A stretch of 64,000 nucleotides of DNA. Origin: Umbilicaria muhlenbergii. Taxonomy: Eukaryota > Ascomycota > Lecanoromycetes > Umbilicariales > Umbilicariaceae. The stretch lies in contig KK106981.1 in the NCBI GenBank assembly GCA_000611775.1, forward strand, positions 6,656,312-6,720,311. The letters run 5' to 3'. How positions within the stretch are numbered: the first letter of the stretch is position 1; every line of letters begins with the position of its first letter. Below are positions 1 through 64,000 of the stretch, one piece after another. The position numbers were made by a program, and so were the translations under genes. The notes under the pieces were generated by a model. It was not told the origin of the DNA and made no database searches. It worked only from the letters and a program-made list of their open reading frames with translations.

Positions 1-2159
1 TTCATATGTTTCAGGTTCTTTCTAGCTAACTATTGCATAAATTTAATGAGCAGGTGGCTGAGACTCTTTCATCATGATTAAAACATATTTGATGACCTTG
101 CCTTACAACTACATTCACGGGGCAGCTGAATTTCAGTTAAAAGGTGATTATCATCTTAAAAGAGTGCAGGTGACTCTGTCAGAAGCTTTATTATGTCTGA
201 TTTAATTAAAAGTTGAAGCATGACTGAAGCACTTCCACCTTCATACAGCCTGAAAGGTCAGCTATTGAAAGGAAGGTATTAATGAGAGTGACTTAATCAC
301 TTAAAACTTTCTTCATTTGCTGAAGTCTCTGCAGCTCATCTTCCTGCAAGATTTCATCATCTTGCAGGTTAAATTCCCTGATCATCTTCTCTTCATCACT
401 GAGATTTTTCAGCATTCAGCATGAAAGGACTTTGCTGACACTGTTGTAATCATGAAGCAGACTGAAGAGGAGCTTGTGAATGTTCAGATTTAATAAGTAA
501 TGCTTTTGCTCACTGATCAGATAAGCCTGCTCAGCCAGACCCTTATGATGAATCAGAATGTCAATTTTAGCCAGATGAATGAAGTGATCAAGCAGGTATT
601 AAATTATCAGTGAGATTAAATGAAAGAAAAAGTTGCTTTATATGCTCATTTATCTCATCAGGTTTCTTCTTCTCCCCCTTCTCAAGTCCTGACTCTGTCA
701 TCACTGTTCATGAGTGATGCTCTGAAAATTGAGTCAGATTTAATGCCTGCGCTCTCTGAGCTGTCATCATCTTTAATAATAAAAGTTAACTGAACTCCTT
801 TCTGTCATCCTGCTGCTGCAGTGTCTCAAGTCTCATTCACTTATCAAATGAGTGCTCATATCAACACTGTGAAGGACTTGTGATGAGAGTGAAAAGTAAA
901 TGTGAGCTCTGAATCAATAATTAAGTGATTAAAAAAGATATACAGCCTGTCTTGACAGCTCATCAACAAGGCATGAACCTGATTTAACTGATGAAAAATT
1001 ATAATTGATGAGATAATCATCAAGGCACCTTACAGGATCAGTGAAGCAGACAGTGTTGTTAAAAACTTGAAGACTTTTCAGGTTTCATCAGGATGTAAAT
1101 CACTGAATTAACTTTTAAACTACCTGAAAGACTTGAGGAAGTCTTCACAGCACATTTAATTATTATATGCTTTAAATTTGACCCTGTCTTTCCTTTCACA
1201 ATCAATGAGGAAGTTAATTTTGTGACAGGTTTTCTTTCACCCCCTCTTAAATGTTCACATCAGTCTGAATCACTCATGACTTTCAGGTCATCTAAAGGGT
1301 TCTAATAATTAAAGCTGAGACAGATTTGCACTGATGAAGATGTTTTAATCATGAATGACTCAGTGAGTCCTGTTTCAAGTGCACTGTTTTATCATTTCTT
1401 GTAATATACTCTTTAATGTTTTCATGTGTTCAAGGCTCCTGTTGTCAGAGATTATAATTTAATATATACTTCATCTTGCTTGAACATCTCATGCCTTTAC
1501 TGTGATGTGTGTGATTGTACTGATCATGTTTCTTCATCAGTCAGGAAAAAAATTAACTCACTGTAATTACTTGAGGCATGAGCTTGCTGACTGATTAAGC
1601 AGAAAAGAAGTCAGTGGCAACATGATGAAAATTCATGTATAAACTTCTTTGTTACACAAGGTGTCAAGTGCATCATCATGCATGTGCATGCATGAGCATG
1701 CAGTTTCAAAATAGTGCTTTTGACATTCAATTATAAAATTTCTATATAAATCTCATACAAACTGCATTGATTGATAGTCATCTATGATCATACATGCTTT
1801 TCACATGTGATGTTGCTGTTTCTGAAGGCGCTGTTGCTACTGATTTTAAAACAGGCAGTTTCAGCTGTTTTTATATCAGTATTTCACTGCTTTTGACTGC
1901 TTTTATAATTACTGTTACTGTTATGATCCTGCCTTCTTTCTTTCTTTCTTCATTAATCATGTCTTGAGCTCATACACCCTCTGAATGTGCTGCAGAACAT
2001 TGATTAAGAGAAGTAAATTTTCATCAGCTTTATTGTTTTTTGAATCATTTTGATTTAAAGCCTTTTTCTATTGATGATTGTATTTCAACTGTGACTGTGT
2101 CCTCACTGCACTTTCACTTCCTCATCTCTGATGAAACTCTTCACTTGAATCATCTTCAC
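1..2159. other. Eroded AT-rich DNA, no gene recognised
   Basis: No reading frame of gene-like length or family resemblance was found on either strand. The text is rich in tga/tca words and poor in CG, like the large eroded block further right, but runs of C (for example near 670) survive, so erosion is milder here. A short patch of alternating atgcat words lies near 1675-1700 and a ttct microsatellite near 1930. No LTR, integrase or reverse transcriptase signature was recognised. Confidence 0.6.
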
Positions 2160-2530
2160 TGTTGAATCACCTCCTTTACAGCTGACCTGCCTTCACAGTG
2201 AAACCCCCTCCCTCTTCATCATCACTGCTGAACCCTTTACACGGCTGAACGCCTCTGAACCCTCTACATGACTGAACGCCTCTGAACCCTCTACATGGCT
2301 GAACGCCTCTGCAGTTGAACCCCTTCACAGCTAAACACCTCTGCATCTGACCTGCCTTCACAGCAGAACCCCCTCTCCCTTCATCACTGCCACTGAACCC
2401 CTTATGCGGCTGAACGCCTCTGCAGTTGAACCCTTCACAGCTAAACACCTTCACGCTTGACCTGCCTTCATGGTTGAACTCCCTTCACAGCTGAACCTCC
2501 TTCACAGCTGAACCCCTTCACAGCTGACCC
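2160..2530. repeat. Minisatellite with two nested periods
   Basis: The tract is built from variants of a word like ttcacagctgaacccc. A 27-base unit (ctgaacgcctctgaaccctc plus seven bases) is tandem around 2243-2310, and a higher-order unit of about 165 bases recurs, with gacctgccttcacag near 2183 and again near 2348. The minus strand reads open through it as a Gly/Cys-rich repetitive peptide (GFRGVQ-type repeats). That follows from the repeat period being divisible by three and is not good evidence for a gene. CG dinucleotides survive inside the units (gaacgcc), unlike most neighbouring DNA. Confidence 0.75.
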
Positions 2531-2990
2531 CCTTCACAGCTGAACTGCTCACCTTCATGACTGACTCACCTGCTGATCAGCCTGCTTACTCAGTTAAATC
2601 ATTCATTCTTTCATCTACACACCTTTTACACCTGCCTCTACTTTACTAGAATAGGTTCTTATGACCTCTTATATTACTGAAGCTTGAGGTCTATTATATC
2701 TGTAAGTTTCTGTTTGATCAGTTGTGATTTTAAATTTTGCAACCTTCTCTTTCTTTCATCCCTTCACAGCTGAACTGCTCACCTTCATGACTGACTCACC
2801 TGCTGATCAGCCTGCTTACTCAGTTAAATCATTCATTCTTTCATCTACACACCTTTTACACCTGCCTCTACTTTACTAGAATAGGTTCTTATGACCTCTT
2901 ATATTACTGAAGCTTGAGGTCTATTATATCTGTAAGTTTCTGTTTGATCAGTTGTGATTTTAAATTTTGCAACCTTCTCTTTCTTTCATC
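2531..2990. repeat. Exact 230-base tandem duplication
   Basis: Bases 2531-2760 and 2761-2990 read as identical, starting ccttcacagctgaactgctc and ending ttctttcatc. The left end lies in the minisatellite and the right end in a pyrimidine-rich run. No gene is present. Perfect identity in an eroded neighbourhood means either a very recent duplication, later than the erosion, or an assembly duplication. Confidence 0.85.
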
Positions 2991-3291
2991 ACGCCTTCTC
3001 CTCCTCTTTTCTTTCATCATGTCTTCTCTCTTCTTCTTTCATCACATCTCCTTCCTCTCTTTCTTTCATCATGTCTCTCAATTTTTCTTCTCTCTTTCTG
3101 TTTTACTTTCTGCAGTCATTTTGAGCCTGTTTCTTGTTCAATTAAGCTGGTTTTAATGCACATGACATAACTTTATACAGTGAATTCATTTCTGGAGTCA
3201 GAAGTCAAAACTAACAGGGTTTAGAGTTCAATATCAGATGTCATCTGATCAAGTTCATTTCAAGCCTTATATCAAAAACACTCCCTGTTTC
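2991..3291. repeat. Pyrimidine-rich run and plain spacer
   Basis: Bases 2975-3110 are almost pure C/T with a loose repeat of tctttcatcatgtct. The rest (3111-3291) holds nothing recognised. The frames that read open here are Phe/Leu/Ser-rich products of the pyrimidine run and are not treated as genes. Confidence 0.6.
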
Positions 3292-3566
3292 AACCTCAAG
3301 CCTTCACCACGTCACCAGAGATTCTGACAGCTGACAGGCAATATTAGTAGTTATAATAAGCAGGTGAGACTTCTCAAATAAGTAATTCTGAGCTCACTTT
3401 TGATATGATATACAGTCTTCAACTGTATAATAAATATTATTATTTATAATACCAAAAGTGAGCTCAGAATTGCCTATTTGAGAAGTCTCACCTGCTTATT
3501 ATAACTACTAATATTGCCTGTCAGCTGTTGAAATCTTCAGTGATGTGATGAAGGCCTGAGGTGACT
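3292..3566. repeat. Fold-back inverted repeat, MITE-like
   Basis: Two arms of roughly 115-120 bases face each other around a spacer of about 45 bases. The inner 78 bases match almost perfectly (gacaggcaatattagtag on the left, ctactaatattgcctgtc on the right). The outer 40 bases still pair but with differences of the C-to-T kind. No transposase is present and no clear target-site duplication was found. It could be a non-autonomous DNA transposon or an inverted duplication. Confidence 0.7.
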
Positions 3567-3699
3567 TTATATGCCATTCTTGATGAATCAGCTTGGTTGT
3601 CAAAGGAGGAAGTGTGCCAGGTTTGTATGAGATATCAGTATGAAACTGGCGTTGATCAAGCAACTTGACAGAGGCAAGTTATGAGGTGGAATTTCAGGT

Positions 3700-3895
3700 G
3701 GCTTGAAGGCGGAGAAGAAGAAAATTGAGGAGAGGGATGAGGGTGTGAAAGAGGGGGTGAGAGGCACTCATGAAAGAAAGGTTGAGGTGAGGGGTGAAGG
3801 AAGAGTGAGAGAGGTGATCATCAAGAGTCTGCAAAGAAGGGGGGGAGGCAGGGGGTGTAAAAAGAGAAGAGAAGAAAGAAAAAGAGCTCAGTCAC
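3700..3895. repeat. Purine-rich run
   Basis: About 190 bases of nearly pure A/G on the plus strand (gaggagagggatgagggtg and similar). A Lys/Glu/Arg-rich frame reads through it but looks like a by-product of composition. It mirrors the pyrimidine-rich run at 2975-3110 on the other side of the fold-back repeat, which may be coincidence. Confidence 0.5.
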
Positions 3896-3989
3896 TCAAG
3901 ATAATCTGTAATATATCAGTGTTAATTATCACCTGATCTTATTCATACTTTGAGGCCTTCAATTGATTGATATAAAGCTTCTAAATTCA

Positions 3990-4408
3990 AATTTCTAGAC
4001 CTGTAGCGGCCATGCTGACGTTGCGTGACAGTTCACTAATAGGGCTACAGGACTGCGTATATACTCCATGTAAGAAAAAATTCATAACTCAGTCAATTTT
4101 GCACCGATTCAAGTGAACCAAAGATGGAGTGTGATGATTATATTGCTATGAAGTTGTTCCGCGCCTCAGAATTAAATTGTGACGCTGGGGTGGTGGCGCC
4201 AGTGACCACCTACTGCCTCAGCGGCTTATTGTCGGGCGTAATCGCCTTAGCGGCGTATTCGCGTAATAACGCACCAAAATTCACCCCCAGATAAGTCCTC
4301 CTTATCTCCGATGTAAACAAAGCAAGCGCAAATAAGTATTGCGTTACACAACGTATACGACAAATTGCATCGTCTAGTACCTTCCCTATCCTACGGTTTT
4401 GACTTGCA
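3990..4408. other. Start of uneroded island; gene upstream region
   Basis: At about 3998 the composition changes abruptly from AT-rich, CG-poor DNA to DNA full of CG. The first 52 bases (4000-4051) are closed by an 8-base inverted pair, cctgtagc and gctacagg, and may be the edge of an unrecognised element. The rest leads up to the nuclease-like gene starting at 4409. No convincing TATA box or reading frame was identified. Confidence 0.5.
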
Positions 4409-5930
4409 ATGATCGATATCGAAGTCTGGATCGATCAAACTTGCAGTGTCCAGCAAGAAGCGTACGTCCCTACCTGGATTTGGCGGTTCTCTTTGCAGAC
4501 GCGAACGACTGACTCTATCGCTTGCTCGGTGACAGAATCAATTTACCTCCTATTTCTAGCCTCCATCAGATCTCTGGCAACTCCAGGTCTCCGCGCCCTC
4601 AGTGGCATAAACGTTGCTTCTCAGTCGCCATGGAAGAGGGGAACACATTGGTCGACCCAGAGAAGACGCCCCGGCCTTCAAAGAAGCGCAACATAGGAAT
4701 GGTAGAGGGGGAGTTCGTTGTATCGTCTGTTGCGCTACCTGAAGTTTTCGATGCACAGAGTCAAAGCTCAGCCGCCAATTCTGAGCTGGAGTCGCATAAG
4801 AGTGGTCGAATGAGTCCTTCGAAACAGATGGCTCAACTGGAAGACCTTGAGCATCCTATCAAAGTTCTCGACTTTGGAAGCGCGGAGGCGAGCATACTGG
4901 AAAATGTGGAGAAGATGCGAGCAGAAGCACAGCTCCTTGCGGATGGTGTTGGGATACTGGGATACAATGTGAGGATGACGCTCTGACTTGCAGGATTCGA
5001 CGAAGCTAATGTTCGCCAATGATAGGATGGCGAGTTGGCAACCCTACGAAGTTCTCGAAGTCGCTTAGATCCAAGAGATCGTACGCGATTCAATTACACC
5101 TGGGCTAACGACTTCTCCAAACGCCGTGAAACGGGTATCATGCCGGATCTGACACCTGTTCTGAATCTCGTCAGTGCAGCAATCCAATGCGAGAGCGACC
5201 GAGAGCACGAGAACAGTTGGAACGAGGATATACATAAAGCTTTGATAAACATGGCAGTAGGAACCTCGCGTTACGCGCAACGTCTGGCTGTGAAATCGTT
5301 GTACGTCCCCACAATGATATGCATGTTATATTGGACCTTGGACCAGGACGCTGACATAGCCCTTTGTCCAGAAAAACCGCCTCTATAGATCCTCCTACCC
5401 TCGCCGAAGTCTCATTACCAAAGCGAGTTGTCGATTACGGTATTGTGTTGGTACCAGACGATCGGATCAAAAAGGCATTTCTACAATTACAACCTCTCGC
5501 GCCCGCGACAGTTAAGAGCTGGAATCACACCACGGCAAATAACGTCAGGCAAACTCCGATCGCAGTCAATATCGAGACAAAAGCATCAGACAAGTCTTGG
5601 ACAGACGGTAAGCCCCAGCTCGCCATCTGGACAAGTGCCCTGTTCAAGCGGCTCCAGAAGCTCGTAGGGGATGAAGCAGCAGCAAATTTGCGCATTCCGG
5701 CAATGCCGCTTGTGATTGCGCAAGGCCATGATTGGCATCTTCTCATTATTTCGCATCAGCCTTCACCTGAAGAGGGGAGGACTGTTATTTGGCAGAAGAT
5801 TGACATTGGCAATACGCGTAATTGCTTTGACATTTATAAGATTATTGCTGTTCTGCACCTGGTAGTGCAGTGGGCAGAGACGACTTGGCGACCTTGGTTT
5901 TACTCCCTTCTGGATCTTGCAAAGATGTGA
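4409..5930 (+). CDS. PD-(D/E)XK nuclease-like domain protein, four exons
   Basis: Proposed exons are 4409-4461, 4536-4968, 5026-5300 and 5372-5930, giving 439 residues. The introns are 74, 57 and 71 bases with donors gtacgt, gtgagg and gtacgt and branch-like ctgac or ctaat before AG; all phases agree. The protein fits the fungal PD-(D/E)XK nuclease-like family (the PDDEXK_12 type, recalled, not searched). A short N-terminal MIDIEVWID segment leads to a basic, Pro-rich linker. A helical region carries WNEDIH (W227, E229). The core has D275 in VVDYGIV, E322-T-K324 as the (D/E)XK motif, Q336 in QLAIW, QGHDWHL at 371-377 and a C-terminal WRPWF. The catalytic set looks complete. The family's role is unproven; members are often scattered near transposons. 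ATG 4630 would be a fallback start in good context (gccatgg). Confidence 0.8.
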
Positions 5931-6634
5931 TGCGGCTACGGGTTGTGTCATGGGCCTTGCGGGGAAGAGCTCTTCTTAGCCTACATGCTAGAAATACGTG
6001 TCTGAACAGAATCAAATTGCTGATTGCCCACAGTCTCTTCGCCCTGCACTGATAATTCAACATTCGAGGACATTTAGGACGAATTTAGGACCTACTTGAG
6101 CTGATCACTCGCTTAGTAACGTGGGCAAAGTAATGTGTAAAAAAGTGAGGCCAGTGGGTGTCACACGATAGAGGACTACTTGCCATGATTTGGCTAAACT
6201 TTGAGCGCATGGAAGTCCCTGCTTCTCCCCGCACTCAGCGTCACCGAATCCGAAAAACTAGCCATAGCCCGAAGATATTCGGCATCCCAAACTCCACAGG
6301 AGGAGCACATGGCCACAGGGTATAAATTTGACGAGGAGAACACACTGAAGGAGGGCTTACAGCTCTCCAACTAGCTATCAAGATTCATACATCATATTTT
6401 GCTAAATCTCATCGTGGATTGTTGCAAGAGAGCCATTGCTTCAAGGAACCTATGTTTTTTTTTTCTTTTTCTCTTCTTCGTCTCGTTCGTCTATTCTCGG
6501 TCCTTGCACGGGTTACCAAGCGTCAAGAGTGTCTAGTCTAGCTAAGAGAAGAGCATTTTGCATCTAATTAAGCAATGCTCACTCGCTGTCTCAATCAATA
6601 AGCCTAAATCGTCTCTCACCCACCCCTTTCAGGG
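5931..6634. other. Intergenic, no gene seen
   Basis: Uneroded DNA downstream of the nuclease-like gene. It holds a T-rich run near 6450-6470 and nothing else I can name. No RNA gene or long reading frame was recognised. Confidence 0.5.
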
Positions 6635-6832
6635 CTAATCATCAACAGGCAACACGTTCCTCAGATCATCGCGAAAAGTCATGAGTGCTTGAACTTCGAC
6701 TTGGCTTAGACGCGAATTCACTCCGGTTGCCGTCATCGTTTCATGATAGCGTCTCCTCTTGTGGTCGATAGTAAGCTGCGCAAAGACTCTTTGAGAAATA
6801 GTCGGCGCAATAAGGGTTAAAGACTTGGTCAT
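6635..6832 (-). CDS. Short hypothetical reading frame
   Basis: Starting from ATG at 6832 on the minus strand, 65 codons end at 6635. The product begins MTKSLTLIAPTI and ends RDDLRNVLPVDD; it is charged and looks helical in its second half. Composition is protein-like (SQVEVQALMTFRDDLRN) and the stretch lies in uneroded DNA, so it may be the last exon of a longer or decayed minus-strand gene. No upstream exon could be fixed because the adjoining DNA (6870-7147) is a G-rich repeat. The family was not recognised. Confidence 0.3.
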   Translation of the reverse strand: MTKSLTLIAPTISQRVFAQLTIDHKRRRYHETMTATGVNSRLSQVEVQALMTFRDDLRNVLPVDD

Positions 6833-6869
6833 TGTGAATACCGCGTTCTTGATACGCCTCAGCAAAGGG

Positions 6870-7147
6870 CAGGATTAATGCTTGCCATTTCCGCTCAGGC
6901 AAGGGAGTAGGGGCGCCTTAAAGGGAGCAGACAGGGAGCAGTGAGGGAGCACGAGTGGGCATTAGCCCGGCGGCAACGCCTTAGTCAGCCGTCAGTCACA
7001 TGTTGGTGTCAGCTTAGAGGTTACTATATAACCCCCGAACCTAGGATTGGGAATTGCCGTTTCGGCTCGGGAAAGGGAGCAGGGCCGCTTTAGAGGGAGC
7101 ACCGAGGGAGCAGGGGAGCAGAGAGGGAGCATGAGGGAGTAGAGAGG
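6870..7147. repeat. GGGAGCA-rich degenerate repeat tract
   Basis: The word gggagca and close variants occur many times here and again at 7403-7455 after the solo LTR. Two longer blocks, about 6885-6955 and 7051-7120, resemble each other: each starts near ttgcc(a/g)tttc, followed by a run of gggagca words. A minus-strand frame open across this area is probably not a gene. Confidence 0.6.
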
Positions 7148-7402
7148 TGTTGTAATGGAACGATATAGAGACCAAATAAATGTATTGTATCTGCCTAAAT
7201 ATCGCCCAAATGATATAAATGAACGTGAGGAAGAAAGCAGAAACTCGAGGCTTTCGAGCCGTTAATATACATGTTAAGGAGCTTTTCGCTAAGCCAAAAC
7301 ATACGTACACCCATGACGTGACTGCTTCTCTTGCTAGGAACCCCTGCCCTAAACCCCTGCCCCAATGACGTCTGCTCGGCGGCGAATCGGCGAAATTCAA
7401 CA
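7148..7402 (-). mobile_element. Solo LTR with 5-base target duplication
   Basis: A 255-base segment reads on the minus strand from TGTTGAATTTC to CATTACAACA and is flanked by agagg on both sides (7143-7147 and 7403-7407). TG...CA ends and an exact 5-base duplication are the signature of an LTR left alone after recombination between the two ends of a retrotransposon. Its first ten bases, TGTTGAATTT, match the start of the LTR at 9944. Not eroded, so either young or below the length that erosion recognises. Confidence 0.75.
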
Positions 7403-7935
7403 AGAGGGAGCACGGGGAACACTGAGGGAGTAGGGGGCACAGCAAACGGGAGCTTGAAATGGCTCCATCAATATCGGCTTGAGCTACACTCACTATTGCT
7501 CGATTAAGCTCCGCCTGCTGCCTAGATATCGTCACTTCCTATCGGAAAATGAGAATTACACGTTCGGTAGCAGATAAACTCCTCCACCGCTGCCGAAACA
7601 CCAGTGCGAATTACGGAGTGCGAATCGTCGTGAACAGTTCCTCGTACAACCCTATGAAATCGCGCACACGGTCGTCCCTTCATACAGTACAAGAAAAGGC
7701 CAATCGCCAATAATATCTCACCCCCTCAGAAGAGACCTTGCCTAAATCAGCCTAGAATCATGCTAGGAATCAAGCCGGATTCCCCAACAAGCAACCGGCT
7801 GGAGCGCAAAGCAGATGCAGGTTGCGTCGTACTAAGCCACTGAGCCAGCGCGAGTGCCAGCTGAACAACCATCAGGCTGGCGACAACAGCCCCAACATCT
7901 CTATCCACACTGAAAGTACCCAGACGCACACCGTA
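7403..7935. other. Intergenic, end of G-rich tract then plain sequence
   Basis: The first 50 bases continue the gggagca tract interrupted by the solo LTR. From 7456 on there is uneroded sequence without a recognised gene. Short frames on both strands show no family resemblance. Confidence 0.45.
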
Positions 7936-8091
7936 ATGAGCTCCGGGTTCATTATCGGCGACTTTTTGGCGGTAATCCAACTAGCCAACAAGATCAGGAA
8001 AGACTTCGTTGCTGCTCTAAGCCAGTTTAGCGACATCTCCGATATATATGTGACCACAACTAACAAGAGAGCGCATGCAGTGGTGTGCTGA
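7936..8091 (+). pseudogene. Orphan N-terminal exon of STAND/kinase-type fungal protein
   Basis: The frame from ATG 7936 begins MSSGFIIGDFLAVIQLAN, followed by KIRKDFVAALSQFSDISD. It closely resembles, from memory, the extreme N-terminus that many fungal NLR/STAND and kinase-like proteins share (MSFGFSVGDFIAV..., then a Lys-rich helix and QFKDISDE). In such genes the first exon often ends just after this motif. Here the expected next segment was not found in the 280 bases before the HNH gene, so this is most likely a detached first exon, a relic of a larger gene. It lies in uneroded DNA, so loss was by rearrangement and not by point erosion. An in-frame ATG-less extension runs back to about 7822. 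Confidence 0.5.
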
Positions 8092-8377
8092 CCTTCTCTA
8101 TTATTGGTCTTGGAACCGTGGCCAGTTCACCTCGCAGAAAGGTAGCTCGTATTGCGCTGCATTGTCTGTTTCAGCCGCATGTGGTGAAAATTTTCCTGGG
8201 GCCCTTTGCTGAATAAATATAAAGCTAGCACTCGAGCAAGCCTTGTCCCTAGCGAGTTCATTGAATTGCATGCCGGCTTCTTTGATGACAGACTGCCTAA
8301 TTCATTAGTATTCTAGAAAATCAAATATTACAGTTAGTATTCACCTACCACGATACTTCAATCCTCTAAGTGATTGA
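8092..8377. promoter_or_regulatory. Upstream region of the HNH gene
   Basis: A TATA-like aataaatataaag sits near 8211-8223, about 155 bases before the start codon at 8378. It could be the core promoter. No other motif stands out. Confidence 0.3.
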
Positions 8378-9859
8378 ATGAGCAGAGATATCAAAATGTC
8401 TGATTCTATTCGATCAAAACTGGATAATGCTCTTGCTGCGCTTTCAGAAACCACCACCCGGTGCATTTGGGACCCTGTAGATTTCGACTCGGACTGGTAC
8501 CGCTCTGAGGTTGAAATCTGCCGGGCACTTTGTTATGACCTACCTGAGAATGTGGAATTTGAGGTGCGCGCAACACAAGATACGTATGGGAGTGGTCCTT
8601 TAGCAGACGTATTGAGAAAGGTGGCTAAACAGCAGCCACAAAATCGATCAGCATCGTTAGAAGAGAAGGTTCAATGCCAGGGAGCTGTACGAAAGATCAC
8701 GGAACGTTTTGATGAACAGTGGGAAAAGTTGACGGAGAGGCTGGGGCAGCAAACGCAGGACTTACTTGAGCTAGTACAGACTGCGCTGGACCAATGGTCT
8801 TGCACTATGTACCTCCTTTCAATACTAGTAGATGCGGAGCAAGTTGGGCCTGAATCATCGGCAAAATGCATGGACAGAATTAACCTCAACTTATGGCATC
8901 TACAGCTTCACCGCAACGGACTCTCTATGGAGCCGAATTTGAGGAAACAGACTGTCAGTCATCTCAAGTTTATGGCAAAGCAGTTCAAGATAAACACCAA
9001 GCAAGGAGGCCAAGACAATCTGCATGGCGCTGCATCAACGAGCACACAAAAGGCGGCCGGAACAGTTGGAGCCAGTCCAAATTCTCGCGTGCGCAAGACA
9101 AGACCAGGACAAGCTCATTTTGCTCAAATGCTTGCAGATGGTTACAAGTGCGAACTTTATGATGGGCGTCATAAAGAGCGCTGGTGCCCTGTTACCAGAG
9201 ACTGGATTCCGGCTGCTAAGATCATCGCAGCGCATATTGTCCCCTTTTCTCTTGGAGATGATCTTGCACAGGACCTTTTTGGTGTTGGAACCACATTAAT
9301 GGATATCCGTAACGGGCTCTATCTTCATGAAGACGTCGAAGCCGCTTTTGACAACGCACAGATGGTTATTCTTCATAATCACACAGTTGATCCGCTAGGA
9401 CAGATCCTTGAAGCATATGTGATTGATCAAACGCTACTTGACAAGTCCTATGGGGAAGGGAAATATAAGTGGGAGGATATTCACAAGAAGAAACTTCAAT
9501 TTCGACATGGCGTACCTGTGCGACCAGCAAGGCGATACCTCTACTTTCACATGCTATTTGCTGTGATCCGGCTGTCAATACACCAACCACCAAATTGGGT
9601 GAACAGTATTCCAGAGCTAACCACGTGGCCAATGTACCCAACCAATGCTGAGTACCTTCAGCGGGGAATTCTACTCAACATCGTCCGCGTCATTGGAGAT
9701 CCTGAGGTGGAAGAGAAGTTGGTGAATTACATCCCTCGAGAGTCGCCACTTCAAAGTTACAGCCCCTTTCCAGTGAATACTATTCAGAAGTCTCATGAAA
9801 CGAGCGCTGAAACTCTTGGATGGATGAATGACTATCAAGGACTACAAGATGAGCCTTAA
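8378..9859 (+). CDS. HNH nuclease-like domain protein
   Basis: An uninterrupted 493-residue frame without introns. The N-terminal half is acidic and helical and looks like a fungal-specific leader. The HNH_2-like domain spans roughly residues 246-345: C270 in CPVTRDW, H286 in AAHIVPF, N312 in RNGLYL, then H317 and D325 in the AFDNAQ stretch. This order (Cys, AAH, N-x-L-x-L-H, FD) is what the family uses to bind metal and cut nucleic acid; here it looks complete. The rest, to residue 493, follows the domain as in other fungal members (from memory). A second in-frame ATG lies at 8396. Substrate and role are unknown. It shares the island with a PD-(D/E)XK nuclease-like gene about 2.4 kb away, on the same strand. 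Confidence 0.8.
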   Translation: MSRDIKMSDSIRSKLDNALAALSETTTRCIWDPVDFDSDWYRSEVEICRALCYDLPENVEFEVRATQDTYGSGPLADVLRKVAKQQPQNRSASLEEKVQCQGAVRKITERFDEQWEKLTERLGQQTQDLLELVQTALDQWSCTMYLLSILVDAEQVGPESSAKCMDRINLNLWHLQLHRNGLSMEPNLRKQTVSHLKFMAKQFKINTKQGGQDNLHGAASTSTQKAAGTVGASPNSRVRKTRPGQAHFAQMLADGYKCELYDGRHKERWCPVTRDWIPAAKIIAAHIVPFSLGDDLAQDLFGVGTTLMDIRNGLYLHEDVEAAFDNAQMVILHNHTVDPLGQILEAYVIDQTLLDKSYGEGKYKWEDIHKKKLQFRHGVPVRPARRYLYFHMLFAVIRLSIHQPPNWVNSIPELTTWPMYPTNAEYLQRGILLNIVRVIGDPEVEEKLVNYIPRESPLQSYSPFPVNTIQKSHETSAETLGWMNDYQGLQDEP

Positions 9860-9943
9860 TGTAACTTTTCTCCTGTTTTTCCCCTGTCTGTCTGCTTCTT
9901 TTAGATTAATTAACTTGTCGTCCATCGTCAGCGCTGTGCTTAA

Positions 9944-10120
9944 TGTTGAATTTAGGCGCTGTCGGCTTACAGCAGTCGCTTATCGGGGTTGATATCGGTG
10001 TTGGATGGTAGGCAGGGTTTAGGGTTTTCAGGGTCCAGGCAGTCACGGCGGGGCCTTATAGTTAGCTGGTTCCCACATTGTTCTTTGCTAGTTAGTCAGT
10101 CCTTATCGATATTTACAACA
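9944..10120 (+). repeat. Left LTR, uneroded
   Basis: Begins TGTTGAATTTAGGCGCTG and ends TATTTACAACA. CG dinucleotides are frequent. Its last 117 bases belong to the 188-base tandem duplication that follows. Confidence 0.85.
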
Positions 10121-10379
10121 GGTTATGAGCCCGGTCAGCGCAAGGCGCTGCGGATTGACTCCGTCCATGCTGAGAGGACGTTAAAGACTATGATGGTAGG
10201 CAGGGTTTAGGGTTTTCAGGGTCCAGGCAGTCACGGCGGGGCCTTATAGTTAGCTGGTTCCCACATTGTTCTTGGCTAGTTAGTCAGTTCTTATCGATAT
10301 TTACAACAGGTTATGAGCCCGGTCAGCGCAAGGCGCTGCGGATTGACTCCGTCCATGCTGAGAGGACGTTAAAGACTAT
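10004..10379 (+). repeat. 188-base tandem duplication of LTR end and leader
   Basis: Bases 10004-10191 are repeated at 10192-10379, starting gatggtaggcagggtttagg, with about two differences. The unit holds the last two thirds of the left LTR plus the first 71 bases of the leader. The right LTR carries no such duplication, so it arose in this copy or its parent by unequal exchange or template switching. Confidence 0.85.
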
Positions 10380-10800
10380 GCAAACAAGCCCTCTACAGAG
10401 GCAGTCACGGAAGTCCTCCGCGCAGAGGCAGTATCAAAAGCTCACAAAGGTGGCCATTCCACTTCGGAAGCCCTCCACGCAGAGGCATGTCATGGCCATT
10501 TTCAATCCAGTTTTGATAGAATCGTACGGGCCTTGGGTTGTCATATACACTCAACAATATCAACTTTCGGAGACCGTTTCCTTCGATACATTGGCGGCTC
10601 AGTTATGGGACGAAAATCGACGCCTTATGGAGTGAGAATCACCGCTGGAGGGAGTGTCTATGAGTGGAGGGGCATACATGTCAAGAGCAATGACTGAGCC
10701 TACATGCTGGCATTGCAAGAAGTCAGGGCATAAGGAGGAGTGTTGCTGAGTGTTACATCCTGAGTTGAGGCCTGCAACAGCGAAGATGTGTGTTGAGACT
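10378..10800 (+). pseudogene. Copia-like gag fragment with zinc knuckle
   Basis: An open stretch with the wording SFDTLAAQLWDENRRL, typical of Copia gag, is followed by a CCHC zinc knuckle at about 10710-10746 (C-x2-C-x4-H-x4-C, CWHCKKSGHKEEC) and then HPELRP, which fungal Copia gag proteins often carry just after the knuckle. The reading is broken. No protease, integrase or reverse transcriptase follows. Confidence 0.65.
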
Positions 10801-10899
10801 ATTGTGATGTAGAGGTTTGAGAGAGGGGGGTCAAGATTTTAAGACAAACTTTTGAGGCTTTGTGAGTCACATTGTGGATGCGCATTTTGAGGATTTGGG

Positions 10900-11070
10900 A
10901 GTCATGTTTTGAACACGCAGTTTAGGGTTTTGTAAGATGCATCATGAATGCACATTTTTGATCTTTTGTGAGTCATGTTTTGAACACGCAGTTTAGGGTT
11001 TTGTAAGATGCATTGTGAATGCACATTTTTGATCTTTTGTGAGTCATGTTTTGAACATGCAGTTTAGGGA
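10900..11070 (+). repeat. 71-base tandem repeat, about 2.4 units
   Basis: Units begin at 10900, 10971 and 11042 with agtcatgttttgaacacgca. The first two keep CG in that word and the third has lost it, so the units lie across the edge of erosion. Confidence 0.75.
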
Positions 11071-11186
11071 ATTATCTGTGAGCTTTTTGAGTCAAGATAT
11101 GAGCTTTTTGAGAGGTTAGAAATTGAAGGATTTTCAGGAAGTTTTGAGAAGTTGAGGGAGCAGAGGGAGCCTTCAGTGAGAGGAAG

Positions 11187-11363
11187 TGTTGAATTTAAGT
11201 GCTGTCAACTTACAGCAGTCACTTATCAGAGTTGATATCAGTGTTGAATGATAAGCAGGGTTTAAGGTTTTCAGGGTTCAGGCAGTCATGATGAAGTCTT
11301 ATAATTAACTGATTTTCACATTGTTCTTTGCTAGTTAGTCAGTCCTTATTGATATTTATAACA
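11187..11363 (+). repeat. Right LTR, eroded
   Basis: The same 177-base length and ends as the left LTR, but without a single CG dinucleotide. It ends TATTTATAACA followed by the target duplication cttaa. Confidence 0.85.
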
Positions 11364-11850
11364 CTTAATAGTCTGCTAGATGATCTTGTGAAGTGCATGA
11401 TGATCATATTGTCTGCTTTGAACATAACTTTATTAGTAGCTGCTCATTCTTCTGCTTTCAGAATCTCCATGTAGGGTGAGGTGCATTGATGTGAGATATA
11501 AAACCTGTAAGAGGAATCTTGATCATAAAGTCAGAGCAGCAGCACAAAGTATGTACAGCACTTATGTAATGACTACACACTACAAGTGCTTTGCCTGTGA
11601 GACATTTCAACTTGCTTCCTTAATGATTAGTTTTATTATCAAATGTAGTGAATGTTTGCATGTACTGAATTTCACATTATCTTATAACTCTTTGAGCTGT
11701 TATGTCATTAACAACTCTGACATCATTTTGTCAACGCTTGAAGTCATCATGAAGGAATCACAAGTCAGTTTTATTCTAATAACTGATGTAAGCTTTAGTA
11801 TTGAAAAACTACTCTATAGCCCTCTTCTTCTTCACTATTGAGGTTGAAGT
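11364..11850 (-). pseudogene. LINE (Tad1-like) reverse transcriptase relic
   Basis: On the minus strand, bases 11480-11364 read MEILKAEE, then AATNKVMFKADN, then MHFTRSSSRLL. This matches the pattern seen in Tad1-type fungal LINEs just after the catalytic core of reverse transcriptase (A-E-x-W-A, F-x-x-x-K-T, I-H-F-T-R). A TGA stands where family members have Trp. The Copia-like element at 9944-11363 sits at the left end, and the frame stays open across the target site into 9943-9895 (STALTMDDKLINLKEAD), so the small element probably jumped into this LINE. Beyond 11480 to the right the resemblance fades and the limit is uncertain. Confidence 0.35.
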
Positions 11851-12412
11851 GTAGGCAGAGATAAAAAAGACAAAAGCATCTAAGCAACAGAGATTTATAA
11901 GATAAAAAGAGAAGAAAAGAGTGATAAATAAATTTAATATGAGATGAGAACATTGATAATGATGTGTTTAATATTATTTCAACATCAACAATCTCATCAG
12001 TGTATGCTGAGATGTCAGACTGAGAGAAGGTATTTAAAATATTTTATCTTTAAATAACTCTGAAGCACAGCAGCATACTCTGTTCAGCAAGTAAAAGGTT
12101 TAACCTGTGTTGATATTTGAGAAATCAAAGTATGATGATCTGAACTGCTTCATAAAATCAGCATTTGAATTGAATTTAAATAACACAGAAAGATTGAAGT
12201 TATGTGTAAATATTATCAGTGAAATTAAAAGTCTGCATGACAATGATAAGTGAAGCAATACTATCTGATACAGACATTGAACTAAACTTATAAATAAACA
12301 TTATACATAGAGATATCAAGTTCTGTAATGTGCTTATCTTTAAGAAAAGATCAGAATTATATGCTGTAAAACTTTTTAATTTTAATCATTCTATTTCTTT
12401 CTGTCAGGACTA
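11851..12412. other. Eroded AT-rich spacer
   Basis: Very AT-rich and nearly devoid of CG, CC and GG. No family resemblance was recognised on either strand. Confidence 0.5.
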
Positions 12413-12675
12413 TGCAGATTATGAATTAATGCATGTGTTTTAACAGGCTGACATTTAACTACAGAAGAGAATTCTAGTCTAAGAAGTAAAAGAAAGAAAG
12501 AGCATGAAGATTAAAGTCTTTATGCATGCATTAAGCTCATTAATTTAAATCACTGTTAACCTCTTCAGTCGTTCAGCGCTAACCTGTTCAGTCATTCAGT
12601 TTGATGCATTGTTCAGATCATTCAGATCATTCAGTTCTGTTCAGTTCAGTTTAATGTTCAGGTGTAAACCTGACA
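12413..12675 (-). repeat. LTR of the 12.4-18.5 kb chromovirus (3' side)
   Basis: It aligns with 18227-18477 along nearly the whole length, apart from a few small length differences. It contains many ttcag words. Confidence 0.75.
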
Positions 12676-15600
12676 CTACCTCCTCCTTTATTTAATGAGC
12701 TTCATGAGCTGATCATCTACCTTTCTGCCTTGTCATTGATGTATTCAGTGACTCAGCCGGCTTATCTGAGTACCTCTCATGAAATGCCTCTTTCAGTTCA
12801 GGTGAGTGTTTAAATTCATCAGCATTATATCAGGTCTTGTCAGATGAGTACTTTTTTCATGTCACTCTGTACTGTAGTCTGTTTTTTCATCAATGATTAT
12901 CATTAATCTGTTCAACTTCTCATTCCGGTTCAGCCTGTTCAGTTATTACTGATGGCGGTGATGACTTAATTTGTCCAGGCAAAGGATCATTCACAGTGAG
13001 TTATAATAAAAAGATGTGAAATACAGGATGTATTTTCATTGACTCAGGCAGTTCAAGCTTATATGCTTGAGCTGAAACTTTTTTCTTGATTTGAAAAGGT
13101 CCTTCATTCTTGTGATTCAGCTTTTTGAACAAGTGAATCATTCAAATGTTTTTCATTAACAATCATATTAGGTCTCTCACTTTATATGCTGAGATTAGTA
13201 TTCAGGTTCAGTTTGTGAAGTCTTTCTGTTGAAGTTGTGCTGCTGTCATGTTCTCTTGTAATATTGCATGTAAAGCTTTCATATGATTCATTATGAAATC
13301 AGCTTTTTCCTTCAGAATTTATTCTCTCATCAGCAGAGGTGAAATGATCAATCATTCAGGATTGAAGCTCATTCAAAGGTGATATCCTTTATTCACAAAG
13401 AATGATGAAACTTTGATGAAGTCAGAATCTGCATTGTTGACTGTAAACTCAGTCATTAATAATCATTTAATTCAGTCATCTTGCTGATAGTTCACAAATG
13501 CTTTAAGATACTGTTCAACATTCATATTCACATTTTCAGACTGCTTGTCTGTCTCAGGATGAAAAGTGATTGATGATTTCAATCTGATTTGAAGTCATTC
13601 ACATAAGTACTTTCAGAGTAATGTTACAAATTGTGATCCCTGATCTGAAGTTATGATTTGTGATAACTCATGAAATCTTCATACATTGTGAAGCAATAGT
13701 TTTGTGATATATTTCATTAACATTCCCCTCTTCTTATCTGTTGAATAAAAGATATAATATCTTTTCTTGATCAGTCTGCAAATGATTGTCAGGATTACGT
13801 TGAACCCTTTGCTTTCAAGTAAATTGATAATCAAGTTGAGTGAGATATCTTGTCATGAATGACTTGAGATTAAAAGTGATTTCAGGGCTTCTTAATACTG
13901 TTCATTCATGTTCTTTGTTCAGCGGCAGATGTGGCAATTTCAAACAAAATGACTGACTGTTCAGTTCATTCAGGGTCAATAGTAGGATCATGTAAGTATT
14001 TTCAATGTCTTTTGATGTCTTATATGTCCTGCAGCCAGCTGTTCATGAGCTTTCTGAATCAATCATCATCATAATTCATTCTGATTCAGATCATTATTAA
14101 TGCCTGAGACTCATACATGTTCTTAATAAAGCAGTCAGCCTTTGTTCTCAGTGCAGTCACTGAGAGAGATCTTGATTGAATGTCTTGCCTCAGTTCATAA
14201 TAAGCTTAGAATTTCCTGACAGAAGTTGTCTGCTTTCACATAACAGATAATCAACTCATTTAAAGTCTCATTCAGGACCTGTTCAGTTGATTCATTCAGT
14301 TCATTCAGGGTCTGTTTGTTTGAAACATCATTCAGGTCATCATTCAGATCATCATGTGAATTATTCAAGGCCTGTTCAGCTGATTTTAAAAGCTGAGGAG
14401 CTTTTTCCTTTTGTTCAGCAATGATATATGAGTTTAGGCAGCAGCTTGATAACATGATTTGAAATTAATATCATAATCACTCATCATCCTGATTCTTCTT
14501 TAGTCAGTCACTTGAGTGTTTAATGAGTGTATTCAACTTTTCATTTTCCTTACCTGTTCAGTATGTAATCATGTTGAATAATAAAAAATTCACAAATACT
14601 ACAATGCTGCTCACTGAAAGGCGGTCACCTTTTTAGTGCAGTGGTATTTCTGACAAATCACAAAGTTGAATTATGAGAGGAATTCAGCTCATCTGACTTA
14701 TCTGTGAGTCAGTTTCTTGATCATCATAAAGTACTTTAAGACTTTATGATCTGTCAGGATTTGAATCAGGTCCTTTGTTTCAGTCAGTTCAGCACATCAT
14801 TCTTTTAAGCTTCAAATAATAGTCAACAATTCTTTGTTATAAATTTCATAATTGCATTCAGCTGGTATGAGTTTCTTAAAGAAAAATGTCATTGAATGCA
14901 TTAATTTTTAATCATCTTTCTGAGATAGTACTCCTGTGAATATCAGGTCAGATGAATCACATTTAAGATAACATGTTCAGATTCAATCAAAGTGTTGTAA
15001 TATTAATATGTTAATCAATCAGTTCTTTAGTTCACTAAAGGCTTGAAGACACTGTTCAGTTTACATATTAAAGAGTATGTTCTTGCCTGTCAGTCTGATT
15101 AAAGGCTTTATGATTTTGAAATATCCCTCTATGAATCACTGATAAAAGTTGCAAAAACTTAAAAATGCTTATAACTGTTTCAGATTAATCAGTATCTCTC
15201 AGGTTTTAATGACTGTGATCTTTTCAAGATTCACTCAGATGTCATGACATTTTATGATTAATTTTAAGTATTGAGTTTCAGTCTTGTGAAATTCACACTT
15301 CTTGATTTCAGCTTGCAAATTTGCCTTTCTCAGTCATTCTAGAACAGTTCAAACATGAGTTCAGTGTTTAAACAGAAATTCAGAATAGATCAGGATATTA
15401 TTCAGATACATTATACAGCATGTGTTTAATAAATCAAATAATACATCATTAATAAAGTGCTGAAAGGTGACTGATTTGTTTATGAGTCTGAAAGGCAAGA
15501 CCTTGTATTTGTAGAAGTCATGTCTTATTTAAAAAGTAATCAGGTCTTCAGATTCAAGATTCATTCATATGCAGTGAAATGCCTGTTGTATATCAATTTT

Positions 15601-18226
15601 AATGAAGTATTTTGTCTTTAAAATCTGAGTCAGGGTTTCCTCAATTAAAGATAATGAGTATCAGTCTTTCTTCATAATTGAATTCAGCTTTCAGTAGTTG
15701 ATGCACAGTCATAAAGACTCATCTTTCTTTCATATAAACAGAATCAGTGAGGCTACTGATGATTGACTGACTTCAATGAAACTCTTTTGCAAGTTGTCTT
15801 TTATGTAGTTCTTCACTGCTATCAGTTCCTCATGTGACATATTGTAGAAGGGTGTGTATTTAAGCTTTTACTCACCTTTTAAGATGATCTTGTGATCATA
15901 AGATTGATGCAAAGAGAGTTCATTTGCAGCCTTTTTAAAAAAGACATCAATCAAGTCATGATATTCAGGAAGGAGAATCACCTTGATATTTAATTCACTT
16001 AACTTTAATTCAGAGTTCAATGCTTCCTCAATCTGTTGAATAAAGATTACAAAGATTTCATTGCCTTCCTTCATATTCAGTGCAAACAGTGCCGCGTCAA
16101 TCATCTTGATACTGACTGCATGTGAGGGGTTATTACCTTTTGATGTGAAGACTGATTCAGGAGCTTTTGTGATGAATTTCTTCAAAATTTGATAAGTTTT
16201 CAGTGATTCAGGTTCAATCATTCAGTTCATTCATTCATTCAGTGTTCAGTCCTTCAGTTCAGTTTATTTGTTCAATTTCATTCAGGTGTTCAGTTTCTCA
16301 TTCAGTTTCATTCATTCAGTGTTCAGTTCTTCATTCAGTTTTGTTTATTCAGTGTTTGATTCTTCATTCAGTGAGAAAATCACTACCCGGTTCACAGGGT
16401 TAATTAAAATTTGAGTGTGATTCATTCAAGAGAGTTTTAATATAATGCTGAGATCTTTCATGTCTACAATCATCATAAGGGTGAGTCACTGAGAATGATC
16501 ACAGATCTTCATTGTTGAATAAATCATGTATATAACTCATCTCACTGTCTTCTTCTGAAAATCATGTAGGGTTCAGGGCTTTGGCAAGAATACTGTTTTA
16601 ATTTCAGATCATTCAATCAGAGTCTTTGCCAGGTTAGCATTAATGAATGCATATTCAGTTGACTCAGTATCAAGTAGAGCCTTGACTCATAATTTAACCT
16701 CATTCAGTGTGAGCTTGCAATTCACTTTGAACAGTGTTCAGGTGAACAGCATGTCTTCATTAATCATTAATGCTGATATCATCAGGGGATTATCATCATT
16801 CTTTATCATGACTTTAATAGAGAAACTCCTTTTCCTGAATCTGATTCAAAATCAGAGTCAGAGTTGAATATGATTTATTGTACATATTTTAATGCTGAAG
16901 TCTCTTTCTTCTTGTTCTTGTTTAAACAGTTTAATGTAAGGTGTTTTTGTTCATTGCATTTAAAATAACATTCTTTCTTCATCTGTTGTTCTTTGGCGGC
17001 GTCTGAGTGTGATGTTCAGTTCAGTCATTCAGTTTGGTTCATTCAGGGAACTGACTCAGTGATCATTCAGATAGTTGATTTTAAGGTTTCAATGAAACAT
17101 TCAATCCTTGTATGAGTTTAACTTGTGAAGAGAGGTGTCTGATTTAATTAAAATTTGCTGATCTTCTTTGCATCAAGCAGTCATAAAGTCTAATTAATTC
17201 ATTGACAGCACTTGATGAGTTCATAAAGATCTTCAGGTCTGTCATCATCAGTGTTTAATTATCATTGAATGATGTTATTCACCTTGTTCAGAAGTTCTCC
17301 TATTCAGTATGAATCAAGAAACTCATTCAGTTCAGTAACATATCATTGAAAATCAGCTCAGAAGGATGAAAAGTTTTTGAATTTTTAATAAAGCTTACAG
17401 AATTCATCAGTGATGATATGTTTTCAATCTGAATCTTTATAAATTCAGGTCAAATGTCCTAGCAGTTCAGTAATGTTTGAATAAACTGTTCAGGATGTCA
17501 GATTCATTCAAGGTCTTATGTGTTTAACAGAGTCATCCTCAACTCTTGTTTTTACATACATTATCTTCATCTGTTCAGTGAAGTATCATTCATTCATTGC
17601 TAGTAGGTAATTTCTAATCTTCATTACTCATTCATCATATTTTGAATAATCATTGAAGAACATCAGTGAATCAGGAAGCTTTAATAATCTTAATGATCTT
17701 TTCACTGTGAGTTGAGGGAAATCAGATCAGGGGGTGATTATGATTCTTTATTCAAAATATGTTATCACATCAGCTTATTTAATGACTTTTTTCTTCAATT
17801 CCTTGTTTTTATCCTTCATTCTTTCATAGTTCACTTGAAATTCTTCATGTGCCTTTATAATGATGTCAATTTCATTCAAAGACTGCTCATGATCAGTGAT
17901 TAATTATCAGAAAGCAGTCATTGCTTCAGAGAAATGTTCTTATAAAAGATTAATCAAGATCTCTGCATTTCAGGTGATCAGAATCTGATCAATCAGGTTT
18001 TCATTCAAAGTGAATTGTTCATCATTCACAGAAGTCAACAAAGACTTTTTAATTCATGAGTAAACTACACTACTGATTTCTTTGATCATCATGATTAATT
18101 TCAGGTTTTAATTCTGAGTTCTGATTTTGATTCATTTTTTGATTCTAGTTCATTTTCTGATTCTGGTTCATTCAAGTTGCATTGCGGCAGGAGATAAAGG
18201 GAGAGATTAAAATAATATCAAAATTA

Positions 18227-18477
18227 TGCAAATTAAGAATTAATGCATGTGATTTAACAGGCTGACATTTAGCTACAGAGAAGAATTCTAATCTAAGAAG
18301 CAAAAGGAAGAAAGAGCATGAAGATTAAAACTTTTATGTGCACATTAAACTCACTCATTTAATCACTGCTAACCTGTTCAGTCTAATCACCGTTAACCCG
18401 TTCAGTCATTCAGTTTAGTATCATTCAGATCATTCAGATTATTCAGTTTAATTCAATGTTCAAGTGTAAACCTGACA
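18227..18477 (-). repeat. LTR of the 12.4-18.5 kb chromovirus (5' side)
   Basis: Partner of 12413-12675. The inner flank on the minus strand reads tttgatatta, compatible with a decayed primer-binding site of the TGGTATCA type. Confidence 0.7.
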
Positions 18478-19730
18478 CTCTTCAGAGAAAATTTGAGTGC
18501 TTTTTCTCTGAGCACTTTTTGTATCTTTGTAGAATTAAACTTGTGAAACTGTTTAATTAATGACTCTGTGTGCTGTAGATTTTCTGTTGACTTTCACATA
18601 ATCTTATCTTTCTTGTAATCTTTTCAATGAACTAAGTAGTGTAGTGTTCTCTCACAAATTTAACTGTTGAGTAAAGTGAAGACTTTTCATTTTTGTTCTT
18701 TCTTCAATAGTTCATTGACATTTATAGTAGCTGTGTTAAATTTAACAACAGATTTAAGAAGTTAAACATTAAAAACATTATGAATCTGTCTTTATTAAGA
18801 ATGTTAAGTTTATAAAATTATGTTCTGCTTCTTCATGTTATTGTATATAATCTGAGATGCTTATTATTAAGCTTTTTACTCAGTTTTTTTGTTGCTATAT
18901 TTTAAATGTTAAGTTAAACTTTATCACTGACATTGAACTTCTGACTCATGTGCTGTTTATTATAATATGTCAAGTATTTCTTGTTGACTTATAATAATTG
19001 TAGCTTTAAATTCTTCTGAATTGTGTTGAGTTTCTTCATTAATTCAGCAGTCTTTATAGCTTGACTTTTGTAAGAATTCAGATTGAGCTTCATTTTCAGA
19101 TGTTTTTTTATTGCTGCAAAAAATGATGTAACTTCTGTTGCACTATGAACATTATTATTGTATGTGAATTTAGTCATTGATAGAAATCTCATTTAATTAT
19201 TTTACTCATCATTATTAAACATCTGTAAATATATCTCAATTGTTTAATTTTGTCATTCAGTTTAACTGTCAGTTTAAGAATGAAATGCAGTGCTGAGATT
19301 CTATCAAGCTCAGAGATGAAAACAAAAAAAATTAAAATACTTAAATGCAAACACTGTTTCTCAATTTATGATTAAGTTGTCAGAGCATTTATGTAATTGA
19401 ATCACTGTTAAAATAAATAGTCTCATCATATCAGAGATATCAATCATTTTTTTTATTGATTCATAATGAGTTATTTTGATCAATCTGTTGAGTGTTATCA
19501 AAATGACATTTGTACACTACTTTATTATAAACTTTACTCAGAGACAGATCTGTAATAAAGTTCATTATTACACTTTCTTATGATCTCTGTGATGATGATA
19601 AAGAGTTCAGAGTTTTATATAATTTATGTCAGACTGACTTTTTCTTTTAACATAATACACAATTTCTGCAGTATTTCTTTATTGAGCTGCTTGATCTCAG
19701 TTAATTATAATGTTATTGAGTGAGCTCTGC
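18478..19730 (-). mobile_element. Gypsy fragment: integrase end
   Basis: The minus strand at 19192-18989 reads FLSMTKFTYNNNVHSATEV and onward, the pattern of the last third of a Gypsy integrase (F-x-Y-N-N-x-x-H-S-A-T), followed toward 18660 by a worn polypeptide end with FIMFLMF-like traces of the NVFHVSLL motif. The upstream domains are missing or too worn to see. Very strongly eroded and broken many times. No LTR pair could be assigned. Confidence 0.65.
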
Positions 19731-22700
19731 TGTGTTACAATCTCAGTCTTGCTGATACTTGATGTTGTGAGTTAGTGTTATAATCATTAGTGAAGCACTA
19801 AGTACTGAGTGTTATGAGTCAATGTTATGACTTTAGCAAAGCTTTAACTTAAGTGAGATTATATATATATTGACACTGACTCTTTTATTTTTTTCTTCTT
19901 TATGTCATGTCTTGTATCTACATTTAGTATTTAGAAATTTTATCTTTTTAATACAACACAGCTCACATCTTAACATTATATAATATTAATTTTACAAATT
20001 ATGTCTTCTGAGTCTTCTTTTAAGTTTTCTGCTGAGTTTCAGTTTCTCACATTTTCTGATGATGTTAATGATTTTAACACACAGATTTTTAAAGCTGCAA
20101 TTAACAAAGACTCTGAAGAGTGATTTAAGTACTTCATCAATTATCACATCACAGTCAAAAACTTTAAGTTTTATTATGAAGCACTCATCATTGAATCTCA
20201 GCAGCTTCAAATCATTATCACAGAGTTGAATAACATCAACTTCACTTATCTTCAACAATAAGTTCAACTGAAAATTTAACTTGAGATGTTATGTGCACAG
20301 CAGACACAGCAGTTTACAGATATTATTAAGTCTGAAAAACTTTCAAATTCTGCTGTCTTTGACAGCAGTTTTAATAAGCTGAAAAATTTCTTGCTAAAGC
20401 TCTGAGTTAAAATAATAATGAATGCAGACTGTTATTCATTATCACAAAATTAGCTTTGATATGCAATCACTTAAATCTTTAACAAGATTAAAGATTAGAT
20501 TCTGTCATACTGTATTAACATCAAAGTTAATCTCACAGATCTCTCTGTCTTTGAGAAAATTATAAAGAACACTTTTAAAGATTCTGATTATTAAAAAACA
20601 GCTCAGATTATTATATAATAATTACATTAATGAAATTAAGACTTCAGCACTTACTTTACTGAGTTTAACTGTCACATTGACTATACACAGTGAAATAAGA
20701 CAGTTAAGAAGTCAGCATTGCTGACAGAGATCTTAAATGAGCTTCATTAATATTTAATCACTGTAAAAACTTTTAAGATAAATTTGTCTGATCTGACACA
20801 TATTTTGCAAATCATCAATAACTGTCATTGAGTCATGCAAAATGTCACACACAGTAATACTTGCAACTGTGTGATATTATTTCAGCTGCATGTTTTTGCA
20901 ATGACTGTCTCACTGTCAACGTCTCAGTCAACACAATTAACACAGTCATAAAATATAACTTCTTCAGTGTCTTTCTTTCTCACTGCTTAATGAGTCAGTG
21001 TCATTATCACTGCTGATAAAGACTTTATGAATCTCTCTGTTGCTCAGTTTTATCTCTGTGAATCTTTATTTACTGCAGAAAAGATCTGTTGTATGTAGAA
21101 TAATCTCTGTTTATACTGTGAAAAAGTCAGTTATAAAGTTATTATCTGTACAGTTAAATCTTCTGTGCAGATGCAGCTTCAACAAACTCTCTTTAATAAT
21201 TAATCAGAGAGAGTGAAGAAGTTAAAAAACAAATAATCTCTGTGCTCAATTATATTCAGAGATTAAAATAATTTGATTATAAACTTTCTGTCTTGTCTTC
21301 ACAAATCTCAGTGAATGAAAAGAATGAGTTTATCAGTGAGTATTTTCTGATTAATTGTATTATCAGTTCAGATAATATTTAAGTGAATACAAAAGCTTTT
21401 GTTAACACTGAAGACTTTGATTATGCTTTTATTGATTAAGTTTATGCACAATTCTTGAATTTGATCTTGTTATCTTTGAATACATCTCATGTTTTATATG
21501 TTTTTGACAGTTGTGAATCTGCTGTTGACTGAGTCACTCATTATATCTTGTTGAATCTACTCACTGATAATCATGTTTCTCACAACACTTTTTGTTATGT
21601 CATTTAGCTGCAGATTAATTTTCTTGTTCTTAATCTTCTCTGACTTCAGAATCACAAAATAACAATTAACTACAAGAAGAATTGCTTTATATTTAATTTT
21701 ACTCACTGTTGTCAGTGATGTATATTCATTAAAACAGTGATTTTTTATATACTTAAAATCTCTTTTAAATGCTCTGAATCTTTCTAGAACATCTGCATGA
21801 TGAGTGTTGCTCTCATTACTCAGCTTGCTCAGTGCAAGAATTATCAGCTGTTTATTATCTCTTTCAACAATATTGAGAAGACTCTGACATTTAAAAAAAC
21901 AGTCAATGTACTGATTAAACTATTTTAAGAATATCATGAATTTGCATTTCTGTTTTTTTAAGAAGAATTCAACAAACTGTTTTCACACTGTGTTTATGAT
22001 CACATTATATCTCTGATTTCTGAAAAAGAACTTCTCAAGAGGCTTTTATACAACATGTTTCAAGATAAGCTTTTAATCTTGCAGAAATATCTCAAGAAAT
22101 ATCTGTTTAAGGATTTTATCTGTGTCAGTTTCTCTTCTGCAGCTTTTTCTGTGATCTTTATTAAGAAATTGAAGAGTGATTTTTATCTGTGTATGAATTA
22201 CTGTGATCTCAACAATCTGATAATTAAAAACTGCTACTCACTGTCTTTAATCTGTGAGACACTGAATCTTATGACTTCATCAGTGATTTTTATCAAGCTT
22301 GATATCATTGCTGTCTTCAATAAACTACAGATGATGAAAAGAGAAGAGTGAAAGACTGTTATATAAACTCATTATAATCTGTTTAAATATCTAATTATAC
22401 TTTTTAAACTATGTAAAGCTCTAAGTTTCTTTCAACACTACATTAATGATATTTTGCAAAACTGTTTAAATGTCTTTATCACTGCTTACATTGATAATGT
22501 CTTGATATTTAGTAAGATTAAGAAGAAGCACAGAAAGTATATTTAAATTATTCTCATTAAACTTTGAGAAGCTGATCTATAACTAAATATTAAAAAATGC
22601 AAATTTAATGTGAAAGAAGTTAAATATCTGAGTTTAATCATTACTTAAAAGAAAATTCAGATGAATTCTGTTAAAATCACTGTTATTGTTAACTGAGCAT

Positions 22701-23436
22701 TCTTTATCTGTGTTAAGAATGTTCAGAGCTTTTTAAAGTTTATTAACTTTTATCAACAGTTCATTAAAGAATTCTCTCAGCTTGTAAGCTTCTTGACTGC
22801 TTTAACTTATAAGAACATTTCATTCAATTGATCTTTAACTGCTGAACAAGTCTTTTAAGAGCTTAAGTGAGCATTTTTTTCTGCTTTTATTCTGATTATG
22901 TTTGATTTGAATAAATTATTCACAGTAAAGTTTGATAGTTCTGACTGTGTTATCAGCAGAGTGTTATCTTAATCTGATTCATAAAAAGTGTTACACTCTG
23001 TTGCTTACTTCTTCATCTGTATAACATCAGCAGAATATAATTATGATATTTATAATAAAAAGTTACTGATCATTATCTGTGTCTTCAAAGAATGAAGACT
23101 GAAGTTGAAAGATACTGCAGAGAAAGTTCAGATTATCACTGATCACAAAAATCTTGAATATTTCAGAATCATCAAGCAATTAAGCTGTTGTTAAACTCAC
23201 TGAAGTGAGTTTCTTTCACAGTTCAACTTTGTCATTCAGTACTGTTCAGATAAGTTAAATAACTGTGCAGATGCTCTCATCTGTAAAAGTAATAATTTCT
23301 TTTAAGATGACAAAGATCTCTGACATACTCATCATCAACAGTTAATAATTAAGTCTCATAATCTGTCTGCTGACTTGAGAAAACATCTGTCTCTGTATTC
23401 AGCTGCTTTGAAATCAGTCTCAGAAAAGAAGCATGC
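19731..23436 (+). mobile_element. Old Ty3/Gypsy element, left part (split by insertion)
   Basis: A probable 5' LTR and leader (about 19731-19960, TGTGTTACAA...), a gag start near 20002, a worn gag (to about 21200), protease (about 21450-21900), reverse transcriptase (22055-22700, with clear LxKLDIxAxFNKL and MNYCDLN-like wording) and RNase H (about 22900-23290). The element is cut at 23436 by a younger chromovirus and resumes at 32028 with the zinc-binding start of integrase. It is among the most eroded elements in the window, with CG, CC and GG nearly absent, and is broken many times. Confidence 0.75.
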
Positions 23437-23715
23437 TGTAAGAGGCTGAGTGTATGACAGTCATCATAATGATGTTTGAACAGAGTGTCATAGGCAAAAG
23501 TCATGATAAGGTTAATGCAGTGATTATACATCTTCTATTCAGTGACAAAACTGATCACTGAGGAAGCAGGTTTTTAAACCTCCTTGTGAAGAGTTTTCAC
23601 TTGATGTCAAGGCGCTAAGTGCTGAGTCATCATGTCTATATAATGTCATACTATAGTGTCATACTATAGTGTTGTACTTGTCATATTGTCATACTATTAT
23701 ATGATGACTTTGACA
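23437..23715 (-). repeat. LTR of the 23.4-32.0 kb chromovirus (3' side)
   Basis: 279 bases, equal in length to its partner at 31749-32027 and very similar. It carries a short internal repeat, tgtcatactatag. Confidence 0.85.
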
Positions 23716-24339
23716 CAGCATTTCTCTTCTCATGGCGCTGTCCTCAGTGTCAATTGACTCTGAACTCATCATTATAAACATTATCATGATAGTCTGATAA
23801 GTGATTGATCATGTAAGGTGAGTGTGTGAAACTGTGTCAGACTCTTGCTGTAGATCACTTATAAAGCCTTGATAAAATCTGTAAAACCCCTTGAGGAAAA
23901 TCAGGAAAAAGTGTCTTTATGACATTAATTAAATCCTGTTTGAGCTGTTCAGATTGTTCATGTGAGACTGCATTAAAATAAGACTGATCATGTGCCCTCA
24001 CTTAATTGTGATGATATCACGCTGACAGTAAGCTTTCTTCATAACACAAACATCAAATTCATCATGTTTACAGTAAGTTCAAAATGCTCTTCCCTTTGTA
24101 TTTATTCTTCATCATTTATCTTATGACATGTTGTCATACCTCTCATGACTTTTTTCACAGCTCATTGAGTGACTTGATGACTTCATGACATCATCTTCAT
24201 TGCAAAGGTGATCACCTCATGAAGGGAGCATCATGAAGCTCATAACTCATGTCTCATTTGTGATGTCATACTCTCTGTCATACTCATATGCATGCTAACA
24301 TAGTGTATATAGCTCATCAACATTTGAATGATTGAACTC

Positions 24340-25330
24340 ACAGCTGTGAACAATGATGAAGACTCATCTTCACTGAGGAAGCCTGTTGATCTCTGAGTTC
24401 AATGTGATGAGAAGAGCTCTGAGTCAGAGTCAGTGAATGAAACTGTGATGATTGACACCTTCAGAAAGAGATGAGAAAGCAGGAGGAGAAAATAATCTGT
24501 TCAGCATCTGAAGAGAACTTGACATCTATCTTCAGATGACATCTTCAACAAGGAGTTTTACTCTGTGTGATGTCATGATGATACCTTGCTGTCAGCTCAC
24601 ATGCAGCAGGCTCATCATCATGAGTGTATGATTTAAGAGAACCTCAATCACATGTTGTCAGGTACTGCTCACTGTGACTTTTGTATAAGAGCTGAAGTTG
24701 ATCACTGCTTTGTGTCAGACAGGAGAGTCTGCATGCATTGTATATCTCTCTGCAACCCTCATGAGCAATGCACAGCAGAGCCTTTGATCATCATTACTCT
24801 GACCTCTGAGAGCTCTGATGTTGTTGTTTCATGCATGCGTGTTTATGATGATCAGAGGAGTGATGACACACTGTAAGTCTGTCTTCCTCAATCCCCTTTT
24901 GTTTTGTTTAAAATGAAAAAATGTCATACTAATTGTCATATTTTATGTCATACTTTTGTCATACTTTTTGTCGTACTTTTGCATTGTTAACTAGTCATAG
25001 CATTTAATGACTGATCATCAGATCTTCATGCTGCTGCTTTTTATCAATCATTATCAGCACTCTTCACACCCCCTGCAGTCACTCCTCAACATGAGTCTCA
25101 CGGCATTCACAATGAGATGATTAATGTTAATTCAGTAGTTCTGAGGAGCTCATTCAAGCTCTTGCTATCTTACTGAAGAGCACTGCTCATGCTCTTCACA
25201 TCCTCAGCACTCATCAATCTCATCATCATCAAGAGTATGTTGAACTCTGTGAGCATCAGTGCATTGAGGAGATGAGGTCAGAGACTTCATCAAACAGCAA
25301 TGAAGAAGAATTTAAGATGATGAAAGACAA
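24340..25330 (+). other. Antisense Cys-rich cargo frame inside the chromovirus
   Basis: Opposite to the element's own genes, an open frame at 24652-24876 encodes a Cys/His cluster: HCDFC, DHCF, VCMHC, SLC, then EQC (spacing roughly C-x2-C-x7-C-x7-C-x2-C-x3-C-x5-C), suggesting a small zinc-binding protein. Acidic, Ser-rich coding-like sequence lies upstream (from about 24340), and Ala/His/Ser-rich coding-like sequence downstream (about 25020-25330). A donor-like gtaagt at 24872 and an acceptor-like tag near 24999 suggest the ancestral frame was spliced. The whole is decayed. It could be a captured host gene or an accessory frame of the element's lineage. Confidence 0.45.
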
Positions 25331-25608
25331 GTAAATAAATGAGGATGACTTGATGCAGCACTGATGAAAGGTTAAGTGCAAGATGTTGACTTCAGATTCA
25401 TTTTGATCTTCAGACCTGAAATAAAATGCTTCTGCACTTAAGTGTTCTCTGCAATGTGACATGTCTGTTATAATGTAGTTCATGCAGTAATTCTATTACA
25501 GATCCTGTCATAACATTGTAACATCATAACCTCTGTCATATTCTTGTTGTAGGGCACAGGCTTCATCATAGAAGAACAAGTTAACAAAGCTGATAAAGTT
25601 TTCAATTC

Positions 25609-25735
25609 TTAAGACTCATGTCTTTTGTGACAGCTTTTTTAAGGCTCATGACTTTTGTGACAGCTTTCTTAAAGCTCATGACTTTTGTGACAGCTTTCTT
25701 AAGACTCATGACTTTTGTGACAGCTTCTTAATCAA
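25609..25735. repeat. Tandem repeat, four units of about 32 bases
   Basis: Four variants of aagactcatgacttttgtga followed by cagcttt(t/c)tt lie between the chromodomain remnant and the antisense frame of the chromovirus. Confidence 0.8.
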
Positions 25736-27344
25736 CCTTGAAGGATCATGTCATACAGCTCATCTGAATTTCAATTTATCAGAGTTGTCAGCATGAAATT
25801 TTCACATTTTTGCCTTTGCATTGTGAATGAAGTGTGCTGACTCTCATGTGTTATCTCAAACCTGATTCATCAGCTTTCATTTGATGAGGTATTAAAGCCT
25901 GTCATCATGAACACAGTTATTCATAATTGCTTCAACTTCTCACTCATCATCCTGATTAAGTAGTAGGTCTTTTCCTGCCAATGCAGAAGAAACATGACAT
26001 GTGTCTTGAAATGACTTCAATAAAGTGATGTTGAACATGTTATAGATATTTCAATCCTCTGAGAGGTTGAGTTCATATGATGACTGACTTATCACACATC
26101 ATACCTTGAATGAGTTGAGCTTTTTTCAATGCAGTTTCTTCATCTGCTTGTTCACTAACACATTCTTTTCATTAATCAGTACTAAATCACCTTCTTTGAA
26201 TGTTATCTTCATTCAGTGTTGATTATAATAGTTTGCATATATTTTATTAACCTGTCATAACTGCTTCTGAGCTGTTGCAATTTGATCTTGAAGTCACTGT
26301 GTATCTGCATAAAGTCTTATTTGTTCATGTGAGTGCTGTATAAACAGCTTACTTAGGCTCATCTGAGGGTCTCACTTTAAGTTAAGCTGAAAGGGGCTCT
26401 TTCTCATAGCAGCATGTATGAAGTTGTTGTATAAGAACTTCATGCAGGGTAAAAGCTTGACTCAGTTCTCTTGCTGCTCATTAATGAATATATGTAAATA
26501 CACCTTCAGGGACTGATTCTGCCTCTCAGTTTAATCATCAATTTGCAGGTGAAAAGCTGTTGACATGTTATAATGACATCACATGTGAAAGCAGAAGCTG
26601 ATTCACTGCTCTGATGTAAACAACTTATCTCTGTCTGTGACTAGAACTTTTGACATATCATGATGCTTAATTATGTTCTGAATAAACACTTCAATGAAGT
26701 CAGCAACTGACATTGTCTTCTGTACTGAAATATAATGAGTCATTTTGGTCAACTTATCAATTATGATGAGGATTAAATCTCATGTCATACTTTCATATGT
26801 GCTGCTCAGTGACAGGTCTGTAATGAAGTTTATTGTCACTGTATGTCATGACACTTTTGAGACTGATAATGAGTTTAATAACTTGTATGATTTGTGATGA
26901 GCTGACTTCACCTTTTGGCATTCAACACAGTCATGACAGTAACATCATATGTCTCTGACAGCATCAGGTCAATCATAAGATCACTGCATCAACTTTATAA
27001 TTCTTGACTTCCTGAAATGACCTGCAAAGACATCATCATGAAATCAACTAATCACTGCATTACAGAGAGCAGGGTTCTGTGGAATATAAATCTTATCATC
27101 ATAATATATGACATCCTCAATTTCCTGCCAATATTTTCATACATTCAACAGTATAAATGTCATATTTGACTGCATCTCTGATGTCATGATCATCTCTGAG
27201 TTCATGTCTATATTCATGTTTGTCATCTCAGACTCAGGCAAGTTGTTTTTATCCTCAAGAGGGGTAGCTAATCCCTGTCATACTCATCATATCAAATCAT
27301 CTTTCAACTGCTCAGTATGAATCACATGTTTAAGTTGTTTGATA

Positions 27345-27580
27345 AACATTCTTGTATAAGCTGTTATCTCCTCACCTATTGGTGAGTGAGTAGACATGAG
27401 TTGAAGTGCTTCAATAGTGTCAGCAGAAGTGTTATCCTCCGTCTTTTGACTGTTCAGTATGAATCATATGTTCTTGTATAAGCTGTTATCTCCTCACCTA
27501 TTGGTGAGTGAGTAGACATGAGTTGAAGTGCTTCAATAGTGTCAGCAGAAGTGTTATCCTCAATTTAAAGGCTAATAAAA
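27345..27580. repeat. 122-base tandem duplication inside the chromovirus
   Basis: The stretch from ctgttatctcctcacctatt (27361) recurs at 27483 with almost no difference over about 100 bases. It lies in the integrase part of the element and postdates much of its erosion, or is an assembly effect. Confidence 0.75.
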
Positions 27581-30500
27581 ACATGACTTGCATCATCATT
27601 CATAACTGCAGTGTCTGCTGAGTTATCCTTGATTGAGTGCTGCTGAGGCTCTGCATACTTAAGCCCTCTGACTGAGTAACAGCTTGCTTCTCAAGCAGAT
27701 AAGCATCACATGATGTGTATTTCAATGACATCACTGATTTCTTTTAACATGACACGGCTTGCTTCTTGAGCAGGTAAGTTTCACACTGCTGATGTTTTAA
27801 TGAGATCATCATCTTCAGTATTCATTGTATCAGTAATATTCATTGTGACAAGCATGACATTCTTTTGTCATAACCTCTGTTGTATTGAGCATCTTGATTA
27901 CAGTTCATTACAGCTTGCTTCTTGAGCATGCAGGTTACATACTGCTGATGTTTCAGTCATGCTGTCATCTTCAGTGTTCATTGTACTGATAATATTTATT
28001 ATGACAGGTACAACATTCTCTTGTTATAATTCCTGTCATACTGAGTGTCTTGACTGCAGCATCATTGCAGCAAGCATGTATAATTTCTTCTGCACTGACT
28101 TATAGTCCTTACTTTCTAAATAGAAGGACTGTTGCATTATTTCAGCAGCAGTTGAGGTACTGACAATCTTCAGCAGTTCATAATCAGGCTGTCTTGATAA
28201 ATCATCAACAGGGTTCTTCTTGCCTTCTTGATATGTGACTTTGAAGTCATATTCAGCAAGCTTCTCAGCTCATTTGAGCTGCCTTCATGTGAGGTTTGAG
28301 GTAGTCATGAATCAAACAAGGTTTGCATGATCAATCAGTATAACAATTTGATGTTTAACACTCTGACAGTAGTGCTGTTAATGATGCATGACTTTCATGA
28401 TGACAAGGAGCTCTTGCTCACTTGTATCATATTGAGTCTCAGTATTTAACAGCTTCTTGCTGTAGTAAGTAATTAATAATCAGTGCAATTGATCATCAAC
28501 CTTGAAGTGTTGTATCAAGATTTCATCAATTGTGAATTCAGAGGCGTCTGTTTCAACCTTCATGAGTTTGTTTTCATTGAAGTAGTGTAGTAATGAAGCA
28601 CTCATGAAGGTTTTCTTCAGAGCTTTAAACACTTTCAATGCAGCTTCTGAAAGTGAAAAAGAAGCAGGTATGATGTTTTCTTGTTGTAGCTTTCCTCTGA
28701 CTTGCAGATTGCATGCTGAATACTTTGTATTGAACCTTCACAATGAGGTTGAGCTGTTTCACTTTCTTTTAGTAACAGTCTGTTGAGACTGAAGAGGAAA
28801 GAGTGATGTATTCTCAATCTTCTTTTTATTCTTTCCTGTTTTCAGAAGATTTAACAGTGATGCTGTAATTCATGAATAATCTCTTATAAACCTTCAGAAG
28901 AAGTTAATGAAGCTTAAAAAGATCTGCAATTCATGAATGTTCTTCAAAGGCAGTCATTCTTTGACAGCTTGAATCTTCTTCAAGTTCATGTATATGCCTT
29001 TCATGTTGATTTTGAATCCTAGAAAGTTCACTTTCATTGCATTAAATGAGCACTTACTGATCTTAAGATGAAGATCATGATGTCATAATGCATTTAGTAC
29101 TTGTCATACATGCTCTTCATGCTTAGACTCATCTTTGCTAAAGATCAAGATATCATTCAAGTAGATCATGCATGTGATGTTTAAAAACTCATCAAGCACT
29201 TTATTAATGAAGGCTTGAAACATAGCAGGAGCATTCATGAGACTGAATGACATGATGAGATATTTGAACAGGCTGAACTGTGTTCAGAATGCTGTTTTTC
29301 ACTCATCTTCACCCTTGATTCATATTCAATTATATGCATTCTTGCAGTTCAGCTTAGTGAACTTCTTAACTCCTTGAAGATGATTCAACATATCTGATAT
29401 AAGTGATAATGAGTAATGATTCTTAATAGTAATATCATTCAAGCGCTTATAATCAATAATTAATCATAGGCTGCCGTCTGATTTTAGTACAAACATAACA
29501 GGTGAAGCTGCAGGTGATGTTGATTTACAAATTATGTCTGCTTTCATGACATCATCTAAATATACCTTCAGTACATTGAGTTCAGCTGAAGACATTGAGT
29601 ATAACTTTCTGAATGAAGGTTGCTGCCCTGATTTCAAGTCAATGATATGATCATGTGAATCTCTCTCAGGCAGAGACTGCTTCTCAGTCACCTGAAATAT
29701 GTCTGTGAAGTCATGATATTCAGGAGGTAAACTGTCATAAATATTATTGCACCCTTTGTTGTATCACAATGAGTTCATTTGTAAAGTATATTCTTTCATA
29801 TTAATCACTAAATCTGACAGTCCTATGAAGTGTTTTATAATGAAAAGATTATTCATATGTAAAATGTTCTTCAGTGTCTTCTTTTCACTGACAGTGAATA
29901 CTCAGTGTGCTGTGATATGCTTCACCTTTTTTCATAGGAATTTCCCCGTGTCATATTCATGATTCAGGTTTGCATTGACTAGAAATGATAACCTGAGGAT
30001 GAAAGATGCTGATGCATTGTTTAAGGTGACAAAGAAGCAGTTATTATAATGATAAGATTAACTGTTGATGTCATATGCTGTAATTGTCAGTATGATGGAC
30101 TCTGATAAATCAATCACATTGCCTCATGCATTGACTTGAGCTTCATAGGGTTCAGTTTGTAAAGACAGCTCATTGACAACACCTCATGTGATAATATTGC
30201 CTTGACTGCTGTTGTTGATAATATATGAGTATTTTTTCTTCAGATCACCTCTTGTTGTATGAGAATTCACCTTTAACTGCTCTGATATCAGATGTGAGAT
30301 ATCATCAATGATAAGTAAGAAGATGAGCTGAAGGTTGACTGTGAATCATTTATTTGCATCAACTGCAGTAGTGACTGCTGTTGATCATTTCATCATACAT
30401 TTATTTGTTTAATGACTGATGACTTCACACTTGATACAGAGGTCTGCTGCCTTTCATGCATTCACTTCATTCTTTGAAATAAAGTCTTCTTGTCAACATG

Positions 30501-31748
30501 AGGGTCTTATGAACATCTGTGTTGTTGTCATAGTCACTTTCTCCGCAACTGATATGTAATTTAAATTTCAGCTTTGATCATGATTACTTTTTTAATAAAA
30601 ACCTCATGAATTGTTTCCTCTTCTGCAGTTGAATTGTTGAGAGTGAGAGGTTTATTATTCAATGAATGATTCTTTTCTGTCATACTTTTGTTTGTATCAT
30701 TAATCTTGTTCTGATGATTCTTTTTGGTGTCTGAGCGGCTTCAGAAGGGTTCATGATTAATAATAATGTCAAGATGTGTTGAAATTTCCTGCACTGATTG
30801 TCTTGCAACCTGCATCAGATCTCAACATCATAGTTCAGTCAAGATGTGATGAGGAAGCCTTAATCATCAGTGATCTTAAATGAGCATCTCACTGATCTCT
30901 TTATGTGAAGCTGAAAGGAAGCAGTAAAGTTCTGATAATCTGTTGTATCAAAAAGTGATTATATCATTGCTGCAAAATTCAGCTGCATTAAAGGTGATGA
31001 TATTTTGTTCATTTGTATCTTCATCAGAGGTTAAGTTCTTCTTTAAAATCTTTAAAAAATTGTTGTAAATAATTTAAGTGTGATCATGCTGTTCCTTCTG
31101 CTTCTGTCAGTCACTCATGACTGTTTTCTTGAGGTGAGAGGCTGCTCAGATGATGAAATCTCATTTGATAAAAAATTACTTCAGCATCAGCTTCTGATTC
31201 AGATTAATTTCATTCAGGTATTTTTAAAGTTTCTCTTTAATGATTTTAACACCTCCTGTGTAAAGATGAGGCTCTCATGCCTTGATGAGGTGTTGAAAAG
31301 GGGGAGGTGCAATATCTGTCATAATTTAACATCATAATTCATGTGATGAACCTGCGTCATTCCCTGAGTTTATCATAATTGAAGAATTTTCTTTCAGATG
31401 TTGATTAAGCTCTTGAAGCTCTTTTTTATTATCCTCAAACTCAATTTCTTGTCTTACATGTTGTAATTGTAATCACTGACGCTTGATGATCTTCTGATTG
31501 TGAGCAGTGACTGCCTCAAGGTCTTCAATGAAGTCATCAGGATTACCTGCATCAATATGTTCATCATTGTCATTAATAATGTCAGAGGCAGGAGTGTTGA
31601 CAGCTGATAATATGAACCTGTTAATTGAAGATCTTGATTCAGCTTGATTATTGACTGTTTCACTGACCTGATGAGATTGAAGTGTTGATGTCATCATGTT
31701 TTATGCTTCTGACATGACCGTTCACCTGAAGGTACTGAGTGATCAGTA

Positions 31749-32027
31749 TGTAAAAGACTGAGTGTACAACAGTCATCATAATGATGTTTGAACAGGGTGT
31801 CATAGACAAAAGTCATGATAAGGTTAATGCAGTGATTATACATCTTCTATTCAATGACAAAACTGATCACTGAGGAAGCAGGTTTTTAAACCTCCTTGTG
31901 AAGAGTTTTCACTTGATGTCAAGGCGCTAGGCGCTGAGTCATCATGTTTATATAATGTCATACTATAGTGTCATACTATAGTGTTGTACTTATCATACTG
32001 TCATACTATTATATGGTGACCCTGACA
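31749..32027 (-). repeat. LTR of the 23.4-32.0 kb chromovirus (5' side)
   Basis: 279 bases, partner of 23437-23715. Followed by the target duplication catgc. Confidence 0.85.
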
Positions 32028-32290
32028 CATGCAGAGATACTCACTGATTAAAAAGAACTGTAAGTGTTTATTGTAACAGTGTACACTGAGAATTCATTAA
32101 TTATACAGATAATTCAGACTCTGCATTCTGAAATTCAATATTTAAAAAACTTCTCTTTGACTGAGTGTGAACTGCAAGAAGACTGAGTCTACTACAGAGA
32201 TTATTTATTTATACTTAATGATAATGAGCTTTTTCTCAGAATATTTCAGCTTTATCATGACTCTTTATTGACAGAACATTCAAACACTGT
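32028..32290 (+). mobile_element. Old Ty3/Gypsy element, right part (integrase start)
   Basis: Continues the element interrupted at 23436. The frame has YYRDYLFILNDNELFLRIF then LYHDS, the wording found around the zinc-binding N-terminus of Gypsy integrase. It stops at about 32290, where another, minus-strand element begins. Broken. Confidence 0.7.
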
Positions 32291-34621
32291 AAAACTGCTT
32301 AAGCTGATTATTATCAGAATTATGCAGAGCTCATTATGTAGATATAATAATCAAGAGATTAATTCTAAAGAAGTAATATTTAATAATGAGATTAAACACA
32401 TATATGTGAGATGCTGATACACACTAAATTTAATCAGACATTAATGTCAGAGACACTCATTAAACTGTGTTAAATTTAAATGAGTACTAATGCACATCAT
32501 CAGATATTAAATGCATATTAAATGCATAAATCAATAATGCTTAAATGCTGTTATGCTGTTATGCTTAAATACTGTTATGTTTTTAACATTATTTTTTTCT
32601 CTGAAAAAGTGTTGTCTGTGATGCTGTTATCACTGTGTGACTCTTTAAAAGCTTCAATTATTGTGACTAAGAGATGAAGAAGTAAAATGTTCAGAAAAAG
32701 TTAAATATTTTACTTCTTTATTTGTTAGTCTTTTACTGAGATTGAGTCAGATAGATCAATTTATATGAAAGAAAGCTGTCATTGACATATCTTTTAAAAG
32801 TTCAGTTGACACATCTTTCAGAAGTTTGATATGTCAGCTTATATAAAAGAGTTTATTTCTCTTATTCAGATTATCTGTTGAATCTCAGTCTTTATATATT
32901 ATAAAAGCTTAAGAAGCTTCTATAAGATTACTGTCTCTGAGCTCATATAAATAGTCAGTTCAGTATTTTTCTCAGTTTATATGAGTAGAAACTGATAAAC
33001 TGAACATCTTTAATATATTTAAGTTATGTCAGTGAAGCTTCTTTTGATCTCTCAGAATCTTCTCTCAGCTGAATACTGAGAGAAGAGATTTTAAAAACTT
33101 AAAAGCTTTACTGAGTACTTTTAAAAAGTGTGAAATACTGAGAGAAGAGAACTCAATGATTATAAATATTTTAATTATGAGCTTCAGCACTTTTATAATA
33201 ACACAGTCAATGTTTAAAAAATAAACAAAAATGCTTAATGTTAAATTTATCTTTATATATCTGTTTAACAATATTTCAGATAATTTATGATGAGTTATCT
33301 GAAACATTATTGAACAGATATACACTTTTATGTCAGTAAAGCTTCTTTCAAACTTTCAGAATCTTCTCTCAGCTGAATACTGAGAGAAGATATTCTGAAA
33401 ACTCAGAAGCTTCACTGAGTACTCATAAAAAGTTTAAAATACTGAGAGAAGAGTTTCTGAGTGATTGTCAGATCTGATTTAATGTGATTTATTTAAATGA
33501 ATTCAGTGAAACTCTGCTAGAACATTGACTGATTTATTAAATTCACTCTTATTTGCATAATATCACTCATTGTCTCAGTTTAAATTATGTCATTTAACTT
33601 TATACTGAAGTTGTTCTCAGTATTGTTTTAAGTTAAAGATGTTATTAACTTTTTAATGTTCTTCTTCATCTTCTGTGACAATAAAAGTTAAAGAAGAAGT
33701 TTATTAATCTGATAAAAAGTCATTAACACACAGACAGAGTAACTTAGAGTTAAAAACATCATGAATTCACATGATAACAGATAACTTCAGTTAATAAACA
33801 GTTTTCACTTATTTTTTAATGTGAAACAGTTTCAGCTGCTTATTCTTCAGATCTCAGCTTAATTATATAATCTTAATATTACAGTCTGAGAGTCATATTA
33901 TGTTTTTTATTTTGTAATTGATATTCTTCTGATGTTTATTTACTGCACTTTTATAAATTCTCTGCTCTTTTTTAACTGCTGCTTTCTGAAATTAAGAATT
34001 TTGTGTATGTGAGTTATTATGTTCTTTGCTTTAACTGACTGAAGTTGTTTGTGTATGAATTCATAAATAATAGTGTCAGAGTTGAAGCTTATGCATAAGT
34101 GAAAGTCTTTGTTGAGATAAAAAGATAAGAGAGAGATAGCAGAGAAAAAATTATTATTATTATTAAACTCAATCATAGACAGTCATTTGACTCAGTTATT
34201 TTGCATATAATTACAGTATGTTCAGAGATCTTATTCAACATCTTAATTAATCTGTTCAGTTTGACTGTCAGTCTCTGAGTGATAAACTGTAAATAGATTG
34301 ACTTTAATCTTTAAATATTTGCACATGCTTTGTCATAAAGTGAAGATGAATTGAGAATCTTAATCAGAGATTATAAAGCTGAGCAGTTTATGCAAACAGT
34401 AAATGTTTTAAAACATAATTTTTATTACTTTTTCAGTTGAGATTTCTTTGTCTTCTGAGTGACAGAAAATGTAGTGTCTTTTCTTTAATAATCAATCAAT
34501 GATTGTATAGATGATGTTGTAGTCTTTTAACATAAAAAGATCAGTGATAAAGTTCATAATAATATTCTGTCAGCATTGTTGAGAGATAGAAAGTGAGATT
34601 AAAAGTTTATTTATAACATTA
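32291..34621 (-). mobile_element. Minus-strand Gypsy copy 1, 3' part (split by insertion)
   Basis: Holds the 3' terminal region (32291-33540) and integrase C-terminal part (about 34180-33900, with FNSDTIIYEF, KQQLKKSREFIK). It is the same family as 47105-51200: 32310-32650 resembles 47130-47345, and 33540-34620 resembles 47525-48600. Cut at 34621 by the 34622-44098 element and resumed at 44099. Strongly eroded and broken many times. Confidence 0.75.
33026..33453. repeat. Pair of 122-base direct repeats with hairpins
   Basis: 33026-33148 and 33332-33453 are copies of each other. Each contains a perfect hairpin, tcttctctcag ... ctgagagaaga (11-base stem, 7-base loop). They lie in the terminal region of the minus-strand Gypsy copy 1 and are not present in the matching part of the second copy near 47350-47520. 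Confidence 0.7.
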
Positions 34622-35425
34622 TGTAAACAATTAATATATGAAACTCATCAAGTGCTAGTTCAGAATAGGAAAGATTATGCTTAACAATGATGCAGCTTTA
34701 TGAAGATAACTTTCATTAATGAATCAACCTCATGAGGGAGCTCAGTCATAAACATCACTCTCAGCACTTCATGAAAGTGATCAGAGGAGTTGACATCATC
34801 AGTGACATCTCATGAAGGTGACTGCTTCACGTGAATCAACCTCATAAGAGAGCTCAATCAATAAACATCACTCTCAACACTTCATGAAAGTGATTAAGGG
34901 AGTCAACATCATTGATGACACCTCATGAAGGTGTGATTTGACAATGAACATCACTCTCAGCACTTCATGAAAGTGGTCAGGAAAGTTAACATCATCAATC
35001 ACACCTCATGAAGATGTGATTTAATAAGAACATCTTATAAAAGCAGCTTCATTAAGATGATTACTTCACAGATCAACTCTGCATGAGAATTTAATTAATG
35101 AATATCACCTTTAACACTTCATGAAAGTGGCTTGAGGAGTTAACATCATCAGTGACATCTTATGAAGGTGTAATTTAATCATGAACATCTCATGAAGGCA
35201 GCTTCATTGAGATGACTGCTTCACACAATCTTCCTCAGACTGACTAACTTCAGAAGGAATATATAATGAGGTTAAAGCATGTCTCACTTTCTTTCTTAAC
35301 AATAATTCTCTACCTACTAGCAATATCATATTATTGTGAATCATCAATTATAAGCTTAAGTCATTATTGTCACATAGCTTCATAATTCCTTAGTTAAAAT
35401 ATCATCTCATGATAATACACTTACA
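34622..35425 (+). repeat. Left 804-base LTR with internal subrepeats
   Basis: Same length as its partner at 43295-44098. From about 34716 to 35222 it is built of about four related units near 110-130 bases, each with aacatcactctcaacacttc, tgaaagtg and a tcatgaagg word. Confidence 0.85.
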
Positions 35426-35746
35426 GTTTTATTGCTTCAATTCATTGAAAAGATGCTGTTCAGTAAGAATGATTGAATATTCATGAGCTCTGCAATCAGC
35501 CTCTGCAACAGTTTCATAAACTGCTTCAGAAACTTCACAAGTAATGATTAATGATGATTTTATCATTCTTGATTCTCAGTTATGACCCGTCACTTCTACA
35601 TTATCTGAGGACTTCATCATGATGAATATCAAAATTCAACTTGTGAAGATTCAACTCATGAGTGAGAAGGAACATATTAAGCAGACTGAGCTTAAAACTC
35701 ATAAATGCTTTACATCAGATTTATCTTCAACTCTGAAACATCATCC

Positions 35747-36587
35747 ACAATTTGGCAGCCCGCTCAAAAATAAGATTTTAGTTAATAATACTTTATGCGC
35801 TCAGAGCACTCTCTGAGCAGTAAATGAGCTCATACAAATCTTACACTTTAAATAACTATTATACCTTCATAAATAATAAAAAACTTTTTATTGAAAAGTT
35901 TTAAATCTCTTTATTCTGTACACTTTACAAACTAAAAATTTCTTTATAAGTTTTAATTTACAATAGTTATGAATTAAAAAACTTTTAACTAATTATAAAT
36001 ATATTAGCATATTGAATAACTATTGCGCTTTTATACTTATGATAGAACTTTCAGTTTATAAGTTGTAGAGAATAAGCTGTTTAAGAGTTTTCTTATACAA
36101 ACTTTCTTTTTATGTGTTGTTGTTGTTGAGTTATTCAAAAAGTCATTAAAAGTCTGTTTATTAATGTTGTAATTTTCGTCACTGAAAGTTTGAAATCAAT
36201 GTAACTTTTAACAACAACAGTTATAAAAAAACTTTAAATTATAAAACTGTTTAATAGCTTCTTCTCTACAACTTATAAACTGAAAGTTATATCATAAGTA
36301 TAAAAGCGCAATAGTTATTCAATATGCTAATATACTTATAATTAGTTAAAAGTTTTTTAATTCATAACTATTACAAATTAAAACTTATGAAGAAATCTTT
36401 AGTTTGTAAAGTGTACAGAATAAAGAGATTTAAAACTTTTCAATAAAAAGTTCCTTATTATTCATGAAGGTATAATAGTTATTTAAAGTGTAAGATTTGT
36501 ATGAGCTCATTTACTGCTCAAAGAGTGCTCTGAGTGCATAAAGTACTATTAACTAAAACCTTATTTTTGAGCAAGCTGTCAAGTTGC
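35747..36587. repeat. Fold-back repeat copy 1: near-complete 841-base palindrome
   Basis: The segment from acaatttggcagcccgctca to its counterpart ending gagcaagctgtcaagttgc is an inverted repeat with two arms of about 420 bases. Pairing is close to perfect in the outer 350 bases and looser in the central 140-200 bases. It lies within the gag part of the 34622-44098 element. A detached piece of the same family (175 bases, 36871-37045) lies about 280 bases downstream. No transposase is encoded. The type is unknown: a fold-back or MITE-like element, or a rearranged copy of the 1116-base form. Confidence 0.8.
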
Positions 36588-36870
36588 AGATGCTGTTCAT
36601 TATATAAACTCTCAGTCACAGACTTCTATCATAACATGAATGAGATCTTGAAGGACTTGAGAGAGATTTATGAAGACTTAAATAAACAGAGGAATTATCA
36701 TCAGACTTATATTAAACTTATTCAAGAATTAAAGTGATTTTTAAACTTCTATATTAAGTTTCACTGCCTTTTCACCTTCCTTAAGTATGATGAGACTTAA
36801 TGTATAAATGACCTCAGAGATAAAATCTCTCCTCATCTTCAAGTTGCTCTGTCATCTCAAATGATTCAGC

Positions 36871-37045
36871 CTTTTAATAACTGTTTTTTTATCACAAAAT
36901 TTTGATGTTCTGCTCAAGATTTAAGGTTGAGCTCAAAGCGCTCAAAGGGTGCTAAGAGCGGCTGTTAGCTGAGACATGAAATCAGAAGCTCAGAGCGCTC
37001 AAAGTGTTAAAAATTAACTCAAAGTTAACTTGCTAAATTGCTGAT
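36871..37045. repeat. Detached tail of the fold-back repeat family
   Basis: Matches the last 175 bases of the copies at 41681-42796 and 52067-53182, with atcacaaaattttgatgttc at the start and gctaaattgctgatg at the end. Confidence 0.8.
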
Positions 37046-40000
37046 GACACCTGTTATGAAAAGTGAGTCAAAGATGAAGACCTTTACTGTATGAAGGACT
37101 ACTCTCACTTTCAGCAGTATGTACATTAAATTGAGCACCTTCCCGTGAAGCTCTGCTTTAAAGAGTCAGATTGATATCTGAATTATAAAATCACAGAGTG
37201 ATGAGTCACACATTGTGAAGAAAGAGCTTGAAAGATATCTGAGAAAGTCAGAAGAACTTTTTAAAGTCTCTTTTAAAAGATCATAATAATCAGATGTATA
37301 ATACATGAATGAATTAAATAAACTGTCACAAACTGAGCAGTGAATCAGATGATGAGTATCTTCACAGGTCAGATGAACTTCTGACTTAAATAAAGAATAA
37401 AATGAAGAATTATCATTAAATTCAGTTAATGATCTTCTTCAAGGGCTTGAATCATGTCATGAAGTAAAAGATTCATGAACATCCTGTGTTTTTAAACTCT
37501 CATGAAGATTTGATTACTCTCATGAAGAAACTTCATCTCAGCATCAGGACTGAAACTCATCTGTGAGTAATAATCATGAACAGTAACTTCATCAAGAGCA
37601 CTTCTGTGAACTCTGTGAAATGAAAGAATCACAAACCTACAACATTCATCATCATTACACTGCATGATTCAGAACCCTCATGAGGAGTGTTCTTTAACAG
37701 AGACTGCAACTACTGTGATAAGCATGAACATAAGAAACTGAACTGTCTTAAGAAGAAGTCAGACAACACTGTGAGCAGGACTCTGTCAACCAGTTCAATT
37801 AACAACAGTAATCATGTCACAGCAGTCTTCAGAACTACTATGAAGATCATCATGAAGTCAAGATCAGAGAAGAGTGCATCATTTAAGATGAAGACATGAT
37901 TATGACTCACAGTACATCTTGCTGAAAGATCACTTTCAACTGTTCTTGACAGTGTTAATGACCTCAATTCTTTTCACAAGAATATTATGAAGTGCTTATC
38001 TTCAGTCTTTAAGGTGTTATCACTTCATCATGTTGAAGAAGATACCTTGCGGACTTATTCTGTTTATCATGAAGTAGTAGAGGTTCAGGACTCTTTCAGA
38101 GTCTGAAAATAAACTTATGAACCTTTTACCTCTGCTGACTTAAAGATGCCAGTGATCTTAGAATTATCATGATTACAGTGAAATAATTTGAAGGTTGACT
38201 TCATCAATCTTACAGTACAGTGAAGGTCAGATGCAGAAAACTTTTTAACAACTTTACTGCTGAAAGAGATTATCATAAAAAAAGCTTCATGAGAAAACTC
38301 TGAGATCTTAAGATGAATTACATGATGCAGAGATTACAGGTGATAAATTTTAATGAATTAAAAAGCTTCATAAATCTGATTTCTGAAGCTTACAAGAGCC
38401 TCATGAAGGTCTTTTTAAAAACTTAAGTGAAAACTCTGCCTCCTCATTATAAAGATGATCACTCAATTGACTTGTTAAAAAGAACAACGTCATCTTTTAA
38501 CTTTATGTACAATCTTTTCATGAAGGAGTTAGCTGTACTATGAGAGTATTTAAATATCAACCTCATAAATGAGTTTATTCAGCTGTCATGATCTTTTATA
38601 AGAGTGTCAATGCTCTTTGCATTTAAGAATGATGAAGGCTTGCAGCTCTGCATGAATTATTAAAAAGTTAAATGTTATTACTTAAAAGAACTGATACTCT
38701 TTATCATTAATTGATGAGATCATGAATCATGTCTGTGATGCTCAGATCTTTATGAAGATTGACATCAAAAACACTTATTATCACATCTGCATACATGAGG
38801 GTGATGAGTGAAAGACAGCATTTTGTATCAGGTATGAGTTGCATGAATACTTAATTATATCTTTCAAGCTTATTAATGCTCCTGTGAGTTTTCAGTCTTA
38901 TATTCATGAAGTCCTTCATGAATACTTAAACATCTTCATGATTGTATTCTTGAATGATATACTGATTTACTCAATGAAAGAGAGTCAGCATGAACAGCAT
39001 GTTCAGATCATCTTGAAAGCTTTGTTCACAGCAGAGTTGTTCACAAAGCTTTTTAAATACTTGTTTAATGTGAAGCGTGTGCCCTTCTTGAAATATGTTA
39101 TCACAGATACAGGGGTTGAAATGAAGATGAATCACATATTCATCATTATCAACTGATCAGAGTCAGAAAGTGTACATGAAGTGTAAACATTTCTGAGCTT
39201 CATGAACTTCTATCAGAGGTTCATATAAAGCTTTTCATGTATCACTGCACCTCTCACAGAGATTATGAAAGGGTTTAATGCAAAATCAAAAAAGAAGTTG
39301 ATCTCATGAAGGGCAGGCTTTCTGTTTTTAAAGGCACAGACTACCTTTAAAGTTCTTATACAGGCTTTCACTACTGCTTTATTCCTGCAACATTTCAACA
39401 TCACATTATTAATACAGCTTGAAATGAACATCTCTGAGTATGCAATTTTAAGCATTCTCTCACAAAAGCACTCTGATGAGTGAAGATTTATCACTTATTT
39501 CTCATGAAAAATGATACCCGTGGAATGAAAGTATGAAACTCATGATGAAGAACTGCTCACATTAGTTGAGAGTTTTCATCATTGATGACATTATTTAGAA
39601 GGATTCACTCATTCAGTTGAAGTTTTATCAGATCATTTGAGCTTGTGAAGCTTCATGACTACTCATAAGCTCTCATGAAGACAGGTTCAGTGAGCATTAA
39701 CTTTATTCATTTATGATTTTGTTATCATCTATCAGAAGGGAAATCTGAATTTTGTTAATAACTTTTCATGATGACCTGATCATCAATGTGAAGCAGAACA
39801 AGAGGATCAGACTGAAGATGCTTTAATGTTGCAATGAGTGCTGTTCCTGACAGTAGCCTTGATTTCAGTTGAGTTTAAAGATGACTTATTGACTCAGGAG
39901 GTGCACCTTCATGAGGTATTAATTACAGGCACAATGAGTTCTCAGCAGTGAAGTCAACAGAAACAGGTCACTGAGGCTGTTTTAAATGAAAAGTCTTATG

Positions 40001-41680
40001 AAGAGGTTGACACCTCTCTCATTAAAATGTTATCTGAATTCTTGTAGATCAACCCTCTCATGAAGTATATGCTGAAACAGATCACTGCTCATGAAGTTAA
40101 TTCAAGAATGTTAAATTCTCACTCACTTTAATCATAAAGAGATGATCTTTTATACTTTAACTCAATGCTTTATATACCTCATGCGGAGTCACTATGACTA
40201 AGGATTATTAAGAAGCATCATGATGAATCACTTATAAATCACCTCATGACAGAGAAAATCTTTACCCTCATACATGCAAAGTACTACTGACTGAACATGT
40301 GAAAGCAAATTTAAGAATACTGCAATTCTTGTTTTATCTGTTAGAGAGCAAGAGTCATTTATGAAAAGTAACTTGAATTATTACAGCTCATATTTATCTT
40401 AAAGGAACTCTGAGAGGTACTCATTTTAAACTTCATAACTGATCTTTCAGAGAGTCATGCTTATGAGGGTGTGTATGATGTCATACTGATGATGATGTGC
40501 AAATTCTCAAAAATGACACATTATATTTCAGTCAGAAAGGACTGAACTGCTGATCAACTCATGAAGACCTTTGTTAGAGAGATTGTTAAATTGCATGAAG
40601 TCATTTAAATTTTAATCTCAGATCATGAATCTGTTTTTACCTCATGACTCTGAGTCAACCTGATGTTCATGTTGAAGATTAACTGTTGATTGAGCACTGC
40701 CTTTCATCTGCAAACTGATGAGCAAATTAAATGACAGAATAGCATGCTGAAACAGTATCTGTGAAGTTATATTAATTATCAACAGGACAATTGAGCTTCA
40801 CTTTTAACATTAACTGAGTTTGCATACAATGTAAGCTTACACTCTTTCACTGAAAAGACATCATTTGAGGTCATCTACAGCTTCATACTTAGATCAGATA
40901 TGCTCACTGCAGAGGAACTCATGAAGTACTCTGCACTTAAAGGAATTATCATTGAAGCTGAGCAGCTTGTGAAGCATCTTCACAAGATTTAAATAAAAGT
41001 CTGCAGAGCTCTTGTGAAGTTTTAAGAGTATCAAGTTAAGCATTATAATCAATCTCATCTTGATGTGATTTATAAAGTCGGACAGTTGATCTGATTAAAG
41101 GTTAAGAACATAACCTTGAAGTGACTCTCACAAAAACTGAATTGACAGTGTTATGAACTCTTTCAGATTATAAAGAAGATTGAGAATATTTCTTATCAGC
41201 TGAAACTACTGAAGGAACTTTATATTCATGATGTGTTTCATGTGAGCCTGCTTCATGATCATAAACTGCAGGCAGGTGAGGATACATCAGAGCTTGAATC
41301 TCTTCACCTCACAGAGAACTCAGCTGAAAGAGAGTGAAAAGTTGAGATTATAATCATCTCATAAATTGTGATCAGCCCTGAGGATAAACCTGTCTTATAA
41401 TACTGCATTGTGTGAAAGGAATCTTCAGAGATCATTTAAGAGTCTGCAGATAACATCTGCAACTTTAAGAAATTAATTAAGAAGTTTTATGAGAACTTTT
41501 CTGAGACTTCATGAGTCATAATCAATGCTGATACATGTTCATGAGGAAATTAAACAAAGGGCTAAGATTCCTTCTGCTCATCAGAGCATTAAACTGCTGA
41601 AGAATGAAAAGTGAAATCACTTCATGAAGATAAGCTGCTCTGAAATGATGAAGTCACAGAGCTGCACCTCATCATGCATC

Positions 41681-42796
41681 TGCAACTTGACAGCTCACTC
41701 AAAAATAAGGTTTTAGTTAATAGTACTTTATGCGCTCAGAGCACTCTCTGAGCAGTAAATAAGCTCATACAAATTTAACACTTTAAATAACTATTATACC
41801 TTCATGAATAATAAAAAACTTTTTATTGAAAAGTTTTAGATTTCTTTATTCTGTACACTTTACAAACTAAAGATTTCTTCATAAGTTTTAATTTGCAATA
41901 GTTATGAATTAAAAAACTTTTAACTAATTATAAATATATTAGCATATTGAATAACTATTGCGCTTTTATACTGATGATATAACTTTCAGTTTATAAGTTG
42001 TAGAGAAGAAACTATTAAACAGTTTTATAACTTAAAGATTTTTTATAACTGTTGTTGTTAAAAAGTTACAATGATTTCAAACTTTCAGTGATGAAAATCA
42101 CAACATTAAGAAACTGACTTTTAATGACTTTTTGAATAACTCAACAACAACAACACATAAAAAGAAACTTTGTATAAGAAAACTCTTAAACAGCTTATTC
42201 TCTACAACTTATAAACTAAAAGTTATATCATAAGTATAAAAGCGCAACAGTTATTTAAAGTATGTGACTTTTTTTAAAAGATTTTTCACTATTGAAAACT
42301 TGAATTAAATATAACTTAACAACAACAGCAGTTATAAAGAAACTTTTAATTTAACATTAATAAAGAATACTATTTTTTATAATTTATGCATTGAAAGTTT
42401 CATCATATCTGTTGAGGTGCAAAAGTTATTAAAGTGTGTAAATTTTTAAGTGATGAAAATCTTGAAGTTCTTTAAATATTCAGAACTCAACACTTATACA
42501 GTGCTTTCAGACTCAACAAATCATGATTTTTATTTGCAGAAAAGTGAATTTTAGCAAAAGTGTACTTATTATAAGTTTTACTGTTATTATAACACTGTGT
42601 GTGTACTTGTTTAAAGAATTGTTTTAATAATTGTTTTTTTATCACAAAATTTTGATGTTCTGCTCAAGATTTAAGATTGAGCTCAAAGCGCTCAGAGGAT
42701 GCTAAGAGCGGCTGTTAGCTGAGACATGAGATCAGAAGCTCAGAGCGCTCAAAGTGCTAAAAACTAACTCAGAGTTAACTTGCTAAATTGCTGATG
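41681..42796. repeat. Fold-back repeat copy 2 (1116 bases)
   Basis: Starts tgcaacttgacagctcactc and ends gctaaattgctgatg. Its first 580 bases contain an internal inverted repeat, gcgcttttatac ... gtataaaagcgc. It lies between the end of pol and the right LTR of the 34622-44098 element. Same length as the copy at 52067-53182. Confidence 0.8.
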
Positions 42797-43294
42797 TGAA
42801 GAGTTACCTCACAGGGGGTATGATTACATGAGGCATCATTAATAACTTGCATGAAGGAAAACAAACAAGAATCACTATCATGAACTTACTTATTAAGAGG
42901 GTGAGAAGTGATTAAAGTTGTGAAGATCATTAACAGTAAACACTCTGACCTTATGATCTGCATGAAGTCATTCATGATGCTTGACAAAGTGAATCTGAAT
43001 GACTTCATGAACAGCTGAACAGGCTTATAAATGAGCAATAATCATCATGAACACTGAGTCAGTGTATAAATCAATCATAACTTCATAAACATCTTGTGAA
43101 GGGAGACTTTTTTTCTCACTGAGTTTTAATGAGCTCTGCAACATATAATTTTTTATTTTTTTATTTTTTTTCTGACTTATGAGGTCATTTTTTTTAACTG
43201 TTATCATTACATTGTGAAGCGCTCCTCAGTGAAGGCTTGCAACTGTGAATGTCATTATACTCATAAGGGCATGAGCCTTTAAAGGGGGGGGTAA
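42797..43294. other. 3' non-coding part of the 9.5 kb Gypsy element
   Basis: Sequence between fold-back copy 2 and the right LTR. A minus-strand frame at 43207-43025 is rich in Lys and probably accidental. It ends in the G run used as the likely polypurine tract. Confidence 0.5.
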
Positions 43295-44098
43295 TGTGAG
43301 CAATCAATGTACAGAACTCATCAAGTGTTAATTCAGAATAAGAAAGATTATGCTTAACAACAACATGATCTTGTGAAGGTAACTTTCACTAATGAATCAA
43401 CCTCATGAGGAAGCTCAGTCATAGACATCACTCTCAACACTTCATGAAAGTGATCAGAGAAGTTGACATCATCAGTAACACCTCATAAAGATGACTGCTT
43501 CATGTGAATCAACCTCACAAAAGAGCTCAGTCAATGAACATTATTTTCAACACTTCATGAAAGTGATTAAAGAAGTCAACATCATTGATGACATCTCATG
43601 AAGGTGTGATTCAACAATGAACATCACTTTCAGCACTTCATGAAAGTGGTCAGGAGAGTTAACATCATCAATCACACCTCATGAAGGTGTGATTTGATAA
43701 GAACATCTTATGAAGACAGCTTCACTGAAGTGACTGCTTCACAGATCAACCCTGCATGAGAACTCAGTTAATGAATATCACCCTCAACACTTTATGAAAG
43801 TGACTTGAGGAGTCAACATCATCAGTGACATCTTGCAGAGATGTGATTCAATCATGAACACCTCATGAAGGCAGTTTCATTGAGGTGACTGCTTCACATG
43901 ATCTTCCTCAGACTGATTAACTTCAGAAGGGATATATAATGAGGTTAAAGCATGTTTCACTTTCTTTTTTAACAATAATTCTCTACCTACTAACAATATC
44001 ATATTATTGCAAATCATCAACTATAAGTTTAAGTCATTATTGTCATATAACTTCATAATTCCTTAGTTAAGATATCATCTCACAGTAGTACACTTACA
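43295..44098 (+). repeat. Right 804-base LTR with internal subrepeats
   Basis: Partner of 34622-35425; the matching subrepeats lie at about 43392-43895. A G run (aaaggggggg) just before it at 43281-43291 is suitable as the polypurine tract. Confidence 0.85.
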
Positions 44099-45333
44099 CA
44101 TTATAAAATGACTTGCTGTGCTGACAGTGACAACAGTCTTAAATATATTACTTCACTGTGATCACATATTTTGATCAGTAATAATGACAGTGAATTAAAT
44201 TCACTGTTCAGTTAATGTCTGAATGCTCAGTTAACAGTTGATTATAAATTTTCTGAAGAAGCTCAGTCTGCAGAGATTTTAAAACTCATAGAAGATTATC
44301 TTTAAACAATACACTATTAATAACTCAGCAGTCACTGAGATATCTGTTATGAAGTTTCACTGTGTTGTTGACAATGACTTCACAGTATTTAATGCACAAC
44401 TTATCTATTCTATTAACTGTATATATTTATTGAAAAAGATCTTCTTTCACTTCTTTAACTCAGACTTTCACACAGTCTGAAGTGAAAATAGTCTGATAGA
44501 TCAGATTTTTCTTCTCAGAGTTAAATATTTAAGTAAAAGTGTTAATCTTACTGTTTGTCTTATCTGATTGAAAAATCATCTGAAAGTTGAACTCTGACAG
44601 AATGTTTAAATAACAGATTTATTAATGCATCAATTTCTTATTCTTCATAAAGATCTTTAGAGTCTGATGATCAATGAAGACTTATATAAGTAAAACAGTG
44701 TGTTTTAGTTCTGAACATCAGTGTTTAAAGCAGTGAATAATAATCAGTAGTTTCTTATTATAGATGTGATAATTACACTCTGCTGATATTATGCTTTTAT
44801 TGTAGAAGATCACTGAGTGAAGTACTTTTTCATTGTTATACTGAGAGAGAATTTTATCTGTCATCAGATCAGAGATATCTGTCTTCAGTATAATTTAACA
44901 GTTGAGATTGAAATGCTTTAATATTAAGATCTCTGTTATGATCTTTTTGAGATCTTAAAAGATCTTTAAGCAGTTTTCTGTTTATGCAAATGAAATCTCT
45001 TTCTGAGTAAAAGCTACAAGAGACTTAACAATCTTGAAAAAGTCTCATATAAATTGACAGTAGAAGTTAATGAAGTCTATAAAGTTTTAAATCTCTTTAA
45101 GATTGATTGATTTAACTTAATTTATGACTGCTTTCATCTTTTAAGAATTTATACACAGTTCTTCTCTCAATATGATAACTCTGAGAAAGATAATCTCAGA
45201 GACATTAAATTCACACTTCTTGATGTCAACTTGTAAGTCAGTCTCACAGAGACATTGAAGAATCTGCTTAACATGAATTTAATATCTCTTTCTTGTCTTG
45301 CTGTAGATCAGAATATTGTTCAGATAAGCTTAA
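44099..45333 (-). mobile_element. Minus-strand Gypsy copy 1, 5' part
   Basis: Continues the element cut at 34621. Aligns with 48605-49835 of the second copy and covers RNase H and most of reverse transcriptase. It stops abruptly near 45333, where a less eroded fragment begins; gag and protease are missing. Broken. Confidence 0.7.
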
Positions 45334-45815
45334 CAAACAATCAACAGCTTAATACTGAGCCGTGCATTGACAGCGCTGAGGGAGGCAAGGATGAGGAAAT
45401 GATGAATGAGAGAGAGGGGAAACATTTCAACTGAGGTCAGCGCCGTTGCAGCTGAAAGAGTTCATCACAGCTGAGTAGTCTGAGATGCAGGTCTGAGTGA
45501 ACAGTCATGAGGTGAAAATGAAGAAGTCAGCAGCTGCACAAGCTGCGCAAGTTGTGCAAGTGAGGAGCTGATACTTATCACCTTTCAAACTTGGTATCAG
45601 AATGCATTGTAAGCTTTTCATTTCAACATCTTTGATTTATTCTGACAGATGACGCCCGCACAGCTTACCTGCTGAATCCGTGTAAAGAAGGCTAAGAATA
45701 ACAATGCAGACACTATACAGTCACAGGAATCTGTGATCTTCACTTTTAAAGACTGCCCTGACGTGGGAATCAAGCTATGAACGCAATGAGCGCGTGAGGT
45801 GATGAAGCATTTTGT
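45334..45815 (+). mobile_element. Uneroded retroelement fragment with primer-binding site
   Basis: About 480 bases that keep many CG dinucleotides (gagccgtg, cagcgccgttg, gagcgcgtgag) amid strongly eroded DNA. A ttggtatcaga word at 45591-45601 is the usual primer-binding site for initiator methionine tRNA; then comes a gtaagc...ctgacag stretch like a tiny intron and an ATG at 45649. This looks like an LTR end plus the leader and start of a gag. Broken; family not assigned. Confidence 0.5.
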
Positions 45816-47104
45816 ATTTTTATTTGAACTTATAATTATTTTGAACTTAACAGTCAGAAAGTGTCATCTGCTCATGTATACACATAGTTTTCAGAGTCAG
45901 TGAGCAGCTTGAATCATTGATAAAAAGTGTTTTACATCACTTGCTGAATTTTAAGCTTAAGCTTTCAATATCTTCAATTATAATCTTCAGAGATGAAACA
46001 TAAGTTGAATAAAGACATGAAAGTACATTATCTGTCAAAGATATTTACTTGTGATACACTCATGTACATATGTCTTGTAGGTTAAAAGAAAATGAAGCAG
46101 CAGTCTGTCTCAGAGAGCTTTTAACTTAATGTTTTTATTTTAACACCTTTTTTCTTCTTCAGCTTTGCAGCAATTCTGATGCAGTGAAATAAGCACTGTT
46201 CACTCAGAACTGTTTTCATTGAACAAAATATTACTTGCAAAATCTTCTGCACTTTTGCTTCACATTTCTTTCTTTGAAGATGAGTATTGATATTAAAGAA
46301 GACTATGAAGTCTTAAAACAAGTAAACAGAAATTAAGAATTAAGTGACTCATTAATAATAATATCAGAATTCATGATCTTCAGTTTCAGCTTAAGTCTGA
46401 GATAATTATAACTTCTGAAAAATAATCAATCTTGCTTCTCTGTCTGAAGATATAAGAATTCAAGTTTAAAGTGTAACTGTCTCACAGTCTTTATAAAGAT
46501 TTCTAATTTCTTGCATTGCAGCTCAAGATATTTATAAGAAATTTAATCTTTTAAATACATTACTGACAGAGTTAATAACATACTGTTTAACACTGACATA
46601 TATATTTTCATTAAAGACACTTTTAATTCTTCTCATAAATAAAAGTCTTTATACTTTAATACTTTCACATTCTTTTCTGAACTGTTCATTAAAGTTGAAA
46701 AGTGATTCTTCTTGATTCTTAAGTCTCTTTATTTTGCTTTGTTTTCTTTGATAATATTTTTTGTTGAGTTGCACATTCTTTGTGTTGTGACAATCATCAA
46801 CAAGATTGTTGAATGCATATAACATTAAGTTCTTTAGTTTATCACTTAAAGATGTAAATAAAGAAGGTTTATAATTTTTTAAACAGTGATTCTTTCTGTT
46901 TTCTTTAAGCAGATGCTGATGATGCTTATGTAAACTTTTAAATTGCTGATAAAAAAAGACAGTCAGTCTGCATTATCAAATCTGATTACTGATAATGAAT
47001 GTCTCAGCATAATTATATAATTAATATATTTTAACTGTTTGATTCATCTTCTGCTTCATCTTTAATGATTAATTTGACATGTTTCAATATAAATCAGCAA
47101 TATT
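45816..47104. other. AT-rich DNA, nothing recognised
   Basis: Very strongly eroded. Plus-strand reading from an ATG near 46280 shows no known family. It could be the decayed rest of one of the surrounding elements. Confidence 0.45.
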
Positions 47105-50100
47105 GAGTAGCATCTGAAAGCTGACAATGACTGAGATTATCAAGATCATGCAGAGCTCATCATGCAGATATGATGATCAAGAGATTAATTTTAAAGAGTC
47201 ATTAAGTGATGAGCAAAACTACATATGTGAGTGTTGCAGAATTAACTGAACACGCTAGACTCAATCAGAAGTTAATGTAAATTACTTAATTTTATCATGC
47301 TTTTAACATTATTCTTCTTTCTGAAAAAGTGTTGTCTGTGATGCTGTTGTAAAAACAACATTAAAATGTGACATCCTTGCTCAGCTGCTCTGAATGGTTC
47401 AAACAGTCACTTTGAACAGCTTTGAAATGATGACTCTGAACAGTTCTTGAATGATTTAAACTTAACATGACTTGTTGAAGTATCTGCAGTGAAATTCCTT
47501 CAGCACTTTCATTGAGCTGTTAAACTCACCTTTGTCTGTGTAATATCACTCATTGTTGTGATTAATCTCATGTCATTTGATCTTGTATTGAAGCCTGCTG
47601 TGATATCATCTTGTGTTTAAAATGTCATCAACTTCTCAATGCTCCTCCTCATCTTTCATTACAATGAGGATCAATGAGGGTGTATGCTGACCTGAAAGAG
47701 GATTCATGACACATGAACAGAGCAGCTTGAGGTTGAAGACATCATGAATTCACATGATAACAAGTAACTTTAATTGATAAGTGATTTTCACTTATTTTTT
47801 AACATGAAACAGTCTCAGCTGCTTGTCTTTCAGGTCACAGCTTAATCATGTGATTTTAATATTACAACTTAACAGTCATATCATGTTTTTCATCTCATAA
47901 CTGACATTCTTCTGATGTTTATTCACTTGTGCTTTTATAAATTCCCTGCTCTTCTTCAACTGCTGTTTATTGAAATTAAGGATTTTCTGCATGTGAGTTG
48001 TTATGTCCTTCACCTTCACTGACTGAAGTCGTTCACGGGTGAACTCATAGATAGTAGTGTCAGGATTGAAACTCATGCATGAGTGAAAGCCTTTGTTAAG
48101 GTAGAAAGGTGAGAGTGAGGTTGCTGAAAAGCAGTTGTTATTATCACTGAACTCAATTATAAGCAGTCACTTCACTCAGTCATCTTGCATGTAGTTGCAG
48201 TATGTTCATAAACCTCATTCAACATCTTGATTGACCTGTTCAGTTTGACTGTCAGTCTCTGAGTAGTAGACTGTTGATAAGTTAATTTTAATTTCAAATG
48301 TTTATACATACTCTGTCATAGGTTGAAGATAAACTGAGGGCCTCAGTCTGAGGTAATAAAGCTTAACAGGTCATGTAGATGATAAATGTTTTATAACATA
48401 AATTACATTAATTCATCTATTGAGGTTCCTTCATCTCTTAAATGACAGAGAACATAATGCCTTTCTTTAAATAATTTATTAATGAGGGTGCAGATGATGT
48501 TATAACTCTCTGATATTAACAATTTAATTATAAAGTTCATGACAATGTCCTGTCAGCATTGTTGTGAGATAAGAAGTGAAACCAGGAGTTCATTAATGAC
48601 ATCATGAAGTGATTTGCTTCACTGACAGTGACAGCAGTTCTGAATATATTACTTCATGATGATCATATGTCCTGATCAGTAATAATGCTGATGAATAAGT
48701 TTCACTGTTCAGTTTATGCCTGAATGTCTTGAAGATGACTGGTCATGTATTTTCTGAAGAAGCTCAGTATATAAGGATTCAGGTACTCATAAAAGATTAT
48801 TTTTAAATAAAACATCATTCATTATCTGACATTCATGAAGATGAGTGTCATGTAACTTAATGACATTTTTTGTTATGATTAAATGATATTCACTGCATAA
48901 CTCATTTGCTTTATTAACTGCATGCATATGTTTAAAAAGGCCTTCTTTCACTTCTCTGACTCAGATTTTCACATGATTTGAAGTAAAAATGATCTGATAA
49001 GTCAGGTTCTTGTCCTCAGAGTTGAACATTCAAGTAAGAGCATCAACTTTGCTGTTGATCTTGCCTGATCAAAAGATCATCTGAAAGTTAAACTTTAACA
49101 GAGTATTTAAATACTTGACCTGTCAACATGTCAGCTTCTTGTTCTTCATGAAGGTCTTCAGGGCCTGATGATCAGTGAAGACTTGTATGAGCAAGTCAGT
49201 GTGTTCAAGTTCAGAACATCAGTGTTTAAAACAGTGAATAATGATCAGGAGTTTTTTATCATAAATGTAATAATTACATTCTGCTGATATTATGCTCTTG
49301 TTGTAGAACATCATCAGGTGAAGAACTTCTTCATTATTATATTAAAAGAGAATTTCACCTGTCATAAGATCAGAGATGTTCATCTTCAGTATGATTTAAT
49401 GATTGAGATTAAAATGCTTCAATACTGAGACTTCTGTCATGACTTATTTCAGGCTTTCAAAAGCCTTTGTGCAGTCATCAGTTCATGTGAATGAAACCTC
49501 TTTCCTAATAAGTTCAATGAGAGGTTTAATGATTTTGAAGAAGTCTTATATGAATCAATGATAAAAGTTAATGAAACTTATGAAGCCTTGAACCTTTTTC
49601 AAGTTGATTGATTTAACTCAGTTTATGACTGCTTTAATTTTTTAAGAATTCATATGTAGTTCTTCTCCTGATATGATGACTTCTAAGAAGATGATCTCAA
49701 AGACATTAAATTCACACTTCTTAATGTTGATTTGTAAGTCAGCTTCATGAAGATGATTAAGAATTTTCTTAACATGAATTTAATGCTTCTTTCTGATCTT
49801 GCTGTAAATGAGGATGTCATTCAGGTAAGCTTGATAAAAGTCATTAAGAAAGTCTCATAAGATGTTGTTAATATACTGCTGAAAGATACTCAGCCTGTTG
49901 ATTAATCTGAACAGTAGAACTCAGTATTTGTAGAAGCTCAGAACAGTAATAAAGATCATAAGATTCTCATTATTCAGATGCATACATAACTTATTGAAGA
50001 TGATGATAATGTCAAGCTTAATAAGATGTTTGCATCTTAAAATCTTTTCAATCACCTCTTTAATGAGCAGTAAGAGATAATGATTCTGCTTTGTGAGAGC

Positions 50101-51200
50101 ATTAAGCTTCTGATAATTCATGCAAAATCATAAGTCACTGTTTGCCTTTAAGATGAACAACATTAATGAGGAGTAAACCACCTTGCTTGAAGTAATGAAG
50201 TTTTTAAAGAAGTTCTCATTAAGGTACTTCTTAATCTTTTGAAGCTTGTAGGATGACATGCAGTAAACTCAGCTTTAAGATGAAGCAGCATCACTCATCA
50301 GCTTAATTTTGTAATTATAAAAATGATGAGGTGAGAGCTTGCTGACCTCAGAGCAGTCAAAGACATTGAGGTACTCATGATATTCTGAAGACAACTTTTG
50401 ATGTATCTTCTTAAGATGTTCAGATGTGTTCATCTTGAGACTTATTTCCTCTGAATGATACTCTTAATTCAACATCAGTTGTCTGTTAATGTCTTTCATC
50501 AACATAATAAATATGTGTACCTTCTCTTAATGAGTTAACACTGCATATAAAGCTGTTCTCACACTGTGAACAGAGAACATATCATCATCAGCAGTCAGAA
50601 AAGATTAAAACAGGATTTTTAATGTTGTCTGAACAATTCAAAGAGCTGTTCAGAGAGGAGATGAAGAGGTAAAATGTTAATGAGAAAGCTTTTGTAAAAA
50701 GATAATAAAATCATCCTTCATATTCAACATTAATTGATTTCAGTTCATTCATGACTTTCTCAGGATAATGTCATGCTGTCTCAGATTAATTATCAACATA
50801 GAGATGATAATCTCCTTATGCTTCTCCTTCATAAGCACATTTAAGTAAATAACATGAATGATTTGTCTCCTGATGATGTTTTCATCAAACTCATGTACAT
50901 TTTTCAGTTTAAATAACAGAACTGACTTCAGCTCAAGCTGATCACAGATCATGAAAATCAGTTGAGTATGAATGAGAGCATATGCTGTACAGCTAATGTC
51001 AACAAGGGTGTGAAAAAGTATGAGAAAGTCTTAAAAGTAGAGAGAGCAGGCTGTAATAAATGATCATAATGTGAAGAGCTCAAGGTCATCATCATTTATT
51101 GAATTGTTCAGACTGTTCAGACTGTTCAGGATGTTCAGACTGTTCAAATAATATTCATTGAGGTTCAATAAAGGGTTCATGTAACACAGGGAAATCAGTT
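47105..51200 (-). mobile_element. Minus-strand Gypsy copy 2
   Basis: Same family as 32291-34621 plus 44099-45333 but less eroded. Minus-strand order: gag (about 51200-51000), protease (about 50952-50749, ICDQLELK then LRQHDIIL), reverse transcriptase (about 50300-49400, with YQKLNALTKQNHYLLLLI and LIKLDIIIIFNKL), RNase H (about 49300-48700), integrase (about 48600-47876, FNPDTTIYEFTRERLQ) and a terminal region (47105-47600). No LTR pair was resolved. Broken many times. Confidence 0.8.
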
Positions 51201-51419
51201 CACCCCTGACTGTGACTTTAATAAAGGTCATTCATTTTCTGACTCAGAATCAAAGTCCTCTTGATTAATGTTCACATGAAGTTCACTCACAGACCTGTCA
51301 TGTTGAAAGGAAAAAGATGATTGTCAAACATGCTGAGAGCATTCACTGACAAGATGCTCAGGGTGATGATAAATATAACAGTTTTCATTCTTTTCATCAG
51401 TCAGATGTTGTGAATCAGT

Positions 51420-51900
51420 TGAGGTTATGCTGCATCATGAGTTGAGTTTGAGTTGAGTTTTTTTTAAGTTGAGTCACACTGAGTTGGGTTTTTTTGAGTT
51501 TGAGTTGAGTTTTCACTGAGTAACTCAGTTCAAGTTCATGTATATGACTCATTCAAACAGCTTTCAAAACAGCTTTCAAAACAGCTTTGATGAGGGCCTT
51601 GAAAAACAGCCTTGAAAAACAGCTTTCAAAATGATCTTGAAAAACAGCCTTGAACAACAGCTTTTAAAACAGCTTTCAAAACAGCCTCAAAAAACAGCTT
51701 TCAAAGTGACTTTCAAAACAGCTTTCAAAATGACTTCAATGACAGCCTCAAAAAATGACCTTGAAAATGACTTAAGAAGGCACCTTTTGAACTGACTTTC
51801 TTGACTATCATAAAGACTACCATAACTATTTGTATACACTGAGTTAACTCAGAATTTTCTGAGTTTGAGTTAAATGAATTGAGTTTTTTCTGAGTTGAGT
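51420..51900. repeat. Low-complexity tract: two minisatellites
   Basis: Bases 51430-51530 and 51840-51905 repeat gagttgagttt. Bases 51550-51780 repeat a 12-base word, acagctttcaaa, with variants such as acagccttgaaa. No gene. Confidence 0.8.
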
Positions 51901-51921
51901 TTTAACATGTATAACCCACCT

Positions 51922-52066
51922 TATCTGAGGACTTCATCATGATGAATATCAAAATTCAACTTGTGAAGATTCAACTCATGAGTGAGAAGGAACATATTAA
52001 GCAGACTGAGTTTAAAGCTCATAAATGCTTTACATCAGATTTATCTTCAACTCTGAAACATCATTC
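51922..52066 (+). mobile_element. Second copy of the gag start next to a fold-back repeat
   Basis: From ttatctgaggacttcatcat this nearly matches 35603-35746, where it forms the start of gag in the 9.5 kb Gypsy element (MMNIKIQLVKIQLMSEKEHI). Here it is followed directly by fold-back copy 3, as at 35747. Either a truncated second copy of that Gypsy, or both pieces travel together. Confidence 0.6.
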
Positions 52067-53182
52067 ACAATTTGGCAGCCCGCTCAAAAATAAGATTTTA
52101 ATTAATAATACTTTATGCGCTCTGAGCACTCTCTGAGCAGTAAATGAGCTCATACAAATCTTACACTTTAAATAACTATTATACCTTCATGAATAATAAG
52201 AAACTTTTTATTGAAAAGTTTTAAATCTCTTTATTCTGTACACTTTACAAACTAAAGATTTCTTCATAAGTTTTAATTTGCAATAGTTATGAATTAAAAA
52301 ACTTTTAACTAATTATAAATATATTAGCATATTGAATAACTATCGCGCTTTTATACTTATAATATAACTTTCAGTTTATAAGTTGTAGAGAAGAAACTAT
52401 TAAACAGTTTTATAACTTAAAAGTTTTTTTATAACTGTTGTTGTTAAAAAGTTACATTGATTTCAAACTTCCAGTGATGAAAATCACAACATTAATAAAC
52501 AGACTTTTAATGACTTTTTGAATAACTCAACAACAACAACACATAAAAAAAAACTTTGTATAAGAAAACTCTTAAACAGCTTATTCTCTACAACTTATAA
52601 ACTAAAAGTTATATCATAAGTATAAAAGCGCAATAGTTATTCAAAGTATATGACTTTTTTTGAAAGATTTTTCGCTATTAAAAACTTGAATTAAATATAA
52701 CTTAACAACAACAGCAGTTATAAAGAAACTTTTAATTTAACATTAATAAAGAATACTGTTTTTTATAACTTATGTATTGAAAGTTTCTTCATATCTGTTG
52801 AGGTGCAAAAGTTATTAGAGTGTGTAAATTTTTAAGTGATGAAAATCTTGAAGTTCTTTAAATATTCAGAACTCAACACTTATACAGTGCTTTCAGACTC
52901 AACAAATCATGATTTTTTATTGCAGAAAAGTGAATTTTAGCAAAAGTTTACTTATTATAAGTTTTACTGTTATTATAACACTGTGTGTGTACTTGTTTAA
53001 ACAATTGTTTTAATAACTGTTTTTTTATCACAAAATTTTGATGTTCCGCTCAAGATTTAAGGTTGAGCTCAAAGAACTCAAAGGATGCTAAGAGCAGCTG
53101 TTAGCTGAGACATGAGATCAGAAGCTCAGAGCGCTCAAAGTGTTAAAAACTAACTCAGAGTTAACTTGCTAAATCACTGATG
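52067..53182. repeat. Fold-back repeat copy 3 (1116 bases)
   Basis: Starts acaatttggcagcccgctca, ends ctaaatcactgatg, and aligns along its length with 41681-42796. Confidence 0.8.
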
Positions 53183-54300
53183 TAACATTAACTTGATTAC
53201 TTTTCATGTGACAGCAGTTGTGATTATCTTCTTTTTAAATTTAAAAGTTGACTGCTTTCTCTGCAGCTCCTGCTGATTCTTTTATTTCTTGATTCTTTCA
53301 TCAGCTTTGACAAGACCTCTCATGAACTGTTGAGCTTTTTTATAATAAGTGTTGAATGACATGTCCTCATCAGTGATATAGATTTTTATTTGAACTCATA
53401 ATGAATTATATAATTTATCATGAACTTTTTTTTTTCACTAATCTGTTGACATCTTCACTGAATTCACTAGTCATACAAACTTCAACTGAAACATGTTGAA
53501 ATTCTTAAAATATGACATCTTAAGCTTCTTCAACTGCTCTCATGTCTTTAAGTGATGATCTGAATTTTTGAAGATGTTTTCAAGACATTGAATAATCTTC
53601 TTCACATAAATCACTCTTCCTGACTGAGCCTTCAGTCATGAATAAAGGTGTTCAGTGATCTTGCTGTTAATTCATGTCTTGATGTAAGTCACTCTGATGT
53701 GTTCAGCTTCATTTAAATCTGACTGATCAAATCAATCATCATTGATTCATAATTTACTCTTCATCTGATCATTTCATACATGAAAAGTGAGCTTAAGATC
53801 ATCATTCAGAATTAATGAATTTAAAAACTTCACTGAACACTTCTTCATTGTATCACTTGTGTTTAATTTAAATGTGTCTTCTCTTGACCGCTCTGCTTCA
53901 GAATTGTTAAGTCATCAGATTAACTTCAACACATTCTGTTTCAGTTCTTGTTTTTCAGTTGTTAACTCTTTTATCTGTGAGTTTTTCTGATTATTCTGTT
54001 CTTTTAAGTTCTGTATCTGTGCCTTGTATGAATCTCTCTGATTCAGTGTTTTTAACACTAAATGACAGGTGTTCTTCAGATCATGTGCTGCTCATTATTA
54101 TAAATTTTCAGAGGTCACTTCACTTTAAAAGTTCATCTTCATGATGTTTATTATCTTTAATTTCTCATGATCATTCAGCTGTCCTTCAGTTAAGGATATT
54201 CTTTTAAATTAAGAAGAAGTTCCTCTCTTTTGATGTGATTTAATCATGATTTCTTCAGTACTTCAGACATCTACTCTTAATGCTGAGATTATTCAATTTA
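53183..54300 (-). mobile_element. Gypsy gag fragment, minus strand
   Basis: The minus strand reads wording typical of the gag of fungal Gypsy elements, for example WEVLSKLMKESRNKR-like and KKLKMSYFKNFNMFQ-like pieces. No protease or reverse transcriptase follows. Broken. Plus-strand frames here (Ser/Phe-rich) are shadows. Confidence 0.5.
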
Positions 54301-54639
54301 GAACCTTGCTCTTTCAACTGCCTCTACTGTAGTTGTCTGTGTTTACAAATAAGTCTTTTTATTTCTCATGATTATCTGTCATCATGACAAAGTACTTCTT
54401 AATCATTTGTTGTCTACTCCTCACAGGGCTTGAGAATTGATTGTTGATAATTAATTAATGAATTTAAAATGTTTTAAGAACCTCCTGATCACTCAGTAAA
54501 CTGTAAGTTGAGATGTTTGATGATGTTGAGGAAAAATTTTCATCAACACATGCATTTGTCTCACTGATATTTTGTCACCTTCAGAGGTCAAAAGAATGAG
54601 GTGGTACTTTTTTAATGTTACAGTTAATTATTTCACTTC
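54301..54639. other. Eroded spacer, possibly LTR remains
   Basis: Could be the 5' terminal region of the minus-strand gag fragment at 53183-54300, but no partner repeat was found. No gene. Confidence 0.35.
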
Positions 54640-57600
54640 ATAAGCAGGCCTAAAATCATTGCAAGAGGTGAGTTATTTGAACTTAAAAAAGTACAAAGAA
54701 GAAAGCAGTCTTGTGAGTGCAGTCATGACATAAATGTCAGAGTGTTAAGTCATATTAATCTTAATTTAATTTAACATCAAGTAATTCAGTCTTCATCAGT
54801 GTCAGTTGATCATGTTGTAACAAAAAGCAGCTGAATGAAAAAGAAGGTTTAAGAAATAAAGGTTAAAGTTCATTAAATGTGAAGAAGTCAAAGGATTATA
54901 AATCTTCTTTTTATTAAGAAGTAAATATTATACTTCTGAAAGCAAAAAACTTCCTACACAATGTTAAAAGAAAAGAGGTTGTTATCAATGTCATGAGCAT
55001 TTATGAGGTTGATCATCTGATAAAGAACTGAAGAAACTCCTGTCTGCTGCTGCAGAATGAAGCAGAGTTGAATTAAAGAATAAAGAAAAAATTACTTCAT
55101 CAATATTAAAAGATTGCAGAGGTTTTCAGCAAGACAGCATCAAATCAGCTGTTGTTACATAAGGAAAAAGTGAATCATGATATCATCTTGAAAGATGAAA
55201 ATAACCTGACCTCAAGCTTCTTGTACAGCATGTCACTGAAGCAGTTGCAGTTAATCAAGACTTACTTGAAGAATCATCTGAAAAAGGATTTTATAATCTT
55301 TAATGACACTTCTTATGCATCATCAGTCCTGTTTATGAAGAAATTAAAAGAGGGATGATGTTTCTGTGTTGACTACTGAAAACTTAATGTCATTACAAAA
55401 AAGAATAAATACTCTTTACCTCTGATTGAAGAGACTTTAACATGACTGATTAAAGTGAAGGTTTTTATCAAGTTAAATGTTAAGCAGATATTTTACTGAA
55501 TACAGATGAAGAAGTCTGTTGAGAATTTAATCATCTTTTGAATGAGGTATGAATTTTATAAATATAAGATTTTATCTTTCAACCTTTACAACAAACCTGT
55601 CTTCTTTCAAAGGTATATTAACAACATCTTATTTAATTACTTGAATGATTTCTGCACAGCTTATGTGAATGATATTTTAATTTACTCAGAGGATTCATTG
55701 AAGCATGACACTCAAGTTGAAAAGATGCTTCAACACCTTAAGAAAGCAGGCCTACAAGTGAACATAAAAAAAAATGAGTTCAGCATTTAATTTATCAAGT
55801 TTCTGAGCTTCATCATCAGCACTGAAGATATTATAATGAACTCAGATAAAGTTTCTGTCATCAAGAACTGACTGTTATTAAAATCAGTTAAAAAAATTCA
55901 GTTCTTTCTGAGATTCTGCAACTTTTATTGTTGTTCTTTGAAAAAATGAGGTTGAGTCATACACCTGTTGATAAAGTTGATCACAAAAGGAGCCTGACAC
56001 CTCTTAAAAGAGCTGAAAATTCAAGCTTTTAAGAAGGCAAAAGAGCTGATGCTGTCAAACATCATCTGAGCTCATTACTCACCTTATTTGAAGACTCAAA
56101 TGAAGACAAATGTCAGCAGCAAAGTTGTTACAGAAGTGCTCACTCAGCAACAGAAAGATGATAAGTGAAAACTTATAATTTACTTCTTAAAAACAATGTC
56201 ACCTGAGGAAATGTGATATGAGATTCATGACAAAAAAATGTTAACAGTTGTTAAAGTCCTTCAAGAATGATGTGACATGTTATTAAGTTTATAAGCAGTC
56301 CCTTTTATCACAATCACAGATCACTGAGTGCTGAAATACTTCATCATCAAGTGCTTACTTAATTCATGACAGGCTAAATGAGCTGACATTGTAATTGATT
56401 ACAACTTCAAGATCACTTATCACTCAGGAACAGTCAACATCATTGTTGATACTCTGACAAGAAAACATGATAAGTTAATCACTCAGAAAGAAAAGAACAT
56501 TATTGCATGAACACAGTTATTTTTAAATTCTAATTGCATAATAACTGTAATAAGTGAGGATTCAGTGAACATTGAAAGTGATTCTCTGAATGAGACTGAA
56601 CAAGCAGGTGGTTCTCTGAATGAGATTAAACAGATGAAAAATTCTTATCAGCTGATGAATTAAATTCTGCAAGTCAATCACTCTCATGAATCACTGAACC
56701 AGTATCATCAGATAGCAAGAAAGGAGGAATGAGATTAAAAGTTTTAAAATAATCTTTTTACATGATTTGAAAAGCTCATGATGCTGAACATGAATGCTTT
56801 GCAGACTCATTTAATTAATGAAGCTCACTCAACATCAGTGACAGTGCACTCAGACAAGATCAAGATGACAAAGTTATTATCAGTTCAATATTACTGATCA
56901 GGTCTGTCAAATGACTGTTCAGTTTTTATTTTAAACTGTTGAACATGTCACTGAATGCATGTATTTTGAGATAAAACCTCAAGTCTACTTCATCTGTTAT
57001 CAATTGAAAATAAGTGTTGACAGCATGTTTCATTTGACTTTAAATCCTTCTCATAAGACAAGAAAGGCTTCAACAACATATTTATCATTATTAATCACTT
57101 TAAAAAAAGGGCCTTCTCACTGTCATGTAAGAAGACAGTTACAACAGCTTAAGTTGTGCAATTATATTATGAGTACATCTGAAGAATCTATGAAACACCT
57201 GAGACAGCAACATCAAATCAAGGGTTTCAGTTCATTTCAATATTCATGAATGAACTCTGCAAGCTTATGAGGGTAAAGCAAAAGCTTTCAACAGTGTATC
57301 ACTCACAGACTGATGAAAGCACTGAAGTACTGAATTAATACATTAATCAACAGCTTTGCTCTTTTGTGAATCACTTTCAGAACAACTGATCAGACCTTTT
57401 ATTAATAATGAATTTCACTCAAGCGGCTCTCACTCATGAGTTCACAGGCATGTCATTTTATGAGTTGAAGTTGAGACAAACCCCTCATTTACACTTTCAC
57501 TGAAAAGAGTGAATGCAATCCTTGAACACTGTAAGAGAGCAACTGACAAGAGAAGAGACTCAAGCCTTTGTTATTAAAACTCATGACACAGTTAAATGAG

Positions 57601-58300
57601 CAAAGGAAAACCTAGAGTGAGCTTAAAATAAGATGACAGATTAAGTAAATAAGCACTGAAGGAAATCAGACTTCTTCATTGAAGATTGAGTATATGTTAC
57701 TCAGAAAGGCTGAAGCATAGAAAGATTTAATTTTAAACTTAATCATCAAGCAGCAGGACCTTATCACATACTCAGTATGAAAAAACACTCATATATTGTG
57801 AACCTGCTGAAGCACATGAAAATGAATAACATCTTTCATGCTGATCATTTAAGAAAGATGATAAATGATTTAATGTTAAATTAAATTCAAGACTCAGAGC
57901 TGCTGACTGAAATTAATGATCAGCTTGAGTACACAGTGAAAAAAATCTTAACAAGCTGAATTCACAACAATGTCTTGCAATATCAAGTGACTTGAGAGGG
58001 ATATGATTTAAACTCTGAATGATATGATGTTGATGACTTTATAGAGTCACTTCAAAAGGTAAAAGATTATCATGATGCTTATCTGAACAAAGCTGAGTCA
58101 CTGAGAAGATTACAAGCTTGATTAAATGTTTACAAGTCAGATGAAGAGCTGAACCTGATGAATGAAAACAACATGACAGTCAATAAAGAATTCAAGAAGC
58201 AGTTAAGACATAAAACTTAAGATGAGATGATGATACACAGCAGTGATCTCAGTTGAGGTGATTAACTTACAGCTGATGTATGAAGTTTCTCAGTGATGAA
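54640..58300 (+). mobile_element. Ty3/Gypsy chromovirus, left-truncated, plus strand
   Basis: Plus-strand order: end of protease region (about 54960-55140), reverse transcriptase (55152-55900, with SLYSM-like entry wording FLYSMSLKQLQLIKTYL and YVNDILIYSEDS), RNase H (about 56000-56420), integrase (about 56700-57850, with YHIL and VNLLKHMK-like end pieces) and a chromodomain (about 57900-58110, LQYQVT and GYDL, then YDVDDFIESLQKVKDYHDAY). gag is missing. Broken many times. Confidence 0.75.
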
Positions 58301-58858
58301 TTCTCTGTAAACATGTGACAGTAAGTTCAGCTCATTATTAATATTACACCTCTTTATAAATGATACTTGAAGGGTATGTGTAGTAAGTGTATTCAGAGTA
58401 CTGCTCAGGTGCTCATGTCATACAGAGAACATGTGCAACTTGAGCACTCATCACTCATGTTGTACAAGAGATGTGAGTGACCTGAGCACTCATCACTTAA
58501 GATGTTCATGTCATACAGAGACATGTGCAACCTGAGCACTCATCACTCATGTCATATGAGAGATGTGAGTGACCTGAGCACTCAGAATACTCAGGGTGCT
58601 CAGAATACATAAACAGGATAAACATCTTAAGTGATTAAGTTACACATGAGTCTTTTAAAGTATTATATAATTACAGGTAGATTCATAATTAGGAGCTTAT
58701 GCTCAATTTATGTATTAAAGACAATTTACTAGTTTTATCTTTTAATTTTATTCATAGCTGTTCAGTTCATGTTCAGACAGTTACTCTGAACAGTTCAGAG
58801 TATGACAGTATTACTTCAGTCACTACAACATCACCTGTTACACTTTGAGCATCAACTT
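58300..58858 (+). repeat. Probable LTR between two chromoviruses
   Basis: Lies just after the chromodomain end of one element and just before the gag of the next, so it is either the 3' LTR of the first or the 5' LTR of the second. It contains four units of about 55-60 bases around gagcactcatcactcatgt and ends near acagttactctgaacagttc. No partner copy is in the window, so limits are approximate. Confidence 0.45.
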
Positions 58859-61800
58859 ACAGGGTATCAGTCATGCAATGAACTGACTCATCAGTCTCAT
58901 GATGTCTACTTTCACTGAATGAGCTCAGTCAGTCATAGAACAACTCTTTGATAAAGCAGTCTGAGTTAAGATCCTGTTACTGAATAAGTTTCTTAATGAG
59001 AGAAGAATGCTGAACCTGTTTCTCACTCAGCTTGATATGTATTTACAGTTCAACAACTTCCTGTTCACATCAGAAGCAGAGAAAGTGTTGTTTACTTCTT
59101 CACACTTAAAGTCAGATGCTTTGAACTAATTTAAACTTATCCTCTGAGATTACCTTAATAATGAAAAGAAGGATTGAGATGATCTGATTAATGAAATATT
59201 TCATGATCTAAGAAAGTTCAAGAAACAGATAAAGATAATGTTCAAAACAGTTGATGAAAAGAGAACAGTAAAATGAGAAATTTATAACATTCAGCAGAAA
59301 AAAGCAGCTGTTATGTACATAATAAACTTTCAGAGACTCACCTCACATATGAATTAAAATGATATTGCTTTGACAGCGCAATATTATAAGAGACTGAAGG
59401 ATGTGATAAAGAATGAAATCTTTAAAACTGAATGCCCTGTCATGCTCTCAGAAATGATTAAACATTTGATCATCATTAACAACTGAGCTTATAAATGAAG
59501 TTTAAAGAAGAGTCATAAGATTCTTGTATCATGAAAGACTGAAAAGAACTGTGAATATTAATACAATGACAAACTCTACTACAGGCCTTAACTCATGAAA
59601 ATTGATTCAGTAATCAGGAAGAATCACTTTCAGTGAAAAAATAACTTAAAAAAGAAAGAAAAACCTTACAGAAATTGTTATAACTGCAGAAAGCTGAGAC
59701 ATTTTACTCATGATTGTTGAGTCTCTGAAAAGACTGTTTAATCAAGAAAGACATACACAGCTGTGTTAAAGAAGTCAACATCAGAGAAACAAACTCAGCA
59801 TGAAGTTATGTCTTGAACAGCATGCTATGATGATGACTGTCACACATATCAAAGTGACAAAGACGGCTCTGAATGATTTTCATGTCAATCAAAGAAGACA
59901 AGAGAGTACATCATGACTTTTCACTGAAATCAAATCACAAACATAAAGAAGCAGCAAGTTATATTTAATTTAAAAAACTAAAAAGCCCTTCAGGTCAGAG
60001 GCTTTTAAAAACACTTATTTTAAAACCTTCAGAAGGAGTGATTATTAAAGAAATCACTGTCACAGAAGACATGAGCAACTTCTGTGTTTAAATTAAAGTG
60101 AAAAGTCACTCAGCCTGACTGTTAATCAACAGCAGCTGTACAGGGAATTTCTTAAATTCATGATTTATTAAAGTGAACAGGATAAAAGTTCAAATGAAGT
60201 GAAATCTTTATTTGCTTCAAAAATTTAATGAAACTCTTACAAAACACAATAATGATTATGTAAATGAAGAATCAGTTCTGACACTTATTTAAATTAATTA
60301 ACACTGAGAGAAAATTAGTTTCAACATTATGAAGCAGTCAGGAAGTGATATAATCTTAAACATACTTTAACTCTGAACAGTCAATCTCATAATTGATTGA
60401 GCTGAAAATGAGATATACTTCATGAAAGGCAGTATCTTTACAAAGTTATATTCAGTCCTGAACTCACTTAAAGGAGTGAAAGTCTTCACTATGACAGCAG
60501 AAGAGATGCATGAGGAATTAAAAAATCTCAATGCAAAGATACTGTGAATTAAGTGAGTTGATGATAATCAAGATCTTATTATCAAGTTGTTTATCCTTAA
60601 AGAATATAAAGACTTTGAAGAATTGTTTACAACAATTAAAGAACAGGACATCTTACTGAAATATTAAAAATGAGATCATGAGATTAAAATCATGAACAAT
60701 TGCAAACTGATGAAGCAACTCATATACTCACTGTCACCTCAGAAGTTAAATGCTTTGTGAGAATACTTAAAGAAGGACTTATGAAAAAAATTGATTTAAA
60801 AATCTCAGTCTTCAGCTGAATATTCAATATTGTTTATTTCAAAACCAGATGAATCATTGAGGTTGTGTGTTGACTATAAAGCACTGAACAACATAATGAT
60901 AAAAAACAGTTACTCATTGCTGCTCATGTCAGAACTGCAGGACAGATTTCAGAGAGCATAATGATTTATGAAGTTTAATATCTCAGAGGCATTCAACCAG
61001 ATATGAATAAAAGAAGATGATGAATGAAAAACAGCATTTTAAACACATTCAGAGTTATATGAATATTTGATAATGCTGTTCAGATTGATCAACACCTCAG
61101 TGACTTTTTAAACTTTTATCAACAACATCTTGTGACAGTATTTAAACTAGTTCATAGTCATCTACCTCAATGATATACTGATATACTTAAAGATGAAAGA
61201 ATAACATGTTAAACATGTTCAGAAGGTTCTGCAAGTGTTAAAAGATGCTGACCTTCACATTAAATCTGAGAAAAGCCTTTTTCATGTTAAAGAAGTTCAG
61301 TTCCTTGAATTTATCATCACATCAGAAAGCTTATGAATGAACTTGAAAAAAATTAAATTCATGATTGAATGATCAGTACTGATAAGTGTTAAAGAAGTAC
61401 AATCCTTTCTAGACTTTGTGAACTTTTATAGAAAGTTTATTAAGAAGTATTTTAAAATCACAGTACCTTTAACAGAGTTGATGAAGAAGAACTGAAAATT
61501 CATTTAATCTAATGAAGCACAAAAATCCTTTGAAGAGCTGAAAAAGCACTTCACATCACAACTGATTCTCATGAGTTTCAACCCTGAGAAACTTATTATG
61601 CTTGAGACAGATACATCAGATGAAGTTATAAAAGCATGCATTAATCAATCAAATGATAAAAGACATCTGTGATCAGTAATTTATTACTCATGAAAGCTTT
61701 TAAGTACTGAGCAGAGTTATGAGATACACAACAAGAAGCTGTTAATTATTGTTAATGCATTCAAGCAATGACATGTATATCTTAAAAAATCAAAGCATGA

Positions 61801-63511
61801 AGTTCAAGTGTATTCAGATCATAAGAATCTGTTATACTTTATAACAACAAAAGTCCTAAATCAGAGGCAAGTTCATTGATCAGAAGAATTATCACAGTAC
61901 AATTTCAAGATTCACTACTGAAAGGGATCAAAGAACATCAAAGCAGACACTTTCAGCAAATGAATTAATTACCTGCAGGAAAAATTAATCATGAATCAGG
62001 TTATCCTTCAGGAGGATGAGCATGAAAGCATAATTTACAACAGGAAAGTCAACTTTATGATAAAAGTTAAAGATAACATTTTTAAAAATCAAGTTTAAAA
62101 AGCATTGAAGAACAACAAGTTAACACAGCAAGTCCTTCAAAATATTAATGATCATGAAAGCTTTAAAAAGCAAGAAGGTCTTTTACTTTTTTAAGACTTA
62201 ATTTATGTATCAGTCAGCTTACAAGAAGCACTGATAGAAGAATGTCATTTCAACAAAATGAATGAATATCAGAAAGTTGAAAAAACAACTGAATGACTCA
62301 CTCAAATGTACTATTTTCCATGAATAAGGAAAAAGGTCAAAGAAATCATTCAGAAATGTGACACTTGCTGAAAGAATAAATCTGAACATCACAAATCATA
62401 TGAGTTGTTGAAATCACCTCTGACATCAACATAATCATGATTGAGCATCACACTGAACTTCATGATAAAATTATTAAAGTCAAAGGAACCCCTGATGAAA
62501 GTATTATATGACACAATACTTGTTATAACAGATTGACTCATAAAGTACAGATACTTCCTGTCATATAAAAAGTCATCATCAGCAGAAGAACTCACATACA
62601 CATTTTTAAAAATTATAACAGTCAATCATGACCTGCTGAAAGAAATAATCTCAGACAGAGATAAACTCTTCACTTTCAAGTTTTAAAAATCATTAGTGAA
62701 TCAATTGAGAATTCATCACAAGCTGTTTACTGCATATCACTCACAGACAGATGAGCAGACTGAACACTTAAATCAAATGTTAAAACAGTATTTATGATGT
62801 TATGTTAACTATCAACAGATCAATTGAGTAGAACTTTTATTAATAACACAACTTACTTACAACACAGCAGCAGTGAAATTCATGAAGGTATCATCATTTT
62901 ATGTTAATTATGAGTTCAACTCACCTTCAAATGAACCAAGAGGGCTGGCAATCATAGCATAAAAAGTGAAAGTACAAGTGAATCAGTTAAAGGACCTTCA
63001 TCAAGAGCTTCAATGAAACATAAAATTCACCTCAGAAAGATCAGTGATATATCATAATAAGAAGAGAGATAAGGGACTTACTCTCAAAGAGGAGAATAAA
63101 GTATACCTCTTACATCACAACATTAAGACAAAGTGATCAAGCAGCAAACTGAATCATAAGAAGTTGAGACCTTTTTGCATTATGAAGAAGAAGGGAAGTG
63201 TCAACTATGAACTTGAACTTTCATCAGCTATGTGAATACACCCGGTATTTCATATTTCACTACTCAAACCAGCTGACCTGAAAACGTCAATACAAGAAAA
63301 TCCACCAGAGATTGATCTGGAAAGTCAAGATGCAGAGTTCAAGGTAGAGGAAATCCTAGATCAGCAAGAGATAAATGATGAGCCTCATTATCTAGTCAAG
63401 TGAAAAGGATATGACACAGCTGGGAACACATGAGAATCAGAGGAGAATCTCACTCATTGTTCAGTGAAGCTACGTCAATTCCATCAGAGAAACCCGCCAT
63501 CAGCCAGTTGT
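58859..63511 (+). mobile_element. Ty3/Gypsy chromovirus running to the window end
   Basis: Plus-strand order: gag (about 58900-59800) with a CCHC knuckle at about 59676-59717 (CYNCRKLRHFTHDC), protease (about 60050-60400), reverse transcriptase (about 60650-61350), RNase H (about 61500-61970), integrase (about 62170-63260, ending FHISLLKPADL) and a chromodomain (about 63340-63490, EFKVEEILDQQEIN, HYLVK). Erosion fades over the last 300 bases. A miniature element splits it at 63512; the reading resumes at 63988 and runs off the window. Its 3' LTR is outside. Broken. Confidence 0.8.
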
Positions 63512-63648
63512 TGTTATGATATAACATGTAGCGTGGATTCACTACTCTATATATAGTAGAATAGCTCGCAGGTCTAATGACTTGTGATTATGCCTTTTGG
63601 GCCCGTTAGCGCTACCATTAAAGCTATTCAAACTGGCTAGCTGTTACA
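63512..63648 (+). repeat. Left LTR of the miniature element
   Basis: 137 bases, TGTTATGATATAACATG to GCTGTTACA. Contains a tatatata-like box (ctatatatagtag). Confidence 0.8.
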
Positions 63649-63845
63649 GAATCACAAGTCCCTCAGTTGCCAAGTTCTGAGTTCAGTGCCTGCGGGGGTT
63701 GTCGTGTTCGACTCCGCGCAGGGCCGGTGAGGACTTTTTCAGCTGAAATCTGCTAGCTGGCAACGGCTGCGGATTGGGGTTAACTATATATAAACGTAAG
63801 GCCTGCCTGGGATCGGCGGGGGGGCGCCGGTCTGCGGGAGGGTGA

Positions 63846-63982
63846 TGTTATGGTATAACATGTAGCGTGGATTCACTACTCTATATATAGTAGAATAGCT
63901 CGCAGGTCTAATGACTTGCGATTGTGCCTTTTGAGCCCGTTAGCGCTACCATTAAAGCTATTCAAACTGGCTAGCCGTTACA
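63846..63982 (+). repeat. Right LTR of the miniature element
   Basis: 137 bases, same ends and box as the left LTR. Confidence 0.8.
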
Positions 63983-64000
63983 GTCGTCAGGGATGATGAA

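Follow-up and report, generated by a model that had tools for sequence, protein, structure and literature searches.

An LTR pair at the edge of an AT-rich repeat block in Umbilicaria muhlenbergii and the C-B-A context of its C-to-T changes

A small LTR element across the edge of a repeat block

The window, i.e., the whole stretch of 64,000 nucleotides of Umbilicaria muhlenbergii DNA that was analysed, contains an island with open frames and an AT-rich repeat block of 52 kb, and a short LTR element lies across the edge of the block. The features are listed with their positions in the window, their strand where they have one, and the observations on which they rest. C-B-A denotes a cytosine that is followed by C, G or T (B) and then by A.

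4001..10600, no strand: unmutated island that carries one HNH_2 frame as well as PDDEXK_12 frames (composition, frames)
9939..9943, no strand: left target-site duplication CTTAA (flank comparison)
9944..10120, plus strand: left (5') LTR, unmutated, TG...CA, 177 bp (ungapped pair comparison; 15 little-mutated genomic copies)
10004..10379, plus strand: 188-bp stretch, most of the left LTR plus the neighbouring leader, present twice in tandem (copies 10004-10191 and 10192-10379, 99% identical)
10121..10141, plus strand: likely primer-binding site, a 21-mer (conserved right after the LTR)
10378..10635, plus strand: 85-aa frame (by eye like the start of a 144-aa frame in the sibling element L037)
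10700..10904, no strand: edge of the mutated zone within the element (C-B-A sites compared with L037 and a further copy, L030; composition)
10904..63300, no strand: AT-rich repeat block with C-to-T mutations (GC 0.32 over 11401-63300; CpG at 0.07 of expectation)
11187..11363, plus strand: right (3') LTR with 26 C>T or G>A changes (ungapped pair comparison)
11364..11368, no strand: right target-site duplication CTTAA (flank comparison)

CTTAA is present at both ends of the LTR pair, as is expected of a single insertion. The short TG...CA LTRs and the 5-bp target duplication are like those of small non-autonomous LTR retrotransposons, presumably of the TRIM or TR-GAG-like class; the internal region comprises 1,066 bp, and its largest entirely internal frame has 85 aa. 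The 144-aa frame of L037 contains, by eye, a zinc-knuckle-like CX2CX4HX4C motif, and a Pfam search with this frame yielded no match. The likely primer-binding site presumably resembles one half of the initiator-Met tRNA. With up to 3 mismatches allowed, its reverse complement was found at 58 places in the genome, including two within the window, and searches for a corresponding tRNA gene were negative. Three full-length relatives of the element (L025, L037 and L046) each have an identical LTR pair and a matching target duplication, showing that not every duplicate has been mutated. As to the 188-bp tandem duplication, short tandem repeats may escape mutation.

The island has mutated blocks on either side and carries the HNH_2 frame (493 aa) and two overlapping PDDEXK_12 nuclease-like frames, at 8378-9859 and 5035-5930, respectively. 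One protein in a public assembly is 97% identical to the HNH_2 frame, and the next best one, from Kalmusia, 52%. A 255-bp repeat of the island (7148-7402) is also present in loci of this element family (L035 97%, L016 88%, L017 87%, L031 83%). The composition has further edges near 4.0 kb and near 63.5 kb. Within mutated AT-rich DNA a 231-bp tandem duplication (2530-2760 and 2760-2990) is 100% identical, and it was either copied after mutation or is identical through saturation. A repeat family of the block (35742-36597, 41677-42797, 52057-53183, and the genomic loci L055 and L056) comprises several heavily mutated copies, including inverted pieces, mostly with 95-97% identity (L055 about 87%); here, saturation may drive the convergence of mutated copies.

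The two 177-base LTRs were compared base by base without gaps. They differ at 26 positions, and from left to right all differences are C>T or G>A, with no length change and no transversion. The first-pass annotation had given about 26 sites, all C-to-T or G-to-A, with 8 at CpG, 12 at CpC, 5 at CTA and 1 at CpA, and the recount reproduced these numbers exactly. Both strands were affected without bias (9/33 C and 17/53 G changed, P = 0.81).

The direction of change was determined with other copies of the LTR. The left LTR has 42 matches in the genome (34.8 Mb, 7 contigs), three of them within the window. Fifteen other copies that comprise all 177 bases with at least 93% identity have the base of the left LTR at 24-26 of the 26 positions that vary, in agreement with the earlier claim that it is always the right LTR that carries the changed base. 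A copy beside an AT-rich edge (L035) agrees with the left LTR at 21 of the variable sites and differs from it by 6 forward transitions (4 at CGA) and 6 reverse ones, and thus is only suggestive with respect to direction. The annotation had named copies that side with the right LTR as evidence against the proposed direction, and two such copies exist, namely L053 (20/26 sites) and L054 (9 of 13 covered sites). However, both are located in AT-rich DNA (flank GC 0.26-0.38), and a comparison of L053 with the left LTR gave 13 transversions and 9 gap positions, while the right LTR has none, and therefore they were read as having changed independently at the same sites. L053 and the right LTR have 20 changed sites in common, compared with 9.1 expected, and separate changes by one site-selective process explain the agreement better than descent. 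Solo LTRs, which are short and have matching flanks of 5 bp, were little mutated, as may be expected of repeat-induced point mutation (RIP), a process that acts before meiosis and needs duplicates beyond a minimum length.

The annotation had placed the LTR pair across the edge of erosion. It was verified that the pair straddles a boundary, but the boundary itself sits within the element. L037 could be used as a reference only up to about 10,775, since its homology ends there in non-homologous tandem repeats; an L037 alignment of the whole internal region was dropped for this reason, and L030 and L025 were used beyond that position. In the region 10393-10749 a difference from L037 was found at only 6 of 35 C-B-A sites, and the 17 forward transitions, 11 reverse transitions and 9 transversions look like background divergence. 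Compared with L030, none of the two C-B-A sites at 10877-10891 is changed, in contrast to 29 of 39 from 10904 on. Because 10776-10855 is without a reference sequence and the composition already drops across 10701-10900, the edge was placed at about 10.7-10.9 kb. The right LTR represents an intermediate stage of mutation, and the deep block is near saturation. At the scale of the window and the loci, mutation was confined to repeats and their margin, i.e., to the block with its internal repeats and to mutated transposon copies, as opposed to the unmutated gene island and 20 kb of flanking sequence, with L025, L037 and L046 as exceptions. Taken together, the other copies, the duplicated CTTAA and the switch within the element support the view of the annotation that the pair records in which direction and context a C-to-T process has acted, and how far it has reached.

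Trinucleotide context of the changes

In the left LTR, cytosines were changed at 8 of 16 CpG, 12 of 26 CpC and 5 of 8 CTA sites, compared with none of 14 other CpT and 1 of 22 CpA sites; the target contexts were thus changed at 25/50 sites versus 1/36 elsewhere (Fisher P = 8e-7). The dinucleotide list of the annotation collapses largely into one trinucleotide rule, which goes beyond it: the mutated cytosines are mainly C-B-A, with an A at +2 and a base other than A at +1. In the LTR pair 15 of 19 C-B-A sites are changed (hypergeometric P = 7e-7).

The rule was followed with a strict tally that includes only sites with unchanged +1 and +2 bases, by which the LTR pair loses 8 of its 26 changes. 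In this tally C-B-A was changed at 15/18 sites of the LTR pair, compared with 1/19 for CAN (CAA 1/6, CA[CGT] 0/13), 0/14 for CT[CGT] and 2/8 for C[CG]B. The rest of the element (10856-11186), compared with L030, gave C-B-A 16/21, CAN 0/40, CT[CGT] 0/25 and C[CG]B 6/26. Over 10856-11363 CCA was changed at 14 of 15 sites relative to L030, and CTA in 10856-11186 at none of 4 sites, so that among the three C-B-A contexts CTA is the weakest. L053 also follows the rule (C-B-A 7/8 versus CAN 2/12, P = 0.005). In two small samples, each likewise compared with the left LTR, it was not apparent when they were taken alone, namely L054 (C-B-A 4/5, CAN 1/5, CTG 2/3, P = 0.21) and L035 (C-B-A 3/15 versus CAN 0/17, P = 0.09).

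Reverse transcriptase segments of copia elements were taken from the whole genome. Among 55 RVT_2 matches 20 nearly full-length segments were selected, and 17 of them were tallied against two less mutated references, while L081 and a separate locus, L059, were excluded after alignment because both are rich in transversions. Sites were counted as changed when at least one copy was changed. In the subfamily F1 (4 copies) these were 41/46 C-B-A sites and 10/73 CAN sites (CAA 10/29, CA[CGT] 0/44), and in the subfamily F2 (13 copies) 36/41 C-B-A sites and 20/100 CAN sites (CAA 14/38, CA[CGT] 6/62). In addition to the spectrum, its direction and the edge, it is thus shown that the context rule holds beyond a single element, in two copia subfamilies. 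The argument rests on these site counts and on the separate families, since the cells of F1 and F2 are not independent (copies share history). The reference of F2 carries mutations of its own (139 reverse versus 624 forward transitions). A first, non-strict context table of F1 and F2 was replaced by the strict one; it overstated CAA because a CAA in the reference can derive from a CpG that other copies turned to TGA (66 F2 cells).

Per-cell rates in F2 were.98 for CGA,.67 for CCA,.24 for CTA,.49 for CGT,.52 for CGG,.16 for CCT and.07 for CAA, and 0/224 CAG cells were changed. CAA cells were changed at a low rate in both subfamilies (17/115 in F1, 31/437 in F2) and CA[CGT] cells hardly at all (0/159 and 9/740), while across F1 and F2 the rate was 0.49-0.58 for CGT and 0.12-0.52 for CGG. 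The low-rate changes at CAA and those at CGT and CGG indicated that C-B-A is a preference and not an absolute rule. Logistic fits placed most of the context information at +1 and +2 and much less at -1, with drops in log-likelihood of 65, 68 and 17, respectively, in F1 and of 243, 200 and 26 in F2. A CpG ended as TpA in only 3/144 (F1) and 0/221 (F2) cells, and otherwise as TpG or CpA, as expected if the product of a CpG is a poor target.

Composition, stop codons and methyltransferase genes

Across 11401-63300 the GC content is 0.32, and relative to expectation CpG is at 0.07, CpC at 0.40 and CpA at 1.47. Over 11501-62900 the fraction C/(C+T) is.002 before GA,.01 before CA and.11 before TA. 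A forward simulation, a single run that started from genic DNA, used the F2 rates and was stopped near the GC content of the block, came close to this composition, in contrast to CpA-type and CpG-only models. It gave a GC content of.33 (observed.32), CC.37 (.40), CA 1.57 (1.47), TpA/ApT.57 (.68) and a substrate index of 1.68 (1.58). The simulation slightly overshoots the block, with CpG at.01 versus.07 observed.

The standard RIP indices of the block are.68 (product), 1.58 (substrate) and -.89 (composite). Windows were regarded as RIP-positive when the product index was >1.1, the substrate index <0.75 and the composite index >0, close to published thresholds (product >1.15, substrate <=0.75, composite >0; PMC7882544). 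None of 104 overlapping 1-kb windows was positive, and the composite index taken alone exceeded 0 in 2 of 104. Because CpA is largely spared, the standard indices score the block as negative.

The stop codons of decayed transposons carry the same preference. Among 248 transposon matches, 241 of which bear stops, TGA accounted for 1040 of 1315 stops. The numbers of TGA, TAA and TAG were 231, 97 and 4 in RVT_2 (55 matches), 682, 106 and 15 in RVT_1 (150 matches scored among 877 candidates), and 127, 49 and 4 in DDE_1 (43 matches), and through these stops the process is also seen in RVT_1 and DDE_1 elements. In an open copia frame, single C-B-A changes create TGA only (32), while single CpA changes create only TAG (39) and TAA (31). 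Counter to the rule, TAA exceeds TGA in 13/55 RVT_2 matches, 8/43 DDE_1 matches and, by eye, 3/150 RVT_1 matches. The scarcity of TAG is not independent evidence and may be partly secondary, because TAG is CTA on the opposite strand and can itself be converted to TAA. A reverse transcriptase remnant within the block (29008-29484, minus strand, C1:6685319-6685795) has seven in-frame TGA and neither TAA nor TAG.

The cytosine-methyltransferase family has four matches in the genome (L009-L012: L009, L010, L011 and L012). L009 is a frame of 1042 aa with a methyltransferase domain, a DUF7893 match and a BAH match just below the cut-off, and its motifs read as DIM-2-like. L010, which we take from its motifs to be of the RID class, aligns to residues 209-982 of a Lasallia pustulata protein (P0007) with 68% identity and one interruption of 51 bp that reads as an intron; the comparison covers this stretch of the locus, and residues 1-208 of P0007 fall outside it. 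The Lasallia pustulata protein is the best named relative of L010, one other protein has 69% identity, and Umbilicaria vellea is lower; this ranking places the window in a lichen-forming fungus that belongs, or is close, to the family of Lasallia. Both genes are open over the stretches examined. An NCBIfam search of the methyltransferases added a general cytosine-methyltransferase match only. For the target-recognition end of RID-like proteins 10 proteins were tried, of which two were useful relatives, three end before the region and five are without the anchor motif. L011 represents a third type of cytosine methyltransferase, and L012 (C1:6527376, about 129 kb from the window) is a stop-bearing relative of L011; neither of the two is AT-rich.

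Candidate mechanisms and relation to known systems

The results are very probably to be read as RIP with a different cytosine specificity. A short non-autonomous LTR element would have inserted at the border of the repeat block, and thereafter a repeat-directed C-to-T process of the RIP type would have mutated the block and the right half of the element and halted within the element, at about 10.7-10.9 kb. The process prefers C-B-A, with CGA and CCA as the strongest targets and CTA as a weaker one, changes CGT and CGG less often, and largely spares CpA. A first change would convert CpG to TpG or CpA, and CCA to TCA, and these products would be poor targets, so that a CpG would rarely be mutated twice and the block would level off near a GC content of 0.32. 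The chemistry would be methylation and/or deamination of the target cytosine, and the process would presumably act in the sexual cycle. In line with RIP, only C:G to T:A changes were found, on both strands (26/26 in the LTRs), and a gene of the RID/Masc1 class, so named from its motifs, is present. The usual, though not universal, CpA preference and positive RIP indices were absent.

Slow deamination of 5-methylcytosine in heterochromatin during vegetative growth, without meiotic RIP, is an unlikely alternative that has to be weighed seriously. It would involve the DIM-2-like methyltransferase, or the third, L011-like type, with a C-B-A preference. The DIM-2-like gene is indeed present, and DIM-2 of Zymoseptoria was described to raise mitotic C-to-T mutation, there at CpA (PMC8016269). 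However, the switch from unchanged DNA to a zone with 29/39 changed C-B-A sites lies within one element, and a RID-like gene is present in addition.

It is improbable that the two LTRs are not the original pair, i.e., that the right one stems from an older mutated element or that the sequence of an intact copy has replaced the left half through gene conversion. Many near-identical, little-mutated LTRs could have served as donors, and the tandem duplication of 188 bp is found on the left side, but CTTAA is present at both ends and the LTRs have neither length changes nor transversions between them. A conversion of the left part alone may be compatible with the latter evidence.

Ordinary CpG-only methylation and deamination, as in many genomes and in the RIP-like cases of basidiomycetes, would account for the near absence of CpG from the block and for 8 of the 26 LTR changes, but is very hard to uphold, as 17 of the 26 are at CpC or CTA, CCA is changed nearly throughout the right part of the element (see above), and a CpG-only simulation left CC at 1.13 (observed 0.40) and had lowered the GC content only to.363 when it was stopped. 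Still less can be said for classic RIP of the CpA type, the commonest published RIP target (PMC4352252), in which CpA seems spared because it is already exhausted: 21 of the 22 CpA cytosines of the left LTR are unchanged in the right one, and CA in the block reaches 1.47 times the expected level, while the CpA model gives 0.17. Editing of cDNA by an APOBEC-like deaminase during reverse transcription, which would also cluster C-to-T changes, can be dismissed for practical purposes, because the strands are equally changed, the upstream base is a far weaker predictor than +1 and +2, and the depleted composition extends far past the element.

The preferred reading, RIP with a different specificity, can be compared with known systems. 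Like the RID-dependent, CpA-preferring RIP of Neurospora crassa and other Pezizomycotina, the process makes only C-to-T changes, acts on both strands and on repeats, has an edge, and is accompanied by RID-like and DIM-2-like genes. In contrast to it, CpA is largely spared, the context is mainly +1 (not A) and +2 (A), the stops are mostly TGA, and the indices are negative. RIP in Cladonia rangiformis, another lichen fungus, is likewise described with low-GC repeats beside normal genic DNA, a sharp boundary between genes and transposons, and RID and DIM-2 homologues (PMC12542154); there, TE-derived sequence peaks at about 16% GC, versus about 32% in the block, and the main text of that article mentions neither CpA nor CpG. 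CpG is also mutated in the CpG/TpCpG hypermutation described for basidiomycetes (Rhizoctonia AG8, Microbotryum), but in those fungi the third base with an effect is the one at -1 (TpCpG), while here it is the one at +2, and CCA and CTA are mutated, too. CpT, CpG and TpCpG are among the deviations of RIP context described in PMC4352252 and PMC4014442. CHH methylation of the CMT2 type, by plant chromomethyltransferases, shares a methyltransferase context that extends beyond +1 and a favoured A at +2 (CAA and CTA in Arabidopsis), but it is methylation and not mutation, and according to PMC5221884 CAA is favoured, and in tomato CCA has one of the lowest levels, opposite to the situation here.

A published scheme (PMC4352252) assigns CpA and CpT to RID, and CpG to an enzyme of the Masc2-like type, which is not easily reconciled with the present case. 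The authors of RIPCAL state that the tool was not designed for detecting trinucleotide bias (PMC2621366). No report of C-B-A or +2-dependent RIP was found in a literature search of limited coverage, with subscription papers mostly outside it. Clutterbuck reportedly surveyed the RIP contexts of ascomycetes in 2011.

The LTR pair is a calibrated example, with one insertion, identical sequence and one half spared, and the CpA-based indices call the block unaffected though its C-B-A sites are nearly gone. It seems fairly probable that the repeat-mutating enzyme of this lineage requires a base other than A at +1 and favours A at +2, a specificity that would be undescribed for RIP, self-limiting at ~32% GC, productive mainly of TGA stops, and invisible to CpA-based indices. 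If this is true, RIP may be under-counted wherever such a C-B-A variant exists. The choice of the cytosines that RIP mutates may be made by RID, by DIM-2 or by later repair. On balance, RID is the component that we would expect to set the cytosine context here, and DIM-2 is a doubtful candidate for this role. With a natural variant that relies on +2, leaves CpA mostly unchanged and occurs together with genes of the RID-like and DIM-2-like types, these options become testable.
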